Shown here piece after piece: positions 1 through 64,000 of a DNA stretch of 64,000 nucleotides. Position 1 is the first letter of the stretch; each line of letters starts with the position of its first letter. Below the pieces are notes generated by a model that saw nothing but the letters and a program-made list of their open reading frames with translations, ran no database searches and was not told the origin of the DNA. Source of the stretch: Thermophilibacter mediterraneus (GTDB lineage Bacteria; Actinomycetota; Coriobacteriia; Coriobacteriales; Atopobiaceae); the NCBI RefSeq assembly GCF_900119385.1, contig NZ_FPKO01000008.1, forward strand, positions 62,001 through 126,000, written 5' to 3'. The translations under genes and the position numbers were made by a program.

Positions 1-336
1 GCACGCCGCTACCTCGAGGAGGCGCGGCCCGCCCTCGCGGCCCGCGGCGGCCGGGCCCGTGACGAGCTCCTCCTCTCCACGAGGGGAAACCCCATGTCGG
101 CCGACGCGCTGCGAGACGCCTTCGAGCGGCACGTGCGCCTCGCGGGCCTCGACCCCCAGCTCACCCCCCACGCGATGCGCCACACCTACGCGACCGAGCT
201 GCTCGGCGGCGGCGCCGACCTCCGCAGCGTGCAGGAGCTGCTAGGGCACGAGAGCCTCTCGACCACCCAGGTCTACACCCATCTCAGCGTCGAGCGCCTC
301 CGCGAGGCGGCCGAGCGGGCGCACCCCCGGGCGTGA
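1..336 (+). CDS. Tyrosine recombinase (XerC/XerD family), C-terminal part
   Basis: Cut by the window's left edge; the reading frame is open from base 1. The visible 111 residues are the C-terminal catalytic part of a Xer/phage-integrase-type site-specific recombinase. The HAMRHTYATELL motif holds the HxxR pair, QELLGHESLSTTQVYTHLS holds the third catalytic histidine and the nucleophilic tyrosine (VYTHLS), and the chain ends about 20 residues later, as is usual for XerC/XerD. Such enzymes resolve chromosome dimers or integrate mobile DNA by strand exchange through a 3'-phosphotyrosine. The upstream position near rpsB is common for XerC in actinobacteria (recalled knowledge), which favours a housekeeping role over a phage integrase. 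XerC and XerD cannot be told apart from this fragment. Confidence 0.85.
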   Translation, partial: ARRYLEEARPALAARGGRARDELLLSTRGNPMSADALRDAFERHVRLAGLDPQLTPHAMRHTYATELLGGGADLRSVQELLGHESLSTTQVYTHLSVERLREAAERAHPRA

Positions 337-370
337 GAGGGCGCCGACTCCTCCGCCCGGCCCCGCCGCG

Positions 371-581
371 TCTGCAACCCGCACGCGTCTGGACTACGTG
401 CTGGTTCCGGTCACTATTCAGCCCCCAACCGTCCGCAACCCGCACGCAGTTGGGCCACGTGCTGGTTCCGGTCGTTTCTCAGCCCCCAACCGTCCGCAAC
501 CCGCACGCAGTTGGGCCACGTGCTGGTTCCGGTCGTTTCTCAGCCCCCAACCGTCCGCAACCAGCACGTGTCTGGACTAGT
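371..581. repeat. 61-bp tandem repeat array (locus 1)
   Basis: About three and a half copies of a 61-bp unit, with registers at 421, 482 and 543. The two central copies are identical; the outer copies diverge. Each unit contains AACCCGCACG followed 11 bases later by CGTGCTGGTT, an imperfect inverted repeat able to form a 10-bp hairpin with one mismatch. The array lies between the recombinase stop and the rpsB promoter and has no credible coding potential. A second array with the same period and a related core is at about 32,840-33,085. Confidence 0.9.
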
Positions 582-654
582 ACTTCTCGACAGATGACCC
601 GGGCGCACCCGCGCGCGAGGGGAGGGGGCGCCTCGTGAACCCCTCGTGAACCAC

Positions 655-683
655 TCGACAAGGGGCGGCGGAGCGTCTATACT
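655..683 (+). promoter_or_regulatory. Promoter of rpsB-tsf
   Basis: TCGACA (655-660) and TATACT (678-683) are separated by 17 bases, close to the sigma-70/SigA consensus. The start of rpsB is about 150 bases downstream, leaving a long leader. S2 leaders are often sites of ribosomal-protein autoregulation in bacteria, but I could not recognise a defined S2-binding structure here. Confidence 0.6.
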
Positions 684-842
684 GCAAACCTGCTGTGCAG
701 AGGCACGGCATGTCGCGTACCAGCGCGGCACCATCTCGCACGCGCGACGACCCGCCCGCCGTGGTGCCCGGGGCTCCAAGCCAGGTCCCGGGTGGCGTCT
801 CGGGGATGACATCGCGCGGAGGAACAACCACAGGAGGTTACC

Positions 843-1595
843 ATGGCTAAGATTACCATCCAGACCCTGCTCGATGCCGGCTGCCACTACGGCCACCAGA
901 CGCGCCGCTGGAACCCCAAGATGAAGTCCTACATCTTCGGCGAGCGCAACGGCATCTACATCCTCGACCTCAAGCAGACCATGCTCGGCGCCGACAAGGC
1001 CTACACCTTCCTCAAGGAGACCGCTGCCAAGGGCGGCACGGTCCTGTTCGTCGGCACCAAGAAGCAGGCCCAGGAGCCCATCGCCGCCCAGGCCGAGCGC
1101 TGCGGCATGCCCTACATCAACCAGCGCTGGCTCGGCGGCATGCTCACCAACTTCGTGACCATCCGCTCCCGCATCCAGCGCATGGAGGAGCTCGAGGCCA
1201 TGGTCGAGGACGGCCGCATGTCGCTGCTCCCCAAGAAGGAGCAGGCCGTGCTGACCAAGGAGCTCGGCAAGCTCCAGGCCAACCTCGGCGGCGCCCGCAC
1301 CATGACCGCCCTCCCGCAGGCCATCTTCGTCGTCGACTCCAAGCGCGAGGAGATCGCGGTCCGCGAGGCCAACCGCCTGCACATCCCCGTCGTGAGCCTG
1401 CTCGACACCAACTCCGACCCCGACGTCATCGACTACGGCATCCCCGCCAACGATGACGCCATCCGCTCCGTCTCGCTCATGTGCGAGCTCGCCGCCGACG
1501 CCGTGCTCGCCGGCTCCGGCAAGGAGCAGATCACGGCCGCCGAGATGGAGGCCGGCTCCACCGAGGCCGTCGTCGAGGCCCCCGCTGCCGAGTAG
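843..1595 (+). CDS. rpsB: 30S ribosomal protein S2
   Basis: S2 (250 aa) sits on the back of the 30S head-body junction and is needed for S1 recruitment and translation initiation. The N-terminus ([19 protein letters not shown]) and the LGGMLTNF motif are diagnostic of the family, and the length is normal. The start is set by a strong AGGAGGT ribosome-binding site eight bases upstream of the ATG. The C-terminal 25 residues are a Glu/Ala-rich extension. It is the first gene of the rpsB-tsf pair, driven by the promoter at 655-683. Codon usage is strongly biased to C/G-ending codons, as expected for a highly expressed gene. Confidence 0.98.
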
Positions 1596-1637
1596 CATCC
1601 GCATCAGACAATCGTCCAAGGACAGAGGAGAACACAC

Positions 1638-2507
1638 ATGGCTCAGGTTACCGCCGCTCTGGTCAAGCAGCTCCGCGAGATGACCGACTCCCCGATGATG
1701 GAGTGCAAGAAGGCCCTCGTCGAGGCTGACGGCGACATCGAGAAGGCCGTCGACATCCTGCGCACCATGGGCGTCGCCAAGGCCGTCAAGCGCGCCGGCC
1801 GCGACACCAACGAGGGCACCATCGCCACCTACGTCTCCGAGGACTCCAAGCTCGGCGCCATCCTCGAGCTCACCTGCGAGACCGACTTCGTGGGCACCAA
1901 CCCCAAGTTCACCGGCTTCGCCCTCGAGCTCGCCAAGGTCGTCGCCGAGAACGACCCGGCCGACGTCGACGCCCTCAAGGCCTGCCCGATGGGCGAGTCC
2001 ACCGTCGAGGCCGAGCTCACCGAGATGATCCACGTCATCGGCGAGAACATGAAGATCGCCCGCTTCCAGCGCGTCACTGCCGACGACGGCGCCCTCGGCA
2101 GCTACGTCCACCTGGGCGGCAAGCTCGCCGACATCGTGACCTTCAAGCTCGGCAAGGCCGAGACCGCCTCCGCGGACGAGTTCAAGACCTTCGCCCACGA
2201 CGTGGCCATGCAGGTCGCCGCCGCCGCGCCGGTCGCCGCCCGCCGCGATGACGTCCCCGCCGACGTCATCGAGCACGAGCTCGCCATCTACAAGGCTCAG
2301 GCCGCCGAGTCCGGCAAGCCTGAGGCCATCCAGGAGAAGATGGCCCAGGGCCGCCTCGAGAAGTACTTCAAGGAGGCCGTCCTCACCGAGCAGGAGTTCG
2401 TCAAGGACAGCTCCCTCACCATCGGCCAGCTCGCCAAGAACGTGGGCAAGTCCCTCGGCGACGAAGTCGAGGTCATGAGCTTCATCCGCTTCGCCTTCGG
2501 CGAGTAG
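1638..2507 (+). CDS. tsf: Translation elongation factor Ts
   Basis: EF-Ts (289 aa) is the guanine-nucleotide exchange factor that recycles EF-Tu-GDP in the cytosol. The N-terminal UBA-like domain (LRE-MTDSPMMECKKAL) is followed by the hallmark TDFVGTN motif (residues 82-88), which contacts EF-Tu, and by the core and dimerisation subdomains; the length is normal. A GAGGAG site lies about seven bases before the ATG. The 42-base gap after rpsB and the shared order indicate co-transcription. In related genomes pyrH follows directly; here an IS3 element starts 37 bases after the stop codon and separates them. Confidence 0.97.
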   Translation: MAQVTAALVKQLREMTDSPMMECKKALVEADGDIEKAVDILRTMGVAKAVKRAGRDTNEGTIATYVSEDSKLGAILELTCETDFVGTNPKFTGFALELAKVVAENDPADVDALKACPMGESTVEAELTEMIHVIGENMKIARFQRVTADDGALGSYVHLGGKLADIVTFKLGKAETASADEFKTFAHDVAMQVAAAAPVAARRDDVPADVIEHELAIYKAQAAESGKPEAIQEKMAQGRLEKYFKEAVLTEQEFVKDSSLTIGQLAKNVGKSLGDEVEVMSFIRFAFGE

Positions 2508-2584
2508 CGCTCATAGATCGTCATCGCGCGGCCCCGTCACTCATTGAACTGCGCCCCAAAACTTGGACGCATAAATAATAGCCG

Positions 2585-3508
2585 CTATGCGGCGTCGCGA
2601 AGGGCCTGCTCCCGGAACTCCACCGGGGTCAGGCCCTTCAGCCTGACCTGGCGCCTCACGTGGTTCCAGTGATGGATGTAGGCCTCGAGGTCCGCCTTGA
2701 ACCCCTCGAACGTGTCCCAGTCGCGCCCGCGGAGGAACTCGTCCTTGATGTGTCCGAACACCTGCTCGGTGGCGCCGTTGTCGATGCAGTTGCCCTTGCG
2801 CGACATGCTCTGGACGATCCCCATCCCCTCGAGCGCGGCGACGAACTCGGCGTGCTGGTACTGCCAGCCCATGTCCGTCTGCATGACCGGGCTGGCCCAC
2901 GCGGGCTTGGCCTCCGCGAGCATGGAGAGCATCTCGCGCTGCTGCTCGAGGTCGGGGTGCTCCGAGATCGAGTGCGCCACGATCTCCTTGCTCCCGAAGT
3001 CGTACACCGGCGCGAGGTAGGCCTTGCCGAAGGAGAGCCTGAACTCGGTGACGTCCGTCCCCATCTTCTGCCACGGGCCGTCCGCCTCGAAGTCGCGCCC
3101 GAGCACGTTCTCGAACACCTCGCCGACGACGCCCCTGTAGGAGTTGTACCTGTGGTAGTCGGTCTCGCGGCGGATGCCGCAGCGCAGGCCCATCTCGCGC
3201 ATCATCTTGAGGACGGTCTTGTCGGCTATGCGGGCGCCGTCCACGGCGCGCAGCTCCATGGCGACCTGGCGGTGCCCGACGCCGTTCGGGAGCCTCCCGA
3301 AGATCTCGGCGACGCGCGGCCGGAGCTCGGGCCTGGTCGGGCCCTTGGGGTGCGCGAGCGCGTAATAGTATGTGGACCTGGCGAGGCCGGCGGCCCCCAG
3401 CAGGTCGGCCAGGTCGTGCCCCAGCCCTGAAAGCTCGGCGACCGCTAGGGCCTTCTCCCGCCTCGGGAGCGCAGCTCCGCCTTCAGGGCTATCGATTTTT
3501 TTAGGTAC
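2585..3508 (-). CDS. IS3-family transposase OrfB (DDE catalytic part)
   Basis: OrfB has an HTH_21-like N-terminal segment (RSTYYYALAHP) and an rve/RNase-H-fold integrase core. The DDE triad is seen in GTDVTEF, QTDMGWQYQ and NGATEQVFGHIKDEF, and the C-terminus (LKGLTPVEFREQAL) is typical of IS3 transposases. This frame has no convincing start of its own; the coordinate given is where it can be entered by -1 slippage from OrfA on the A7 run at 3496-3502, producing the OrfAB fusion that cuts and circularises the element. It is intact. Confidence 0.92.
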   Translation of the reverse strand, partial: VPKKIDSPEGGAALPRREKALAVAELSGLGHDLADLLGAAGLARSTYYYALAHPKGPTRPELRPRVAEIFGRLPNGVGHRQVAMELRAVDGARIADKTVLKMMREMGLRCGIRRETDYHRYNSYRGVVGEVFENVLGRDFEADGPWQKMGTDVTEFRLSFGKAYLAPVYDFGSKEIVAHSISEHPDLEQQREMLSMLAEAKPAWASPVMQTDMGWQYQHAEFVAALEGMGIVQSMSRKGNCIDNGATEQVFGHIKDEFLRGRDWDTFEGFKADLEAYIHHWNHVRRQVRLKGLTPVEFREQALRDAA

Positions 3509-3954
3509 GCCACCTGCGCCTCGAGCCTGCGGACCTCGCGCTCGAGCTCCTCCTCGCGCGTCGCCGGGGCGCCGGGAGCCTTGCGCGGCCTGCCCCTGGG
3601 CCTGGGCCGCAGGGCCTCCGCGCCGCCCGCGCGGTAGAGCCGGCACCACTCCTTCAGCGGCGACAGGCTCGCCACCCCGAAGCGCTCCATCGCCTCGGGC
3701 TTGGACATCCCGCCGTCGACCACGGCGCTCGCCGCGGCGACCTTCGTCTCGTAGTCGTACCTCGCCTTGCCCGCGCCCATCCTCAGCAGCCCGTCCCTTC
3801 CCGCGGCCCGGTAGGTGTACTGCCATTTTCTCACGGCCTCCTCGGGGACGCCGAGGAGGCCGGCAACGGCCGCCCTCCCCAGCCCCCTCGCGAAGAGGTC
3901 CGCGGCGCGCCCCCTGAGCGACGTGTCGTGCCTCAAGCGCTGGTCGGTCGACAT
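3445..3954 (-). CDS. IS3-family transposase OrfA (helix-turn-helix part)
   Basis: OrfA (169 aa) begins at the ATG at 3954-3952. It shows two helix-turn-helix-like stretches (around FARGLGRAAVAGLLGV and SKPEAMERFGVASLSPL), followed by a basic linker and a leucine-zipper-like coiled coil (EEELEREVRRLEAQVAYLKK) that ends at the frameshift site. It binds the terminal repeats and multimerises the transposase. Translated alone it terminates at 3445; with frameshifting it forms the N-terminal half of OrfAB. Confidence 0.9.
   Translation of the reverse strand: MSTDQRLRHDTSLRGRAADLFARGLGRAAVAGLLGVPEEAVRKWQYTYRAAGRDGLLRMGAGKARYDYETKVAAASAVVDGGMSKPEAMERFGVASLSPLKEWCRLYRAGGAEALRPRPRGRPRKAPGAPATREEELEREVRRLEAQVAYLKKSIALKAELRSRGGRRP
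3496..3502 (-). other. Programmed -1 frameshift heptamer (A AAA AAA)
   Basis: On the minus strand the run reads CTA AAA AAA TCG in the OrfA frame. Slipping back by one base gives AAA AAA ATC, which is the OrfB frame. A_AAA_AAA is the classic slippery heptamer of IS3-family elements. It lies at the end of the OrfA coiled coil, exactly where a fusion is expected. Confidence 0.85.
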
Positions 3955-4146
3955 GAGAAAGCCTCCCATCCCTCGGACTTTACTTTTCAGTCCAAGAAAT
4001 GGGAGGCAGTTCACATGCGAGTGGCGGGGCCGCTTCTGTCTCGCGCCCGCTCGTGGCGGACGCGTGCCGCTCGCGCAAACCGGCGCGCCCCCGTGCCCGC
4101 CGTCTGATAGAATCACGTGAGCGAACACCGAGGAGCGGAGGTCGGC

Positions 4147-4881
4147 TTGTCTGACACAAACAGCACCATCACCTACAAACGCGTCCTGCTCAAGCTCTCG
4201 GGCGAGGCCCTGATGGGGGAGCAGGACTACGGCATCGACCCCGCCGTGCCCCAGAGGCTCGCCGAGGAGATCAAGCCCGTCTGGGAGGCGGGCGTCCAGG
4301 TGGCGATCGTCGTGGGCGGCGGGAACATCTTCCGCGGGCTCTCCGGCGCCGCCGCGGGCATGGACCGGGCCCAGGGCGACAACATGGGCATGCTCGCCAC
4401 GGTCATCAACTCGCTCTCGCTCCAGGACTGCTTCGAACGCAACGGCATGGACTGCCGCGTCATGAGCGCCATCGAGATGCGCCAGATCGCCGAGCCCTAC
4501 ATCCGCCGCCGCGCGATCAGGCACCTCGAGAAGGGCCGGATCACCATCTACGCCGCCGGCACCGGCAACCCCTACTTCACCACCGACACCGCCGCCGCGC
4601 TGCGCGCGTGCGAGATCAACGCCGAGGTCCTCATGAAGGCCACCAACGTCGACGGCATCTACGACGCCGACCCGAGGACCTGCCCCACGGCGACTCGCTT
4701 CGACACCGTCAGCTATCGCGAGGTGCTGAGCCGCGACCTCAAGGTCATGGACGCCACCGCGACGGCGCTCTGCCACGACAACCACATGCCGATCATGGTC
4801 TTTGACATCAAGCAGCCGGGCGTCTTCATGCGCGCCGTCTGCGGGGAGCACGTAGGAACCACCGTCGTCGAGGAGGACTAG
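4147..4881 (+). CDS. pyrH: UMP kinase
   Basis: PyrH (244 aa) phosphorylates UMP to UDP with ATP, as a hexamer in the cytosol. Amino-acid-kinase-fold motifs are clear: [10 protein letters not shown] (ATP-binding lysine and glycine loop), [10 protein letters not shown], and [14 protein letters not shown] chose the TTG at 4147, which has GGAGCGGAGG five bases upstream and gives the usual N-terminus; an in-frame GTG at 4117 would add ten residues without a good ribosome-binding site. TAGAAT at 4108-4113 could be a -10 element, but no matching -35 box is evident. The IS3 insertion upstream probably makes pyrH depend on its own promoter or on readthrough. Confidence 0.95.
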
Positions 4882-4883
4882 AC

Positions 4884-5429
4884 ATGAGCCAGCACACCGA
4901 CCGCGCAGAGAAGTCCATGGACAAGTGCATCGAGGCGCTGAAGGCCAACTTCGCGCGCGTGCGCACGGGCCGTGCCAACCCGCACGTCCTCGACTCCATC
5001 AAGGTCGACTACTACGGCCAGCCGACGCCCGTCACCCAGCTCGCCGGCGTGAAGGTGCCCGAGGCCTCCATGCTCGTCGTCGAGCCGTGGGACAAGTCCT
5101 CCCTGCGCGCCATCGAGAAGGCCATCGAGAGCTCCGACCTCGGCATCACCCCCTCCAACGACGGCGTCTGCATCCGCCTGCCGTTCCCGCGCCCCACGGA
5201 GGAGCGCAGGCGCGAGCTCGCCAAGGAGTGCAGCCAGATGGCCGAGGACTCCCGCGTCGCCGTCCGCAACGCGCGCCGCGACGCCAACGCGCGCATCGAG
5301 CGCGACGAGGAGCTCTCCGAGGACGAGCAGACCCGCGAGAAGAAGCGCATCCAGAAGCTGACCGACACCTACGTCGCCAAGGTCGACGAGCTGCTCAAGG
5401 CAAAGACCGCCGAGGTGATGGAGATCTAG
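4884..5429 (+). CDS. frr: Ribosome recycling factor
   Basis: RRF (181 aa) splits post-termination 70S ribosomes together with EF-G. Typical features are the VRTGRANPHVLDSIKVDYYG segment near residues 30-50 and the long three-helix bundle ending in KRIQKLTDTYVAKVDELL. The ATG is two bases after the pyrH stop, and its ribosome-binding site (GAGGAGG) lies inside the end of pyrH, so the two are translationally coupled. Length and motif order are normal. Confidence 0.97.
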   Translation: MSQHTDRAEKSMDKCIEALKANFARVRTGRANPHVLDSIKVDYYGQPTPVTQLAGVKVPEASMLVVEPWDKSSLRAIEKAIESSDLGITPSNDGVCIRLPFPRPTEERRRELAKECSQMAEDSRVAVRNARRDANARIERDEELSEDEQTREKKRIQKLTDTYVAKVDELLKAKTAEVMEI

Positions 5430-6214
5430 TGCGCCTCGACCCACAGAAGCTCCGCGCCTACTACGCGGACCCACCGCAGGACATCTCGCTCGACGACGTC
5501 GACCTCGGGCGCATCCCGTCGCACGTCTCGATCATCATGGACGGCAACGGCCGCTGGGCCACGGCGCGCGGGCTCGATCGCTCGCGCGGTCACGTGGCCG
5601 GCGTCGACTCCCTCAGGGAGGCCGTGACGACGAGCGTGCGCCTCGGCCTCGACGTCCTCTCCGTCTACGCGTTCTCGACCGAGAACTGGCGCAGGCCCCA
5701 GCGCGAGGTCGACCTCCTCATGCACCTCTTCGCGACGACGCTCGTCAAGGAGCTGCCGCTCTTCCACCAGGAGAACGTGCGCCTGCGCTTCCTCGGCGAC
5801 ATCGACGCCCTGCCCGACCGCACGGCGCGCGTCTTCCACCAGGGGCTCGACGAGACCGCCGACCACACCGGCATGACCTTCGCCCTCGCCGTCAACTACG
5901 GCTCGAGGGCCGAGATCGCGCGGGCCGCCCGCGAGCTCGCCCGTGACGTCGCCGCCGGCCGCCTCGCGCCCGATGACGTGGACGAGGGCGCCATCGGCGC
6001 GCGGCTCTACACCGCGGGCCTGCCCGACCCCGACCTCCTCATCCGGACCTCCGGCGAGCTCAGGCTCTCCAACTACCTGCTCTGGCAGCTCGCCTACACC
6101 GAGTTCTACGTGACGGACACCCTCTGGCCCGACTTCGACCGCTGGGAGTTCCTCCGCGCCGTCGCGGCCTTCCAGGGCCGCTCGAGGCGCTTCGGGGGAG
6201 TGGTCGGCTCATGA
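5429..6214 (+). CDS. uppS: Undecaprenyl diphosphate synthase (cis-prenyltransferase)
   Basis: UppS (261 aa) condenses eight isopentenyl diphosphates onto farnesyl diphosphate to make the C55 carrier for peptidoglycan and wall polymers. The catalytic MDGNGRWA (Asp at residue 38), VYAFSTENWRRP, and DLLIRTSGELRLSNYL followed by AYTEFY are all present. The GTG start overlaps the frr stop (TAGTG), and the stop overlaps the cdsA start (ATGA), so it is coupled on both sides. The MEP genes dxr and ispG downstream supply its substrate, which makes the operon functionally coherent. Confidence 0.96.
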   Translation: MRLDPQKLRAYYADPPQDISLDDVDLGRIPSHVSIIMDGNGRWATARGLDRSRGHVAGVDSLREAVTTSVRLGLDVLSVYAFSTENWRRPQREVDLLMHLFATTLVKELPLFHQENVRLRFLGDIDALPDRTARVFHQGLDETADHTGMTFALAVNYGSRAEIARAARELARDVAAGRLAPDDVDEGAIGARLYTAGLPDPDLLIRTSGELRLSNYLLWQLAYTEFYVTDTLWPDFDRWEFLRAVAAFQGRSRRFGGVVGS

Positions 6215-7161
6215 GTGGGCGCAGGCGCGCGCAGGGGCGCGACGACAGGCCCTCGGGGCTCGACCGCCAGATCGACCGGCTCGAGGACCGTCGAGCCTCC
6301 AAGGAGGACGCGAGGGCCGCGGGCGACCTCAAGGGCCAGCGGGCGCGCAGCTCCGCCGAGAAGCTCCTGACGAGAAGCACCTCGGGCGCCATCTACGCCG
6401 TGGTCACGCTCGCGTGCCTGTTCATCGGCCCGCTCACCACGACCGTGCTCATCGCCGCCGAGGCGTGGCTGTGCTGCTCCGAGTTCTTCCGCATCTGCCG
6501 GATGGGGGGCCGAACCCCCAACGACGCGTTCGGCCTCGCCGCCGCGCTCCTGTTCCCGCTCGCGGCTTACGCAAACGGCCTCCTCGCCCTGACGCTCGTC
6601 ATCTTCGTGCTGCTCATGGCATGCGCCGTCTGGTACGTCCTCACGCCGCGCGCGAGCATCGCGGACGTTGCGGTCACCGCCTTCGGGCCGCTCTACACCT
6701 CGCTCGCGTTCTCGAGCATCGTCCTCATCCGCATGTACGACCACGGCCCCGCCGGGGCGCTCCTCGCCCTCGGCGTCATGCTCTCGATCTGGGGCAACGA
6801 CGCCATGGCGTACTTCGTCGGCTCCGCCATCGGCGCCCACAAGCTCGCCCCGCGGATCTCGCCGAGCAAGAGCGTCGAGGGCTTCGTGGGCGGCATCGCC
6901 GGCTCGGTCGCCGTCTGGGCGCTCGTCTCCGCCTTCCTCGTCCCGGAGCTCGACATGGCGCTCGCCGTGGCGTGCGGGCTCGTCGTCGGCGTCGCGTCGG
7001 TCTTCGGCGACCTCTTCGAGTCGCGCATCAAGCGCGGCGCCGGGGTCAAGGACTCGGGGAACCTCATCCCCGGGCACGGCGGGCTGCTCGACCGCAGCGA
7101 CTCCATGCTCTTCGGGGGCATGGCGGCCTTCTTCCTTCTTCGCTTTGGGGGCATCCTGTGA
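6211..7161 (+). CDS. cdsA: Phosphatidate cytidylyltransferase (CDP-diglyceride synthase)
   Basis: CdsA (316 aa) is an integral membrane enzyme that forms CDP-diacylglycerol from phosphatidate and CTP. A hydrophilic, arginine-rich N-terminal extension of about 55 residues precedes several hydrophobic segments; the signature SRIKRGAGVKDSG followed by IPGHGGLLDRSDS near the C-terminus matches the family pattern with its metal-binding aspartates. The ATG overlaps the uppS stop by four bases. The charged N-terminal region is longer than in many homologues and probably faces the cytoplasm. Confidence 0.94.
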   Translation: MSGRRRAQGRDDRPSGLDRQIDRLEDRRASKEDARAAGDLKGQRARSSAEKLLTRSTSGAIYAVVTLACLFIGPLTTTVLIAAEAWLCCSEFFRICRMGGRTPNDAFGLAAALLFPLAAYANGLLALTLVIFVLLMACAVWYVLTPRASIADVAVTAFGPLYTSLAFSSIVLIRMYDHGPAGALLALGVMLSIWGNDAMAYFVGSAIGAHKLAPRISPSKSVEGFVGGIAGSVAVWALVSAFLVPELDMALAVACGLVVGVASVFGDLFESRIKRGAGVKDSGNLIPGHGGLLDRSDSMLFGGMAAFFLLRFGGIL

Positions 7162-8357
7162 CGATATTCGAAGACCTCGCCCCGCGTCGCGCCGCGCAGC
7201 GGCCGCTGCGCGTGGCCGTTCTCGGCTGCTCGGGCTCCATCGGCCGGCAGACGCTCGACGTCTGCCGGCGCCACGCCGACAAGGTCCGCGTGGTCGCGCT
7301 CTCGGTGAACGCGTCCACGCGCGCCCTCGTCGACGCGGCGCGCGAGTTCCGCCCCGCGCACGTCGCCGTCGCCGACGCGACCCGCTCCTCGGACCCCGTT
7401 CTCTCCGAGCTGCCCGACGGCTGCGAGCTCGCGTTCGGCCCCGAGGCCGTCACCGGGCTCGCCGAGCTCGACGACGTCGACATGGTGGTCAACGCCCTCG
7501 TCGGCTTCGCCGGCATCCACGCGGGCTTCGCGGCGCTCGCCGCCGGCAAGTCGCTCGCGTACGCCAACAAGGAGTCCATCGTCTGCGGCGGCGACCTCAT
7601 GATGCCGCTCGCGCGGCCCGGGCGCCTGCTGCCCGTCGACTCCGAGCACAGCGCCATCTACCAGTGCCTCGTGGGGGAGCGGCCCGAGGACGTCGCGCGC
7701 ATCTGGCTCACCTGCTCGGGCGGGCCCTTCTACGGTCGCCGCCGCGACGAGCTCGCCGACGTCAGCGCCGAGCGGGCCCTCGCGCACCCCACCTGGTCCA
7801 TGGGGGCCAAGATCACCATCGACAGCGCCACGCTCATGAACAAGGGCCTCGAGGTCATCGAGGCCCACCACCTCTTCCAGCGCCCCGTCGACGACATCCG
7901 GGTCCTCGTGCACCCGCAGAGCAAGATCCACTCCATGGTCGAGTTCGTCGACGGGACCGTCAAGGCTCAGCTCGGGAGCTCCGACATGCGCGGCCCCATC
8001 CAGTACGCGCTGAGCTACCCCGAGCGCTGGGAGGCGAGCGCCCGCCGCGTGGACTGGTGCGCTGAGGACCCCCTCACCTTCGGCGAGGCCGACGAGGGGA
8101 CCTTCGGGTGCCTCGCGCTCGCGCGCGAGGCGGGGAGGGCGGGCGGCACGCTCCCCTGCGCCATGAACGCCGCCAACGAGGTCGCCAACGAGGCGTTCCG
8201 CCAAGGGTTGTGCGGCTTTCTTGACATCGAGCGCGTCGTCGCGCGCGTCATGGAGCGCACCGCCGTCGAGCGGGTAGATTCTGTGGCACAGCTCGACGAG
8301 GTCGACGCGCGCGCCCGCGAGCTCGCCCGCGCCACTCTCATGGAGGTCGTTCGTTGA
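7158..8357 (+). CDS. dxr: 1-deoxy-D-xylulose 5-phosphate reductoisomerase
   Basis: DXR (399 aa) performs the first committed MEP-pathway step, DXP to MEP with NADPH and a divalent metal. The NADPH-binding GCSGSIGRQT, the ANKESIVCGG motif, the metal and substrate segments DSEHSAIYQCL and DSATLMNKGLEVIEAHHLF, and HPQSKIHSMVEF are all intact. The GTG start overlaps the cdsA stop (GTGA). The C-terminal helical domain is complete. Confidence 0.96.
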   Translation: MTIFEDLAPRRAAQRPLRVAVLGCSGSIGRQTLDVCRRHADKVRVVALSVNASTRALVDAAREFRPAHVAVADATRSSDPVLSELPDGCELAFGPEAVTGLAELDDVDMVVNALVGFAGIHAGFAALAAGKSLAYANKESIVCGGDLMMPLARPGRLLPVDSEHSAIYQCLVGERPEDVARIWLTCSGGPFYGRRRDELADVSAERALAHPTWSMGAKITIDSATLMNKGLEVIEAHHLFQRPVDDIRVLVHPQSKIHSMVEFVDGTVKAQLGSSDMRGPIQYALSYPERWEASARRVDWCAEDPLTFGEADEGTFGCLALAREAGRAGGTLPCAMNAANEVANEAFRQGLCGFLDIERVVARVMERTAVERVDSVAQLDEVDARARELARATLMEVVR

Positions 8358-9736
8358 GCACCGCCCTCGGCATCCTCTCCGCCCTGTTCTGGGGCGTCAT
8401 CGTCCTGTCGCTCCTCGTCTTTCTCCACGAGGGGGGCCACTACCTCGCCGCCCGTGCCTTCAACGTGCGCGCGACGGAGTTCTTCCTCGGGCTGCCCTGC
8501 CGCCTCAGGCTCTCCCGCAGGAGCCGCTCGGTCGGCACGGAGTTCGGGGTCACCCCGATCCTGCTCGGCGGCTACACGCGCATCTGCGGCATGGAGGGCG
8601 CGAGCGACGAGCTGCTCTCCGACGCCCTCGCCATCGTCATGCGAGAGGGGCGCGTCAGCGCGGCCGACGTCGGTCGCGAGCTCAACGTGGGCGGGGACCG
8701 CACCTACCGGCTGCTCGCGACCCTGAGCGACTGGGCCTCCATACGACCCTACTACGACCCCGAGCTCGGCGAGCGCCCCGACCAGGGCACCTACCCGGCG
8801 GCCTTCGAGACCCTCGCCCGCGACGGGGCCCATCGCACCGAGTACGACCGCGGCCACGACTTCTCGACGCCCGGCTCGACCGCCGCCGGGCAGCCGCACC
8901 CGCTCGGCATGAGCGCCGGGGAGTTCCTCGAGCTCGAGCGCTCCCACACCTACCTCGGCGTCGGGTTCCTCAGGCGCGTCGCCATGCTCGTCGCCGGCCC
9001 GCTCGTCAACGTCGCGCTCGCCTTCGTGCTCGTCACCGCGGCGTACCTCGTGCAGGAGTACCGCTACTCGCCCAACGTGAGCACCGTCGGGTCGGTGGCG
9101 CAGGGCTCGGTCGCCGCGGCGGCGGGGGTCGAGGAGGGGGACACGATCACGCGCGTCGGGGACACGTCGGTCGAGACCTGGGACGAGCTCGCCGAGGCAC
9201 TCGCGCCCCACCTCTCGTCCGGGACCGACGTCGAGCTCACCTGCGAGCGCGAAGGCGCCGAGCGCACCGTCCTTCTCGACCTTCCCGACGGAGAGGCGAC
9301 CGAGGACGCCGGGCTGCTCCCGGTCGTGGTCTCCTACCACCTCACGCTTCCCCAGGCCGTGCGGGCCACCGTCTCCTACACCGTCCGGGCGGCGACCTAC
9401 GTGTCGCAGCTCATCCAGCCGGCGCACACCATGGAGGTGCTCGACCAGTCGAGCTCGATCGTGGGCATCTCGGCCATGGCCTCGCAGGCCGCCTCCGACG
9501 GCCCCTTCTCGCTCATGGTGGTCGTCGCCGCCGTCTCGATGTCGCTCGGCTTCATGAACCTGCTGCCCATCCCGCCCTTCGACGGCGGAAAGATCTTGAT
9601 CGAGGTCATCCAGCTCGTCATCAGGCGACCGCTCGGGGAGCGCGCCCAGACCGCGCTCAACTACCTCGGGCTCGCGTTCATCCTCTTCGTGTTCGTCGTC
9701 GTCCTGAGAAACGACATCGTCCGATTCGTGTTCTGA
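8354..9736 (+). CDS. rseP: RIP metalloprotease RseP/RasP with an inserted domain
   Basis: A site-2 intramembrane zinc protease (460 aa) that cleaves membrane-embedded regulators or remnant signal peptides. HEGGH (residues 25-29) is in the first membrane segment, the conserved LVAGPLVN stretch follows, a PDZ domain spans roughly 240-310, and the second metal motif is LLPIPPFDGGK near residue 400. The TTG start overlaps the dxr stop. Unusually, about 110 residues (83-195) are inserted between the GGYTRICGME loop and the LRRVAMLVAGP helix. Residues 85-130 of this insert read like a winged-helix domain (ALAIVMREGRVSAADVGREL, then LNVGGDRTYRLLATL), so the protein exceeds the usual size. Confidence 0.93.
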   Translation: MSTALGILSALFWGVIVLSLLVFLHEGGHYLAARAFNVRATEFFLGLPCRLRLSRRSRSVGTEFGVTPILLGGYTRICGMEGASDELLSDALAIVMREGRVSAADVGRELNVGGDRTYRLLATLSDWASIRPYYDPELGERPDQGTYPAAFETLARDGAHRTEYDRGHDFSTPGSTAAGQPHPLGMSAGEFLELERSHTYLGVGFLRRVAMLVAGPLVNVALAFVLVTAAYLVQEYRYSPNVSTVGSVAQGSVAAAAGVEEGDTITRVGDTSVETWDELAEALAPHLSSGTDVELTCEREGAERTVLLDLPDGEATEDAGLLPVVVSYHLTLPQAVRATVSYTVRAATYVSQLIQPAHTMEVLDQSSSIVGISAMASQAASDGPFSLMVVVAAVSMSLGFMNLLPIPPFDGGKILIEVIQLVIRRPLGERAQTALNYLGLAFILFVFVVVLRNDIVRFVF

Positions 9737-9747
9737 GAGGGGGCCAC

Positions 9748-10827
9748 ATGAGCGAGAAGAACGCGCGGGCGCCGCGCGAGCTGACCCGTCCCGTGCGCGT
9801 CGGGGACGTCGTGGTGGGGGGCGGCGCCCCGGTCTCGGTGCAGTCCATGTGCACGACCGACACGGCCGACGCCGCCTCGACGCTCGCGCAGATCCGCTCC
9901 CTCGCCGAGGCGGGCTGCGAGATCGTGCGCGTCGCGGTGCCCGACGCCGCGGCGCTCGACGGGTTCGGGGCCGTCTGCGAGGCCTCGCCCCTGCCCGTCG
10001 TGGCGGACATCCACTTCGACCACCGCCTCGCCATCGAGGCGTGCCGCCGCGGAGCCGCGGCGCTGCGCGTGAACCCCGGCAACATCGGGGACTGGGCGCG
10101 CGTCGACGCGGTCATCGACGAGGCGGGCGCCGCGGGCGTCCCCATCCGGATCGGCGTCAACGCCGGCTCGCTCGACCCCGCCTTCGCCGAGCGGGAGGAC
10201 CTCACCCACGTCGAGAAGCTCGTGGGCTCGGCGACGGCCTTCGTCGAGCACTTCCGCGACCGCGGCTTTTTCGACGTCGTGCTCTCCGCCAAGGCGCACG
10301 GCGTCCCCACCACCGTTGAGGTGAACCGCGCGCTCTCGCGCGAGCTGCCCGACGTGCCGCTGCACGTCGGCGTGACCGAGGCCGGGACGGCCCGGCAGGG
10401 GACCGTCAAGAACGCCGCCGCGATCGGGACCCTGCTCATGGAGGGCATCGGCGACACGATGCGCCTGTCGCTCACGGCCGACCCGGTCGAGGAGGTCAAC
10501 GTCGCGTGGGACCTGCTCTCGGCCGTGGGCCTCAGGCGCCTGCGCCCCGAGCTCGTGAGCTGCCCCACCTGCGGGCGCTGCCAGTGGGACCTCATGGGCG
10601 TCGCCGCCGAGGTCGAGCGCCGGCTCGCCGGCGTGCGGGCCCCCATCACCGTCGCCGTCATGGGCTGCGTGGTGAACGGCCCCGGCGAGGCCAGGGGCGC
10701 CGACATCGGCCTCGCGGGCGGGCGCGGCAGGGCGGTGCTGTTCGCCGCCGGCGAGCGCCTCCGGACCGTCGACGAGGCCGACGCGGTCGACGAGCTCTTC
10801 GCCGAGATCGACCGGCGCTTCTCGTAG
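9748..10827 (+). CDS. ispG: (E)-4-hydroxy-3-methylbut-2-enyl-diphosphate synthase
   Basis: IspG (359 aa) reductively opens MEcPP to HMBPP using a [4Fe-4S] cluster and flavodoxin/ferredoxin electrons. The TIM-barrel half shows the N-terminal VQSMCTTDT and ADIHFDHRLA motifs. The cluster half has SCPTCGRCQ and MGCVVNGPGEARGADIG, which supply the cluster cysteines and the conserved NGPGEA. A GAGAGGGGG stretch precedes the ATG. It follows rseP after 11 bases. Codons 2-5 contain the 11-mer GCGAGAAGAAC discussed under findings. Confidence 0.96.
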   Translation: MSEKNARAPRELTRPVRVGDVVVGGGAPVSVQSMCTTDTADAASTLAQIRSLAEAGCEIVRVAVPDAAALDGFGAVCEASPLPVVADIHFDHRLAIEACRRGAAALRVNPGNIGDWARVDAVIDEAGAAGVPIRIGVNAGSLDPAFAEREDLTHVEKLVGSATAFVEHFRDRGFFDVVLSAKAHGVPTTVEVNRALSRELPDVPLHVGVTEAGTARQGTVKNAAAIGTLLMEGIGDTMRLSLTADPVEEVNVAWDLLSAVGLRRLRPELVSCPTCGRCQWDLMGVAAEVERRLAGVRAPITVAVMGCVVNGPGEARGADIGLAGGRGRAVLFAAGERLRTVDEADAVDELFAEIDRRFS

Positions 10828-10923
10828 CCGCGAGGGGCGGGGGCCTGCGCCTCGCGCGTCCTTCTCGCCGGCTTGGCGTAGAATCGTGTGCGTCGCACCG
10901 ATCCCACCGGAAGGAAGACGCAC

Positions 10924-12639
10924 GTGAAGCGCTACCAGAAGATGTCCCAGCTCTACGCCCCCACGCTCAAGGAGGACCCCGCCGAGGCCGAGCTCGCGAG
11001 CCACCGGCTGCTCCTGCGCGCCGGCATGATCCGCAAGACCGCCGCCGGCCTCTACAGCTACCTGCCGCTCGCATGGAGGTCGATCCGCAAGATCGAGGCC
11101 GTCATCCGCGACGAGATGGAGGCCATCGGGGCCCAGGAGATGATGGTCCCCATCCTCACGCCCGCCGAGCTCTGGCACGAGTCGGGCCGCTGGGACGCCT
11201 ACGGCCCCGAGCTCATGCGCATCGCCGACCGCCACGGGCGCGAGTTCGCACTCGGCCCCACGCACGAGGAGACCTTCACCGACCTCGTCAAGAACGAGCT
11301 GCGCTCCTACAAGCAGCTGCCGGTCACCCTCTACCAGATCCAGGACAAGTTCCGCGACGAGATGCGCCCGCGCTTCGGCCTCATGCGCGGACGCGAGTTC
11401 ATCATGAAGGACGCCTACAGCTTCTCGGCGACGCAGGAGTCGCTCCAGGAGTGCTACGAGCAGGAGAAGGCCGCCTACGCGAGGATCGCCGAGCGCTGCG
11501 GCATCTACGCCCTCCCCGTCGTCGCCGACTCCGGCCAGATCGGCGGCGACACCTCCGTCGAGTTCATGGCGCTCGCCGAGTCCGGCGAGGCCGAGCTCGT
11601 CTACTGCGACTGCGGCTTCGCGGCCGACGTCGAGGCCGCCGCGACGCGCGTCCCCGTGAGCGAGGGGCCGGGCGACGGCGAGCTCGCCAAGGTCCACACG
11701 CCCGGCCTCGGGTCGATCGAGGCCGTCGCGGGGTTCTTCGGCTTCCCCGAGAACGGCACCCGCAAGTCGCTCGCGCTCGTCGCCGAGGACGGCACGCGCG
11801 TCGTGGCCATCGTGCCCGGCGACCACGAGCTCAACGAGATCAAGGCCGAGCACCTCTTCGGCGCCTATCACCTCATGAGCGACGAGGAGCTCGAGGAGGC
11901 GGGCCTCTTCAAGGGCTTCATCGGGCCCGTCGGCCTCCCGCAGGGCGTGCGCCTGGTCTGCGACGAGTCCCTGCGCGAGAGCGTGAGCTGGACCTGCGGC
12001 GCCAACGAGGTCGACTACCACTACACCGGCGCGCGCCCCGGCCGCGACTTCACGGTGGACGAGTGGGCCGACCTCGTGAGCGTGAAGGCCGGCGACCCCT
12101 GCCCGCACTGCGGCGCCGCCCTCAAGAGCGCCCGGGGCATCGAGATCTCCCAGGTCTTCCAGCTCGGCACCAAGTACTCCGAGTCCATGGGGGCGACCTT
12201 CGCCGACGAGGACGGCACGGAGCGCCCGTTCCTCATGGGCTGCTACGGCATCGGCGTCTCGCGCACCCTGGCGGCCGTGGTGGAGCAGCACAGCGACGAG
12301 CACGGCATCAGCTGGCCCGTGTGCGTGGCCCCCTACGAGGTCGAGGTCGTGCCGCTTGCCGTGGGCGACGACGTGGTCGCCCCCGTTGCCGAGCGCCTGG
12401 TAGAGGAGCTCGGCGCCGCGGACCTCGAGGTCCTTCTCGACGACCGCAAGGAGCGCCCCGGCGTCAAGTTCGCCGACGCCGACCTCATCGGCATCCCGTA
12501 CCAGGTCATCCTGGGCAAGCGCGGCGTGGCTGCCGGCATGGCCGAGGTCAAGGTCCGCGAGACGGGCGAGCGCCTTGACGTGCCGATGGACGAGGTCGCG
12601 TCCTGGCTCGCCGAGCGCGTGGTGCCCGCGCGCGCCTAG
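10924..12639 (+). CDS. proS: Prolyl-tRNA synthetase
   Basis: A class II synthetase of the long bacterial type (571 aa) that charges tRNA-Pro and edits Ala-tRNA-Pro. Seen are the N-terminal catalytic segments (LLRAGMIRKTAAGLYSYLPL, GPTHEETFTDLV, RDEMRPRFGLMRGREFIMKD), the editing insertion (about residues 220-400), motif 3 (MGCYGIGVSRTLAA) and the anticodon-binding domain. I chose the GTG at 10924, which has GGAAGGA upstream; an upstream in-frame GTG at 10888 would add twelve atypical residues. TAGAAT at 10879-10884 is a possible -10 box, suggesting a separate promoter after ispG. Confidence 0.96.
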   Translation: MKRYQKMSQLYAPTLKEDPAEAELASHRLLLRAGMIRKTAAGLYSYLPLAWRSIRKIEAVIRDEMEAIGAQEMMVPILTPAELWHESGRWDAYGPELMRIADRHGREFALGPTHEETFTDLVKNELRSYKQLPVTLYQIQDKFRDEMRPRFGLMRGREFIMKDAYSFSATQESLQECYEQEKAAYARIAERCGIYALPVVADSGQIGGDTSVEFMALAESGEAELVYCDCGFAADVEAAATRVPVSEGPGDGELAKVHTPGLGSIEAVAGFFGFPENGTRKSLALVAEDGTRVVAIVPGDHELNEIKAEHLFGAYHLMSDEELEEAGLFKGFIGPVGLPQGVRLVCDESLRESVSWTCGANEVDYHYTGARPGRDFTVDEWADLVSVKAGDPCPHCGAALKSARGIEISQVFQLGTKYSESMGATFADEDGTERPFLMGCYGIGVSRTLAAVVEQHSDEHGISWPVCVAPYEVEVVPLAVGDDVVAPVAERLVEELGAADLEVLLDDRKERPGVKFADADLIGIPYQVILGKRGVAAGMAEVKVRETGERLDVPMDEVASWLAERVVPARA

Positions 12640-12709
12640 TCAGCCCCTGCCCCGGCGGCGTCTGCCCCGGGGCACCTTTCTATCAAGAGGCACCACCGAG
12701 AGGAGCACC

Positions 12710-13735
12710 ATGACCTACTCAGAGCTCGCCGCCGCCGCGCGCGGCCAGATCGGTCCCTTCTGCCGCGCCTGCCCCGTCTGCGACGGGCGCGCCTGCTCGG
12801 GCGTCATGCCCGGCCCGGGCGACAAGGGCGTGGGGCACGTCGCGCGGCGCAACTGGGAGGCCTGGCAGGGCGTGCGGGTGTGCATGGACACGCTGCACGA
12901 CCCGTTCGAGGCCGACACCTCGGCCACGGTGCTCGGGCGCGACCTCTCGCTCCCGGTGATGGTGGGCCCCGTCGGCGACGTCCAGCGCCACTACGGCGAG
13001 AAGTACGACACGGTCTCGTACAACCGGTGCGTGCTCTCGGCCGCCGCCTCCGCCGGCACGATCGCGCTCACCGGCGACGGGCTCGACGGCTCGATCATGA
13101 CCCAGGCGTGCGACGTCATCGCGGAGCTCGGCGGCGCGGGCGTGACGACGGTGAAGCCCTGGGACGAGCGGACCCTCGCCCGCAAGCTCGACGAGGCGCT
13201 CGCCTGCGGCCCGGTGGCCGTGGCCATGGACATCGACGCGGCGGGGCTGCCCTTCCTGCGCGGGCAGCAGCCCCCCGCGGGAGCCAAGTCCGCGGCCCAG
13301 GTGGGCGAGGTCGCCGCGCGGTGCCACGACGCGGGCGTCCCGTTCGTGCTCAAGGGCGTCATGACCGCCCGCGCCGCCGAGCGCGCCGCCCGGGTGGGCG
13401 TCGACGCGGTCGTGGTCTCCAACCACGGCGGGCGCGTGCTCGACGGGACGCCCGCCACCGCCGAGGTGCTGCCCGAGGTCGCCGCCGCGGTCGGTGGCGA
13501 CGTCTGCGTGCTCGTTGACGGCGGCATCCGCAGCGGGCTCGACGTCTTCCGCGCGCTCGCGCTGGGCGCCGACGCGTGCCTGGTGTGCCGGCCCTTCGTG
13601 GTGGCCGCCTTCGGCGGGGGAGCGGAGGGCGTGCGCGCCCTGCTCGACGAGATCCGCTCCGGGCTCGCCGACGCCATGGAGATGTGCGGAGCGCCCACGG
13701 TGCGCGACATCACCCGCGACATGATCTGGGGCTAG
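12710..13735 (+). CDS. FMN-dependent alpha-hydroxy-acid oxidizing protein
   Basis: A TIM-barrel flavoprotein of the lactate-oxidase / glycolate-oxidase / L-lactate dehydrogenase superfamily (341 aa). The C-terminal half has VVSNHGGRVLDG (substrate-binding His/Arg pair), LVDGGIRSGLDVFRAL and ALGADACLVCRPF, the FMN-phosphate region. The N-terminus carries a cysteine cluster (CRACPVCDGRACSGVMPG) not found in classic aerobic oxidases, a trait I recall from anaerobe members of the family. The substrate is unknown, and in an anaerobe it more likely passes electrons to an acceptor other than oxygen. AGAGGAG precedes the ATG. It stands alone after proS. Confidence 0.85.
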   Translation: MTYSELAAAARGQIGPFCRACPVCDGRACSGVMPGPGDKGVGHVARRNWEAWQGVRVCMDTLHDPFEADTSATVLGRDLSLPVMVGPVGDVQRHYGEKYDTVSYNRCVLSAAASAGTIALTGDGLDGSIMTQACDVIAELGGAGVTTVKPWDERTLARKLDEALACGPVAVAMDIDAAGLPFLRGQQPPAGAKSAAQVGEVAARCHDAGVPFVLKGVMTARAAERAARVGVDAVVVSNHGGRVLDGTPATAEVLPEVAAAVGGDVCVLVDGGIRSGLDVFRALALGADACLVCRPFVVAAFGGGAEGVRALLDEIRSGLADAMEMCGAPTVRDITRDMIWG

Positions 13736-13775
13736 CGGGGGCGCCCGGGGGCGCGGCGCCGGGCGCACGGCGGCG

Positions 13776-13803
13776 GGCCGCACAATTCCGGAATTGTGCG
13801 GCC
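13776..13803. repeat. 28-bp perfect palindrome (PAL1)
   Basis: A perfect 14+14 palindrome around GCACAATTCC/GGAATTGTGC, flanked by GGCC, 40 bases after the hydroxy-acid oxidase stop. There is no T-tract on either side, so a simple intrinsic terminator is unlikely. Its core is shared with the larger palindrome at 13872-13915. The 13,736-14,060 interval otherwise holds no recognisable gene. Confidence 0.85.
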
Positions 13804-13871
13804 GACGGCGCGCATTGGAGGCATTCTTTGTCCGGAGAGAGGCGTTTATCTGGCCTTTCTTCGTCCGCCGG

Positions 13872-13915
13872 CGCCCCCCTCCCGCACAATTTCGAAATTG
13901 TGCGGGAGGGGGGCG
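13872..13915. repeat. 44-bp perfect palindrome (PAL2)
   Basis: A perfect 22+22 palindrome centred between 13893 and 13894. The core CCGCACAATTTC/GAAATTGTGCGG differs from PAL1 only in the two bases flanking the centre. The outer arms are runs of C and G. Possible roles are a protein-binding operator, an RNA hairpin ending both neighbouring transcripts, or the remnant of a small mobile unit. It lies between the hydroxy-acid oxidase and the convergently oriented methyltransferase. Confidence 0.85.
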
Positions 13916-14060
13916 TCCTCGGTAGCTAATGCCGCGGGAGAGGGCGTCCTCTCGAGGAGGAGCACCGAGGGAGGGGAGTCCTCTCGGGAGTATCCCCCGC
14001 GGGCGAGTTGCTGCCGCGTCCCGCGCCGCGCGGCGCCCCCGAACCCTGCGCAGCGGCAGG

Positions 14061-14693
14061 TCAGGCGCGCGCCTGGCCCCGCGGGATCGCGATGATGCCG
14101 GCGCAGGGCGACACGCGCTCGAAGGTCGCCGCAGGGAACTCGCGGCTCAGCTCGTCGAACACGAAGTAGATCTCGTCCTCGTCCCAGGCGTCGCCCGCGG
14201 CGGCGCGGCATGACTCGAGCTCCGCGCGCGTGCGGAACGCCACGTCCCCCACGAGCACGACCCCGTCCTCGGAGAGCAGCCCGAGCAGCGCGCGAATCAG
14301 CGCGAACTTGCGAGCGTCGTCGAGGTGATGCAGGGAGTAGGTCGCCACGACGGCGTCATAGGGGCCGTCGGCGAGCTCCGGCGCGAGCCCGTCGGCGAGG
14401 TCGCCCCTCACGAGGCGCGCCCGGGGCATCTTCTCGCGCGCGATGCCCACCATGCGGGTCGAGAAGTCCTGGCCCGATACCTCGCAGCCCGCGTCATAGA
14501 GCCGAGAGGCGAGCATGGCCGTCCCAAAGCCCAGGTCGAGCACGCGGGCGCCTCGACGGGCCGTCACGCGCGAGAAGATGCTGTCCATGACGCGCTCGTA
14601 GCCGGCGAAGGGGTACGCCCCCGCCGCGTCGGACGCCGCGACGCTCTGGTCGTAGCGGTCGGCCCAGTCGTCAAAGTCTCTCTCGCCCAGCAT
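14061..14693 (-). CDS. Class I SAM-dependent methyltransferase, substrate unknown
   Basis: A 210-residue Rossmann-fold methyltransferase. Motif I is RVLDLGFGTAMLASRL (SAM binding), then CEVSGQDFSTRMV (acidic residue after strand 2), and DAVVATYSLHHLDD (motif IV region, UbiE/BioC-like). The N-terminus MLGERDFDDWADRYDQSV resembles YrrT/UbiE-type small-molecule methyltransferases. I chose the ATG at 14693 because GGACGGAGGG lies just upstream; a TTG at 14711 is also in frame. The gene is monocistronic and convergent with the hydroxy-acid oxidase. Confidence 0.85.
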   Translation of the reverse strand: MLGERDFDDWADRYDQSVAASDAAGAYPFAGYERVMDSIFSRVTARRGARVLDLGFGTAMLASRLYDAGCEVSGQDFSTRMVGIAREKMPRARLVRGDLADGLAPELADGPYDAVVATYSLHHLDDARKFALIRALLGLLSEDGVVLVGDVAFRTRAELESCRAAAGDAWDEDEIYFVFDELSREFPAATFERVSPCAGIIAIPRGQARA

Positions 14694-14771
14694 GCGCCCT
14701 CCGTCCGTCAATCTTGCAGCATTGTACGGCCCCGAGCCCGCCGCATCGCGGAGACTTTTTCAAATTGGGGG

Positions 14772-14799
14772 TTGACCGCTCCGCGCACTCTGGTAATAT
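14772..14799 (+). promoter_or_regulatory. Promoter of tRNA-Ala(GGC) copy 1
   Basis: TTGACC (14772-14777) and TAATAT (14794-14799) are separated by 16 bases, and the tRNA begins 20 bases after the -10 box. This is a strong, near-consensus promoter. Confidence 0.7.
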
Positions 14800-14818
14800 T
14801 CTCTTCGCACCAACTCAC

Positions 14819-14894
14819 GGGGATATAGCTCAGTTGGGAGAGCGCGTGACTGGCAGTCACGAGGTCAGGGGTTCGAACCCCCTTATCTCCACCA
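14819..14894 (+). tRNA. tRNA-Ala (anticodon GGC), copy 1
   Basis: A complete 76-nt cloverleaf with encoded CCA. The acceptor stem GGGGATA/TATCTCC contains the G3-U70 pair that specifies alanine; the anticodon loop is CTGGCAG (GGC) and the T loop is TTCGAAC. An apparently identical copy is at 19432-19507, followed there by a similar terminator. Confidence 0.97.
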
Positions 14895-14904
14895 TGTAAC
14901 CACT

Positions 14905-14931
14905 GGCGGCGGCTTCGGTCGCCGCCTTTTT
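14905..14931 (+). terminator. Intrinsic terminator after tRNA-Ala copy 1
   Basis: GGCGGCGGC-TTCG-GTCGCCGCC forms a nine-pair stem (one G-U) with a stable TTCG tetraloop, followed by TTTTT. It sits between two tRNA genes. Confidence 0.85.
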
Positions 14932-14937
14932 CATAGC

Positions 14938-15013
14938 GGGCTCTTGGCGCAACGGTTAGCGCAGGGGACTCATAATCCCTGGGTTGGGGGTTCGAATCCC
15001 TCAGGGCCCACCA
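14938..15013 (+). tRNA. tRNA with anticodon CAT (elongator Met or Ile2)
   Basis: A 76-nt cloverleaf with encoded CCA. The acceptor stem is GGGCTCT/AGGGCCC, the anticodon loop CTCATAA (CAT), the D loop AACGGTTA and the T loop TTCGAAT. Body and acceptor resemble lysidine-modified tRNA-Ile2 at least as much as elongator tRNA-Met; it is not an initiator because the first pair G1-C72 is matched. A TilS/MetG identity check is needed to separate the two. A decayed relative follows the second tRNA-Ala at 19552. Confidence 0.9.
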
Positions 15014-15021
15014 CAAAAGAC

Positions 15022-15064
15022 GCAGGTCAGAGGCTATAAACGTCTCTGACCTGCTTTCGTTTTA
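15022..15064 (+). terminator. Intrinsic terminator after the CAT tRNA
   Basis: GCAGGTCAGAG pairs perfectly with CTCTGACCTGC across an 11-base loop and is followed by a T-rich tail (TTTCGTTTTA). Confidence 0.85.
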
Positions 15065-15250
15065 TGTGGCCACCCGCTGGGCTCCGCTAAACATAGTCGC
15101 GCGCCCCCGCAGCGGCACCTTATGAAAACGTCACCTCGCCACAAGGGCGCCCCATGGCACGCGGCCGGAGGTCCCCGTACAATGAGACAAAGCGACGCAC
15201 CGCCGTCGCCGGGCGGCCGCGCCCGGCAGGAGGAGAGGGGGCGAGGGGCC

Positions 15251-15916
15251 ATGAGGGTCGTTCTGAGGGCGCTGAGGCGCCTCCTGCTCGTCCTTCTTGC
15301 CGTCGGCGCCCTCGCGGCGGGCATCGTGACGCTGAGGGGCTACGGCCTCTACCACGAGGCGCTCGGGCGCGCGCCCATCGAGCAGACCGTCGAGGCGGTG
15401 CGGGCGGGCGAGGGGTACGTGACGCTCGCGGAGCTGCCGCAGACCTACCTCGACGCCGTGGTCGCCATCGAGGACCACCGCTTCTACGACCACCCAGGCT
15501 TCGACGTCATCGCGATCTGCCGGGCCGCGTGGCACGACCTCACGACGCTCTCCCTCGAGCAGGGCGGGTCGACCATCACGCAGCAGCTCGCCAAGAACCT
15601 GTTCTTCTCGCAGGACAAGGACTTCTCGCGCAAGGTCGCCGAGGTGTTCATGGCGGTCGACCTCGAGGGGCGCTACTCGAAGGAGGAGATCCTCGAGCTC
15701 TACGTGAACACGTCCTACTTCGGTGACGGGCTCACGGGCATCGGCCCGGCCGCCCGGGGCTACCTCGGCAAGGAGCCGATCGACATGACCCGCGACGAGT
15801 GCGCCCTCATGGCAGGGCTCCCCAACGCCCCCGGCGTGCTCTCGGCCGACCCCGAGCTCGCGCGCGAGCGCGCGCTGCTCGTGCTGGGGCAGATGGAGAA
15901 GTACGGGCTGGGCTGA
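15251..15916 (+). CDS. mtgA: Monofunctional biosynthetic peptidoglycan transglycosylase
   Basis: A GT51 glycosyltransferase (221 aa) that polymerises lipid II into glycan strands on the outer membrane face without a penicillin-binding domain. One N-terminal membrane anchor (residues 5-30, RRLLLVLLAVGALAAG) is followed by the catalytic VAIEDHRFYDHPGFD (first Glu) and GGSTITQQLAKNLFF motifs, then RKVAEVFMAVDLE. The length suits MtgA. I chose the ATG at 15251 (GGAGGAGAGGGGGCG upstream); an in-frame ATG at 15122 would give an unlikely hydrophilic leader. TACAAT at 15178-15183 is a plausible -10 box. Confidence 0.92.
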   Translation: MRVVLRALRRLLLVLLAVGALAAGIVTLRGYGLYHEALGRAPIEQTVEAVRAGEGYVTLAELPQTYLDAVVAIEDHRFYDHPGFDVIAICRAAWHDLTTLSLEQGGSTITQQLAKNLFFSQDKDFSRKVAEVFMAVDLEGRYSKEEILELYVNTSYFGDGLTGIGPAARGYLGKEPIDMTRDECALMAGLPNAPGVLSADPELARERALLVLGQMEKYGLG

Positions 15917-15977
15917 GGGGCTGAGAGGCGGGGCGCGGGCGGCCGCCGGAACACCCGACGGCCGCGGGTCGCACGCC

Positions 15978-17912
15978 CTACGCGCGCAGGTACCAGCGGA
16001 AGTCCCACGCGGGGAGGGAGAAGGTCTCGAACTCGCCCTCGTCGCCCGACACGAGGTCGGTGAAGCGGGCGCGCGCCGGCATCCAGAGGTTCTTCTCGTC
16101 GTCCGAGAAGTTGAAGACCGCCTCGAGCGTCCTGCCGCCCGCGCTGCGGCGGATCCAGAGGATCGCCGGGTCGCTGTAGTTCACGATCTCCACGGAGGCG
16201 TCGGCATCGAAGACGGCCTCGTCGCGACGGATGCCCTCGAGCTCCTCGAGCGCGCCGAAGATGCGGCCCTGGGCGCTCCCGGGGTCGTCGGCCCGCCCGA
16301 CGAGCGACCAGTCGAAGCGGCCGCGGTGGACGTAGCGCGAGTCGTCCGCGCGTTCGGGGTCGTCCCGGTAGGAGTAGTCGTTGACCTGGGCGAGCTCGTC
16401 GCCGCTGTAGATGATCGGCAGCCCGGACTGAGCGAGCAGGTAGGCGTGGAGCATGACGTCCTTGCGCAGCGCAACGTCCATGGCGGCGCCGTCGCCCGCG
16501 AGCGCCGCCGCCTCGACGCCGCACATCGACGCCGTCGTCGCGCAGAAGCGCGCGTCGCCCGTGACCGGGTCGGCGTTGTAGAGCTCGCCGCGGCTCGTGC
16601 TCCCGGGCACGAGGCCCTGGAAGTAGTCGTTGAGGTAGCGCTTGTGCGGCACCTCCTCCATGCCCCAGCCGGAGAGCGTCGCGTAGTCGAGGCCCCATCC
16701 GATGTCGTCGTGGCAGCGAAGGTAGTTGAGGAAGGTGTAGGCGCGCGGCAGGGCGCAGACGGCCTCGAGCTGGGAGCGGAGCAGGCGCGTGTCGCGGCAG
16801 GCGACGGTGCTCCACGTGGTCGCCATGGTCGTGACGTTGTAGAGCATGTGGCACTCGGGCTTCTCGACCGTGCCGAAGTACGGAACGACCTCGACGGGGG
16901 CCATGACGACCTCGCCCAGGAGCACGACGCCCGGGCAGACGACCTCGGAGATCATGCGCATCATGCGGACGATGGTGTGCACCTGCGGGAGGTTGCGGCA
17001 GTTGGTGCCGAGCTGCTTCCAGATGTAGGGGACCGCGTCGAGCCTCATGACGTCGATGCCCTGGTTTGCCAGGAACAGGAAGTTGTACATCATCTCGTTG
17101 AACACGCGGGGGTTGCGGTAGTTGAGGTCCCACTGGTAGGGGTAGAACTGCGTCATGACGTGCTGGCCCAGCTCCGGCAGGTACGTGAAGTGCCCCGGAG
17201 CGGTGGTGGGGAAGACCTGCGGGACGTCGCGGGTGTAGCGGTCGATGACGTCCTGCCTGGACTCGAAGAAGTAGCGGCTCATGTACTCGCCCTCGCCGGC
17301 GCGCGCCCTGCGGGCCCACTCGTGCTCGTCGGAGGTGTGGTTCATGACGAAGTCCATGCAGAGGCTGATCCCGCGCTCGTGGCACCTCTCGGCGAGGCGG
17401 GCGAGGTCCTCCATGGTCCCGAGGCCCGGCTTGACGCGGCGGAAGTCCGAGACCGCGTAGCCGCCGTCGGAGCGGCTGCGGTCGGTGGGCGTGTCGAGGA
17501 ACGGCATGAGGTGGACGTAGGTGACGCCGCAGCGCTCGAGGTAGTCGAGGCGGCCCTCCACGCCCGCGATGGTTCCGGCGAAGTTGTCGATGTACATCTG
17601 CATGCCGAGCTGTCCGCGCTCGCGGTACCACGCCCCGGCGCGCTCGCGCCGCTCGTCGAGGGCGCGCAGGGCCGCGGGGCGCTCGTCGTAGAAGCGCCTG
17701 AGCTGGTCGACGAGCTCGCCGAACATGTCGGCGTTGTCGTAGAGCTCCATGTAGAGCCAGCGGAGCTCGTCGTGGTGGCGCCGAAGGCGACCGAGGAAGA
17801 TCGCGTCGGCGCGGGCCCGCTCGGCCGAGCGGGCGAGGGGCTGGCGGCTGGGGGAGCGCCGGGCGCGCGCGCCGCTCGCGGGGACCCCCGCCCTGTCGTT
17901 CTTATCGGTCAT
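15978..17912 (-). CDS. GH13 alpha-amylase-family enzyme, amylosucrase type
   Basis: A 644-residue GH13 protein with no signal peptide, so presumably cytosolic. The N-terminal helical region (WLYMELYDNADMFGELVDQL), FVMNHTSDEHEWA, the nucleophile motif GIDVMRLDAVP, acid/base motif VLLGEVV and RCHDDIGWG resemble amylosucrase, which makes alpha-1,4-glucan from sucrose, or the related sucrose hydrolases. Near the C-terminus SGLPIIYSGDELAQVNDYSY is typical of the family. ATG at 17912 follows GGAAGGAAA at good spacing; an in-frame GTG lies two codons upstream. No transporter or sugar regulator is adjacent, so its substrate is unproven. Confidence 0.85.
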   Translation of the reverse strand: MTDKNDRAGVPASGARARRSPSRQPLARSAERARADAIFLGRLRRHHDELRWLYMELYDNADMFGELVDQLRRFYDERPAALRALDERRERAGAWYRERGQLGMQMYIDNFAGTIAGVEGRLDYLERCGVTYVHLMPFLDTPTDRSRSDGGYAVSDFRRVKPGLGTMEDLARLAERCHERGISLCMDFVMNHTSDEHEWARRARAGEGEYMSRYFFESRQDVIDRYTRDVPQVFPTTAPGHFTYLPELGQHVMTQFYPYQWDLNYRNPRVFNEMMYNFLFLANQGIDVMRLDAVPYIWKQLGTNCRNLPQVHTIVRMMRMISEVVCPGVVLLGEVVMAPVEVVPYFGTVEKPECHMLYNVTTMATTWSTVACRDTRLLRSQLEAVCALPRAYTFLNYLRCHDDIGWGLDYATLSGWGMEEVPHKRYLNDYFQGLVPGSTSRGELYNADPVTGDARFCATTASMCGVEAAALAGDGAAMDVALRKDVMLHAYLLAQSGLPIIYSGDELAQVNDYSYRDDPERADDSRYVHRGRFDWSLVGRADDPGSAQGRIFGALEELEGIRRDEAVFDADASVEIVNYSDPAILWIRRSAGGRTLEAVFNFSDDEKNLWMPARARFTDLVSGDEGEFETFSLPAWDFRWYLRA

Positions 17913-18202
17913 CGGCACATTTCCTTCCCGTTCACGAGATTATCTGCACATTTCGGCATGATTCTAGGATTTCTGCCGCCTCGCGCAGACGAGCAACCCC
18001 GCGAGCGGGCGAACATTGGGTGGGAACGTTCCCTCATCCCGTTCCGGCTCGCCCGAGCGACCGGTTCCGCGCGCGCTCCTCCCCATGCGTCAACACCCTG
18101 AAATGGCTTACAGAAACCTTACGCGACGAGCCGTCCCGCGTGCGTCGCTCCCGATAGACTCAGCGCCATGGTCCGCAACGAGTACGAAAGGGAGACAAGA
18201 TC

Positions 18203-19153
18203 ATGCGCAGACTCAGCAGGGTACGATCCGCCATCGCCGCTGGCCTCGCCGCCGCGACCTTTGCCGCCGCAATCGCACCCGTAACGGCGCGCGCCGACTA
18301 TGCCGGCTACAGGGACCTGTCCGCGAGCCACTGGGCGGTCAAAAGCGGGGTCATCGACTGGGCGGAGCGCACGGGCGCGGTCGACGGCTACGGCGACACC
18401 TGGGGCCCCGACAGGCCCGTGGACCGCGGGACCGCGGCCGAGATTCTCTACAAGCTCGCCGGGAGGCCGCGCGTGAGCGGCGGTACCACCTTCGCGGACG
18501 CCGACGAGCTCGGCTGGGCGGCGAACGCCGCCGCGTGGGCGTGCGAGACGGGCATATTCAAGGGCTACGGGAACCCCGACGGCAGCGTCACCTTTGACCC
18601 CTGGAGCCCGCTCACCCGCGAGCAGGCGGCCAAGGTCCTGCGCGTCGTCGCGCAGTCCCGCTCGGTCAACCCGAGTGTGCTCAGCGGCTACGCGGACAAA
18701 TCGTCCGTCTCCTCCTGGGCGTCGGGCTCGGTCGCGTGGGCCGTGGGCAGCGGCGTCATGGGCAACGGGGGCTCGCTCAACGGCAACGGCACCTGCTCGC
18801 GGGTCGAGTTCGTGGCGATGCTCAAGTCGACCGACGACCGCGTCCACTTTGACGACGACTACTGGGAGGGCGACTTCCACGACCGCGACGACGACTGGGA
18901 CGACGACGATCGCTGGGCGCAGGCCTGGGACGACGACCGGTTCGATGACGACTGGGACGACGACGATGATGACCGGTTTGACGATGATGACTGGGACGAC
19001 GATGATGACGACCGGTTTGACGACGATGATGACGACCGGTTCGACGACGATGATGACGACCGGTTCGACGACGACTGGGACGACGATCGCGACGATGACG
19101 ACGACTGGGACGACGACCGCGACGACGATGACGACGACCGCTGGGACGATTAG
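18203..19153 (+). CDS. Secreted SLH-domain protein with a poly-aspartate tail
   Basis: A 316-residue exported protein. A signal peptide (residues 1-31, ending VTARA) is followed by three SLH repeats (about 33-88, 95-150, 155-210) with the recurring ITREQ-like signatures (VDRGTAAEILYKLAG, LTREQAAKVL, CSRVEFVAML). SLH domains normally bind pyruvylated wall polymers, here presumably displaying the tail on the surface. Residues 217-316 are mostly Asp with spaced W, R and F (DDDDDDRFDD units), predicted to be unstructured and extremely acidic; metal binding is a guess. The coding DNA is an imperfect 24-base minisatellite, prone to length change. GGGAGACAAG precedes the ATG. Confidence 0.85.
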   Translation: MRRLSRVRSAIAAGLAAATFAAAIAPVTARADYAGYRDLSASHWAVKSGVIDWAERTGAVDGYGDTWGPDRPVDRGTAAEILYKLAGRPRVSGGTTFADADELGWAANAAAWACETGIFKGYGNPDGSVTFDPWSPLTREQAAKVLRVVAQSRSVNPSVLSGYADKSSVSSWASGSVAWAVGSGVMGNGGSLNGNGTCSRVEFVAMLKSTDDRVHFDDDYWEGDFHDRDDDWDDDDRWAQAWDDDRFDDDWDDDDDDRFDDDDWDDDDDDRFDDDDDDRFDDDDDDRFDDDWDDDRDDDDDWDDDRDDDDDDRWDD

Positions 19154-19184
19154 CCACGAGTGACCCAAGCGGGTCGAAACCCGA

Positions 19185-19220
19185 GGGGCGGCCCGTCGGC
19201 GCGAGTCGACCGGCCGCCCC
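19185..19220. terminator. GC hairpin after the SLH/Asp-tail gene
   Basis: GGGGCGGCC and GGCCGCCCC form a perfect nine-pair stem 32 bases after the stop codon. There is no T-tract, so it is a weak or factor-assisted terminator at best. Confidence 0.45.
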
Positions 19221-19353
19221 GCGCGCCGTCGGGACGGCGAAGACCTCTCAGTAGCTGCGCTGTTCTCCGCTTCTCCACAGCATGTTCGGGTTTGCGATTT
19301 TTCTCGTGCCAACTCGAGTCGGATTTGCTAATATACCCCTTGCGCAAAAGCGC

Positions 19354-19428
19354 GGGCGATTGGCTCAGGGGTAGAGCACTTCCTTCACACGGAAGGGGTC
19401 GCTGGTTCGAATCCAGCATCGCCCACCA
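19354..19428 (+). tRNA. tRNA-Val (anticodon CAC)
   Basis: A 75-nt cloverleaf with encoded CCA: acceptor GGGCGAT/ATCGCCC, anticodon loop TTCACAC (CAC), T arm GCTGG-TTCGAAT-CCAGC. TAATAT at 19329-19334 is a likely -10 box with no good -35. It lies three bases before the second tRNA-Ala, so the two are probably co-transcribed. Confidence 0.97.
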
Positions 19429-19431
19429 TAC

Positions 19432-19507
19432 GGGGATATAGCTCAGTTGGGAGAGCGCGTGACTGGCAGTCACGAGGTCAGGGGTTCGAACCCCCTTATC
19501 TCCACCA
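19432..19507 (+). tRNA. tRNA-Ala (anticodon GGC), copy 2
   Basis: Identical over all 76 bases to the copy at 14819-14894, including CCA and the G3-U70 pair. It is transcribed with tRNA-Val and followed by a terminator resembling the one after copy 1, which points to a segmental duplication. Confidence 0.97.
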
Positions 19508-19517
19508 TGAATTCGTG

Positions 19518-19543
19518 GGCGGCGACTTCGGTCGCCGCCTTTT
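19518..19543 (+). terminator. Intrinsic terminator after tRNA-Ala copy 2
   Basis: GGCGGCGAC-TTCG-GTCGCCGCC is a perfect nine-pair stem with a TTCG tetraloop, followed by TTTT. Confidence 0.85.
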
Positions 19544-19551
19544 CTTGTATG

Positions 19552-19622
19552 GGGCTCAGGGCGCAAACTATTTGTGCAGAGGGCTCATGATCCTTTGGGC
19601 CGCAGGCTCGGATCCAGTTGTG
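19552..19622 (+). pseudogene. Decayed CAT-anticodon tRNA
   Basis: The sequence aligns with the functional CAT tRNA at 14938-15013 and occupies the same place relative to tRNA-Ala. It keeps the GGGCTC 5' end, the GCGC of the D arm, an anticodon loop CTCATGA and a recognisable T arm (GCAGG-CTCGGAT-CCAGT). The 3' acceptor strand and CCA are lost, and stem pairs are broken. It cannot fold as a tRNA. Confidence 0.75.
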
Positions 19623-19729
19623 ACCGATAGGGATCCGTGTATGCAAGACCATTGGCAGTTCGCTTCGTCTCCGAATACCTGGCGGACCTCTCCCCATGCG
19701 CGAGCGCGGAGCATGGTTGGCAATACGGG

Positions 19730-19754
19730 TATACTATCCCTTGTAATTCCAAGG
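19730..19754 (+). promoter_or_regulatory. Likely promoter/operator of the toxin-antitoxin pair
   Basis: TATACT (19730-19735) is a good -10 box 40-odd bases before the antitoxin start; no clear -35 element is seen. Just downstream CCTTGTAATTCCAAGG is an inverted repeat (CCTTG/CAAGG) at 19739-19754. RelB/DinJ antitoxins typically autorepress at such sites. Confidence 0.45.
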
Positions 19755-19776
19755 CGTTCCCAAGGACGGTGATCGC

Positions 19777-20094
19777 ATGGCCATCATACAGACAACAGTG
19801 GACGACGATGTCAAGCGTGACGCGGACGCGGTCTTCGCTAGGTCCGGACTCACGACCGCCATGGCCGTCCGCGTGATGGTAACGCAGGTCGCCCGCGAGG
19901 GGAGAAGCCCCTTCGACGACCTCTTCTCCAGTGGTCGCATGTCTGCGGAACTCGCGGAGCGGGCGCACCTCGACATGCTCCGTGCCGAAGCGATGGAATA
20001 CGGCATCGTTCCCGACGAGTCCTACGACGCTCGGGAGCTGCCCGAGAGTGCGCTCGAGATCCTCGGGCTCACCGAGGACGAGGCCGCGCTGTGA
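19777..20094 (+). CDS. RelB/DinJ-family antitoxin
   Basis: A 105-residue antitoxin. The N-terminal ribbon-helix-helix (IIQTTVDDDVKRDADAVF, then SGLTTAMAVRVMVTQV) binds the operator; the acidic C-terminal part (PDESYDARELPESALEILG) should wrap around and neutralise the toxin. It overlaps the toxin start by four bases, the usual antitoxin-first coupling. Base composition is less GC-rich than the neighbouring genes, in line with acquisition. It follows directly after the tRNA-Ala/tRNA-remnant locus, a common integration neighbourhood. Confidence 0.85.
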   Translation: MAIIQTTVDDDVKRDADAVFARSGLTTAMAVRVMVTQVAREGRSPFDDLFSSGRMSAELAERAHLDMLRAEAMEYGIVPDESYDARELPESALEILGLTEDEAAL

Positions 20095-20414
20095 GCGGGT
20101 GGACGGTACGAGCCACGGACGACTTCTGGGCAAGCGTGTCGCGTCTCAGGGAGTTCTACGACCGCGGGGAGTACGTCGCCATCGTGAGGACTATCCGAGA
20201 GGCCATCGAGGAGCTTGCGGAGAAGGGCAGGATTGAGGAGAGCGGCTGGGGTGAGCACGCGCTCCGCAGAGCGCCGTTCGACGACGGGTGCCACTTCGAG
20301 TTCCACATCCACGATGATGATGTGCTGGTCGTCTACTTCAGGCGCGAGAGAAGGCGCGTCATACGCATGGTTGGCGCGTACACGCATCGCTCGATTCCCG
20401 GCTCTCGGTCCTGA
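20091..20414 (+). CDS. RelE/ParE-superfamily toxin
   Basis: A 107-residue protein with the layout of the RelE/ParE fold: two N-terminal helices (DDFWASVSRLREFYD, EAIEELAEKGRIEES), then beta strands ending in VLVVYFRRERRRVIRMVGAYTH. In RelE-type toxins basic residues in this last part act in mRNA cleavage on the ribosome; ParE relatives inhibit gyrase, and the sequence does not decide between them. The GTG start overlaps the antitoxin stop (GTGA). It appears intact and paired. Confidence 0.8.
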   Translation: MSGWTVRATDDFWASVSRLREFYDRGEYVAIVRTIREAIEELAEKGRIEESGWGEHALRRAPFDDGCHFEFHIHDDDVLVVYFRRERRRVIRMVGAYTHRSIPGSRS

Positions 20415-21189
20415 CAGCACGTGAGCTGAGGAACTGCTCAGCGATTCTGTTGCCGATGCGGTAGCCCCTGCGCTGCATGCTCCGGGCGAAGCTCTCCCCG
20501 AGGATGGACACGTGCGAGGCGTACTGGCGCTTCTGGCGGCGCACGCCGGAGCTCCGGCCTCGTCGGACACGGTGCCTGGAGGCCCGCCGCCCTTGCGGGC
20601 GGCCGGGGCGCGCCTTCCGACACCGCGCGCTCGCCAGCGACTCCCGTTGGTCGCCTCTCCTCGCGCGCCTCGTTTCGAAACAGCCCCTCGGGTCGGGGCG
20701 AGCCAGCGCTTGACGGGACGTGCCGCTCCGACAGGCAGCGAGCCCGGCACAAAACCCCTGACGTTGGGTAGCGCGTTCCAGCAACGGCCTCCACCGCCGC
20801 AAAGTGGCCATCGTTGGGTACCGAGTTCCGGGAAAGTCCGACGCGGCGACCCGGGACCCGGGCCCGGCGACCTGCCACGAGGCCCCGATTGACACGTTTG
20901 CCGGACGATTGGGTGCCATCGTCGCCGCGGAGCGCATTCCTCCGGGAGGACGACCACCCAATCGCGGGGGCCTCCTGACAAAACGAGGCATTTGGGAGAG
21001 AGCGACTACCCAATCGCGGGGGCCTCCTGACAAAACGAGGCATTCGGGGGAGAGCGACCACCCAATCGCGGGGGTTTCCTGACAAACGGGGCATTCGGGC
21101 CGCGTGAGCGCGCCTCGCTCGCCAACGTCCCGGCGCGCGAGGGACAGGGAGGCGCCAGCGAGAAGAACCGCGACCCCGCGAGCCGCGCG
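20415..21189. other. Non-coding interval between the toxin and the acyltransferase
   Basis: 775 bases without a gene I can support. A possible decayed minus-strand coding fragment lies near 20,420-20,570, but it resembles nothing I recognise. Two copies of a CGTTGGGTA element are spaced 50 bases apart (20762 and 20812), and a 52-bp tandem array (20,937-21,097) is listed separately. Confidence 0.6.
20937..21097. repeat. 52-bp tandem repeat, three copies
   Basis: Three copies register on CCCAATCGCGGGGG at 20957, 21009 and 21061, exactly 52 bases apart. Between these cores lies CCTCCTGACAAAACGAGGCA with small changes, and the third copy is the most diverged. It is downstream of the acyltransferase (minus strand). 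There is no T-tract or clear long hairpin; function unknown. Confidence 0.85.
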
Positions 21190-23010
21190 CTACCGCCCGG
21201 TGATCGCGCGGCGCAGCATCATGACGTAGGCCTCGGCGCCCTCGGGGCGCAGGTGCGTCCCGTCGTCCCAGAAGTAGTCGTCGTGCCCGGCGCTCTCGGC
21301 GTACCAGTCGATGATCTGCACGTTGTCGTAGGTGGCCGCCACGTCGCGGAAGAGCTGGTTGTTCATGTCCTGGTAGGCCTGCGGGACGCGGCAGGTCACG
21401 AGGTAGACCTCCTTGTCGGCCCCGGCGGCGTCGATGAGCGCGCGGACCTGCTCCTCGCGAGCCACGCCGTTGTTCCCGAGCGCGAAGACCACGACGTCGG
21501 CGCCGTGCCCGGCGTCGACGCAGCCCTGGTAGGCGTCGAGCCCCGCGCCGAGCTGCCGGCCGATCGCGGCGTCGATCCAGCCGTTGGGGAAGACGCGCGC
21601 GAACTGATCCGCCGCGCCGAGCGACACCGAGTCGCCCACCACGAGCACCGAGGCGTCCGTTGCCCCCGTCTCGGCGTTGACCTGGTAGCTCAGGCTGTTG
21701 ATCGTGTCGACGGCCGCGGCGAACGAGGTCCCCGCGAGGTAGGTCCCCGAGAGGTCGTAGCCCTCGACGTCGGGGTTGAAGGCCTGCACCTGCGTCTCGG
21801 CGTCGGTCGGAGCGCCCTGGGGCTCGGGCGCGGGGGCGATCGACACCACGGCGACCGCCACGAGCGCGACGGCCTCGGCGACGAGCGCGGGCCGCGCCTG
21901 GCCGAGCGCCACCGGCTCGCCGACGCCGCGCTCGAGCACGCGGTAGGAGGCCTCGGACACGGCGAGGATGACCGCGAGCTCGAGCGCCCAGCCCCACCAC
22001 GGGAGCTCGGTGGTGCGCGTCGCGGGGTTCATCACGAGCAGCAGGGGGTAGTGCCAGAGGTAGACCGCGAACGCGCGCCGGCCGGCCGTCGCGAGCGGCC
22101 GCAGGGAGAGCGCGGAGGACACGGCCCCGCCCCCCGGCCGGCAGACGACGCCGATGACCACGGCAGTGAGCAGGGCGGCGAGGAAGATGCCGCCGCGGTA
22201 CGCGAAGTCGGAGTAGCCGTTGAGCGTCACCGCCATGACGGCGAGCCCCCCGAGCGCGAGCAGCGCGGCGGCGTCGTAGGCCCACGCGGGCGCCTCGCGC
22301 CGCTCGCCGCCGCCCTCGCCCCCGCGAACGGGCAGCGTCACGCGCAGGCCGCGCCCGCGCGTGGCGAGCGCGAGCGCGGCGCCCACGAGCAGCTCCGCGG
22401 CGCGCGTGTCCGGCCCGTAGTAGATGCGGTTGGTGTCCCCGGTGGGGTCGTAGAGGACCGCCATGGCCACCGCGGAGGCGACGGCGAGCCCGAGCGTGAC
22501 GGCGACCGCGGCCCGACGGCTCCGCGCGACGCGGGAGAGCGCGAGCAGCACGAGCGGCCACACCACATAGAACTGCATGGTCACGCCCACGAACCACAGG
22601 TGCGTGAGCGGGGAGGGGAGCCCCGCCGCCGCGAAGTAGGAGACGTTGCGCACGATGTAGGCGAGGTTCTCGACGAAGAGCAGCGCGGGCACCGCGTCGC
22701 TCTTGACCTTGCCAAGCAGCGACGGCGCGAAGAGCGCGCAGAGGACCGCCGTGGCCCCCACCACCACGAGCATCGAGGGGAGCATCCTGCCCACCCTCCG
22801 CAGCAGGGTGCGCCCGTACCCGGAGCCCCCGTCGCGCGCGATGCGGCGCTCGAGCGAGAGCGTGGTGAGGTAGCCCGTCAGGACGAAGAACACCGTGACC
22901 CCGAAGTAGCCGCCCGGGAGCAGCATGGGGTCGGCGTGGTACGCGACGACGGCGGCGATGGCGAGGACCCTCAGGCTGTCGAGGGCGGCCACCTTTCTCG
23001 TGCTCGGCAT
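21190..23010 (-). CDS. Membrane acyltransferase (AT3/OafA type) with C-terminal SGNH domain
   Basis: A 606-residue protein of the OafA/OatA group, which transfer acetyl groups to peptidoglycan, wall polymers or glycans outside the membrane. Residues 1-390 are the multi-spanning acyltransferase-3 domain (VVAYHADPMLLPGGYFGVTV with the conserved His, VFFVLTGYLTTLSLERR, LTHLWFVGVTMQFYVVWPL). After a linker, the extracellular SGNH hydrolase-like domain shows VLVVGDSVSLGA (Ser) and DDGTHLRPEGAEAY (Asp/His). The layout matches OatA-type enzymes that make walls lysozyme-resistant, but the acceptor is unknown. AAGGAAAG precedes the ATG. Confidence 0.88.
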   Translation of the reverse strand: MPSTRKVAALDSLRVLAIAAVVAYHADPMLLPGGYFGVTVFFVLTGYLTTLSLERRIARDGGSGYGRTLLRRVGRMLPSMLVVVGATAVLCALFAPSLLGKVKSDAVPALLFVENLAYIVRNVSYFAAAGLPSPLTHLWFVGVTMQFYVVWPLVLLALSRVARSRRAAVAVTLGLAVASAVAMAVLYDPTGDTNRIYYGPDTRAAELLVGAALALATRGRGLRVTLPVRGGEGGGERREAPAWAYDAAALLALGGLAVMAVTLNGYSDFAYRGGIFLAALLTAVVIGVVCRPGGGAVSSALSLRPLATAGRRAFAVYLWHYPLLLVMNPATRTTELPWWGWALELAVILAVSEASYRVLERGVGEPVALGQARPALVAEAVALVAVAVVSIAPAPEPQGAPTDAETQVQAFNPDVEGYDLSGTYLAGTSFAAAVDTINSLSYQVNAETGATDASVLVVGDSVSLGAADQFARVFPNGWIDAAIGRQLGAGLDAYQGCVDAGHGADVVVFALGNNGVAREEQVRALIDAAGADKEVYLVTCRVPQAYQDMNNQLFRDVAATYDNVQIIDWYAESAGHDDYFWDDGTHLRPEGAEAYVMMLRRAITGR

Positions 23011-23246
23011 GAAACTCGCTTTCCTTGTTCGTCGCCCCGGGGGGCGACGCGTCCTTCGACTAACGACCGCGCCGCGGCCGCCGGGCGAGCCGCGACCGGC
23101 GTGCCCGACCCCATTCTAGCCCGAGCGCCGGACGCATCGCGCGTGCCTTCCCTGTTGAGCCTGTAGAGAAGCGTGCGCACCGAGCGCCCCCGACCGGCCT
23201 CGCCTATACTGATAGGGTTGCATCGAGCACGACGAGAGGAGCCGCC

Positions 23247-23633
23247 ATGGCAGCCAGCGAGAGCCCGGTCGAGCTGTTCGGCCTGAGGGTCGCCCACGTG
23301 GGCGTCAACGAGTCGACCCGCGAGGAGGCGGAGAGGACCGCCGACGCGTTCTGCGCCCTGCTCGGCGTCCCCCGCGGGGAGGAGCCGTTCCCGGTCTCGG
23401 CGTTCTCGGGCAGCCTCGTGGAGGTCATGGGCAACGGCGGGCGCGGGGAGCGCGGGCACATCGGCCTGCACGTCGACGACGTCGACGCCGCGGTCGCCTG
23501 GTACGAGGCGCGCGGGGAGCGCTTCGACGAGTCCTCCCGCAGGCTCGACCCGGCGGGCTCCGGCAGGACCTATCTCATCTACTTCGAGCGCGAGGTCGCC
23601 GGCTTCGCGATCCACCTCACCGTCGCGGACTAG
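23247..23633 (+). CDS. VOC-superfamily protein like the C-terminal domain of some KDPG aldolases
   Basis: A 128-residue single-domain vicinal-oxygen-chelate protein. HVGVNESTREEAERTADAF, then SAFSGSLVEVMGN, GHIGLHVDDVDAAVAWYEAR and a C-terminal YLIYFEREVAGFAIHL closely recall the VOC extension found at the C-terminus of 2-dehydro-3-deoxyphosphogluconate aldolases in Firmicutes (from memory). Here it stands alone without the aldolase. GAGAGGAG lies upstream of the ATG, and TATACT at 23205-23210 is a likely -10 box. Enzyme activity unknown. Confidence 0.7.
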   Translation: MAASESPVELFGLRVAHVGVNESTREEAERTADAFCALLGVPRGEEPFPVSAFSGSLVEVMGNGGRGERGHIGLHVDDVDAAVAWYEARGERFDESSRRLDPAGSGRTYLIYFEREVAGFAIHLTVAD

Positions 23634-23678
23634 CGCGGCGGGAGTGACGAGCCGGCCCGAGGAACCAGGAAGACGCAC

Positions 23679-25673
23679 GTGATAGCACTCGCAGACAAGA
23701 TCACCAAGTCCTTCGGCGGCCGCGTCCTGTACGCGGGCGCCACCCTGCAGCTCAACGCCCACGAGCGCTGGGCCCTCGTCGGGCCCAACGGCGCGGGCAA
23801 GACCACGCTGCTCAAGATCATCATGGGGGAGGAGTCCGCCGACGAGGGGACGGTGAGCTTCGCGCGCGACACCACCGTGGGCTACCTCGAGCAGGAGACC
23901 CACCTCGCGGGCGAGAAGAGCGCGCTCGCCGAGGTCGTCGACTCGGCGCACGAGGTCAAGGACGTCGAGCGCCTGGTGGCCGAGCTCGAGCGGCAGATCT
24001 CCGAGGCCGCGCCCGGACCCGAGCTCGACTCCCTGCTCGAGCGCTACGGCCACGCGCAGGACCGCTTCGAGCGCCTGGGCGGCTACGAGCTCGAGAGTCG
24101 CGCCCGGGCCATCCTCGCCGGCCTCGGCTTTCCCGTCGAGGACTTCGACAAGCCCGCGCGCGAGTTCTCCGGCGGCTGGCAGATGAGGATCGCCCTCTCC
24201 AAGCTGCTGCTCCGCCACCCCGACCTGCTCCTGCTCGACGAGCCCACCAACCACCTCGACCTCGAGAGCGTCAAGTGGCTCGAGCAGTTCCTCGCGGGCT
24301 ACGACGGCGCCGTCCTTCTCGTCAGCCACGACCGCGCCTTCATGGACGCCTGCGTCTCCCACGTGGCCGCCGTGGAGAACCGCCGCATCACCACCTACAC
24401 CGGCAACTACTCGAGCTACCTGCGCCAGCGCGAGGACAACCTCGAGCAGATGCGGGCCAAGCGCGCCGCGCAGGAGCGCGAGATCGCCCACATGCAGGTC
24501 TTCGTCGACAAGTTCCGCTACAAGCCCACCAAGGCCGCCCAGGCCCAGGAGCGCATGAAGAAGATCGAGCAGATCAAGAAGGAGCTCGTGATCTTGCCCG
24601 AGGGCACCAAGAAGGTGCACTTCTCGTTCCCCGAGCCGCCCCGGACCGGCGACGAGGTCGTGAGGCTCGAGGGCGTCTCGAAGTCCTTCGGCGAGAACCA
24701 CGTCTACTCGGGGGTCGACCTGAAGCTCTACCGCGGCGACCACGTCGTGCTCGTGGGCCCCAACGGCGCGGGCAAGTCCACCCTCATGAAGCTCATGAAC
24801 GGCCGGCTCGCCCCCGACGAGGGCGAGGTCGCGCTCGGCAAGGACGTGACGATGGCCTACTACGCCCAGCACCAGCTCGAGCAGCTGAACGAGGCCAACA
24901 CGGTGCTCGGCGAGATGGACTCGGTCGCGCCCGGCTGGACCACCTCCGAGGAGCGCCGCCTGCTCGGCGCCTTCCTCTTCCACGGCGACGACGTAGAGAA
25001 GCGCGTGAGCGTGCTCTCGGGCGGGGAGCGGGCGCGCCTGGCGCTCGCCAAGATGCTCGTGGCGCCGGACCCGCTGCTTTTGCTCGACGAGCCGACCAAC
25101 CACCTCGACATCGACTCGGTCGACGTGCTCGAGCACGCGCTCGTGGGGTTCGCGGGCACGATCGTGCTCATCTCCCACGACGAGCACCTCGTGCGCGCCG
25201 TGGCCAACAAGGTCGTGGACGTGCGCGACCACCAGGTCACGGTCTACGACGGCGACTACGACTACTACCTGTTCAAGCGCGCCGAGCTCGAGGCTCGCGC
25301 GGCGGGCGAGGCGGCCCCGGAGGCGCCCCGCGCCCAGGCGCGGGCGCAGTCCGCGCCGAGCGAGGCCGCGCCCGCGGGCCGCAACGTCAAGACCCGCGAG
25401 CAGCGCCGCGCCGAGGCGGAGGAGCGCAACCGCCGCAACCGCGCGCTCAAGGCTGAGCGCGACCGCCTCCGGCAGGTCGAGGCCGCCCTCGAGCCCGCGC
25501 AGGCGCGCCTCGCCGAGCTCGAGACCCTCATGGCCGACCAGGAGCTCTACAACGACGCGAGGCGCTTCGACGAGTGCATGACCGAGTACACGGCGCTCTC
25601 GAAGAAGGTGCCCGCGCTCGAGCAGGAGTGGCTCGAGCTCACCGAGAAGATCGAGGGGGCCGCGGATGCGTGA
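23679..25673 (+). CDS. ABC-F family ATPase
   Basis: A soluble protein with two ABC ATPase domains and no membrane segments (664 aa). Walker A motifs are [10 protein letters not shown] (near residue 35) and [10 protein letters not shown] (near 365); signatures are [13 protein letters not shown] and [13 protein letters not shown]; both Walker B motifs read [12 protein letters not shown]. The linker between domains ([17 protein letters not shown]) is the ABC-F P-site tRNA interaction motif region, and the C-terminus is a coiled coil. ABC-F proteins act at the ribosomal E site in translation control or antibiotic protection; the subfamily (YdiF/Uup-like versus resistance) is not decided by sequence alone. 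GTG start with CCAGGAAG upstream. Confidence 0.9.
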
Positions 25674-25962
25674 GCCGAGCCTCGCGCCCCGCGCGCTCTT
25701 CGCGCTCGCCGTGGCCCTGCGCGTGGCCGCGTGGGCGATCGTCCTTCTCGTCGTGGCCGACGCCGTGCTGCCCGCCGGCGCGCGCACCTGGCTGCTCGGC
25801 GTCAACGGCGCGCTCTCCCGCCTCGTCCCGGGGGCGCTCTCCGGGCTCTTCGTGCTCCAGACGCCCCTCGGCGGCGCCTTCCGCGGCGACTTCGCCGTGG
25901 TTGCTATAGTGTTGCTCGTGCTCGACTGGATCTGCTGTCGCGCGTCTGCCTCGCTGCGCTAG
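25666..25962 (+). CDS. Small membrane protein of unknown function
   Basis: A 98-residue protein with hydrophobic segments at about 10-35, 50-65 and 75-93 ([20 protein letters not shown] and [16 protein letters not shown]). Its ATG overlaps the end of the ABC-F gene by eight bases, and it ends 21 bases before the site-2 protease gene, so it belongs to the same transcript. I do not recognise the family. The two-helix layout with a conserved-looking small loop loosely resembles YggT-type proteins. Confidence 0.6.
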
Positions 25963-25983
25963 CGCCGCGAGAGGGGAGGAAGC

Positions 25984-26664
25984 GTGCCCGTCACACTCGA
26001 AGGCCTCGTCTCCATGGTCGTGACCGTCGCCCTCGTCATGTTCTCGGCGATGGTGCACGAGGTCGCGCACGGCCTCGCCGCGCACCTGTGCGGCGACGAC
26101 ACCGCCAAGGAGGCGGGGCGCCTCACGCTCGACCCGCGCGCGCACCTCGACCCCATCGGCTCGGTCGTCCTGCCGCTCGCGATGGCGCTCATGGGCGGCC
26201 CGGTCTTCGCCTTCGCGCGTCCGGTGCCCTACAACCCGGCGCGCCTGCGCCACCCCCGGCGCGACGAGCTGATCGTGGCGCTGGCGGGCCCGGCCTCCAA
26301 CCTGCTGCAGGCGCTCGTCGGCACCGCGCTCGTCGCGGCGCTGCTCAGCCCCGCCGCGCTCGCGGCGGCGCCCGACGCGGCCCTCGCGCTGCTCGACGTC
26401 CTTCTCACCTACGTGTCGGTGAACCTCGTGCTCTGCTTCTTCAACCTCATCCCGCTGCCGCCGCTCGACGGCTCCAAGGTCGTCCTCTTCTTCCTGAGCG
26501 GCCGCGCGCGTGCGCGCTACTACGAGCTCCAGAACTACTCCATGGCGATCCTGCTCGCCGCGCTCTACCTGCTGCCGGGGCTCCTGCGCGTGGACCCGCT
26601 CGGCGCCTACCTCGACGCCACGGCGGGCCGGCTCTTCGGCGCGCTCATCGGGGCGGTGCTCTGA
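25984..26664 (+). CDS. Site-2 protease family (M50) membrane metalloprotease
   Basis: A 226-residue multi-spanning protein. HEVAH (in MVHEVAHGLAAHL) and NLIPLPPLDGSKV are the two zinc-binding motifs; LDPRAHLDPIGSVVLP and FARPVPYNP are typical of the small Rip3-like/YwhC group without a PDZ domain. GGAGGAAGC precedes the GTG start. It lies immediately before scpA, an arrangement I recall in many Gram-positive genomes. Substrate unknown. Confidence 0.9.
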   Translation: MPVTLEGLVSMVVTVALVMFSAMVHEVAHGLAAHLCGDDTAKEAGRLTLDPRAHLDPIGSVVLPLAMALMGGPVFAFARPVPYNPARLRHPRRDELIVALAGPASNLLQALVGTALVAALLSPAALAAAPDAALALLDVLLTYVSVNLVLCFFNLIPLPPLDGSKVVLFFLSGRARARYYELQNYSMAILLAALYLLPGLLRVDPLGAYLDATAGRLFGALIGAVL

Positions 26665-26667
26665 GCG

Positions 26668-27525
26668 ATGTCCTACCGCGTCAGGACGCAGGCCTACTCG
26701 GGGCCCTTCGACCTGCTGCTCCAGCTGGTGAGCAGGCAGAAGGTCACCATCGGGTCCATCTCGATCTCGGAGGTGGCCAGCCAGTACCTCGAGGAGGTCG
26801 AGCGCATGGCCGACCTCGACCTCGACGTGGCGAGCGACTTCGTGCTCGTGGCGTCGACGCTGCTCGACATCAAGGCCGCCTCGCTCGTCCCCGACGAGCC
26901 GACCGTCCGCGGGCGCGGCGCCGACGACGAGGAGGACGACGAGCTCGAGGGCCTCTCGCCCGACGAGGCGCGCGAGGTGCTCATCGCACGCCTCATCGCC
27001 TACAAGCAGTTCCGCGGCGCGGCCTCCGCCCTCGCGGCGCGCGCCGACGCGGAGGCGCGCATGCACCCGCGCACGGCGGGCCCCGACCCCGACTTCCTCG
27101 GCCTCATGCCCGACTACCTCGAGGGCATCACGCTGCGCAGCCTCGCCGTCATCTGCGCCGACATCGACAGCCGCCGGGAGACCTTCCTGCTCGAGGCGGA
27201 GCACGTCGCCCCCCGGCGCCTCCCGGTCGCGCTCACCATCGCCTCGGTCGACCGCCTCGTCCGCTCGCGCGGGCGCGCGAGCTTCGGCGAGCTGCTCGAC
27301 GGCCGGGACGACCCCGAGGAGGTCGTCGCCAACTTCCTCGCGATCCTCGAGCTCTTCAAGCGCGGCCTCGTGGACGTGCGCCAGGACGAGCTCTTCGGCG
27401 ACATCGAGATCACCCACGTTGAGGGGGCGGCCCCCTACGAGCTCGACGACTCGGTCCTGGCCGAGCTCGCCGAGGACCTCGGCGACGAGGCGGCCGCCCT
27501 CGCGGAAGGAGGGGAGGGACTGTGA
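26668..27525 (+). CDS. scpA: Segregation and condensation protein A
   Basis: ScpA (285 aa) is the kleisin that bridges SMC heads in bacterial condensin. The N-terminal signature YSGPFDLLLQLVSRQKVTIG and the DLDVASDFVLVASTLLDIKA motif are diagnostic; the middle is acidic, and a winged-helix C-terminus (about 195-265) should bind the SMC cap. It starts three bases after the site-2 protease stop and overlaps scpB (GTGA). Confidence 0.95.
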   Translation: MSYRVRTQAYSGPFDLLLQLVSRQKVTIGSISISEVASQYLEEVERMADLDLDVASDFVLVASTLLDIKAASLVPDEPTVRGRGADDEEDDELEGLSPDEAREVLIARLIAYKQFRGAASALAARADAEARMHPRTAGPDPDFLGLMPDYLEGITLRSLAVICADIDSRRETFLLEAEHVAPRRLPVALTIASVDRLVRSRGRASFGELLDGRDDPEEVVANFLAILELFKRGLVDVRQDELFGDIEITHVEGAAPYELDDSVLAELAEDLGDEAAALAEGGEGL

Positions 27526-28247
27526 GGGACCTCGACCGCATGGACTCGGGCTCGCTCAAGGGCCTGCTCGAGGCGCTCCTGCTCGTGTCGTCCGACTCCG
27601 TGCCGGCGACCGACCTCGCGCGGGCGGCCGGCGCGCAGCCGGGCGAGGTCGCGTCCGCGCTCGCCGAGCTCTCGGCGGAGTACGCCGACGCCAACCGGGG
27701 CTTCCAGCTGCGCGAGGTCGCGGGGGGCTGGCGGCTCTTCACCCACCCGGCCTACCACGACCAGGTCGCCGACTACGTCCTGTCGTGGGACACCCGCCGG
27801 CTCTCGCAGGCGGCGCTCGAGACGCTCGCGGTCATCGCCTACCACCAGCCCGTCACCCGCGAGGGGGTGCGCGCCATCCGCGGCGTCAACTCCGACGGCG
27901 TGATATCGTCGCTGCGCGAGAAGGGCCTCGTGCGCGAGGTCGGGCGCGAGGCGGACCGCGGCCAGGCCCAGCTCTGGGGCACCACGCGGCTCTTCCTCGA
28001 GCACTTCGGCCTCAGGAGCCTGCGCGAGCTCCCGCCGCTCGAGGACTTCGCCCCCGACGAGGAGTCGCGCCGCTTCATCCGCGAGCGCCTCTCGGGGCGC
28101 TCCATCTCCTCGACCCCCGAGGAGGCGGCCCGCGACATGGACGACGAGCGCGAGCTGCTCGACGACTACGGCGAGAAGGACGAGGGGGCCGACGCCGCGG
28201 ACGGGGGCGCGGACAGCGCCGCGGGCGAGGGGGAGCGCGATGAGTGA
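27522..28247 (+). CDS. scpB: Segregation and condensation protein B
   Basis: ScpB (241 aa) dimerises through tandem winged helices and stabilises ScpA on the SMC complex. LKGLLEALLLVSSDSVPATD opens the family, and RRLSQAALETLAVIAYHQPV with VTREGVRAIRGVNSDG is the hallmark. The last 40 residues are a poorly conserved, very acidic tail (residues 200-241). GTG start overlaps scpA; the stop overlaps the next start. Confidence 0.95.
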   Translation: MRDLDRMDSGSLKGLLEALLLVSSDSVPATDLARAAGAQPGEVASALAELSAEYADANRGFQLREVAGGWRLFTHPAYHDQVADYVLSWDTRRLSQAALETLAVIAYHQPVTREGVRAIRGVNSDGVISSLREKGLVREVGREADRGQAQLWGTTRLFLEHFGLRSLRELPPLEDFAPDEESRRFIRERLSGRSISSTPEEAARDMDDERELLDDYGEKDEGADAADGGADSAAGEGERDE

Positions 28248-29103
28248 CCTCATCCGGGAGGACGGGCTCTACCCCATGCGCCTCCAGCGCTTCCTCGCGC
28301 GCGCGGGCGCGGCGAGCAGGCGCGGCTCGGAGCGCCTCATGACCGAGGGGCGCGTGCGCGTGAACGGCGCGGTCGTGACCGAGCTCGGCAGCAAGGTCGA
28401 CCCGGCGCGCGACGTCGTCACCGTCGACGGCGTCACCGTGAGCATCGCGGAGCGGCCGCGCTACCTCATGCTCTACAAGCCCGCCGGCTACCTCACCACC
28501 ATGAGCGACCCCCACGGCCGCCCCACGGTGGCCGAGCTCGTCCCCGTTGACGAGGCGCCGGGGCTCTACCCGGTGGGCAGGCTCGACCTCGACACGACGG
28601 GGCTTCTGCTCTTCACCACCAACGGGTCGATGGGCCAGGCCCTGCTGCACCCCTCGCGCCACGTGACGAAGCACTACGTTGCGCTCGTCACGGGGACCCC
28701 GGACGAGCGCGACCTCGCGCGGCTCGAGGCGGGCGTCATGCTCGAGGACGGGAGGGCGGCGCCCGCGCGCGCCGAGCTGCTCTCGCCGCGCAGCCCGCTC
28801 TTTGGCGTCGTGGCCCCGACGGGCCCCGGTCACACCGGTGGCGGCGAGCCCAACGCCGTGGTGGGCCTCACCATCCACGAGGGCAGGAAGCACCAGGTCA
28901 AGAAGATGATGCAGGCCGTGGGCCATCGGGTCCTGCGGCTTCACCGGGACGCCTTCGGGCCGCTCAGGCTCGAGTGCGTGGCGCCGGGCGCGTGGCGCGA
29001 CCTCGACGAGCGCGAGGTCGCCGCCCTCGAGGCGCTCTGCGCGCACGACACGACGGGACCCGCCGGCCGCGGCCGCGGGGGAAGGGGAGGCTCACAGCCA
29101 TGA
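28240..29103 (+). CDS. rluB: Pseudouridine synthase RluB/RsuA family
   Basis: A 287-residue RNA pseudouridine synthase. It has an N-terminal S4 RNA-binding domain (MRLQRFLARAGAASRRGSE to NGAVV) and the catalytic core with VGRLDLDTTGLLLFT (the aspartate nucleophile) and LTIHEGRKHQVKKMM. In actinobacteria the gene between scpB and cmk is usually the 23S rRNA U2605-type enzyme (RluB), which is an inference from position. The C-terminus is Gly/Arg-rich. It overlaps scpB by eight bases and cmk by four. Confidence 0.92.
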   Translation: MSDLIREDGLYPMRLQRFLARAGAASRRGSERLMTEGRVRVNGAVVTELGSKVDPARDVVTVDGVTVSIAERPRYLMLYKPAGYLTTMSDPHGRPTVAELVPVDEAPGLYPVGRLDLDTTGLLLFTTNGSMGQALLHPSRHVTKHYVALVTGTPDERDLARLEAGVMLEDGRAAPARAELLSPRSPLFGVVAPTGPGHTGGGEPNAVVGLTIHEGRKHQVKKMMQAVGHRVLRLHRDAFGPLRLECVAPGAWRDLDEREVAALEALCAHDTTGPAGRGRGGRGGSQP

Positions 29104-29810
29104 TCGTAGCCATCGACGGGCCCTCGGGCTCGGGGAAGTCGTCAGTCGCGCGCGAGGTCGCGCGCCGCTGCGGCCTCACGTACCTCGACACCGGGGCGAT
29201 GTACCGCTCCGTCGCCTACCTCTGCCTCGAGCGCGGGGTGGACCCCGCCGACGACGAGGCGACCGAGCGCGTGGCGCGCGAGGCGAGGATCGAGTTCGTG
29301 CCCGACGGCGAGGGGCAGCGGGTCATCGCCAACGGCGAGGACGTCACCGCGCAGATCCGCACGCCCGAGGTGGAGCGCGCCGTCTCGCCCGTGTCCGCCA
29401 ACCCCGCCGTGCGCGAGGTCATGGTCGCCCTCCAGCGCGCCGCCGGCGCCGCGGGCGACGTCGTCGCCGAGGGGCGCGACATCGGCACGGTCGTCTTCCC
29501 CGCCGCGGACGTGAAGGTCTTTCTCTGCGCCTCGCCCGAGGCCCGCGCGCGGCGCCGTGCCGTGCAGCGCCTCGGCGGCAACCTCGCGACCGGCGACGTC
29601 GTCGAGGTCGACGCGGAGGCCGAGCGCACGATCCTCGACGACCTCGTCCGCCGCGACGCGTACGACTCGACCCGCGAGGCCTCGCCGCTGCGGCCGGCCG
29701 ACGACGCGTGCCGCATCGACTCGTCCGACCTCGGCTTCGAGGAGGTCGTGGACGCCGTCGTCTCACTGTCACCCGAGCTCGCCGCCCGCGCGCAGAAAGG
29801 ACGCTCATGA
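29100..29810 (+). CDS. cmk: (d)CMP kinase
   Basis: Cytidylate kinase (236 aa) phosphorylates CMP and dCMP. The P-loop is IDGPSGSGKSSVA, then YLDTGAMYRS; the CMP-binding EGRDIGTVVFP and lid region (RARRRAVQRL) follow, and the C-terminus has the R-D-x-x-D-S/T motif (RRDAYDSTREASPL). The ATG overlaps the rluB stop (ATGA) and the stop region overlaps the plsC start. Normal length. Confidence 0.96.
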   Translation: MIVAIDGPSGSGKSSVAREVARRCGLTYLDTGAMYRSVAYLCLERGVDPADDEATERVAREARIEFVPDGEGQRVIANGEDVTAQIRTPEVERAVSPVSANPAVREVMVALQRAAGAAGDVVAEGRDIGTVVFPAADVKVFLCASPEARARRRAVQRLGGNLATGDVVEVDAEAERTILDDLVRRDAYDSTREASPLRPADDACRIDSSDLGFEEVVDAVVSLSPELAARAQKGRS

Positions 29811-30535
29811 CCGAGGGGACCGAGGCCGGCGGGCGCATGCGCGCCTTCGCCGGGAACTCCTACGACGACTACTACGACCACGACCTGCGCGAGCACCCGC
29901 TGCCCGGCCGCCTGTTCATCGGCGCCGTCGTGGCGATCCTCAACGTGCTGACGCGCCTGCTGTGGCCGTGGCGCATCGAGCACGTCGAGCGGCTGACCGG
30001 CGACCCCCGCGGGCGCGTGCTCATCATGAACCACGAGTCCATGCTCGACCCGGTCGCCGTGGTGGTCACGCTGTGGCGCGCGCACGTGCCGGTGCGCATC
30101 GTCTACAAGAGCGAGTTCGACAAGATCGGCCCGGCCACGTGGCTCTTCTCGCGCGCGGGCGGCTTCCCGGTCGAGCGCGGGACCGCCGACATGAAGACGG
30201 TCCGCCGGGCCCGCGCCATGCTCATGCGCGGCGAGTGCGTGCTCATCTACCCCGAGGGCACGCGCGTGCGCGACGACGCGGATCAGCGCTCCCACGGGGG
30301 CTACGCGATCATGGCGCAGCTCGCCAAGGCGCCCGTGCAGCCCATCGCCATCATCGGGGCGCGCGACCTGCGCCTCAGGGGACGCGTCTACATGGACGTG
30401 GGGGAGCCGATCGAGTGGGGCGAGCTCACGGCGACGAAGCGCAAGGAGCAGCTCGCCGAGATGGAGCGCACGGGCATGGAGTGCGTCTACGAGCTGCGCG
30501 ACCGCCTGCGCCGCGAGCACCCGGGGGTGGAGTAG
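29807..30535 (+). CDS. plsC: 1-acyl-glycerol-3-phosphate acyltransferase-type protein
   Basis: A 242-residue PlsC-family enzyme that acylates lysophosphatidate at the membrane. NHESMLDPVA carries the catalytic HX4D, followed by KSEFDKIGP, GGFPVERGTADM and YPEGTRVRDD (substrate binding). One hydrophobic stretch (about 33-50) could anchor it. It is coupled to cmk by a four-base overlap and to ispH by two bases. Together with cdsA, plsY and gpsA in this window it covers most phosphatidate synthesis. Confidence 0.88.
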   Translation: MTEGTEAGGRMRAFAGNSYDDYYDHDLREHPLPGRLFIGAVVAILNVLTRLLWPWRIEHVERLTGDPRGRVLIMNHESMLDPVAVVVTLWRAHVPVRIVYKSEFDKIGPATWLFSRAGGFPVERGTADMKTVRRARAMLMRGECVLIYPEGTRVRDDADQRSHGGYAIMAQLAKAPVQPIAIIGARDLRLRGRVYMDVGEPIEWGELTATKRKEQLAEMERTGMECVYELRDRLRREHPGVE

Positions 30536-30537
30536 CC

Positions 30538-31380
30538 GTGGCCGAGATCAGGGTCGCGAGGGAGGCGGGCGCCTGCTACGGCGTCGAGCGCGCGCTCGCC
30601 ATGGTCGAGTCGGCGGCAGAGGAGCGCTCCTGCGCGGTCCACACGCTCGGGCCGCTCATCCACAACCCGCGGGTGGTCGCCGACCTCGAGGCGCGCGGCG
30701 TCACCGTGGTGGGCTCCCCCGAGGAGGCCGCGGGCGACGCGCTGCTGCTGCGCACCCACGGGACCGCGCCGGACGAGGAGCGCCGGGCCCGCGAGCTCTG
30801 CGCGCGCGTGCTCGACGCGACGTGCCCGTTCGTCAAGAAGGTCCACCTCGCCGCGGAGCGCCTGAGCGCCGAGGGCTACCAGGTCGTCGTGGTGGGGGAG
30901 GCCGGGCACCCCGAGGTCGAGGCAACGCTGCCGCACGCGCCGGGCGCCGTGGTGGTGGGATCTCCCGAGGAGGCCCTCGCGCTGCCGCACGCGCGCAGGG
31001 TCGGTGTGGTGGTGCAGACCACCGCGCGCCGGGCGCTGCTCGCCGAGGTCGTGGGCGCGCTGCTCGGGACGGCGGAGGAGGTGCGCGTGGTCAACACGAT
31101 CTGCGAGGCCACGGCGGGCCACCAGGCCGCGGCCGACGAGCTCGCGCGCGAGGCCGACGTGATGGTGGTCATCGGGGGGCGCATCTCGGCCAACACGACG
31201 CGGCTCGCGGAGATCTCCGCGGCGCGCTGCCCGCGCACGCACCACGTCGAGGGCGCGGACGAGCTGCGCGCGGAGTGGTTTGAGGGCGCCGGCCTCATCG
31301 GCATCACCGCCGGGGCGAGCACCCCGTCGAGCCAGATCGAGGCGGTCCGCGAGCGGATCGCGCAGATCGTCGGGGCGTAG
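30538..31380 (+). CDS. ispH: 4-hydroxy-3-methylbut-2-enyl diphosphate reductase
   Basis: IspH (280 aa) makes IPP and DMAPP from HMBPP, the last MEP step. Three conserved cysteines for the [4Fe-4S] cluster are seen in GACYGVERAL, DATCPFVKK and NTICEAT. The GGRISANTTRLAEIS and GITAGASTPSSQIE motifs bind the diphosphate. I chose the GTG at 30538, preceded by GGGGTGGAG. Some actinobacterial homologues are longer at the N-terminus, but the cysteine at position 12 shows nothing essential is missing. Confidence 0.95.
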   Translation: MAEIRVAREAGACYGVERALAMVESAAEERSCAVHTLGPLIHNPRVVADLEARGVTVVGSPEEAAGDALLLRTHGTAPDEERRARELCARVLDATCPFVKKVHLAAERLSAEGYQVVVVGEAGHPEVEATLPHAPGAVVVGSPEEALALPHARRVGVVVQTTARRALLAEVVGALLGTAEEVRVVNTICEATAGHQAAADELAREADVMVVIGGRISANTTRLAEISAARCPRTHHVEGADELRAEWFEGAGLIGITAGASTPSSQIEAVRERIAQIVGA

Positions 31381-31439
31381 GCGAGAAGAACCCCGGGTCG
31401 GCGCCGCTGCGCCGCGGGGACGGAGTCGGGAGGGGAGCG

Positions 31440-32822
31440 ATGTCTGAGCAGGGGCGCGCGGACTACGCGTCGACGAGGCCGCAGGCGACGGGAGCGTGGG
31501 TCGCCGCGGTCGAGGAGGGCAGCCCCGCCTGGGAGGCGGGCATCGAGCCCGGCATGCGCATCGTCACCGTGAACGGCGTCGAGCCGCGCGACCTCATCGA
31601 CTGGCGATGGGAGGCGGACGGCGCGTTCTGCGAGCTCGAGGTCCTCGACCCGCGCGACGGGACCGTGACCCCCTGCGAGCTGTGGCGCGAGCCGGGGCAG
31701 GACTGGGGCGTCGACTTCACCGACGTGCTCTTCGACGGGATCCGAACCTGCGTGAACGCGTGCCAGTTCTGCTTCATGGCGATGCTGCCGCCCGAGGCGC
31801 GCGCCACGCTCACGCTGCGCGACGACGACTACCGCCTGTCCTTCCTCCAGGGCAACTTCGTCACGCTCACCAACGTCACCGACGAGGAGGCCGACCGCAT
31901 CGTCGAGTGCGGCCTCAGCCCGATGAACGTCTCCATCCACGCCATCACCCCCGAGGTGCGCCGGTCGCTGATCGGTCGGCGCGCCGACCGCGGCGTCGAG
32001 GTGCTCGAGCGGCTGCTCGCGGGCGGCGTCGAGGTCCACGCGCAGATTGTGCTGTGCCCCGGGATCAACGACGGCGACGAGCTCGCCGCCACCCTCGACT
32101 GGGTCGAGGCGCGCACCGGCATCACCTCGCTCGCCATCGTGCCGCTCGGCTACACCAAGCACAGCCGGCGCTTCCAGCGCTCCTACTCCGACGACCCCGC
32201 GGCGGCGCGCGAGGTCGTCCGCGCGCTCGAGCCCTACCAGCGCCGCGCCCGCGAGACCCTCGGCATCACGCGCTTCCAGCTCTCCGACGAGTTCTACGTC
32301 GCAGCCCGCCTGGACGTCCCGCCCGCCGAGACCTACGACGGCTACCCGCAGTTCTACGACGGCATCGGCATGCTGCGCAGCTTCCTCGACGAGGCCGCGC
32401 TCGTGGCGCGGGAGCGCGCGGGCGAGATGTCCGAGGCGGACGCCGCGCTCGCCGCGCGCGGCCTCGAGGCGCGGCTCGTCTGCGGCGAGGCCGCCGAGGA
32501 GACGATCGGCGCCTTCTGCGCGCTGCTCTCGCCGTCGGGGCGCGCTCGCACGCGCGCGGTCCGCAACGACTACTTCGGCGGCGACGTCAACGTCACGGGA
32601 CTCATCGTCTCCGAGGACCTGCTCGCGCAGCTCCCGGACGACCTGGGCGACACCCTCGTGGTGCTCCCCGAGGTCATGTTCAACTTCGACCGGCTCACGC
32701 TCGACGGCGACACGCAGGAGCACGTCATCGCGGAGCTCGAGCGCCGCGGCGCGCGCGTGGGCGTGAGCGTGCCGAGTCCCGGCGCCTACCTCGACTGCCT
32801 GCTCGAGCTCGTGCGGGGGTAG
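31440..32822 (+). CDS. DUF512-family radical SAM protein with PDZ-like domain
   Basis: A 460-residue protein widespread in Gram-positive anaerobes. The N-terminus is PDZ-like (VEEGSPAWEAGIEPGMRIVTV). The radical-SAM cluster motif is CVNACQFCF (Cys104, 108, 111; CX3CX2C), followed by the DUF512 region ending in VVLPEVMFNFD. Conserved MNVSIHAITPEVR and LGYTKHSRRFQ are family features. The reaction is unknown. A stretch with the 11-mer GCGAGAAGAAC lies between ispH and this gene at 31381-31391. GGGAGGGGAG precedes the ATG. Confidence 0.9.
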   Translation: MSEQGRADYASTRPQATGAWVAAVEEGSPAWEAGIEPGMRIVTVNGVEPRDLIDWRWEADGAFCELEVLDPRDGTVTPCELWREPGQDWGVDFTDVLFDGIRTCVNACQFCFMAMLPPEARATLTLRDDDYRLSFLQGNFVTLTNVTDEEADRIVECGLSPMNVSIHAITPEVRRSLIGRRADRGVEVLERLLAGGVEVHAQIVLCPGINDGDELAATLDWVEARTGITSLAIVPLGYTKHSRRFQRSYSDDPAAAREVVRALEPYQRRARETLGITRFQLSDEFYVAARLDVPPAETYDGYPQFYDGIGMLRSFLDEAALVARERAGEMSEADAALAARGLEARLVCGEAAEETIGAFCALLSPSGRARTRAVRNDYFGGDVNVTGLIVSEDLLAQLPDDLGDTLVVLPEVMFNFDRLTLDGDTQEHVIAELERRGARVGVSVPSPGAYLDCLLELVRG

Positions 32823-32839
32823 CGCGGCGCGCCCGGGGT

Positions 32840-33085
32840 GCGTGCGGGATACAGACGGAATCCGGCCGCAGACCGACCGCAACCCGCACGCGTTTGGGGT
32901 ACGTGCATGTTGCAGACGGAATCCGGCCCGAAACCGACCGCAGCCCGCACGCGCTTGGGGTGCGTGCGGGTTATGGACGGAATCCGGCCGCAGACCGACC
33001 GCAGCCAGCACGTGTTTTGGGTACGTGCGGGATACGGACGGAATCCGCCCCGAAACCGACCGCAGCCCGCACGTTCTTCTCTGCT
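32840..33085. repeat. 61-bp tandem repeat array (locus 2)
   Basis: Four copies register on GACGGAATCC at 32854, 32915, 32976 and 33037, exactly 61 bases apart, with a partial fifth core. Each unit contains CCGCARCCCGCACG, then about ten bases, then CGTGC; in the copy near 32,943-32,971 the arms GCCCGCACGC/GCGTGCGGGT are nearly perfect hairpin arms. The unit shares period and core with the array at 371-581. It fills most of the 331-base gap between the DUF512 gene and the SLH gene. TACAAT at 33118-33123 is a likely -10 box for the latter. Confidence 0.9.
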
Positions 33086-33153
33086 CGTGCCCACCGCGCC
33101 GCCCGCGCGCGTTCGCGTACAATGTCCTGAGCAACCGCGTCGAGGGAGGGACC

Positions 33154-34818
33154 ATGTCACACGCCCGCACCGCAGCGCTCACCGCAGGCATCGCGCTCGC
33201 GCTCCTCGCCTGCCCCGCGACCGCGCTGGCAGCCGGCTCGGCGGCGCAGGGGGCGCCCGAGGCCGCCTACGACCGCGCCGACTTCTACGAGCCCGCGCCC
33301 GACGAGCCGGGCGCCCTGCTGCTCGCGTCCGGGGCCCGGCTCGTGCAGATCTCGGACGAGATGAAGTACTTCACCAAGTACGAGAGCCACGGCAACTACG
33401 ACCTCGGGTTCTCGTCCGGGGACGGCTACAACGCGCTCGGCTACTACCAGTTCGACCGGCGCTACAGCCTCGTCTCGTTCCTGCGCTACTGCCTGAGCTA
33501 CGACGGCGAGAAGTACGCGATGTTCGAGCCCGTCGTCGAGCGCGCCGACGAGGTGGCGGCGACGACCGACGAGAGCGGCGAGGCGCTCGAGCGCTCGCCG
33601 ATGGTCGACGAGGACGGCGAGCTCACCGAGCTCGGCACCCTCGTCGAGGGCGCGTGGCACGCCGCCTACGACGCCGACCCCAAGGAGTTCAGCCTCCTGC
33701 AGGACAACTACGCCTACGAGGGGTACTACGCCCGGTCCGAGAGCTACCTCGCGTCCCGGGGGATCTCGATGGCGGGCCGCGCCGACTGCGTGAAGGGCCT
33801 CGTCTGGAGCGCCACCAACCTCTTCGGGACCGCCGGCGTGCAGTTCTTCCTCGACGAGGCGGGGCTCACCAACGACATGACCGACCGCCAGTTCGTCAAC
33901 GCCCTCGTCGACGCCATCGTCGACAACGTCGCCGAGCGCTACCCCTCGCAGCCCCAGTACCACGACGCCTGGATCCGCCGCTACGAGAGCGAGCGCGCCG
34001 ACTGCCTCGCGCTGCTGCCCGAGGACCCGCTCGAGTACCGCATCTCCGCCGTGTCGCCGAGCAACGGGACCCTGCGCGTGAGCGACTCCTACGCCACGGC
34101 GGGCGCCACCGTCACCGTGAGCGCCTCCGCCGACGACGGCTTCGTCCTCGATGAGGTCACGGTGACGACCTCCGACGGCGCGAGCGTCGCGCTGAGCGGC
34201 TCGGGCGACACCCGCACCTTCGTCATGCCCGAGGCCGACGTCACCGTCGCCGCGACCTTCGCGCCCCGCTTCTCGGACGTCGCCGACCCGCTCGCGTGGT
34301 ACTTCGACGGCGTGTGCTGGATCGTCGAGCAGGGGGCCATGCAGGGCTACGGCGACGGGTCCGGCCTCTTCGGGCCCGAGGACAGGCTCGACCGCGCCCA
34401 GATGGCGATGGTCCTCTGGAACCTCGAGGGCCAGCCCGAGGCGGAGTCCGACGCGCACGAGCGCTTCGACGACTGCGCCGAGGGAGCGTGGTACGACGAG
34501 GCGGTCGGCTGGGCCTCCGAGCAGGGCATCATGAACGGCTACGACGAGCACACCTTCGGCGCCTCCGACCCCATCACGCGCGAGCAGTTCGTCCTCGTGC
34601 TCTGGCGCCTCGCCGGGCGCCCCGCGCCCGCCGGCGACCTCACGACCTTCGAGGACGGCGCGGCGGTGGGCGAGCCCTACGTCGGCGCCATGGTCTGGGC
34701 CGTGGGCCAGCAGATCGTGCGCGGCACCGGCGAGGGCCAGACGCGCATCGACCCCGCCGGCCAGCTCACGCGCGGCGCCGCGGCCTCGATGCTCCAGCGC
34801 TGGCAGGAGGGGGCCTAG
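33154..34818 (+). CDS. Secreted lysozyme-like protein with SLH anchor
   Basis: A 554-residue exported protein. Signal peptide 1-27 (LLACPATALA). Residues 68-300 hold a glycosidase-like module: KYFTKYESHGNYDLGF with a candidate catalytic Glu77, then GYNALGYYQFDRRYSL; I recall this from surface proteins of gut Firmicutes and Actinobacteria, where it is annotated as lysozyme-like or left unnamed. Residues 305-378 form a beta-rich InlB/Flg_new-type repeat. The last 175 residues are three SLH repeats (FSDVADPLAWYFDGVCWIVE onward; ITREQFVLVLWRLAG). It probably remodels or binds peptidoglycan on the cell surface. GAGGGAGGG precedes the ATG. Confidence 0.82.
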   Translation: MSHARTAALTAGIALALLACPATALAAGSAAQGAPEAAYDRADFYEPAPDEPGALLLASGARLVQISDEMKYFTKYESHGNYDLGFSSGDGYNALGYYQFDRRYSLVSFLRYCLSYDGEKYAMFEPVVERADEVAATTDESGEALERSPMVDEDGELTELGTLVEGAWHAAYDADPKEFSLLQDNYAYEGYYARSESYLASRGISMAGRADCVKGLVWSATNLFGTAGVQFFLDEAGLTNDMTDRQFVNALVDAIVDNVAERYPSQPQYHDAWIRRYESERADCLALLPEDPLEYRISAVSPSNGTLRVSDSYATAGATVTVSASADDGFVLDEVTVTTSDGASVALSGSGDTRTFVMPEADVTVAATFAPRFSDVADPLAWYFDGVCWIVEQGAMQGYGDGSGLFGPEDRLDRAQMAMVLWNLEGQPEAESDAHERFDDCAEGAWYDEAVGWASEQGIMNGYDEHTFGASDPITREQFVLVLWRLAGRPAPAGDLTTFEDGAAVGEPYVGAMVWAVGQQIVRGTGEGQTRIDPAGQLTRGAAASMLQRWQEGA

Positions 34819-34836
34819 GCCCGTCCGGGGCGACCC

Positions 34837-34874
34837 GGGCGAGAAGGACCTGCCGCCGCGGGCCCTTCTCGCCC
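34837..34874. terminator. Long hairpin after the SLH/lysozyme-like gene
   Basis: GGGCGAGAAGG (34837-34847) pairs with CCTTCTCGCCC, and two further pairs follow after one mismatch. The arms contain the CGAGAAGG 8-mer that recurs in the window. There is no T-tract, so termination would need RNA structure alone or Rho. An alternative is that it is a signal sequence placed as an inverted pair. Confidence 0.6.
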
Positions 34875-34992
34875 TCCTCCTGCGCCGCCGCGCGCCCCGT
34901 CGTGGTGATTTGGCGCGCTCGCGGCCGAAAACCGACCGCTCGTGGCCGTTCGTGGTACCCTTGCTGCACCAATGGAATAGCAAGGAGACAAG

Positions 34993-36323
<1,331 letters not shown>

Positions 36324-36324
<1 letters not shown>

Positions 36325-37025
36325 TGCTCTCCCTCGAGGCGCTGACCGCGCTGCTCACCCTGCTCGCGTACCTCGTGTGCGGGATTCCCTTCGGACTCGT
36401 GGTCGCTCGGGCGATGGGCCACATCGACGTGCGCACCACGGGCTCGGGCAACATCGGCACCACCAACGTCGCGCGCTCGGTGGGCAAGGGCGCCGCGGCG
36501 CTCACGCTCCTGCTCGACCTCGGCAAGGGGCTCGTCTGCATGCTGGTCTCGCGCCTGGTGCTCGCGCTCGCCCTCTTCGGGGGGGACTTCGCCTCGCTCG
36601 ACCACACCACCGCCTTCGGCGCCTCGCTCTCCGTGGTGTTCCTGGGCTGCATCCTCGGGCACGTCTTCAGCCCCTACCTGCGCCTCCACGGCGGCAAGGG
36701 CATCGCGGTGGGCTTCGGGGCCGCGCTCGGGCTCTACTGGCCCATCGGCGTGGGCCTCCTCGCCCTGTTCCTCGTGCTCGTGATTCCCACGCGCTACGTC
36801 TCGCTGGGGTCGGTCGCCGCCGCCGCGTCGCTGCCGCTGTGGTGCGTCCTCTTTGGCTTCCCGGCAATCTCCGTCGCGCCGATCGCGGTGGCCGCGGTCG
36901 TCGTCATCTGGTCGCACCGCGAGAACGTCCGGCGCCTCGTCCGCGGCGAGGAGCGTCGCTTCTCGTTCCACAAGGGCGGCCGCGACGAGCGCGAGGGCGA
37001 CGGCGCGGAGGTGTCGGGGTCGTGA
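36324..37025 (+). CDS. plsY: Acyl-phosphate:glycerol-3-phosphate acyltransferase
   Basis: PlsY (233 aa) is a membrane enzyme that acylates G3P at position 1 from acyl-phosphate. Family motifs are GSGNIGTTNVARSVGK, LRLHGGKGIAVGFGA and SHRENVRRLVRGEER, across about seven hydrophobic segments. A hydrophilic tail follows residue 205. It is coupled to der (TGATG) and gpsA (GTGA); gpsA supplies its substrate. Confidence 0.95.
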
Positions 37026-38056
37026 GCGCCGCGGTCAACCGAATAGCGGTCGTGGGCTCGGGCTCGTGGGGCACCGCCATGGCGGGCCTGCTCGCCCCGC
37101 GCGCCGCCGAGGTGCGCCTGTGGTGCCGCGACGCCGCGCTCGCCGATGAGATCGGGCGCACGCGCAGGAACCCGCGCCACCTCAGCGACTACGAGCTGCC
37201 CGCCAACGTGCGCGCAACCGCGAGCCGCTCGGGGGCGCTCGACGGCACCGAGGTCGTCGTCATGGCGGTCCCCTCCGCGTACCTGCGCGCGACCTGCGCC
37301 GACCTCGCGCCGCTCGTGCCCGCCGGCGCGCCGGTCCTCGTGCTCACCAAGGGCGTCGAGCCCGGCACCGGCGCGCTCATGGCCGACGTCGTGGCCGACG
37401 AGGTCGGCGGCGCCGCTCGCGTGGCCGTGCTCTCGGGCCCCAACCACGCCGAGGAGGTCTGCCTCGGGAAGCTCTCCGCCGCGGTGCTCGCCGCCCAGAG
37501 CCAGGAGGTCGCGCTGAGGCTCCAGGGGCTTCTCGTCAGCCCGTCCTTCAGGGTGTACGTCTCCCGCGACGTGGCGGGCGTCGAGATCTGCGGCGCGGTC
37601 AAGAACGTCGTCGCCATCGCCTGCGGCGTCGCCGTGGGGCTCGGGGCCGGCGACAACACCCTCGCCGTCATCATGACCCGCGGCCTCGCCGAGATCGGGC
37701 GCGTCGCCGCCGCGCTCGGGGCGGACCCGCTCACCCCCATGGGCCTCGCGGGCATGGGAGACCTCGTGGCCACCTGCACGTCGCGCCACTCGCGAAACCG
37801 CACCTTCGGCGAGGCGCTCGCCCGCGGCGAGACGCTCGCCGCGTTCGAGGCGCGCACCCACACCGTGGTCGAGGGGGCGCGCGCCGCCGGCAGCGTGCTC
37901 GAGCTCGCGCGGGCGCACGGCGTCGAGGTCCCCATCACGAGCGCCGTCCACGCCGTCCTTACGGGGGCGACCGACGTGAGCCGGGCGACCGAGGTGCTGC
38001 TCGGGCGCCGCCCGGGCGAGGAGTTCTACGGAATCGCAAACGACCAGAAGGAGTAG
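37022..38056 (+). CDS. gpsA: Glycerol-3-phosphate dehydrogenase [NAD(P)+]
   Basis: GpsA (344 aa) reduces dihydroxyacetone phosphate to sn-glycerol-3-phosphate for lipid synthesis. The Rossmann motif is VVGSGSWGTAMAGLLA; LSGPNHAEEV, the catalytic lysine region CGAVKNVVAIACG, and GLAGMGDLVATCTSRHSRNR are present. GTG start overlaps plsY. Length is normal. Confidence 0.96.
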   Translation: MSAAVNRIAVVGSGSWGTAMAGLLAPRAAEVRLWCRDAALADEIGRTRRNPRHLSDYELPANVRATASRSGALDGTEVVVMAVPSAYLRATCADLAPLVPAGAPVLVLTKGVEPGTGALMADVVADEVGGAARVAVLSGPNHAEEVCLGKLSAAVLAAQSQEVALRLQGLLVSPSFRVYVSRDVAGVEICGAVKNVVAIACGVAVGLGAGDNTLAVIMTRGLAEIGRVAAALGADPLTPMGLAGMGDLVATCTSRHSRNRTFGEALARGETLAAFEARTHTVVEGARAAGSVLELARAHGVEVPITSAVHAVLTGATDVSRATEVLLGRRPGEEFYGIANDQKE

Positions 38057-38063
38057 ACAGACG

Positions 38064-38738
38064 ATGGAAGAGATCCTGGTTGCGCCCTCGGTCCTCTCGG
38101 CCGACTTCACCCGCCTCGCCGACGAGCTCGGCGACGTGTCCTCGGCCGACCTCGTCCACTTCGACGTCATGGACGGGCACTTCGTCCCCAACCTCACGTT
38201 CGGCCTCGACGTGCTGCGCGCCGTCAAGTCCGCGACCGACCTCCCGGTCGACGTCCACCTCATGATCTCCAACCCCGACGAGATGGTCGAGAAGTACCTC
38301 GACGCGGGGGCAGATGTCGTGTCGTTCCACTACGAGGCGACCGCGCACGCCCACCGGCTCGTCTCGCTCATCCGCGACCGCGGCGCCAGGGCCTCGGTGG
38401 CCATCAACCCCGCCACGCCCGTCTGCCTGCTCGAGCCCATCCTCGAGGACCTCGACATGGTGCTCGTCATGACGGTGAACCCGGGCTTCGGCGGGCAGAG
38501 CTTCATCGAGAGCTCCCCGCGCAAGGTCCGCCGCCTGCGCCGCATGTGCGACGAGCACGGCGTGCACCCGCTCATCGAGGTCGACGGAGGCATCTCGTCG
38601 GCCACCGCCGCTGCCGTCACGTCGGCCGGCGCGCGCGTCCTCGTGGCGGGCAGCGCCGTCTTCGGCACCGCCGACCGCGCCGCCGCCATCGCCGACATCC
38701 GTCGTGCCGGACTCGCCGGCGCATCCAAGACCGCGTAG
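38064..38738 (+). CDS. rpe: Ribulose-phosphate 3-epimerase
   Basis: A TIM-barrel epimerase (224 aa) interconverting ribulose-5-P and xylulose-5-P. PSVLSADFTRLADEL, HFDVMDGHFVPNLTFG (metal His and catalytic Asp), VDVHLMI, VMTVNPGFGGQSFI and EVDGGISS are intact. It begins seven bases after gpsA with GAAGGAGTAGAC upstream. Confidence 0.97.
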   Translation: MEEILVAPSVLSADFTRLADELGDVSSADLVHFDVMDGHFVPNLTFGLDVLRAVKSATDLPVDVHLMISNPDEMVEKYLDAGADVVSFHYEATAHAHRLVSLIRDRGARASVAINPATPVCLLEPILEDLDMVLVMTVNPGFGGQSFIESSPRKVRRLRRMCDEHGVHPLIEVDGGISSATAAAVTSAGARVLVAGSAVFGTADRAAAIADIRRAGLAGASKTA

Positions 38739-38751
38739 CGTGGGGCCCGCC

Positions 38752-39921
38752 GTGACGTACGCCTACCTCGACTACGCCGCCTCCGCCCCCCTGCGCCCCG
38801 AGGCGCTCGAGGCCGAGCGCTCCTACGACGCGAGCCCGGTGGCCGGCGCCAACCCCAACTCGCTCCACAGCATGGGGCGCGCGGCGGCGCGCGAGCTCGA
38901 CCGCGCCCGGCGCGAGCTCGCCGCCTGCCTCGGCGGCGCCTTCCGCCCCTCCGACGTGACGTTCACCTCCGGGGGCACCGAGTCCAACAACCTCGCGGTC
39001 ATAGGGCTCGCCGAGGGCGCGCGCGCCCGCGACGCCCGCCGCAGGCGCGTGGTCCTCTCGGCCATCGAGCACGACTCCGTCCTCGACCTCGTGGGGCCGC
39101 TGCGCGACCGCGGCTTCGAGGTCGAGCTCGCCCGCCCCGACCGCTCGGGCGTGGTGGGCCCGCGGGCCCTCGAGGGGCTCGTGGACGCCTCGTGCGCGCT
39201 CGTCTCGGTCATGGCCGCAAACAACGAGACCGGCGTCCTGCAGCCCACCGGCGAGCTCGCGCGCGCCGCGCACGCCGCCGGCGCGCTCTTCCACACCGAC
39301 GCGGTCCAGGCGCTCGGGCACGTTCCGCTCGACGTCGCCGACGCGGACGCCGTGAGCGTGGCCGCCCACAAGCTCGGCGGGCCGGTCGGCGTGGGCGCGC
39401 TCGCCGTGCGCGGCCGCGCCCCGCTCAGGCCCATCAGCTTCGGGGGCGGGCAGGAGCAGGGGAGGCGAGCCGGCACGCAGGACGTCCGCGGGGCCCTCGC
39501 CTTCGCCGCCGCCGCGCGCGCCTGCGCGGCCACGCTCGACCGGACGGCCGCCGAGGTCGCCGGGAGGGCCCGTCGCCTCGCGGGGGCGCTCTGCGCGCCC
39601 GGGACCGGCATCGTCGCCACGACCGACGCCGAGCGCCGACTGCCCGGCATCGTGAACGTCATGGCGCCCGGGCTCGACTCCGAGACCATGATCTTGGCCC
39701 TCGACCAGGAGGGGTTCGAGGTCTCCGCGGGCTCCGCCTGCTCCTCGGGCTCCCTCGACGCCAGCCACGTCCTTCTCGCCATGGGCATCCCCCGCGAGGA
39801 GGCGCTCGGCTCGCTGCGCATCTCCTTCGACGAGCGCGTGGGTGACGACGTCCTCGCGCGGCTCGCCCAGGCACTCGTCAGAATCGTCGCCGAGCGCGGT
39901 CGGTCCCGCGCGCGGCGCTAG
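38752..39921 (+). CDS. Cysteine desulfurase (NifS/IscS family)
   Basis: A PLP enzyme (389 aa) that takes sulfur from cysteine for Fe-S clusters or tRNA thiolation. YLDYAASAPLR opens the fold; FTSGGTESNNLA, ANNETGVLQP, the PLP lysine in VAAHKLGGPVGVGAL and the persulfide cysteine in SAGSACSSGS are present. The long mobile-loop form suggests the IscS/NifS (class I) type. The start is uncertain: GTG at 38752 gives the usual M-x-Y-x-YLD beginning, while GTG at 38740 is also in frame; neither has a good ribosome-binding site, so translation may be coupled to rpe. Confidence 0.9.
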   Translation: MTYAYLDYAASAPLRPEALEAERSYDASPVAGANPNSLHSMGRAAARELDRARRELAACLGGAFRPSDVTFTSGGTESNNLAVIGLAEGARARDARRRRVVLSAIEHDSVLDLVGPLRDRGFEVELARPDRSGVVGPRALEGLVDASCALVSVMAANNETGVLQPTGELARAAHAAGALFHTDAVQALGHVPLDVADADAVSVAAHKLGGPVGVGALAVRGRAPLRPISFGGGQEQGRRAGTQDVRGALAFAAAARACAATLDRTAAEVAGRARRLAGALCAPGTGIVATTDAERRLPGIVNVMAPGLDSETMILALDQEGFEVSAGSACSSGSLDASHVLLAMGIPREEALGSLRISFDERVGDDVLARLAQALVRIVAERGRSRARR

Positions 39922-39933
39922 CGGAAGAAGAGA

Positions 39934-40668
39934 ATGGAAGCCATGACTGAAGCCACCGCCCTCACCACGCTCCAGGAGATCGACCTCGAGCTGCTCAAGC
40001 ACGCCTCCGCGCTCGCCTCGATGCCCCAGCAGCAGCGCCTCAAGACGATCGAGCTCGCGCGGAGGAAGGTCGCCAGCGAGCTCACGGGCATCGTCGGGCA
40101 GCGCAAGGACGCCGAGCTCGAGATCGCCGACACCGAGGCCGACCTCGAGCACTACAACCAGAAGACGGCCGAGGTCCAGGCCGAGGCGGACGCGGGCGGC
40201 CACACGCACCGCGAGATCCGCGACTTCGAGCAGTCGCTCACCTCGCTCGCAAAGCGCATCGAGAAGTGCGAGTTCGCCCTCGGCCCCGCGCGCGAGCGCC
40301 TGGGCCGGCTCGAGCGCGCCGAGCGCAACGCGCGCCTCACGCTCGAGCGACTCGAGCAGGAGCGCGAGGCGGCCCAGGCGTCACTCGACGAGGGCTCGGC
40401 GACGCTGCGCGCGAAGATCGTCGAGCTCACCCGGCGCCGGGAGGACGCGGCCCGCGACGTGAGCGCCGAGCACCTCGCCGCCTACGAGGTCGCGCGCAGG
40501 CGCTTCAAGGGCCTCGCCGTCGAGCGGCTCCGCGGCAACGTTCCCTCCGTGTGCCGCGTGAAGCTCCAGCCGAGCCAGTTCCACGACCTCGCCCACGGCG
40601 ACGAGATCACCGAGTGCCCGTACTGCCACCGCATCCTCATCACCTCCGAGGAGGTCGAGGGCGAGTGA
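39934..40668 (+). CDS. Coiled-coil protein with C4-type zinc ribbon
   Basis: A 244-residue protein of the family annotated zf-RING_7/DUF164. A long antiparallel coiled coil (residues 10-185) is followed by a zinc ribbon whose cysteine pairs are CR (VPSVCRVKL) and CPYCH near the C-terminus. Only three clear cysteines are visible, with His possibly acting as the fourth ligand. Members are linked to nucleic-acid or translation roles, but function is unproven. GGAAGAAG lies upstream; an ATG nine bases further is an alternative start. Confidence 0.8.
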   Translation: MEAMTEATALTTLQEIDLELLKHASALASMPQQQRLKTIELARRKVASELTGIVGQRKDAELEIADTEADLEHYNQKTAEVQAEADAGGHTHREIRDFEQSLTSLAKRIEKCEFALGPARERLGRLERAERNARLTLERLEQEREAAQASLDEGSATLRAKIVELTRRREDAARDVSAEHLAAYEVARRRFKGLAVERLRGNVPSVCRVKLQPSQFHDLAHGDEITECPYCHRILITSEEVEGE

Positions 40669-41897
40669 GCGAGAAGAACCTCGGCCCGGAGGGCGCAGAC
40701 GGCCGCGCGCCGCGCGTCCTTCTCGCCGTGTGCGGGGGCATAGCCGCGTACAAGGCCTGCGAGGTGCTGCGGGGCCTTCAGAGGGCCGGCTGCGACGTGC
40801 GCGTGACCATGACCGAGGACGCGCTGCGGTTCGTGGGCGCCGCGACCTTCGAGGCGCTCTCCGGGGCGCCGGTGGCCACGTCGCTCTACGGCCACCCCGG
40901 CTCGGCGATCCCGCACATCGAGCTCGCCGAGTGGGCCGACGTCGCCCTGGTGGTGCCCGCGACGGCCAACGTGATGGCGAAGATGGCCTGCGGCATCGCC
41001 GACGACTGCCTCACGACGACGCTGCTCGCCTGCCACGGGTGCTGCCCCGTCCTGGTGGCGCCCGGCATGAACGTGCACATGTGGCAGAGCCCCGCGACGC
41101 AGGCCAACGCCGAGACGCTGCGCTCCCGCGGCGTGCACCTCGTGGGGCCCGACTGCGGCCGCCTCGCCTGCGGCGACGTGGGCGAGGGGAAGCTCGCGCC
41201 GGTGGACCAGATCGTCGCTGCGGCGCGAGCGGCGCTCGGGGCGGGCGACCTCGCCGGGCTGCGCCTCGTGGTCACGGCGGGCCCCACCCACGAGGCCATC
41301 GACCCCGTGCGCTTCATCGCCAACCGCTCGACCGGCAAGATGGGCTACGCGCTCGCCGAGGCCGCCGTCGCGCGAGGAGCCGAGGTCACGCTCGTCTCCG
41401 GGCCGACGGCGCTCGGCTGCCCGGCCGGCGCGCGGCGCGTGGACGTGGTGTCCGCGGCCCAGATGCGCGACGCGACGCTCGCCGCCTTCGAGGACGCCGA
41501 CGCGGCGATCTGCTGCGCCGCCGTGGCCGACTACACGCCGGCGCGCCCCGCGGACCACAAGCTCAAGAAGTCGCGCGAGCACCTGGACGCCATCGAGCTC
41601 GTCGAGACGGCCGACATCCTGGCCGAGCTCTGCGCCGCCAAGGGAGAGCGCGTCGTGGCGGGCTTCGCCGCCGAGACCGACGACCTTCTCGCGCACGCCA
41701 CGGAGAAGCTGCGCCGCAAGGGGGCCGACCTCATCGTGGCCAACGACGTGAGCCGCCCCGAGTCCACCTTCGGCGCGGACACCAACCGCGTGGCGCTCGT
41801 CACGGCAGCCGGCGTGCGCCAGCTCGAGACCATGCCGCTGCGCGCCGTGGCCGACGCGGTCCTCGACGCCGTGCGCGACCTGGGCGCGGCGCGGTAG
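40665..41897 (+). CDS. coaBC: Bifunctional phosphopantothenoylcysteine decarboxylase / synthase
   Basis: CoaBC (410 aa) performs two coenzyme A steps. The CoaC flavoprotein half (1-190) has VCGGIAAYKACEVLR, the active-site His in IPHIELAEWAD, and APGMNVHMW. The CoaB half has TAGPTHEAIDPVRFIANRST, KMGYALAEAA and NDVSRPESTFGADTN. The GTG start overlaps the zinc-ribbon gene's stop. The N-terminal codons contain GCGAGAAGAAC, repeated as its complement at 40716-40726. Confidence 0.95.
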   Translation: MSEKNLGPEGADGRAPRVLLAVCGGIAAYKACEVLRGLQRAGCDVRVTMTEDALRFVGAATFEALSGAPVATSLYGHPGSAIPHIELAEWADVALVVPATANVMAKMACGIADDCLTTTLLACHGCCPVLVAPGMNVHMWQSPATQANAETLRSRGVHLVGPDCGRLACGDVGEGKLAPVDQIVAAARAALGAGDLAGLRLVVTAGPTHEAIDPVRFIANRSTGKMGYALAEAAVARGAEVTLVSGPTALGCPAGARRVDVVSAAQMRDATLAAFEDADAAICCAAVADYTPARPADHKLKKSREHLDAIELVETADILAELCAAKGERVVAGFAAETDDLLAHATEKLRRKGADLIVANDVSRPESTFGADTNRVALVTAAGVRQLETMPLRAVADAVLDAVRDLGAAR

Positions 41898-42049
41898 CGG
41901 GCGTGGGGGGCGGGCTGTAGGGCCGGACATCATTCCGCCCGAATGCGCGCCGCCCGCCCACGCGCCAACCGCCCGCCAGCACAGACAGATTCCGCAGGAG
42001 CCTCTCCAGACATGAGGCCAAGGTAAGACCACGACCCGGGAGGGACCCA

Positions 42050-42943
42050 ATGGACGAGAAGAACGCCTGCACGATGGCCGCAAGCGGCGAGCCGCCCGCC
42101 CGCGGCCCGCTTTTGGGCTGCCACCTCTCCACGTCGGCCGGCTACGCCGCCATGGCCGCCGACGCCGTCTCCATAGGCGCCACCACCTTCGCGTTCTTCA
42201 CGCGCAACCCGCGCGGGGGCAACGCGCGCGAGCTCGACGACGCCGACCTCGCCGCGTTCCTCGCCACGTGCGCGGGCCACGGGATCGGCCCGCTCGTGGC
42301 GCACGCGCCCTACACCTACAACCTCTGCTCCGCCAAGCCCGAGACCGTGGAGTTCGCGCGCCGCGCGATGCGCGAGGACCTGGGTCGCATGGAGCGCCTG
42401 CCCGGCAACCTCTACAACTTCCACCCCGGCAGCCACGTCAAGCAGGGCGTCGACGAGGGGGTCCGCCTCATCTGCGAGGGCCTCGACGAGGTGCTCGAGC
42501 CCGGCCAGCGCACGACGGTGCTGCTCGAGACCATGGCCGGCAAGGGCACCGAGGTCGGCCGCAGCTTCGAGGAGCTCGCGCGCATCATCGAGGGCACGCG
42601 CCACGGCGAGCTGCTCGGCGTGTGCCTGGACACCTGCCACGTGGCCGACGCCGGCTATGACATCGTCTCCGACCTCGACGGGGTTCTCGACGAGTTCGAC
42701 CGCGTCATCGGGCTCGAGCGCCTGAGGGCCCTCCACCTCAACGACTCCAAGAACCCGCTGGGCAGCCACAAGGACCGCCACGAGCGCATCGGCGAGGGCT
42801 CGCTCGGGCTCGAGACGTTCCGCGCGGTGGTCACCAGCCCGCGCCTGGCTGGCCTGCCCATGGTGCTCGAGACGCCGCAGGCGGGCCTCGACGGCTGGGC
42901 GGCCGAGATCGCGCTGCTGCGCTCGCTCGCCACGGGGGAGTAG
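42050..42943 (+). CDS. nfo: Deoxyribonuclease IV (AP endonuclease IV)
   Basis: A zinc TIM-barrel AP endonuclease (297 aa) for base excision repair. GCHLSTSAGY, VAHAPYTYNL, NLYNFHPGSHV, LETMAGKGTEVG, GVCLDTCHVADAGYD, HLNDSKNPLGSHKDRHE and VLETPQ provide the metal ligands. About 20 N-terminal residues precede the barrel, so the true start might be internal; the ATG at 42050 has GGGAGGGAC upstream and is kept. Confidence 0.95.
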   Translation: MDEKNACTMAASGEPPARGPLLGCHLSTSAGYAAMAADAVSIGATTFAFFTRNPRGGNARELDDADLAAFLATCAGHGIGPLVAHAPYTYNLCSAKPETVEFARRAMREDLGRMERLPGNLYNFHPGSHVKQGVDEGVRLICEGLDEVLEPGQRTTVLLETMAGKGTEVGRSFEELARIIEGTRHGELLGVCLDTCHVADAGYDIVSDLDGVLDEFDRVIGLERLRALHLNDSKNPLGSHKDRHERIGEGSLGLETFRAVVTSPRLAGLPMVLETPQAGLDGWAAEIALLRSLATGE

Positions 42944-43049
42944 CGCAAAGGGACGGCGAGAAGGACGGCGCGCCCGCGGCGCGCCCGGCCCGGGCCGCGG
43001 GCGTTTGTGACAAAATACCCTGTCACCATTGTCAGGAAGGGAGCCGCCC

Positions 43050-44882
43050 ATGGGCATCCTCATCGGACTGGAGCACATCGGCCACGAGTGGCCCGGCAAG
43101 CGCGTGCTCGAGGACCAGACCATCGGCATCAACGAGGGCGAGCGCATCGGCATCGTGGGCCGCAACGGCGACGGCAAGTCGACGCTCCTCGAGATCGTGG
43201 CCCACGCGCTCGAGCCCGACTCGGGCACGGTCACCTGGCGCCGCGGCATCCAGGTGGGCTACCTCGGCCAGGCGGACCGGCTCGACGACGCCGACCCCGT
43301 CCGCCGTGCCATCTTCGGCGACGTCCCCGAGTTCACCTGGGCCTCCGACGCCCGGATCCGGGCGATCCTCGACGAGCTCGTGGGCGAGCTCGACCTCGAC
43401 GGTCCCGTGGGCGAGCTCTCGGGCGGGCAGCGCCGCCGGGTCGACCTCTGCCGCGTCCTGTGCAACACCTGGGACGTCATCTGCATGGACGAGCCCACCA
43501 ACCACCTGGACCTCGCGGCCATCGAGTGGCTGGCAGAGCACCTGCGCCGCCGCTGGCCGGCGGGGGAGGGCGCGCTTCTCGTGGTCACGCACGACCGGTG
43601 GTTCCTCGACGAGGTCTGCGAGCACATGTGGGAGGTCCACGACCGCCGCATCGAGCCCTTCGAGGGCGGCTACTCCGCCTACATCCAGCAGCGCGTGGAG
43701 CGCGAGCGCCAGGCGGCCGTCATGGAGGAGCGCCGACAGAACACGCTGCGCAAGGAGCTCAACTGGCTCGCGCACGGCGCCAAGGCGCGCACGAGCAAGC
43801 CGAAGTTCCGCATCGAGGCCGCCCGCGCCCTCATCGCCAACGACCCGCCGCTCAGAAACCCGCTCGAGCTCAAGCGCCTGGCCGTCTCCCGCCTGGGCAA
43901 GCAGGTCATCGAGATGTCTGACGTGAGCTTCGCCTACCCCGGCGGGCCCAGCGTGATCGAGGACGTCTCGTGGCTCATCGGCCCCGGTGACCGCTACGGC
44001 ATCCTCGGCGCCAACGGCGCGGGCAAGTCGACGCTGCTGGCGCTCATGACCGGCGCGCTCAAGCCGACGTCCGGCACGGTGAAGATCGGCGCCTCGGTGC
44101 GCTTCGGCTTCATGAGCCAGCACCTCGACGCGCTGGCCGAGAGGGACGGCTGGCGCGTGCTCGAGGTGCTCGGGCGCTACAAGCGCAGCTACCTCGTGGG
44201 TGGCAAGATGCAGAGCCCCACGCAGCTCATCGAGCGCCTGGGCTTCGAGCAGCGCGAGCTCCAGAACTTCATCCGCGACCTCTCCGGCGGCCAGCGCCGC
44301 CGCCTGGCGCTGCTGTGCGTGATCCTGGAGGAGCCCAACGTGCTCGTGCTCGACGAGCCCGGCAACGACCTCGACACCGACATGCTCGCCGTGATGGAGG
44401 ACCTGCTCGACAGCTGGCCCGGCACGCTCATCGTGGTCTCCCACGACCGCTACCTCATGGAGCGCGTGACCGACGACCAGTTCGCGCTCATCGGTGGCCA
44501 CGTGCGACACGTCCCCGGCGGCGTCGACGAGTACCTGCGCCTGCTCGCCTCGGGCGAGAAGGACGCGGGGCAGCCCGCCGCGCCGGCCCCCGCGCCCGGG
44601 TCGTCCCCGCGCGACGCCGCCCCGGGCGCGCCCCAGGCGCAGCCCGGGCTCACCAACCAGGAGCGCCGCGAGCTCAAGAAGCGCTTCGACGCCGTGGCGC
44701 GCCGCCTCGAGAAGACCGCGGCCGACCCAGAGCGCCTGCGCGCGGAGATGGCCGCCGTCGACGCGAGCGACTACGCCGCCCTCATGGCCGCGCAGGCCGC
44801 GCTCGACGCGTGCCTCGAGGAGCGCGCCTCGCTCGAGGACGAGTGGCTCGAGCTCGCCGAGCGCCTCGGCATCGACGCCTGA
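43050..44882 (+). CDS. ABC-F family ATPase, Uup-like
   Basis: A soluble twin-ABC protein (610 aa). Walker A motifs are GRNGDGKSTLL and [11 protein letters not shown]; signatures LSGGQRRRVDL and LSGGQRRRLAL; the first Walker B is MDEPTNHLD but the second is LDEPGNDLDTD, the variant typical of Uup. The C-terminus is a coiled coil after a Pro/Ala linker (about 520-545), as in Uup's DNA-binding tail. Uup affects ribosome function and transposon excision in E. coli. GGAAGGGAG precedes the ATG at 43050. An inverted repeat TGACA-N8-TGTCA (43008-43025) sits just upstream and could be an operator. Confidence 0.88.
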   Translation: MGILIGLEHIGHEWPGKRVLEDQTIGINEGERIGIVGRNGDGKSTLLEIVAHALEPDSGTVTWRRGIQVGYLGQADRLDDADPVRRAIFGDVPEFTWASDARIRAILDELVGELDLDGPVGELSGGQRRRVDLCRVLCNTWDVICMDEPTNHLDLAAIEWLAEHLRRRWPAGEGALLVVTHDRWFLDEVCEHMWEVHDRRIEPFEGGYSAYIQQRVERERQAAVMEERRQNTLRKELNWLAHGAKARTSKPKFRIEAARALIANDPPLRNPLELKRLAVSRLGKQVIEMSDVSFAYPGGPSVIEDVSWLIGPGDRYGILGANGAGKSTLLALMTGALKPTSGTVKIGASVRFGFMSQHLDALAERDGWRVLEVLGRYKRSYLVGGKMQSPTQLIERLGFEQRELQNFIRDLSGGQRRRLALLCVILEEPNVLVLDEPGNDLDTDMLAVMEDLLDSWPGTLIVVSHDRYLMERVTDDQFALIGGHVRHVPGGVDEYLRLLASGEKDAGQPAAPAPAPGSSPRDAAPGAPQAQPGLTNQERRELKKRFDAVARRLEKTAADPERLRAEMAAVDASDYAALMAAQAALDACLEERASLEDEWLELAERLGIDA

Positions 44883-44994
44883 CGCCCCGGCGGCCGCCCG
44901 GGCGCGCCCGCGCGCCGCTCGCCGCGGCTCTCGCGAATCGGGCGCGGCCCTCCTGGGAACCATCTCCCTAACGGCAGCCGGCGACGGGAGGGCC

Positions 44995-46512
44995 ATGGGT
45001 ACGGGTTGCGCCCACGACGGGATCGAGGCGGCGGGCCGCGGCGCGGCGCGCTGCGACGTCGCGATCGTCGGCGCGGGGGTCTCGGGCTGCGCCATCGCGC
45101 GCGAGCTCGCGCGCCTCCGCGTCTCGACCTGCGTGCTCGAGGCCGAGGAGGACGTCTGCTGCGGCACCTCCAAGGCCAACTCCGCCATCGTCCACGCGGG
45201 CTTCGACGCCGCCACGGGCAGCCTCATGGCGCGCCTCAACGTGGAGGGCTCGCGCCTCATGGGGCCCCTGTGTGCCGAGCTCGGCGTGGACTACGAGCGC
45301 GTCGGCTCGCTCGTGGTGTGCACCGACCCCGCCGAGCGCGGCGGCTTCGACGCCCTTCTCGCCTGCGGCCGCGAGAACGGCGTCGAGGGCCTCCGCATCA
45401 TCGAGGCGGACGAGCTGCGGGAGCTCGAGCCCAACGTCTCCGACGCCGCCGTCGCCGCGCTCTGGGCGCCCACTGGAGCCATCGTGAACCCCTTCCAGCT
45501 CACCGTGGCCCTCGCCGAGCAGGCGGCTGTCAACGGCGTCGAGTTCAGGTTCCGCTCGCCCGTGACCGGCGTCGCCCGGCGCGCGGGCGGCGCCTGGGAG
45601 CTCGACGTGCCGGGCGGGCCGCTCGTCGCGCGCGTGGTGGTCAACGCGGCCGGCGTGCGCGCGGACGAGCTGCACAACCTCGTCTGCGCGCCTGGTGACG
45701 AGCTCGCCATCACGGCGCGCCGCGGGCAGTACCACGTCCTCGACGTCACAGCGGGGCAGCACGTGCGCCACACCGTCTTCGCGCTGCCCACGCGCCTCGG
45801 CAAGGGCGTCCTCGTGACCCCCACGACCGGCGGCAACCTGCTCGTGGGCCCCACCGCCGAGGACGTCGGCGACAAGGACGGCGTCGACACCACCGCGGAC
45901 GGCCTCGCCGAGGTCGAGCGCAGGGCGTCGCTCACGGTGCGGGGCGTCCCCCTCCGGGAGCGCATCCGCACCTTCGCGGGCCTGCGCGCCCACCAGCCGG
46001 GGCACGACTTCGTGATCGGCGAGGTCCCCGGAGCCCCGGGCTTCGTCGACTGCGCGGCCATCGAGTCCCCGGGGCTCTCCGCGGCCCCCGCCATCGCCCG
46101 CATGGTCGCCGGCATCGTGCGCGACGCCCTCGGCGGGCCCGCCGAGAGGGACCGGCTGGCGCCGCGGCCCGCGCCGGTCCCCGACGTCGCGCGCATGGCG
46201 CCGGAGGAGTGGTCGGCACTCGTCGCCGCGCGCCCCGAGTACGGGCGCGTGGTCTGCCGCTGCCGCACCGTCACCGAGGGGCAGGTCGTCGACGCGATCC
46301 GCCGCCCCGTCGGCGCGCGCTCGCTCGACGGCGTGAAGCGACGCGTGGAGGCGGGGATGGGGCGCTGCCAGGGCGGCTTCTGCGCCCCGCGCGTGCTCGA
46401 GGTCCTGGCGCGCGAGCTGGGGCGCGACCCGCGCGAGGTCACGCTGGCGGGGCCGGGCTCCGAGGTCGTCGCGGGCACGGTCAAGGACACGCTCAGGGGA
46501 GGCGCGTCATGA
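44995..46512 (+). CDS. FAD-dependent glycerol-3-phosphate dehydrogenase-like oxidoreductase (GlpA type)
   Basis: A 505-residue flavoprotein. The dinucleotide motif AIVGAGVSGCAIARELA is followed by the DAO fold with GTSKANSAIVHAGFD and HQPGHDFVIGE, characteristic of GlpA and the related hydroxyglutarate oxidase group. The C-terminus is a BFD-like [2Fe-2S] domain (VCRCRTVTEGQVVDAI, then GRCQGGFCAPRV). It is coupled (ATGA) to a second flavoprotein and a DUF1667 protein, the three-part arrangement I recall for anaerobic G3P oxidation in Gram-positives. No glycerol kinase or facilitator is nearby. Confidence 0.85.
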   Translation: MGTGCAHDGIEAAGRGAARCDVAIVGAGVSGCAIARELARLRVSTCVLEAEEDVCCGTSKANSAIVHAGFDAATGSLMARLNVEGSRLMGPLCAELGVDYERVGSLVVCTDPAERGGFDALLACGRENGVEGLRIIEADELRELEPNVSDAAVAALWAPTGAIVNPFQLTVALAEQAAVNGVEFRFRSPVTGVARRAGGAWELDVPGGPLVARVVVNAAGVRADELHNLVCAPGDELAITARRGQYHVLDVTAGQHVRHTVFALPTRLGKGVLVTPTTGGNLLVGPTAEDVGDKDGVDTTADGLAEVERRASLTVRGVPLRERIRTFAGLRAHQPGHDFVIGEVPGAPGFVDCAAIESPGLSAAPAIARMVAGIVRDALGGPAERDRLAPRPAPVPDVARMAPEEWSALVAARPEYGRVVCRCRTVTEGQVVDAIRRPVGARSLDGVKRRVEAGMGRCQGGFCAPRVLEVLARELGRDPREVTLAGPGSEVVAGTVKDTLRGGAS

Positions 46513-47831
46513 GGCGCTGCGACGTCGTCGTCATAGGGGGCGGCCCGGCCGGGCTCTCCGCCGCCGCGGCGGCCCGTGCCACCGGTGCGGGGGAGGTCCT
46601 CGTGCTCGAGCGCGACGAGCGGCTCGGCGGGATCCTCAACCAGTGCGTGCACGGGGGCTTCGGCCTGGCGACCCTCGGCGAGGAGCTCACCGGGCCCGAG
46701 TACGCCGCGCGCCTCGAGGACGCCGCGCGCGCCGCGGGCGCGACCCTCCGGACCGACGCCACGGTCCTCGGCGTCCGCCCGGCGGGGGAGGGCGCCGCGG
46801 GCGGCCCCTGCGCCCGACCGGGGCGGCGCCCGGGCGCCGGCGAGCTCGAGGTCACCCTCGTGAGCCCCGCGCGCGGCCTCGAGCGCGTGGCGGCCGGCGC
46901 CGTCGTGCTCGCGATGGGCTGCCGCGAGCGGCCGGCGGGCGCGATCGGCATCCCGGGCTTCCGTCCCGCGGGCGTCCTCACCGCCGGGTGCGCCCAGCGC
47001 CTCGTCAACTGCGAGGGGCTCCTCCCCGGCCGCGAGGTCGTCGTCCTGGGTTCCGGCGACATCGGCCTCATCATGGCCCGGCGCCTCACGCTCGAGGGGG
47101 CGCACGTGGCCTGCGTGGCCGAGCTCATGCCCTACTCGAGCGGCCTCAAGCGCAACGTCGTCCAGTGCCTCGAGGACTTCGGGATACCGCTGCTGCTCTC
47201 GCACACCGTGACGCGCGTCCTCGGCCGCCGCCGCGTCGAGGCCGTCGAGATCTCGCGCGTCGACGCCTCCGCGCACCCCGTCGCCGGGACGGGGCGCATC
47301 GTTGCCTGCGACACGCTGCTGCTCTCCGTGGGCCTGCTGCCCGAGAACGAGCTCTCGCGCGCGGCGGGCGTCGAGCTGTCGCCCCTCACGCGCGGCGCGG
47401 TGGTCGACGACTCCCTCATGACGAGCGTCCCGGGCGTCTTCGCCTGCGGCAACGTCCTGCACGTGCACGACCTCGCCGACCACGCGAGCCTGGAGGCGGC
47501 GCGCGCCGGCGCCGCGGCGGCCGCGTGGGCGCGCGGGAGAGCGACCCGCGCGCGGGGCGGCGGGGTGCCCGTGGAGCCCGGCCGCGGCGTGCGCTACGCG
47601 GTGCCGCAGCGCGTCGACCCCGAGCGCATGCCGGACGAGCTCGTGGTCCGCCTGCGCGTCGACGGCGTCTACGAGCGGCGCTCCGTCGTGGCGCGCGCAG
47701 ACGGGCGCGAGGTCGCGCGGCGGCGGCGGGACATCCTCGTGCCCGGCGAGATGGAGCAGGTCACGCTGCGGCGCGACGCGCTTCTCGCCCGCGGCGGGAT
47801 CGGGCGGGTCACGATCGGTCTGGAGGCGTGA
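46509..47831 (+). CDS. NAD(P)/FAD-dependent oxidoreductase, GlpA-partner subunit
   Basis: A 440-residue pyridine-nucleotide-disulfide-type flavoprotein without the redox disulfide. FAD motif VVVIGGGPAGLSAAAAA, then GGILNQCVHGGFGL; a second Rossmann motif VVVLGSGDIGLIMARRL binds NAD(P); GVFACGNVLHVHDLAD closes the FAD site. It should move electrons between G3P dehydrogenase and an acceptor. A 25-residue Gly/Ala/Arg-rich insertion (about 95-120) interrupts the FAD domain. Overlaps both neighbours. Confidence 0.85.
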   Translation: MRRCDVVVIGGGPAGLSAAAAARATGAGEVLVLERDERLGGILNQCVHGGFGLATLGEELTGPEYAARLEDAARAAGATLRTDATVLGVRPAGEGAAGGPCARPGRRPGAGELEVTLVSPARGLERVAAGAVVLAMGCRERPAGAIGIPGFRPAGVLTAGCAQRLVNCEGLLPGREVVVLGSGDIGLIMARRLTLEGAHVACVAELMPYSSGLKRNVVQCLEDFGIPLLLSHTVTRVLGRRRVEAVEISRVDASAHPVAGTGRIVACDTLLLSVGLLPENELSRAAGVELSPLTRGAVVDDSLMTSVPGVFACGNVLHVHDLADHASLEAARAGAAAAAWARGRATRARGGGVPVEPGRGVRYAVPQRVDPERMPDELVVRLRVDGVYERRSVVARADGREVARRRRDILVPGEMEQVTLRRDALLARGGIGRVTIGLEA

Positions 47832-48211
47832 TGGGAAGGACGGGGGAGAGGGACGCGAGGGCCCTGACGTGCATCCGCTGCCCGCGGGGCTGCCGCCTCA
47901 CGGTGGAGCTGGGAGAGGCCGGGGAGGTCGCCGGCGTTCGCGGCAACGCGTGCGCGCGGGGCGCGTCCTACGCGCGCGCCGAGGTCGCGCACCCGGTGCG
48001 CTCGGTGACGACGACCGTGCCCGTGGACGGCAGCGCGCGGCTGCGGCGCCTCCCCGTGAGGACGGAGCGCGAGGTGCCCCGCGAGCGCGTGCTCGACGTG
48101 GTGCGCGCGCTCGCGGGCGTGCGGGCGGCCGCGCCGGTCGAGATCGGCGACGTCGTCGCGGAGGACGTCGCGGGGACCGGCGTCGACGTCGTCGCCACCG
48201 CCCGCGCCTGA
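47831..48211 (+). CDS. DUF1667 protein, third component of the G3P redox operon
   Basis: A 126-residue protein with CIRCPRGC near residue 14 and GNACARG near residue 40, a four-cysteine arrangement that suggests an iron-sulfur or zinc site. Members almost always follow the two flavoproteins upstream (recalled knowledge). The ATG overlaps the preceding stop (TGATG). The small size suits an electron-transfer or assembly subunit. Confidence 0.85.
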   Translation: MGRTGERDARALTCIRCPRGCRLTVELGEAGEVAGVRGNACARGASYARAEVAHPVRSVTTTVPVDGSARLRRLPVRTEREVPRERVLDVVRALAGVRAAAPVEIGDVVAEDVAGTGVDVVATARA

Positions 48212-48230
48212 GCCGCGCCGCGCGGGCCCG

Positions 48231-49132
48231 TCAGAGCGCGAGCGCCTCGTCGCAGATCGCGCGGAGCCCGCGCACGACCCCGCGCATGTCTGCCTCCGTG
48301 GCCTCGGGGTGGATGGCGCAGATGCGCAGGCACCTCCTGCCGCGCAGCTCGGTGGTGAAGACCGCTGCGTAGCCGCTCTCGCACATCCTGCGGGACACCT
48401 CGGCGTTGAGGGCGTCGCACCCCTCGGGCGAGAGCCCCGCCGGGGCAAAGCGGAGGCTCACCATCGCCATCTGCGCGGGCGAGACGACCTCGACGTCGCG
48501 GGTGCGCTCCGCCTCGTCCTGCGCCCACCGCGCGAGGTCGAAGCCGTGCTCCACCGCGGCGGCGAGCCCCTCCGACCCCATGGTCTGGAGCGTGAACCAG
48601 AGCTTGAGCCCGCGCGCGGGCCGCGTGACCTCGGGCCCGAGGTCCCACGGGTTGGTGACGCCGCCCTCCTCGAGGTCGCGCAGGTACTCGGGGTGCGCAG
48701 CGTAGGTCGAGACGAGGTTCCCCCGGTCCCTCACGAGCACCATCCCGCAGGAGTAGGTCTGGAATAGCCACTTGTGCGCGTCCCACGAGAGGGAGTCCGC
48801 CAGCTCGACGCCGTCGAGCATCCCGCGGTGGCGGGTGAGAAGGACGCTCGCCCCGAAGGCCCCGTCGACGTGCATCCAGAGGCCGTGGGCGCGGCAGACG
48901 CGCGCGACCTCCCGCAGCGGGTCGACCGAGCCGGTGTTGGTGGTGCCGGCGGTCGCCGCCGCCACGAACGGGCGCAGCCCCGCGGCCTCGTCGGCCGCCA
49001 CCGCGCGCTCGAGGGCGGCGGCGTCCATGCGGAAGGCGTCGTCGCACGGCACGACCCTCACGTGGTCGCGCGGGACGCCGATGACGTGCAGCCCCTTTGC
49101 CACGGAGCTGTGCGTCTGCTCGCTCACGTAGT
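48231..49132 (-). pseudogene. Group II PLP decarboxylase, N-terminal third missing
   Basis: The remaining 300 residues are the C-terminal part of an aromatic-amino-acid/glutamate-type decarboxylase: YVSEQTHSSVAKG, TAGTTNTGSVDP, the PLP lysine in LSWDAHKWLFQ, and the C-terminal small domain. Family members are about 470-490 residues long, and the N-terminal dimerisation and substrate region is absent. The homology stops at 49132, the base before the 944-bp repeated block begins, and a stop codon follows on the upstream side. A GTG at 49127 could start translation, but the product would lack part of the active site. Confidence 0.85.
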
Positions 49133-49135
49133 TCT

Positions 49136-49219
49136 ACACGATATGGAGAGTAAGGGTCAGCGAGATACACACGAAATGGGGAGTAAAAGACGGGACAAAT
49201 CCACACGAAATGGAGAGTA
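49136..49219. repeat. Short direct repeat array, orphan copy
   Basis: Three copies of ACACGAWATGGRGAGTA spaced 33 and 34 bases apart. This is the same array as at 53065-53148, carried along in the 944-bp repeat. Here no ATPase gene lies beside it; it abuts the truncated decarboxylase. Confidence 0.85.
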
Positions 49220-49318
49220 TGGAGATGAACCAGTCGGTGGTAGGGAAAGTCGAACGTCGGGCGACGAGCCTCGGGCGGAGCCGACCCGCGCGCAACGCGA
49301 CCCCTGGGAGACAAAACA

Positions 49319-49362
49319 GGCCGTCTACCTGTGGGTCATTGCACATCCGCAGGTAGACGGCC
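49319..49362 (-). terminator. Terminator of surface-protein gene A
   Basis: GGCCGTCTACCTG and CAGGTAGACGGCC are perfect 13-base arms around an 18-base loop. Read on the minus strand the hairpin is followed by TGTTTTGT, fitting an intrinsic terminator 62 bases after the gene's stop. Confidence 0.8.
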
Positions 49363-49423
49363 ACGTAAGCAACACGCTAAACGGCAGGGAAGGGGAGAGG
49401 CCTCGCGCTGACCCCGGGCGGCC

Positions 49424-52318
49424 CTACTCCGCCGCGGCCAAGCGATGGAGCATGGTCGCCAGCTGCGCGCGCGTGCAGGCGCCCTGCGGGTCGAGGGCGT
49501 CGCCGTCGCCCTGGCCGCGGAGGACGCCGGCGGAGACCGCCCACCTCATGGCGACGTCGGCAAAGCCCGAGACGTCTGCCGCGTCCGAGAAGGACGAGAG
49601 GTCGCCCCCAGCCTCCGGCGAGCCAGCCGCGCGCCACAGCACGGTCGCCAGCTGCTCGCGGGTGATCGGGTCAGCGGGGCCGAAGGCGTCACCGGAGTAG
49701 CCGGAGAACACGCCCGCGCCGAGCGCCCAGGACGCCGCCTCGGCGTAGAAGCCGCTCGGGTCGCAGTCCGCCGGGAGGCCGGAGGCGCCCTCGGGCTCCC
49801 CGGCGAGGCGCCAGAGCGCCACGGCGGCCTCGGCGCGGGTGAGCGCCGACGACGTCCCGAAGAGCCCCGAGCCGTCGCCGTAGCCGGTCATGACGCCGCC
49901 CAGCCACGCCCAGCGGACGGCCTCGGAGTACCACTCGCCATCATTTGCATCGGAGAAGGGCAGCGCGTGGCCGCGGGAGTCGAGCGCGACGAGCCAGGAC
50001 GACGCGTGGTCGAAGGGCAGGCGCGCCACGCCCTCGCCGTCGACCTGAGCGGTCGCCTCGTACCCCAGCGACCCCGCCTCGTCGTCGTAGCGGTAGAGGT
50101 TAGCCCACAGACCGGCGTTTATCACGCCCACGGGGGCGGTCAGGGTCATGGTAAAGCCAAACTCACCATTGTGCTTGAGAGTGAGCTGCACCGTTCCTGC
50201 CTCGCCTGTGACGGAATTGATGAGGTTTACCGGGATGGTGCTGGTATTCAGGCTCACACCCATGTCAAGGTCGGTCAGGTCGGCGTTCTCCGGGATGTCC
50301 TGGCCGTTGACGGTCCAGGTGACGCCACCCGTCAGGCTGATCTCCAGGGTCACATCCCGGCCCGCCAGCTCCTCGAACACCTCTTTGTCCAGCTTGGTCT
50401 GGCCGGTGCGGAGGGTGATCTCAACGGTGCTGCCTTCCTTGGCGCTCTCGATCTTGTCCACGGCCTGCTGGCTGGGGGTCTTGGTGGGGGTACCGCCGCC
50501 GCTGCTGTACTGTTTCACGGTGAAGGTAGCAGAGATAGTCTCGTTAACATCGTGAGTGCCGGAAATAGTGATGTTCTCACTGTATGTACCCACGGCCAGT
50601 CCTGCCTTGGGCTGTACCGTGAAGGCGGCTTTCTCGCCTGCGGCCAGCTCCGTAGTGGAGAGAGTGCCCACATCAAAGCTGCTGGTGGAGGCGGGCTGGG
50701 TCAAGGTCAAGGGCTGGTTGCCGGTATTGGTGATGGTCACGGTCTGGGCGGCGGGCTGGGTATAGCCGGTGTAGACGCTGCCAAAGTCGAGAGCCGTGGT
50801 GTCGGCGGAAATACTGTATGTAGATGGGTTCACAGTCACCTTGCAGTTGGCGGATTTACCGCTGCCGTCCGCCGCAGTTGCGGTGATGGTGGCGGTGCCT
50901 GCGGCCTTGGCGGTAACTTCGCCGTTCTCTACGGTGGCCACTTCGGGCCTATCGCTGCTCCAGGTCACATTTTTGTTGGTGGCATCTTCAGGCTGCACCG
51001 TGGCGGTCAAGATTTCGCTTTGGCCTGTGTAAAGAGAAAGTCCGGACTTGTTCAGTGCTACGCTGGTAACAAGCACCGGGGCGGGATTGATCGTCAGTGT
51101 AAGTTCCTTGCTGTCGCTGCCAGCGGTGTTTTCAGCCTTTACGGTAAAGGTCGAAGTGTCCGCCGCAGTCGGGATACCGAAGATCGTGCCATTTTCCAGC
51201 GTTAACCCATTGGGCAGGGTACCGTGGGTGACGCTCCATTGAGTAGGAGTGTTTTCAGCCGCAAGTTGCTGATTGTAAACCGTACCCACTGTGCCGTCAG
51301 GCAGAGGGGTTGTGGTGGTGATCTTGGGCGGCGCATTAGTAATGCTTCCCGTCAGGGTGCCGCCTTCTTCGGTGGTCACGGTGCCTTCGTTGGTCAAAGT
51401 CTTTCCACCCGGGACGGTCAGGCTGGCGTCCTTTCCGACGGTCAGGGTTTCGCCCTCGTTGATGGTGAGGTCGTCCTGCAATTCCACCTTACCGTACACA
51501 GTGCCGCTCTTGCCGTTAAAGACGATACCTCCGTTGCCATCGCCGCCTGCACCAACCTGAACACCCGTTTCCTCATTGTTAGTCAGTATTTTACTGTTTC
51601 TTGTATCCACCACTGCGTTGCCGCTGACGGTCAGGCTGGAAGTGCCAGCATTGCTCGTGCCAGACCAATAATAGTAAATTCCGACATTACCATCGCCACC
51701 GGTGGTCAGGCTGCCATTATTTACCGTAATAGCAGAAGTGGATGATGCGTCGGTACTAGAGATTAGATAAACTCCATGCTGGGCAGGAGATGAAGCTGTA
51801 ACATCCGCACCGTCGATAACCAGGTTCCTATTCTTTGAACTACTAAGCGTAATTCCTGAATTACTCCCGATCGGTTTGACATCTAAGCTGCCAGGACCCG
51901 CAATAGACAAGGAGGCATTTCCAGCCGTGGACTCTACACGAATCCCGCCGGTTCCCGTTATGGTACTCGTTCCTTGGGATACTACTATTTTGAGAGAAAC
52001 ATCGGCAGTTTGACTAAAGGCAATCACGCTACCTTCGTAGGTGTAACCTTCTGCAACATTCACAGTTTGATTGTTAGTAATCTCCGCCTGATTCAGCGTA
52101 AGGGTGAAGGTGGCGGCGTCATAGTAAAACTGACCGCTGTCAGGTTCTGTACCATCAACTTTTGTCCAAGTTCCATTTTGGTTTGCATAGCAGCCGCTTT
52201 CTGTAATTCGCTGACCGGCTACATACAGGTCAATTTCGTCCGCCGCCAGCGCCGTGGCGGGCATCAGGCCCAGGCAGAGGGCCAGGACGCAAAACAGGCT
52301 CAAAAATCGTTTTTTCAT
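49424..52318 (-). CDS. Large SLH-anchored surface protein A (mosaic)
   Basis: A 964-residue exported protein. Signal peptide 1-25 (ALCLGLMPATALA). Residues 30-330 are a repetitive beta-helix-like region with many T/S/N/G, of the kind called carbohydrate-binding or pectin-lyase-like. A putative Ig-like segment (PLPDGTVGTVYNQQL onward), a BIG2 domain (SVALNKSGLSLYTGQSEILT), a choice-of-anchor Ig-like domain (DFGSVYTGYTQPAAQTVTI) and three SLH repeats (about 790-964) follow. Residues 748-964 are identical to protein B. The 5' 2.2 kb is clearly AT-richer with non-host codons (AAA, GAA, ATT), the SLH end host-like. The signal peptide resembles Oscillospiraceae proteins (recall). AGGAGG precedes the ATG. 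Confidence 0.85.
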   Translation of the reverse strand: MKKRFLSLFCVLALCLGLMPATALAADEIDLYVAGQRITESGCYANQNGTWTKVDGTEPDSGQFYYDAATFTLTLNQAEITNNQTVNVAEGYTYEGSVIAFSQTADVSLKIVVSQGTSTITGTGGIRVESTAGNASLSIAGPGSLDVKPIGSNSGITLSSSKNRNLVIDGADVTASSPAQHGVYLISSTDASSTSAITVNNGSLTTGGDGNVGIYYYWSGTSNAGTSSLTVSGNAVVDTRNSKILTNNEETGVQVGAGGDGNGGIVFNGKSGTVYGKVELQDDLTINEGETLTVGKDASLTVPGGKTLTNEGTVTTEEGGTLTGSITNAPPKITTTTPLPDGTVGTVYNQQLAAENTPTQWSVTHGTLPNGLTLENGTIFGIPTAADTSTFTVKAENTAGSDSKELTLTINPAPVLVTSVALNKSGLSLYTGQSEILTATVQPEDATNKNVTWSSDRPEVATVENGEVTAKAAGTATITATAADGSGKSANCKVTVNPSTYSISADTTALDFGSVYTGYTQPAAQTVTITNTGNQPLTLTQPASTSSFDVGTLSTTELAAGEKAAFTVQPKAGLAVGTYSENITISGTHDVNETISATFTVKQYSSGGGTPTKTPSQQAVDKIESAKEGSTVEITLRTGQTKLDKEVFEELAGRDVTLEISLTGGVTWTVNGQDIPENADLTDLDMGVSLNTSTIPVNLINSVTGEAGTVQLTLKHNGEFGFTMTLTAPVGVINAGLWANLYRYDDEAGSLGYEATAQVDGEGVARLPFDHASSWLVALDSRGHALPFSDANDGEWYSEAVRWAWLGGVMTGYGDGSGLFGTSSALTRAEAAVALWRLAGEPEGASGLPADCDPSGFYAEAASWALGAGVFSGYSGDAFGPADPITREQLATVLWRAAGSPEAGGDLSSFSDAADVSGFADVAMRWAVSAGVLRGQGDGDALDPQGACTRAQLATMLHRLAAAE

Positions 52319-52319
52319 C

Positions 52320-52484
52320 TCACACTTCCTCCTTGGCTCTCACAGGGATTAAGGCGGCGATGGCCGCGGCCGCTGCAAGGACCGCGCCGATGGCAGCGAA
52401 AATGGCCCACCGCCGATTCCGCCGGTTGATCTCTCCAATGCGCCGCTTGACTGCGGCAACCCGTTCTTCCGTGGTTCGCATCAT
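52320..52484 (-). CDS. 54-residue single-pass membrane protein
   Basis: Reads MMRTTEERVAAVKRRIGEIN, a basic helical stretch, then a membrane helix (WAIFAAIGAVLAAAAAIAAL) and a short tail ending KEEV. Its ATG overlaps the stop of the upstream chimeric frame (ATGATG/TGA), and its stop lies two bases before the surface-protein A start, whose ribosome-binding site it contains. I do not know the family. It appears to have arrived with the AT-richer segment. Confidence 0.6.
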   Translation of the reverse strand: MMRTTEERVAAVKRRIGEINRRNRRWAIFAAIGAVLAAAAAIAALIPVRAKEEV

Positions 52485-53008
52485 ATTCCGCCTCCATTCT
52501 CCAAATTCCGAATGGTCAGCGCCCCGTCGGGGCGAGTGGTATAGCGGCTGTCCAGTTCTGACAGTGCCGCCACCAGTTCCGAGGCAGGCCGGGCCGTACA
52601 GCCCTGGGCCACCTGCTCCTGGGGTACCCCGTCCCCCTGGACGGACAGGCGCTGGTCATAGATGTTGTTATCAAATATGGCACCATCCGCGTGGGCGGTG
52701 ATAGGGTGAGCCCTGCCGCTGGGGTCCCGGAGGATCAGGTTGACGCCCGTAAATGCCTGGAGGTACATGAAGAAGGTGTCGACGTCCGACCGATACATGC
52801 GAAAGAGGTCCTTGATGTCCTCGGAGGCGACGGAGAAGTCGATGATCAGATGGCTGTCGTATTTATTCTCGGCGAATGCGCGCGCAAGGGTGCTCTTTCC
52901 CGTGCGCCGCGCCCCCTCGAGCAGCAGGGCGAGTGCGCCTTTCGACTCGCGCTTCCAGCTGAGGAGCGCATCGTAGACCTTCCTCTTATACACGTCGAGA
53001 CCCGCCAA
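52481..53008 (-). pseudogene. Chimeric remnant: DUF4143-type ATPase N-terminus fused to a foreign tail
   Basis: An open frame of 175 codons. Residues 1-95 are the start of an AAA ATPase of the DUF4143 group (KRKVYDALLSWKRESKG, Walker A EGARRTGKST, DLFRMYRSDVDTFFMYLQAF); the Walker B segment that should follow is gone. From about residue 96 the sequence is unrelated and AT-richer (DGAIFDNNIYDQRLSVQGDG onward) and ends against the small membrane gene. The normal protein is about 400 residues. It starts at a TTG. The join lies near 52,720 and marks one edge of the imported segment. Any product would lack ATPase function. Confidence 0.75.
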
Positions 53009-53030
53009 TCAACGCCGTTGCTGTGAAGCT

Positions 53031-53148
53031 GCATATCTTGGAAAGTATGAACAGCCCCGACTCTACACGATATGGAGAGTAAGGGTCAGCGAGATACACA
53101 CGAAATGGGGAGTAAAAGACGGGACAAATCCACACGAAATGGAGAGTA
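53031..53148. repeat. Short direct repeat array upstream of the ATPase remnant
   Basis: Three copies of ACACGAWATGGRGAGTA begin at 53065, 53098 and 53132 (spacing 33 and 34). A degraded fourth copy (TTGGAAAGTA at its end) fits the same phase at 53031-53047. The array starts 23 bases upstream of the ATPase remnant's start codon. Confidence 0.8.
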
Positions 53149-54005
53149 TGGAGATGAACCAGTCGGTGGTAGGGAAAGTCGAACGTCGGGCGACGAGCCT
53201 CGGGCGGAGCCGACCCGCGCGCAACGCGACCCCTGGGAGACAAAACAGGCCGTCTACCTGTGGGTCATTGCACATCCGCAGGTAGACGGCCACGTAAGCA
53301 ACACGCTAAACGGCAGGGAAGGGGAGAGGCCTCGCGCTGACCCCGGGCGGCCCTACTCCGCCGCGGCCAAGCGATGGAGCATGGTCGCCAGCTGCGCGCG
53401 CGTGCAGGCGCCCTGCGGGTCGAGGGCGTCGCCGTCGCCCTGGCCGCGGAGGACGCCGGCGGAGACCGCCCACCTCATGGCGACGTCGGCAAAGCCCGAG
53501 ACGTCTGCCGCGTCCGAGAAGGACGAGAGGTCGCCCCCAGCCTCCGGCGAGCCAGCCGCGCGCCACAGCACGGTCGCCAGCTGCTCGCGGGTGATCGGGT
53601 CAGCGGGGCCGAAGGCGTCACCGGAGTAGCCGGAGAACACGCCCGCGCCGAGCGCCCAGGACGCCGCCTCGGCGTAGAAGCCGCTCGGGTCGCAGTCCGC
53701 CGGGAGGCCGGAGGCGCCCTCGGGCTCCCCGGCGAGGCGCCAGAGCGCCACGGCGGCCTCGGCGCGGGTGAGCGCCGACGACGTCCCGAAGAGCCCCGAG
53801 CCGTCGCCGTAGCCGGTCATGACGCCGCCCAGCCACGCCCAGCGGACGGCCTCGGAGTACCACTCGCCATCATTTGCATCGGAGAAGGGCAGCGCGTGGC
53901 CGCGGGAGTCGAGCGCGACGAGCCAGGACGACGCGTGGTCGAAGGGCAGGCGCGCCACGCCCTCGCCGTCGACCTGAGCGGTCGCCTCGTACCCCAGCGA
54001 CCCCG
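53062..54005. repeat. 944-bp direct repeat, copy 2
   Basis: Partner of 49133-50076 in the same orientation. It contains the repeat array, terminator, and the SLH-encoding end of surface-protein gene B. Recombination between the copies would remove 3,929 bp and leave one hybrid gene. Confidence 0.95.
53248..53291 (-). terminator. Terminator of surface-protein gene B
   Basis: Same 13-base arms and minus-strand TGTTTTGT tail as at 49319-49362, since it lies within the 944-bp repeat. Confidence 0.8.
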
Positions 54006-56337
54006 TCTCGTCGTTGTAGCGGTAGAGGTTGGCGACGAGCCCCGCGGCGTCCTCGCCGAGCGGCGCCACGAGCGTAAGCTCAAAGCCGAAGGAGCCGTCA
54101 TGCTCGAGCGACACCTGCACGGAGCCGGACTCGCCGGTGACGAGGTTCACGACGTCCGCGGGGATGGAGTCACCGCCGAGGGCAACGCCCAGGTCGACGT
54201 CGCCGTGCTCCGCATCCGCGGGCACGTCCCCGCCGTAGATCTCCCAGAACAGCCCGTCGCCCATGTCGAGCGCGAGCGTCACGTCGCGTCCGGCGAGCTC
54301 GTCCAGCACCTCGCCGGGCAGCACCGTCTTGCCGTCCATGTCCACCTTGACCGTGGAGCCGGGACGGGCGCCCGCGATGTCGTTTGCCACGTCGCCCCAG
54401 TCGGGCCCGGTCGGGCGCGGCGGGACGTACGGAGTGCGCACCGAGAAGGACAGGGCGACGGCGCAGGTCGCCGACTCGCCCTCCGCAGCGGCCCCGGCGA
54501 TTGTGAGCTGCTCGGAGTGCGTCCCCGCGGCAAGGCCTGGCTTGGGCTGCACGGAGAAGGTGACGGACTTGCCCGGAGCGAGCTCGGTGGCGGAAAGCGC
54601 GCCGACCAAGAAGCTGGTGGAGGCAGGCTGCGCCAGCTTAACGCTCTGGTTGCCCGTGTTGGTGACGGTCACGGTCTGCGCGGTGGGCTGCGCGTAGCCG
54701 GTGTAGACGCCGCCAAAGTCGAGCGAAGCCGGGGACGCGGAGATGCCATAGGTCTTTGCGACCACGGTCACCGTGCAGGTGGCGGTCTTGTTGCCATCGG
54801 CAGTGGCAGTAATGTTGGTGATGCCCGCGCTCACAGCGGTGACGAGGCCGCTTGCGTCCACGGTGGCAACGCTTGTGTTGCTACTTTCCCACGTCACATC
54901 TTTGTTGGTGGCGTTGCTCGGCTCCACCGTAGCGGTGAGGGTGCCTGTTTCGTTCTCCACCAAGTTCAATGTGCTTGGACTAAGCGACACACTATTAACT
55001 GGGACATAAGCTGCCGTTTCAATCGTCAGCGTAAACTGCGTGCTGTCGTTGCCGTAGTCGTTTTCAGCCTTCACAGTGAAAGTGCTCGTCTCCGCCGTGG
55101 TGGGCGTGCCGGCAATCTCGCCGGTGCTCCCATTCAAAGTTAGACCAGCAGGCAGGGAACCGCTGGTGACGCTCCATGTAATCGGCGTGGTGCCGGTTGC
55201 CGTCAGCGTTTGGCTGTACGATGTGCCCACGGGGCCACCTGGCAGGCTCTCGGTTGTGATGGTGGGAGCATGATTGACGGCGCCGTTTCCACCGATGTTG
55301 TCGGGCAAGGTGCCGGAGTTGTTGATGGTGCCGTTGTTGGTCAGGGTGCCGTCATCGGTGGTCACGGTGCCCTCATTAGTCAGCGTTGCGTCGTTGCCGA
55401 TTGTCAGGCTCGCCCCGCTGGGAATATCCAGGCTCTCGCCCTCACCGATGGTCAAATCCTCCTGCAAGGTCACATCGTCGTACACGGTGCCTGCATTACT
55501 GTTGGAAAGATCAAGACCAAAGACGATACCAACACTGCCATCAACAGGGGAAACTTCCTTGAGATCTAGTAGCCATCCGGCACCGATTCCACCGCCTCTT
55601 GCGTCCACGATGGCACTGTTGCTGATGGTTAAGGCCGTAGTTTCAGGAACGGTACCACTGCCGATAGAATCATATAGAATCCCTGGAGACCCGCTGGCAG
55701 TCAGGCTGCCGCCGTCCACAGTCAGAGAGGCGGTCGAACTTTCGTGGGATTGCACATTGACACCACGACTGGTCCCCGTTGCTTCAACATCGGCGTTATG
55801 GATGGTCAGGGTGGCATTGCCGCTGTTGCTTTGAACCCAGATTCCAGTCTGACTGGCGCTGGCATCCAGACTGCCGCCGCTTTCGCTTGTGATGGTCAGG
55901 GTGGCTTCGCCAGTAGAACTGGCCAACACATAGATCCCCTTGCCGACCTCTGCGATTGTATTGGTGCCCTCCAATGTGATGGTCAATTCTGCGTTGCCGT
56001 CGCCGTACTGATTGAGCACACCAATGGCTGCGCCTGCGAGTAAAGTATTGGTATCAATGGATACGCTCATTCTAATGGTGGCGTTGTGCAGGGTCAGGGT
56101 ATTGCGACTTGCGTCATAATAGATAAAGTTGTCCGCCGGTGTGCCTTCGCCTGTGAATGCGGTGACGTTTCCATCGCTGTCGGTCGTCCAGTAGCCGCCC
56201 CTTGTCACATTTTCGTTGCCTACATAGATCACCTGTCCGTTCGGCGCAACCGCCAGCGCCGTGGCGGGCAGCATCGTCAGGAACACCATCATCGCCGCCA
56301 GTAGCGCGCCGACCTTCCACCACGTTCTTCTCGCCAT
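53353..56337 (-). CDS. Large SLH-anchored surface protein B
   Basis: A 994-residue exported protein with the same domain order as protein A: signal peptide (1-31, FLTMLPATALA), repetitive beta-helix-like region (40-350), Ig-like putative domain (GGPVGTSYSQTLTATGTTPI), BIG2 (SVSLSPSTLNLVENETGTLT), choice-of-anchor domain (DFGGVYTGYAQPTAQTVTV) and three SLH repeats. The last 217 residues equal those of A; elsewhere they are diverged paralogues. Composition also varies: the middle third is host-like, the first 480 codons AT-richer. I chose ATG 56337 (GGAAGGGACGG upstream). Codons 2-5 carry GCGAGAAGAAC written with rare AGA codons. Confidence 0.87.
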   Translation of the reverse strand: MARRTWWKVGALLAAMMVFLTMLPATALAVAPNGQVIYVGNENVTRGGYWTTDSDGNVTAFTGEGTPADNFIYYDASRNTLTLHNATIRMSVSIDTNTLLAGAAIGVLNQYGDGNAELTITLEGTNTIAEVGKGIYVLASSTGEATLTITSESGGSLDASASQTGIWVQSNSGNATLTIHNADVEATGTSRGVNVQSHESSTASLTVDGGSLTASGSPGILYDSIGSGTVPETTALTISNSAIVDARGGGIGAGWLLDLKEVSPVDGSVGIVFGLDLSNSNAGTVYDDVTLQEDLTIGEGESLDIPSGASLTIGNDATLTNEGTVTTDDGTLTNNGTINNSGTLPDNIGGNGAVNHAPTITTESLPGGPVGTSYSQTLTATGTTPITWSVTSGSLPAGLTLNGSTGEIAGTPTTAETSTFTVKAENDYGNDSTQFTLTIETAAYVPVNSVSLSPSTLNLVENETGTLTATVEPSNATNKDVTWESSNTSVATVDASGLVTAVSAGITNITATADGNKTATCTVTVVAKTYGISASPASLDFGGVYTGYAQPTAQTVTVTNTGNQSVKLAQPASTSFLVGALSATELAPGKSVTFSVQPKPGLAAGTHSEQLTIAGAAAEGESATCAVALSFSVRTPYVPPRPTGPDWGDVANDIAGARPGSTVKVDMDGKTVLPGEVLDELAGRDVTLALDMGDGLFWEIYGGDVPADAEHGDVDLGVALGGDSIPADVVNLVTGESGSVQVSLEHDGSFGFELTLVAPLGEDAAGLVANLYRYNDETGSLGYEATAQVDGEGVARLPFDHASSWLVALDSRGHALPFSDANDGEWYSEAVRWAWLGGVMTGYGDGSGLFGTSSALTRAEAAVALWRLAGEPEGASGLPADCDPSGFYAEAASWALGAGVFSGYSGDAFGPADPITREQLATVLWRAAGSPEAGGDLSSFSDAADVSGFADVAMRWAVSAGVLRGQGDGDALDPQGACTRAQLATMLHRLAAAE

Positions 56338-56463
56338 ACGACACCGTCCCTTCCGCCTGCGCCGCAATGCGGGCGCGAAACGCAGCCTGACCTCCCCATT
56401 GTTGTTTAGGAGCAGGGGAGGGCCCCTACCCGGCGAGACGGTGGGTTTGGGGAGGGTCGCGCC

Positions 56464-57684
56464 CTACGAGAGCAGAAAGCGGCCGAGCTCCTTGCGGCTG
56501 CTCACGCCGAGCTTCTTCAGGGACTTGGAGATGCACTCCTTCACGCGGTTGACCGAGATGCCCATGTGCGCCGCGATCTCGGCGTTGCTCCACCCGCGCG
56601 CCGCCAGCATGCAGGCGGCGAACTCCGTCGTTGTGAGGTTGTCGGCCACGTCGTCGCCGGTGGCGGGGTTGTGCACTCGGCGCCATCCCGCGGAGAACCG
56701 GTAGGTGACGTCGATGATGCGGCGGAAGTCCTCGGGCCAGGCGGGCTTGATCGCCGCCTCGAGCATGCCGCCGAGAAGCCCGTGGTGCTCGCCCAGCGGC
56801 TCGATGAGGCCGTCGGGGCGGGCGAGGTCCCAGGCGGCGAGCAGGTGGGCGCGCGCCTCATCGGGGCGGCGCCGCGCCATGAGGTCCATGACGGCAACGA
56901 GGTGCAGGTAGATGGCGGGGATGGGACAGGAGTCCTCCTGCATGGCGAAGGCGCCCAGCACCAGGCCCAGGCTCGTCTGGTGCTCGCCCTCCAGATAGAG
57001 GCGGTGCGCCTGCACGTAGCAGGCGAAGAGCCTCAGACCCGGCGGCAGGAGGGGCAGCGCCTCGCCCGCGGGCGGCAGGCCCTCGGGCTCGGGGATGTGC
57101 AGGAGCACGCTCGCCGTGCGCGCCACGAAGGACGCCGCGGCGGCCGCCTCAGGGGAGAACCCCCCCCCGATGGGCTTCTCGACGCCGGCGCGGGCCCGCG
57201 CGAGGGCGGAGCGGGCGTCGTTGATGCGGTCGAGGGCGAGGCTCGCGTACGCGCAGATGAGGCAGGCCGAGAGGCGCGCTCCTGCGTCCTCGCTCGCAAG
57301 GAGCGGGCGCGCGAGGGCGGCAGCCCGCGCGGCGTCGCCGGTGAAGTAGGCGAGCTCGGCCAGCGCCACGTCGCGGCGCGGGCCCTCGGGGAGCGACTCG
57401 GCGTACTCGCGGGCGTGGCCGGGGGCGAAGGGCGCGTTCATGAGGGGCATGAGGGTGTCGCACGACCCCTGCCGGCGCCGGGGGACCGGGGGCCTCTCGT
57501 CACCGGGGGCCGCCTCGTTGCGGGAGCGCCGCAGGTCGGCGGGCTTGACGGCGCCCTCCGGCACGCGCCAGGCGCGGCCCGCGCGCTCGGCCCCCGGGAC
57601 GCGGCCCTGGGCGCACATGAGCTGCACGGCGCGCGGCGTCACGTGCCAGCGGCGCGCCGCCTCCGCGGCCGAGATGAACTCCAT
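56464..57684 (-). CDS. Transcriptional regulator with N-terminal excisionase-type and C-terminal LuxR-type HTH
   Basis: A 406-residue protein. Residues 3-50 (FISAAEAARRWHVTPRAVQL to GRAWRVPEGAVKP) form a MerR/excisionase-like winged helix. The middle (90-330) is alpha-helical and TPR/MalT-like (AELAYFTGDAARAAALARPL). The C-terminal 60 residues are a LuxR/GerE HTH (TTTEFAACMLAARGWSNAEI, HMGISVNRVKECISKSLKKL). It is upstream of and co-oriented with surface-protein gene B (126-base gap), so it is a good candidate for regulating it. Two DNA-binding domains in one chain are unusual. Confidence 0.85.
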   Translation of the reverse strand: MEFISAAEAARRWHVTPRAVQLMCAQGRVPGAERAGRAWRVPEGAVKPADLRRSRNEAAPGDERPPVPRRRQGSCDTLMPLMNAPFAPGHAREYAESLPEGPRRDVALAELAYFTGDAARAAALARPLLASEDAGARLSACLICAYASLALDRINDARSALARARAGVEKPIGGGFSPEAAAAASFVARTASVLLHIPEPEGLPPAGEALPLLPPGLRLFACYVQAHRLYLEGEHQTSLGLVLGAFAMQEDSCPIPAIYLHLVAVMDLMARRRPDEARAHLLAAWDLARPDGLIEPLGEHHGLLGGMLEAAIKPAWPEDFRRIIDVTYRFSAGWRRVHNPATGDDVADNLTTTEFAACMLAARGWSNAEIAAHMGISVNRVKECISKSLKKLGVSSRKELGRFLLS

Positions 57685-57794
57685 GCGGCACCCCCATTCA
57701 CATACACCGATAGCTTACCAGAGCCGCACCGGGACGTTCCTTCGCTCGTGCGAAGACTTGGGCGGGAAATTTGGGAAGTATTTTTCGGCACGGT

Positions 57795-58026
57795 CGCAGG
57801 CGGGCGGCGCGGAGGCTGCAGATTGCTACGGGCTCGGCCTCTCGTCCGCGACCCGCGCGTCCTACAAGCAGATGGTCAACACTCGGCGCATCCCGCCTAC
57901 GTTTCCCCGGAGGAGCCCAACGAGGAGAGCCTCGCCGCAATCGCTGAGGGGGACGCCTTCCTTGCGTCCGGCCAGAGCGGGCGATTTGCGAACGGTCACG
58001 ACCTGATGGAGGCGGCGACGGCCTAA
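57795..58026 (+). pseudogene. Broken RelB/DinJ-type antitoxin
   Basis: Recognisable antitoxin sequence lies in two frames. Frame 2 has CYGLGLSSATRASYKQMVNT followed by RRIP (dimerisation helix). Frame 1 resumes with YVSPEEPNEESLAAIAEGDA and ends SGRFANGHDLMEAATA. A single-base indel near 57,885 separates them, and no start codon or N-terminal ribbon remains. The stop overlaps the toxin ATG (TAATG), the usual coupling. It should not make functional antitoxin. Confidence 0.7.
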
Positions 58027-58385
58027 TGGCCAGGCTCGCCGCCGACTTCTCTTCGGCCTTCAGGCGCGACCTCAAGAGAAAGGCTCGCAGGAGAGGATGG
58101 GGCATATCCGAACTGGAGAAAGTCATCGACCTTGTGGTCGAGAACTCTCCCGAGTCCCTGGAGACCCTGAGAACTCGGCACGACATGCACGCACTGACGG
58201 GCAGCTGGTCCGGACGCAAGGAGTGCCACGTCGCCAACGCGGGAGACTGGCTCGTTATCTGGCCCTCCAACGATAGGGTCGCCTTCTTCGAGAGAACTGG
58301 AAGCCACGCTGCTGGACTGTCCTGCCGCCGCGGCGAAGCGGCGCTCAACACGCGCCCGGGCTCCGTCATGCCCCCAGGCACCTGA
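58026..58385 (+). CDS. YafQ-family mRNA interferase toxin, C-terminus altered
   Basis: A 119-residue frame. SSAFRRDLKRKARRRGW, LEKVIDLVVE, the catalytic-region HALTGSWSGRKECHV and WLVIWPSNDRVAFFERTGSHA match YafQ-type type II toxins that cut mRNA on the ribosome. After GSHA the expected short end (a few residues such as DLFG) is replaced by about 25 unrelated residues, suggesting a small frameshift; the last 20 bases overlap the convergent ATPase gene. The partner antitoxin is broken, which fits a toxin that has lost activity. Confidence 0.7.
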   Translation: MARLAADFSSAFRRDLKRKARRRGWGISELEKVIDLVVENSPESLETLRTRHDMHALTGSWSGRKECHVANAGDWLVIWPSNDRVAFFERTGSHAAGLSCRRGEAALNTRPGSVMPPGT

Positions 58386-59676
58386 TCGGGATGACGTACG
58401 TTCCGGGCGAGGCCTCGCGCGCGTAGCGCGAGACGCCCACCAGCACCGCCATGAACTCCGGCTCGCGCACGCGGGCGCGGGGGTTCTCGCAGAGCTTCCT
58501 GCGCATGCGCGCGAGGCTTGCGAGACCCGCGTCGACGCCGTCCTCGCTCGCCTTGAACTCGAATGCCGCCCATCTTCCGTCGGCGAGCTCGACCACGGCA
58601 TCCGCCTCGAGGCCGGCGTCGTCGCGGTAGTACCGGACGGGCTCGAACCCCACATCGGACAGCGCGCGTGCGTACACCATGAGGTCGCGCATGCACATAC
58701 CCTCGAAGAGCAGGCCAAACGTCTGCCAGTCCCTGAGCAGGGCCTCGGGCCCCATGCCGAGCTGAGCCGCAGCGAGCGAGGGGTCGGCGAGGTAGCGCTT
58801 GGGCTTGGTGGCGAGGCGCTTCCTCGAGCGCGCCGGGGGGACCCAGCCGGGAACCTCCTCCACGAGGTAGCTGGCCTTGAGCAGGGCCAGATAGGAAGCC
58901 ACGGTCTCCTCGGAGATAAGGGAGCGCGGATCCTCCTCGTCGCCGTACATGTCTCGGACGATCGTTTTGTACGTGGTCGCCTGTCCGAGATTGCGCGCGA
59001 GCGACGCGACCAGCCTCGAGGTGGTCTCACCGTCCCTGCCTGCGGCCGGAGCGCTCTCGGTGAAGAAGAGGCGCAGGTACTCGCGAGCCAGGGTCTGAGC
59101 CGATGAGACGTCCATCCCAACCGCCTCGGGCCAGCCCCCTCGACAGGCGAGCTCGACGAGCTCGCGCGTGTCGGACGGTACGGCGCACGGCTCGAACTCC
59201 CCGCGAAAGAGGCCCGCGAGCGAGATCGCGCCGGTGGAGTCACCGCTCTCGACCAGGCTCATCGGGTGCATGCGAATCCGCCCGATCCGGCCGGCGCCGC
59301 TGTGGCTCGGCGCGTCGCCCGCCCCGCGTCCGCGCGACAGCGGCGTCGAGGAACCCGTGAGGATCCAGCCCCCGCGAACGCGCCTCCCCTTGTCGACGCT
59401 GCGACGCACCGCGTCCCAGATGCGCGGGACGAGCTGCCACTCATCGATGACGTGCGGCGCTTCGCCGAGCGTCATGAGGGAGGGGTCCGCGCGGGCGAGG
59501 TCGATGTCATCGTCAACGTAGCTCACGCTCGCCCCATGGCGGAGCGCGCACCACGTCTTGCCGCACCACTTGGTCCCCGCGATCTCGATTGCCCCAAAGA
59601 TGCTGAGATAACGTTCGACCTGCTCGTCCACGACGCGCGGAAGGTACCCCTCCGGCGCGATGCTACCTGTTGCCAT
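58366..59676 (-). CDS. DUF4143-family AAA ATPase
   Basis: A 436-residue ATPase of a family common in gut anaerobes, of unknown role. Walker A is EIAGTKWCGKTW; Walker B/DEVQ-like EAPHVIDEWQLVPRIW; ILTGSST is the sensor segment; the C-terminal DUF4143 part has EGMCMRDLMVYA and the nuclease-like RYYRDDAGLEADAVVELADG with AAFEFKAS (D-ExK arrangement of PD-(D/E)XK folds). ATG at 59676 follows GGAGAGGAG. Three 23-bp-phased direct repeats lie 45-102 bases upstream. It is convergent with the toxin. Confidence 0.87.
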   Translation of the reverse strand: MATGSIAPEGYLPRVVDEQVERYLSIFGAIEIAGTKWCGKTWCALRHGASVSYVDDDIDLARADPSLMTLGEAPHVIDEWQLVPRIWDAVRRSVDKGRRVRGGWILTGSSTPLSRGRGAGDAPSHSGAGRIGRIRMHPMSLVESGDSTGAISLAGLFRGEFEPCAVPSDTRELVELACRGGWPEAVGMDVSSAQTLAREYLRLFFTESAPAAGRDGETTSRLVASLARNLGQATTYKTIVRDMYGDEEDPRSLISEETVASYLALLKASYLVEEVPGWVPPARSRKRLATKPKRYLADPSLAAAQLGMGPEALLRDWQTFGLLFEGMCMRDLMVYARALSDVGFEPVRYYRDDAGLEADAVVELADGRWAAFEFKASEDGVDAGLASLARMRRKLCENPRARVREPEFMAVLVGVSRYAREASPGTYVIPIRCLGA

Positions 59677-59720
59677 TGCGGCTCCTCTCCTGCCCCGTTG
59701 GGAGGAGTGTAGCATCGTCC

Positions 59721-59778
59721 CGGTTTTTCCGACATTTCAATTCCGGTTTTTCCGAACTTCTTGGCACGGTTTTTCCGA
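59721..59778. repeat. Triple direct repeat upstream of the DUF4143 ATPase
   Basis: CGGTTTTTCCGA occurs at 59721, 59744 and 59767, exactly 23 bases apart, with a degraded fourth copy near 59,790. The intervening bases are not conserved. The array ends 45 bases before the ATPase start codon, in the position of a promoter or operator. Its sequence is unrelated to the array before the other DUF4143 ATPase. Confidence 0.9.
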
Positions 59779-59871
59779 TGTGTTGAGCCGTGGTCTTCCG
59801 CCCGATGCTCGCAGGACCTTCGGAGAGCGCCGGACATCGCAAGACGTCAGGGACCCGAATCGGAGAGCCCG

Positions 59872-60861
59872 CTACGCGCGCGCCCTGGGCCGCACCGCCC
59901 CGCGGTCGCAGCGGTTGCCCCAGGAGTCGATGAGCTCGTCGTCTCGGTAGACGCACACGACCTCGCAGTGGTTGGCGCACCGGCCGCAGACGACCTCGCG
60001 CGTGCGGAACTCGAAGTCGTCGACATCCCAGGCGAAGGGGCGCCGCTGCGACTCGGGGGCGTCGGCGGCGAGCAGCGCCGCGCCGAACGCACCCATGAGG
60101 TGCCCGTCGGCGTCGACGAGGACCTCCATACCGAGCTCATCCTCGAAGGCGCGCACCACCCCGGAGTTCTTCGAGACGCCTCCCTGGAAGACGACCGGGG
60201 CCTCGACGCGCTTGCCCTTGGCGACGTTGTTGAGGTAGTTGGTGGCGACGGCGCGGCACAGGCCCGCGATGACGTCGCGCTTCTCGTAGCCCACCTGGAG
60301 CTTGTGCACGAGGTCGCTCTCGGCGAAGACCGTGCAGCGCGCGGCGATGTTGGCAGGGTGCTCCGAGGTCGCCGCGATGTCGCCGAACTCCTCGACCTCG
60401 ACGCCCAGGCGGTGCGCCTGGCTCGAGAGGAACGACCCCGTCCCCGCCGCGCACAGCGTGTTCATGGCGTAGTCGACCGCCACGCCGCCCTCCACGCAGA
60501 TGATCTTGGAGTCCTGGCCGCCGATCTCGAGGATGGTGCGCACGTCCGGGTGCAGAAACGTCGTGCCCACCGCGTGCGCGGTGATCTCGTTCTTCACCAC
60601 CTGGGCGCCGAGCATCGCGCCCACGAGCCGCCGCGCCGAGCCGGTGGTCCCCACCGCCACGACCTCGTAGCGCTCGCGGTCGAGCTGCGCGGCGAGCTCG
60701 TCCACCACGCGACGGGCGGCGTCGGTGGGGGCGCCCTCCGTCCAGAGGTAGGAGCGCGCCAGGATCGTGCCGCGCGCGTCCGTGACGACGCCCTTCGTCG
60801 AGATCGACCCGGTGTCCACCCCGAGGAACGCCCGCTCGGGCGCGCCCGTACTTCTCGTCAT
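59872..60861 (-). CDS. BadF/BadG/HgdC-type activating ATPase
   Basis: A 329-residue ASKHA-fold ATPase that activates 2-hydroxyacyl-CoA dehydratases or benzoyl-CoA reductases by ATP-driven one-electron transfer. LGVDTGSISTKGVV (phosphate loop), LEIGGQDSKII, MNTLCAAGTGSFL (first cluster cysteine), AARCTVFAESDLV (second) and FQGGVSKN are present. The C-terminal 45 residues add six cysteines (CGRCANHCEVVC and one after), an extra metal-cluster candidate. It is the last gene of a four-gene minus-strand operon and overlaps the preceding gene by four bases. Confidence 0.9.
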   Translation of the reverse strand: MTRSTGAPERAFLGVDTGSISTKGVVTDARGTILARSYLWTEGAPTDAARRVVDELAAQLDRERYEVVAVGTTGSARRLVGAMLGAQVVKNEITAHAVGTTFLHPDVRTILEIGGQDSKIICVEGGVAVDYAMNTLCAAGTGSFLSSQAHRLGVEVEEFGDIAATSEHPANIAARCTVFAESDLVHKLQVGYEKRDVIAGLCRAVATNYLNNVAKGKRVEAPVVFQGGVSKNSGVVRAFEDELGMEVLVDADGHLMGAFGAALLAADAPESQRRPFAWDVDDFEFRTREVVCGRCANHCEVVCVYRDDELIDSWGNRCDRGAVRPRARA

Positions 60862-62036
60862 ATCGTCCTTTCCTTTCTCATGGCGAGCATGTCGTAGAAC
60901 GCCTCGAGGCGCGTGTCCAGCCCGGTGTCGCTCGTCTGGGAGTCGTAGGTCAGAAACAGGATCGGCGCGCGGTAGTCGCGCGCGAGCCGCTGCAGGGGCG
61001 GCATGCAGTCGATCTCGGGCGTGCAGCCCGACGACTTGACGTGCACCACGCCGTCGAAGCCCTCCTCGATGTAGCGCTTGGCGGCCGAGATGGTGAGGCT
61101 CGAGGTGGGGCCCATGTCGTAGGTCACGTAGGGCGCCGCCGACCGGCGCGCGTTCTCCTCGCTGTAGCGCAGGATGAAGTTGGTGATGTTGAGCGTGCGC
61201 GCGAGCTCGACGCGCATGGAGAGCAGCTTGCGCTCTATCTCGAGGTTGCTGGCGGGGTCGGCGGCGGTGAAGGACTCGCCCACGATGCCCACGCGCACGG
61301 GGCGCTCGGGCTTGCTCGTGGGGAGCGCGCGCAGGGCGTCCATGCCGCGGCGGAACGCCTGGTCGACGTCGGCCATCGTGGAGCAGCAGCGCATGTCCTC
61401 GAAGAACGCCTCGCGGGCGCGCTCGAAGGAGCGCGGCTCGACCTCGAAGCCGGCGTTGGCGAGGTAGTAGTCGTTGTAGGCGTCGAGGTGCTTGACCATG
61501 CGCAGGAGCACGAGCATGTTGGCCACGCCCGCCGCGACCGACAGGTTGGGGTTCACGACCTTCTTGCAGTAGGCGACGTAGTCCTTGAACGGCCGGCCCG
61601 AGACGAACGAGAAGTTGAGCATCTCGAAGTCGTCGTATCCCATGTCGCGCAGGATCATCTCCTGGAGCTCGCCGTAGTAGGTGAGCCGGCAGTAGCCCGT
61701 GAACTGCACGAGCACGTTGGCGCCGGCCTCGAGGGCCTCGACGTAGTCACCGAGGATGTGCTTGAAGGGGGCGCAGACGTAGTCGTTGCTGTGCTCGGAT
61801 CCGATCTCGAGCGTGCGGCGCGTGGGCGCGGGCATGCGCACGTAGTCGGCGTCGAGCACGTGCTCGGTGAAGTACTGGAAGGCGACGTCGTAGTAGCCGT
61901 AGTGCATGAAGGCGACCCTCTTGCGGGAGTGGCGGTCGGGCCGTGCGCGCCGCCGGCGCAGGAGCGTGGGGCGGCTCTCGCCCTCGCGGAGCGAGACCGT
62001 GGCGCGCGGCTCCGCGCCCAGGTTCTTCTCAGCCAT
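60858..62036 (-). CDS. 2-hydroxyacyl-CoA dehydratase-type subunit (COG3581-like)
   Basis: A 392-residue protein resembling the third module of the large dehydratase-activase-related proteins. Conserved cysteines are in DYVCAPFKHILGDY, FTGYCRLTYYGELQ and KSSGCTPEIDCMPPLQ, plausible [4Fe-4S] ligands. ILFLTYDSQTSDTGLDTRLE near the C-terminus is the family ending. ATG at 62036 has GGGAGG at good spacing. Neither an acyl-CoA transferase nor a substrate-specific gene is linked, so the reaction is unknown. Confidence 0.82.
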   Translation of the reverse strand: MAEKNLGAEPRATVSLREGESRPTLLRRRRARPDRHSRKRVAFMHYGYYDVAFQYFTEHVLDADYVRMPAPTRRTLEIGSEHSNDYVCAPFKHILGDYVEALEAGANVLVQFTGYCRLTYYGELQEMILRDMGYDDFEMLNFSFVSGRPFKDYVAYCKKVVNPNLSVAAGVANMLVLLRMVKHLDAYNDYYLANAGFEVEPRSFERAREAFFEDMRCCSTMADVDQAFRRGMDALRALPTSKPERPVRVGIVGESFTAADPASNLEIERKLLSMRVELARTLNITNFILRYSEENARRSAAPYVTYDMGPTSSLTISAAKRYIEEGFDGVVHVKSSGCTPEIDCMPPLQRLARDYRAPILFLTYDSQTSDTGLDTRLEAFYDMLAMRKERTI

Positions 62037-63057
62037 TGAGGTAGCCTCCCCTTCGCTGGTAGGTGAGGATGTCGACGAAGCTCTCGACGCGCGTCTCCAC
62101 GCCGGCGGTGCCGCTCTGGGCGTCGACGGTGAGGGTGAGGACGGGCCTGCCCTTGACGCAGAGGGCGATGGCGTCATCGGTCATGGAGTCGGGGCCGCAC
62201 GGGAAGGCGCTCACGAGCACGATGCCGTCGACGGCGTCGTGGAGCTCGAGGACCGCGCCCACGAGCTCGCGGTTCACGATCCAGGGCAGGGTCGCCGAGA
62301 AGTCGTGGGAGCGGCGCGTGGCGCGGGCGTGGTCGAACTCGTCGGCGAAGAGCACCGTCGCGCCCGCCGCGCGCAGGGCGTCGGTCACGGGGCCGGCGAC
62401 GAAGGGGTCGTGCGCCACGTAGGGGTGCGCCGCCACGAGGATGGCGAGCGGGCGCTCTGCGCGGGGCAGGCGCGAGGAGGCCGCGACGAGCTCGGCCTGG
62501 GCGCGGGCGAGGCTCGCGTCGCGGTCGCGCTGCGCCCGGCAGGCGGCCCTCCAGGCGCGCTCGCCCTCGCGGCGGGTGGCGCCCAGCCGGGCGGCGAGCT
62601 CGACGTAGGAGGCGCGCTCGTCCTTCTCGGCGCCGCCCTCGGCGAGGAGCGCGTCGAGCACGCGGACCTCGCGGCCCGCCAGGGCGAAGGCGCTCCTCAC
62701 GAGGTCGGGGAGGGCCTGGAACTTGGTGCAGTAGGTGTGCAGGGCGTCCGAGCCCGAGAGGCTGGGCACGAAGACGGCGTCGACCTCGCCCGCGAGCGCG
62801 TCGACGTGGCCGAGGAAGAGCTTGGAGGCGAGGCAGCACTCGTCGACGGAGAGCGCCTGCCCGCGCTCGAAGACGCCGCGGTCCGAGGGCTCGCTCACGC
62901 GCACCTCGCGGCCGAGCTCCTCGAAGAAGGCGCGCCACTTGGCGCCGAGGCGGTAGGCCATGAGGGCGCGGGGCAGGCCGATCACGCGGGCGTCGGCGAA
63001 GGGCGCCGGCGCGGCGGCCGCGGCGAGCGCCCGGCGGACCCTACGCGCGGACGGCAT
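62029..63057 (-). CDS. Acyl-CoA dehydratase activase-related protein (DUF2229/COG3580-like)
   Basis: A 342-residue protein. ARVIGLPRALMAYRLGAKWR opens the DUF2229 domain; LSVDECCLASKLFLGHVDAL, YCTKFQALPDLV and SAFPCGPDSMTDD hold the conserved cysteines, and the C-terminus repeats the VDAQSGTAGVETRVESFVDI pattern seen in its neighbour, so the two are probably paralogous halves. It overlaps both neighbours (8 and 17 bases). Confidence 0.82.
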   Translation of the reverse strand: MPSARRVRRALAAAAAPAPFADARVIGLPRALMAYRLGAKWRAFFEELGREVRVSEPSDRGVFERGQALSVDECCLASKLFLGHVDALAGEVDAVFVPSLSGSDALHTYCTKFQALPDLVRSAFALAGREVRVLDALLAEGGAEKDERASYVELAARLGATRREGERAWRAACRAQRDRDASLARAQAELVAASSRLPRAERPLAILVAAHPYVAHDPFVAGPVTDALRAAGATVLFADEFDHARATRRSHDFSATLPWIVNRELVGAVLELHDAVDGIVLVSAFPCGPDSMTDDAIALCVKGRPVLTLTVDAQSGTAGVETRVESFVDILTYQRRGGYLNG

Positions 63058-63601
63058 CGCTCGCCCCCTCGGCGGGGGAGGCGGCCTGCGCGGGGGAGGC
63101 GGCCGGCGCGGGCGCGACGAGGCCCGCGGCGGCGAGGGCGTCGACGAGGCCGGCGAGGTCGGCGTCGTCCGGGTGGCCGAGGGCGCGGTCGCAGTTCTCT
63201 ATCATGGGCTCGAAGCGCGCGGGGTCCTTCTCCGCCATCGTGACGTAGCGCTCGCGGACCGCGGGCGGCATCTGGCCCTGGCACATGTAGCGGCCGACCA
63301 CCTCGGCGCCCGCGGGCAGCGCGGAGGCGAAGCGGTCGAGCACGCGGTCGTAGTAGGCCGGGTCGCCGCCGAAGCCGCAGGTGCCGAAGAGGAAGACGCG
63401 CCTCCCCGCGAGGGCGGGGAGCGCGTCGGCCAGCGACGGGTCGAGCCCGCCCTTGTCGGTCCAGGAGCCGAGCAGCGTGACGTCGGCGTCGGCGGGCGAC
63501 GACGCCTCCTCGGCGCCGGCGGCGTCGAGCGCCCGGCGGGCGCGCTCGGCGAGCCGGGCGGTGTTTCCGGTCCTCGAGCAGCAGATGATCGCGTACCTCA
63601 T
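63041..63601 (-). CDS. Flavodoxin-family protein
   Basis: A 186-residue protein. MRYAIICCSRTGNTARLAER is the FMN-phosphate loop; GSWTDKGGLDPSL and LFGTCGFGGDPAYY fit the BilS/flavodoxin_4-like group. The last 30 residues are an Ala/Pro/Ser tail of low complexity. As first gene of the dehydratase operon it is a reasonable electron donor to the activating ATPase (inference). ATG start; the AT-rich region 63,800-63,880 probably contains the promoter. Confidence 0.85.
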   Translation of the reverse strand: MRYAIICCSRTGNTARLAERARRALDAAGAEEASSPADADVTLLGSWTDKGGLDPSLADALPALAGRRVFLFGTCGFGGDPAYYDRVLDRFASALPAGAEVVGRYMCQGQMPPAVRERYVTMAEKDPARFEPMIENCDRALGHPDDADLAGLVDALAAAGLVAPAPAASPAQAASPAEGASDAVRA

Positions 63602-63632
63602 GTGGTCTCCTCTCGCCTTTTCTCTGGGGACT

Positions 63633-63786
63633 TATACCCCTTTGGGCGGCCGCGCACTCGCGCGGGCGGGGCGGGAGGGGGTCGGGCGGGCGCGGGGGGG
63701 GGGACCGGGTATACCCCTTTGGGCGGCCGCGCACTCGCGCGGGCGGGGCGGGAGGGGTTCGGGCGGGCGCGGGGCGGGGCACCGGA
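63633..63786. repeat. 77-bp tandem duplication upstream of the flavodoxin operon
   Basis: Two copies beginning TATACCCCTTTGGGCGGCCG at 63633 and 63710, nearly identical, each containing the GCGCACTCGCGC palindrome-like stretch and long G-runs (GGGGCGGGAGGGG). The G-runs could form quadruplexes. The interval 63,602-63,926 has no gene. Confidence 0.85.
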
Positions 63787-63864
63787 CGGGGCGCAAACCT
63801 CACACCTTGTCTATGTCTCAGAAAATCTCTTATCGGCATTTTGTTTGAAGTTAATTTGTAATTT

Positions 63865-63878
63865 GTGGTACGTACCAC
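63865..63878. promoter_or_regulatory. 14-bp perfect palindrome GTGGTACGTACCAC, likely operator
   Basis: GTGGTAC/GTACCAC is perfectly symmetric and lies in the only AT-rich stretch between the flavodoxin operon and the next gene. Size and position suit a dimeric repressor or activator; which gene it serves is unknown, though the minus-strand operon is the obvious target. Confidence 0.5.
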
Positions 63879-63926
63879 TAGGTGCGAGGTTTGGGGAAGC
63901 ACCAGGGCGCACGGCCACGCGCGGAC

Positions 63927-64000
63927 TCACGCCTCCCAGGCGAAGCGGGCCATGTCGACGCGCCCGTCCGGGAGAAACCCCACGCCCTCCGTCTCGAGCA
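63927..64000 (-). CDS. C-terminal end of a gene cut by the window
   Basis: An open minus-strand frame reading LETEGVGFLPDGRVDMARFA followed by WEA and a stop at 63927-63929. The ending resembles MGMT-family (O6-alkylguanine transferase-like) proteins as I remember them, but 24 residues are not enough to decide. No other frame in these bases is better. Confidence 0.4.
   Translation of the reverse strand, partial: LETEGVGFLPDGRVDMARFAWEA

Follow-up and report, generated by a model that had tools for sequence, protein, structure and literature searches.

Occurrence of the motif in the window

The window, i.e. the whole 64-kb stretch of DNA analysed here (C6:62001-126000 of the Thermophilibacter mediterraneus genome, which comprises 2,374,959 bases in 9 contigs), contains the gene of the Der GTPase (34993-36324), whose product shows 95% identity to Der of Olsenella sp. 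An285, in keeping with a host from Olsenella/Thermophilibacter (Atopobiaceae). The gap before der carries an inverted pair of a short motif, for which folding predicts a hairpin of -41 kcal/mol (z -3.8). The preliminary description of this DNA had reported the motif, GCGAGAAGRAC, as frequent, and every place it quoted carries the motif, to within one or two bases. The copies are located as follows (window coordinates, strand, and context):

34836..34874, no strand: inverted pair GGCGAGAAGGAC ... GCCCTTCTCGCC (34839-34849 + 34864-34871), hairpin without a T tract, 18 bp past the end (stop 34818) of gene 33154-34818 and upstream of der
10857..10868, -: GGCGAGAAGGAC, intergenic (10827 / 10924)
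31380..31391, +: GGCGAGAAGAAC, directly past the stop of gene 30538-31380
42955..42966, +: GGCGAGAAGGAC, gap between genes 42050-42943 and 43050-44882
21158..21168, +: GCGAGAAGAAC, gap between called genes
56323..56334, -: GGCGAGAAGAAC, gap between called genes; the adjacent gene call, made with our own gene caller, may be truncated
40669..40679, +: motif in the first codons (MSEKN) of gene 40665-41897
40716..40726, -: antisense copy in the same gene, 47 bp past the 40669 copy; kept in 16 of 24 aligned loci
39769..39779, -: antisense intragenic copy, kept in 13 of 24 aligned loci
44554..44564, +: intragenic copy, kept in 11 of 17 aligned loci
28171..28181, +: intragenic copy, absent from all 17 aligned relatives (turnover)
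9752..9762, +: motif in the first codons (MSEKN) of gene 9748-10827
15601..15611, -: antisense intragenic copy
9269..9278, -: core CGAGAAGGAC, written GTC CTT CTC G in gene 8354-9736
12430..12439, -: core CGAGAAGGAC, antisense in a gene
24312..24321, -: core CGAGAAGGAC, antisense in a gene
25741..25750, -: core CGAGAAGGAC, antisense in a gene
580..589, -: variant CGAGAAGTAC, a T variant that is common in Lancefieldella

The sequence CCTTCTCG is found at 9271, 12432, 24314, 25743, 39771, and 40718. The inverted pair described earlier at 40669-40726 does exist, but it sits in the start of gene 40665-41897 and not in an intergenic gap.

Over-representation and consensus

Within the window GCGAGAAGRAC occurs 13 times, compared with 0.16 expected from dinucleotide shuffles, and CGAGAAGG occurs 23 times (3.5 expected). 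Its abundance exceeds what was initially described: the whole genome contains 204 forward and 231 reverse copies (435) of the 11-mer vs 6 and 9 (15) of the reversed pattern. Sampling was carried out in 20-kb stretches, and k-mers were ranked on 357 kb of sampled genome against an order-4 Markov model. In this ranking CGAGAAGGAC and GCGAGAAGGAC reached the top z-score among all 10-/11-mers, and GGCGAGAAGGAC that among all 12-mers, with 34 copies vs 1.0 expected.

In the noncoding DNA of three genomes (the host and two relatives) we counted 44 copies of GCGAGAAGGAC and 85 of GCGAGAAGAAC, with about 0.7 expected for each. The consensus derived from these regions is G-G-C-G-A-G-A-A-G-(A/G)-A-C-(G/C), i.e. 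a non-palindromic word whose information stops at about 12-13 bp. Single mismatches are nearly absent from the core positions 3-8, the end positions tolerate change, and words with two mismatches occur at expectation (250 vs 244).

The sampled stretches of the host and its relatives also contain another dispersed word that is less common, GTGCAAAAGGGAC / CTTTTGCAC. It was counted 9 times in the 357 kb, vs about 0.01 expected, and by its appearance is an interspersed hairpin repeat, of which the genome G096 contains the variant GTGCAAAGGGGAC.

Distribution between genes, gaps and codons

Our own gene calls covered 736 kb of the host genome and 280 and 260 kb of the two relatives. In these three genomes the density of the 11-mer is 0.15-0.23 per kb in genes, 0.44-0.68 outside them and 0.62-1.31 in short intergenic gaps, where the reversed control has zero copies; the intergenic density is 3-8 times the intragenic one. 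When the three genomes are pooled, convergent gaps have about 1.6 copies per kb, compared with 1.2 for tandem and 0.3 for divergent gaps, which points to the 3' ends of genes rather than to promoters.

Shuffling of synonymous codons in the host genes reduced the number of sense copies from 41 to 24, and that of antisense copies from 49 to 2.75. Codon usage thus provides a background for the sense reading GAG AAG GAC (Glu-Lys-Asp), but hardly any for GTC CTT CTC, the antisense reading. The earlier remark that the scarce leucine codon CTT tends to be followed by CTC was well founded, as there are 170 such leucine pairs vs 65 expected; the number of CTT codons preceding CTG, in contrast, is close to the expected one. 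Taken together with the noncoding densities, which are the highest, these counts confirm that the motif is enriched outside genes and independently of codon usage.

Orientation, spacing and inverted pairs

The motif shows no strand polarity: the sample contains 113 forward and 122 reverse copies, without significant heterogeneity over 35 stretches (p = 0.36). Its orientation is also uncorrelated with gene direction, with 38 copies in tandem gaps pointing with transcription and 32 against it. Along the chromosome the spread over 5-kb bins is that of a Poisson process, and 80-94% of 5-kb pieces contain at least one copy.

Among pairs of noncoding copies within 60 bp of each other, 10 are convergent, 9 point in the same direction and 3 are divergent, compared with a total expectation of about 11; an excess is evident for convergent pairs 20-29 bp apart (8 vs about 1 expected). 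Inverted pairs, to which the preliminary description gave prominence as structures at terminators, are therefore present, as in the hairpin at 34836-34874, but these modest counts led us to reject them as the main feature: they are a minor one, accounting for few sites, and the hairpin itself has no T tract.

Maintenance and turnover of sites

When 27 loci around der were aligned, 10-mers belonging to the motif proved more conserved than neighbouring 10-mers at every level of identity (e.g. 0.51 vs 0.28 at 85-90%), with part of the excess stemming from the R position. A stricter test was based on a single rare synonymous codon: at aligned leucines (70-90% identity) the codon CTT stays CTT in 59-67% of cases within GTYCTTCTCG and in 16-17% elsewhere. 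These figures are contrasts and not probabilities, because the sequence pairs are non-independent. The positions of the sites turn over between species and their density is constant; for example, the gap before der contains the inverted pair in the host genome only, while the relatives have their copies elsewhere or none. Such turnover fits a dispersed signal, not a regulatory site of a single gene.

Dialects among relatives

The 12-letter word GGCGAGAAGRAC is present in hundreds of chromosomal copies in the host and its relatives, in dialects specific to the genus. Nine of the ten genomes of the same genus that we counted contain 435-853 copies of the 11-mer, and the 8-mer core GCGAGAAG is enriched about 3- to 6-fold over the reversed control in all 31 genus genomes sampled. 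The same core is enriched about 3- to 7-fold in other genera of Atopobiaceae (g3, g4, g8, g12, g94, and others), and it is not enriched over the reversed control in g2, g5, g6, and most of g90. In g2 we found TGCCGAGAA instead (733 and 739 copies vs 23 and 24), in a word extended to TGCCGAGAAACC, with CCGAGAAACCC occurring 28 times vs 0.1. Lancefieldella (g3) has TGGCGAGAAG followed by T or A, g8 has GGGCGAGAAG, and g12 has both TGGCGAGAAG and TGCCGAGAA. A member of Coriobacteriales from outside Atopobiaceae (G090; L039-L040, L222-L224) also has GGGCGAGAAG, in 21 copies vs 1.1. The part common to the dialects is CGAGAA. No such word was found in the samples of Collinsella, Enorma, and Eggerthellaceae.

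In one single-contig genome, G124, which belongs to this genus as well, the 11-mer is found only 77 times. A search of 140 kb revealed no other dialect with clarity, and both ComEC and Flp appear intact; the system may have been lost there, or the word may have changed.

Other repeats were observed in two of these genomes. In G090 the unit AGCGGGGATGAT is repeated 48 times within 40 kb, by appearance a CRISPR array. In G060 (genus g4; L170-L172, L193-L200) the word GCCAAGAAGG, possibly a further dialect, occurs 17 times vs 1.8, alongside a dispersed CCATTGGGGACGGGT element, which is possibly a repeat family.

Competence genes and the Flp pilin

A search for competence genes revealed a ComEA gene, whose product has SLBB and helix-hairpin-helix domains, next to a ComEC gene (L135), a DprA gene 2.4 kb before the window, and tad genes. 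The sole pilus ATPase is TadA-like, and its neighbours are CpaB-, TadZ-, TadB-, and TadC-like, together with likely TadE/F/G genes. ComEC and a pilus/secretion ATPase are present in all 40 genomes examined, including genera without a visible motif, so that the machinery and the motif do not co-vary.

The Flp pilins, which the Pfam family Flp_Fap (PF04964) does not recognise, were identified by their processing motif and place, and then by protein search. The gene is whole in 29 of the 31 genus genomes and split in two. In the host, codons 1-37 are at C1:216864-216974 and the remainder at C1:171530-171640, with a 44-kb prophage in between (insert of about 45 kb; IMGVR_UViG_2865153741_000001, with a large serine recombinase; tad operon, G000:C1:171530-216974; sampled stretches L006, about 11527-12815, and L136, about 10141-11974). 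In G214 an insert of about 8.5 kb interrupts the gene (G214:C1:311002-319747).

Prophages that insert into comYC (encoding the major competence pilin), comK, and comFA have been viewed as anti-transformation weapons (PMC4774983). By analogy with the prophages in comYC, the split Flp pilin lends support to the view that the Tad pilus takes part in transformation here. The elements that split it are possibly competence-silencing, and if the Tad pilus does serve transformation, the host strain itself may be unable to transform at present. The host prophage contains 3 motif sites in 27 kb vs 7 expected (p = 0.07), a weak depletion that is suggestive at most. Our search of viral contigs for phages returned only the host's own prophage and distant phages, and a search with the portal family PF04860 revealed no prophages in the genus.

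A candidate DNA uptake sequence

The presence of the motif on both strands, its intergenic enrichment, its independence from codon usage, its maintenance at synonymous sites, the turnover of its positions, its dialects and the accompanying competence genes support the interpretation that (G)GCGAGAAGRAC is a DNA uptake sequence of the genus, which we consider likely. The lack of co-variation between machinery and motif, the low copy number in G124 and the weak depletion in the prophage speak against it. An uptake signal had been proposed at the outset together with Chi-like and chromosome-organising ones; on sequence grounds the proposal of an uptake signal is now well supported, while replication-oriented readings (KOPS/SRS, leading-strand Chi) found no support, because the motif lacks strand polarity.

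The distribution of the motif, its maintenance and turnover, its dialects and the presence of the genes are observations, and from them we infer an uptake bias, a receptor and the use of the Tad pilus for uptake in these bacteria. According to the proposed mechanism, a surface receptor, probably a minor Tad/Flp pilus subunit or a ComEA-associated protein, would bind the motif on free DNA and thereby favour the uptake of DNA from the same species. The imported DNA would pass through ComEC, be protected by DprA and then recombine. Over the generations such biased uptake would let motif copies build up evenly over the two strands, with the highest density where a copy is cheapest, i.e. in intergenic regions, at the 3' ends of genes and at synonymous positions. 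A change of the receptor would cause the motif to drift, giving rise to dialects.

Uptake sequences as a class are known; the sequence, the phylum and the pilus type are new. In Neisseriaceae, Frye and colleagues described eight DUS dialects with a conserved CTG core, identified by a similar approach, of which some genomes have two (PMC3630211). The motif resembles these sequences (e.g. AT-DUS) in being a short (10-12 nt) non-palindromic word that recurs hundreds to thousands of times over the two strands, enriched in intergenic regions, occasionally found in inverted pairs, and occurring throughout the family in dialects that share a core, sometimes two per genome. In contrast to DUS, it has an unrelated sequence (GGCGAGAAGRAC vs GCCGTCTGAA) and belongs to a different phylum, its copy number is lower (435-853 for the 11-mer vs about 1900 in meningococci), and the pilus would be Tad/Flp instead of type IVa with ComP. 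Descent from Neisseriaceae DUS is not supported, since GGCGAGAAGRAC has no CTG/CAG core and its carriers are Actinomycetota. With the USS of Pasteurellaceae, for which a minor type IV pilin has been proposed as the receptor (PMC12616744), the motif shares the logic, the genome-wide distribution and the dialects, but it differs in its unrelated sequence and in having no long AT-rich extension.

Among actinobacteria, Micrococcus luteus, which has no com-type pili, is transformed via Tad/Flp pili and ComEC, in a report whose main text does not mention an uptake sequence (PMC4322843). The host belongs to the same phylum and likewise possesses ComEA, ComEC, DprA and tad genes and no com-type pilus. 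Our search of the open-access literature returned no publication that deals with uptake sequences of Olsenella, Coriobacteria or Actinobacteria, and no transformation or uptake data for Coriobacteriia.

Alternative explanations

A protein-binding or recombination signal could likewise be maintained and could drift into dialects. The recombination variant, in which the motif is a Chi-like hotspot recognised by a nuclease of the AddAB/RecBCD/AdnAB type and stimulates repair recombination, would fit the maintenance of synonymous sites seen in the CTT codons, and Chi sites are also short, non-palindromic, strongly over-represented and variable between lineages. Known Chi sites, however, have a leading-strand bias, and neither the lack of strand polarity nor the preference for 3' ends and intergenic regions, the hairpin pairs and the length of 11-12 bp resemble them; we regard this explanation as rather unlikely.

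The protein-binding variant, in which the motif is bound by a nucleoid-associated or chromosome-organising protein required evenly along the chromosome, would account for the conservation and agrees with the Poisson spread, the use of both orientations and the intergenic enrichment. Yet 435-853 copies of a non-palindromic 12-bp word are more than in most such systems, and the strong turnover of positions, the genus dialects and the absence from sister families make this reading quite unlikely.

A replication-oriented sequence of the KOPS/SRS type, read by FtsK/SpoIIIE, is suggested by the high copy number of an over-represented, octamer-like word and by its core, in which GAGAAGGA resembles the Bacillus SRS, GAGAAGGG, a likeness that we treat as a lead only. 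Strong polarity is the hallmark of both KOPS and SRS, and the equal use of both strands, in the 35 stretches as in the whole genome (204 vs 231), contradicts co-orientation with replication and renders this origin very improbable.

There is equally little to recommend a transcription terminator, an anti-terminator or another RNA signal: some pairs do form strong hairpins after genes and the 3' ends are preferred, but single sites predominate, many copies are intragenic, both orientations relative to transcription are equally used and the hairpin at 34836-34874 has no T tract, and the terminator reading was rejected. Finally, an artefactual origin in codon or dinucleotide usage or in frequent peptides (e.g. 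E-K-D), for which only the favoured sense frame GAG AAG GAC speaks, is contradicted by the antisense and noncoding counts, by the absence of the reversed control and by a 30-fold excess over the order-4 Markov expectation, and is hardly conceivable.

Significance of the proposed uptake sequence

Returning to the proposed DNA uptake sequence, the distribution of the motif, which is like that of the self-recognition tags in Neisseria and Haemophilus, suggests that Actinobacteria, too, mark their own DNA for selective uptake. We lean towards the view that it represents a third uptake-sequence system of independent origin, and the first one from Gram-positive-type bacteria (Actinomycetota), which would extend over Atopobiaceae and probably a neighbouring genus of Coriobacteriaceae, would be read by a Tad/Flp pilus, with dialects of the genera restricting gene exchange, and would be broken by mobile elements via the Flp pilin. 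To our knowledge, there is no established transformation system for Olsenella, Thermophilibacter or Lancefieldella/Atopobium. If the interpretation is true, natural transformation is predicted in these common gut and oral bacteria, and the motif would be available for placing on constructs. Such an unrelated third case, from a different phylum and with a different type of pilus, would also mean that bacteria tag their own DNA for transformation more widely, and would offer a new place to study the co-evolution of receptor and motif.
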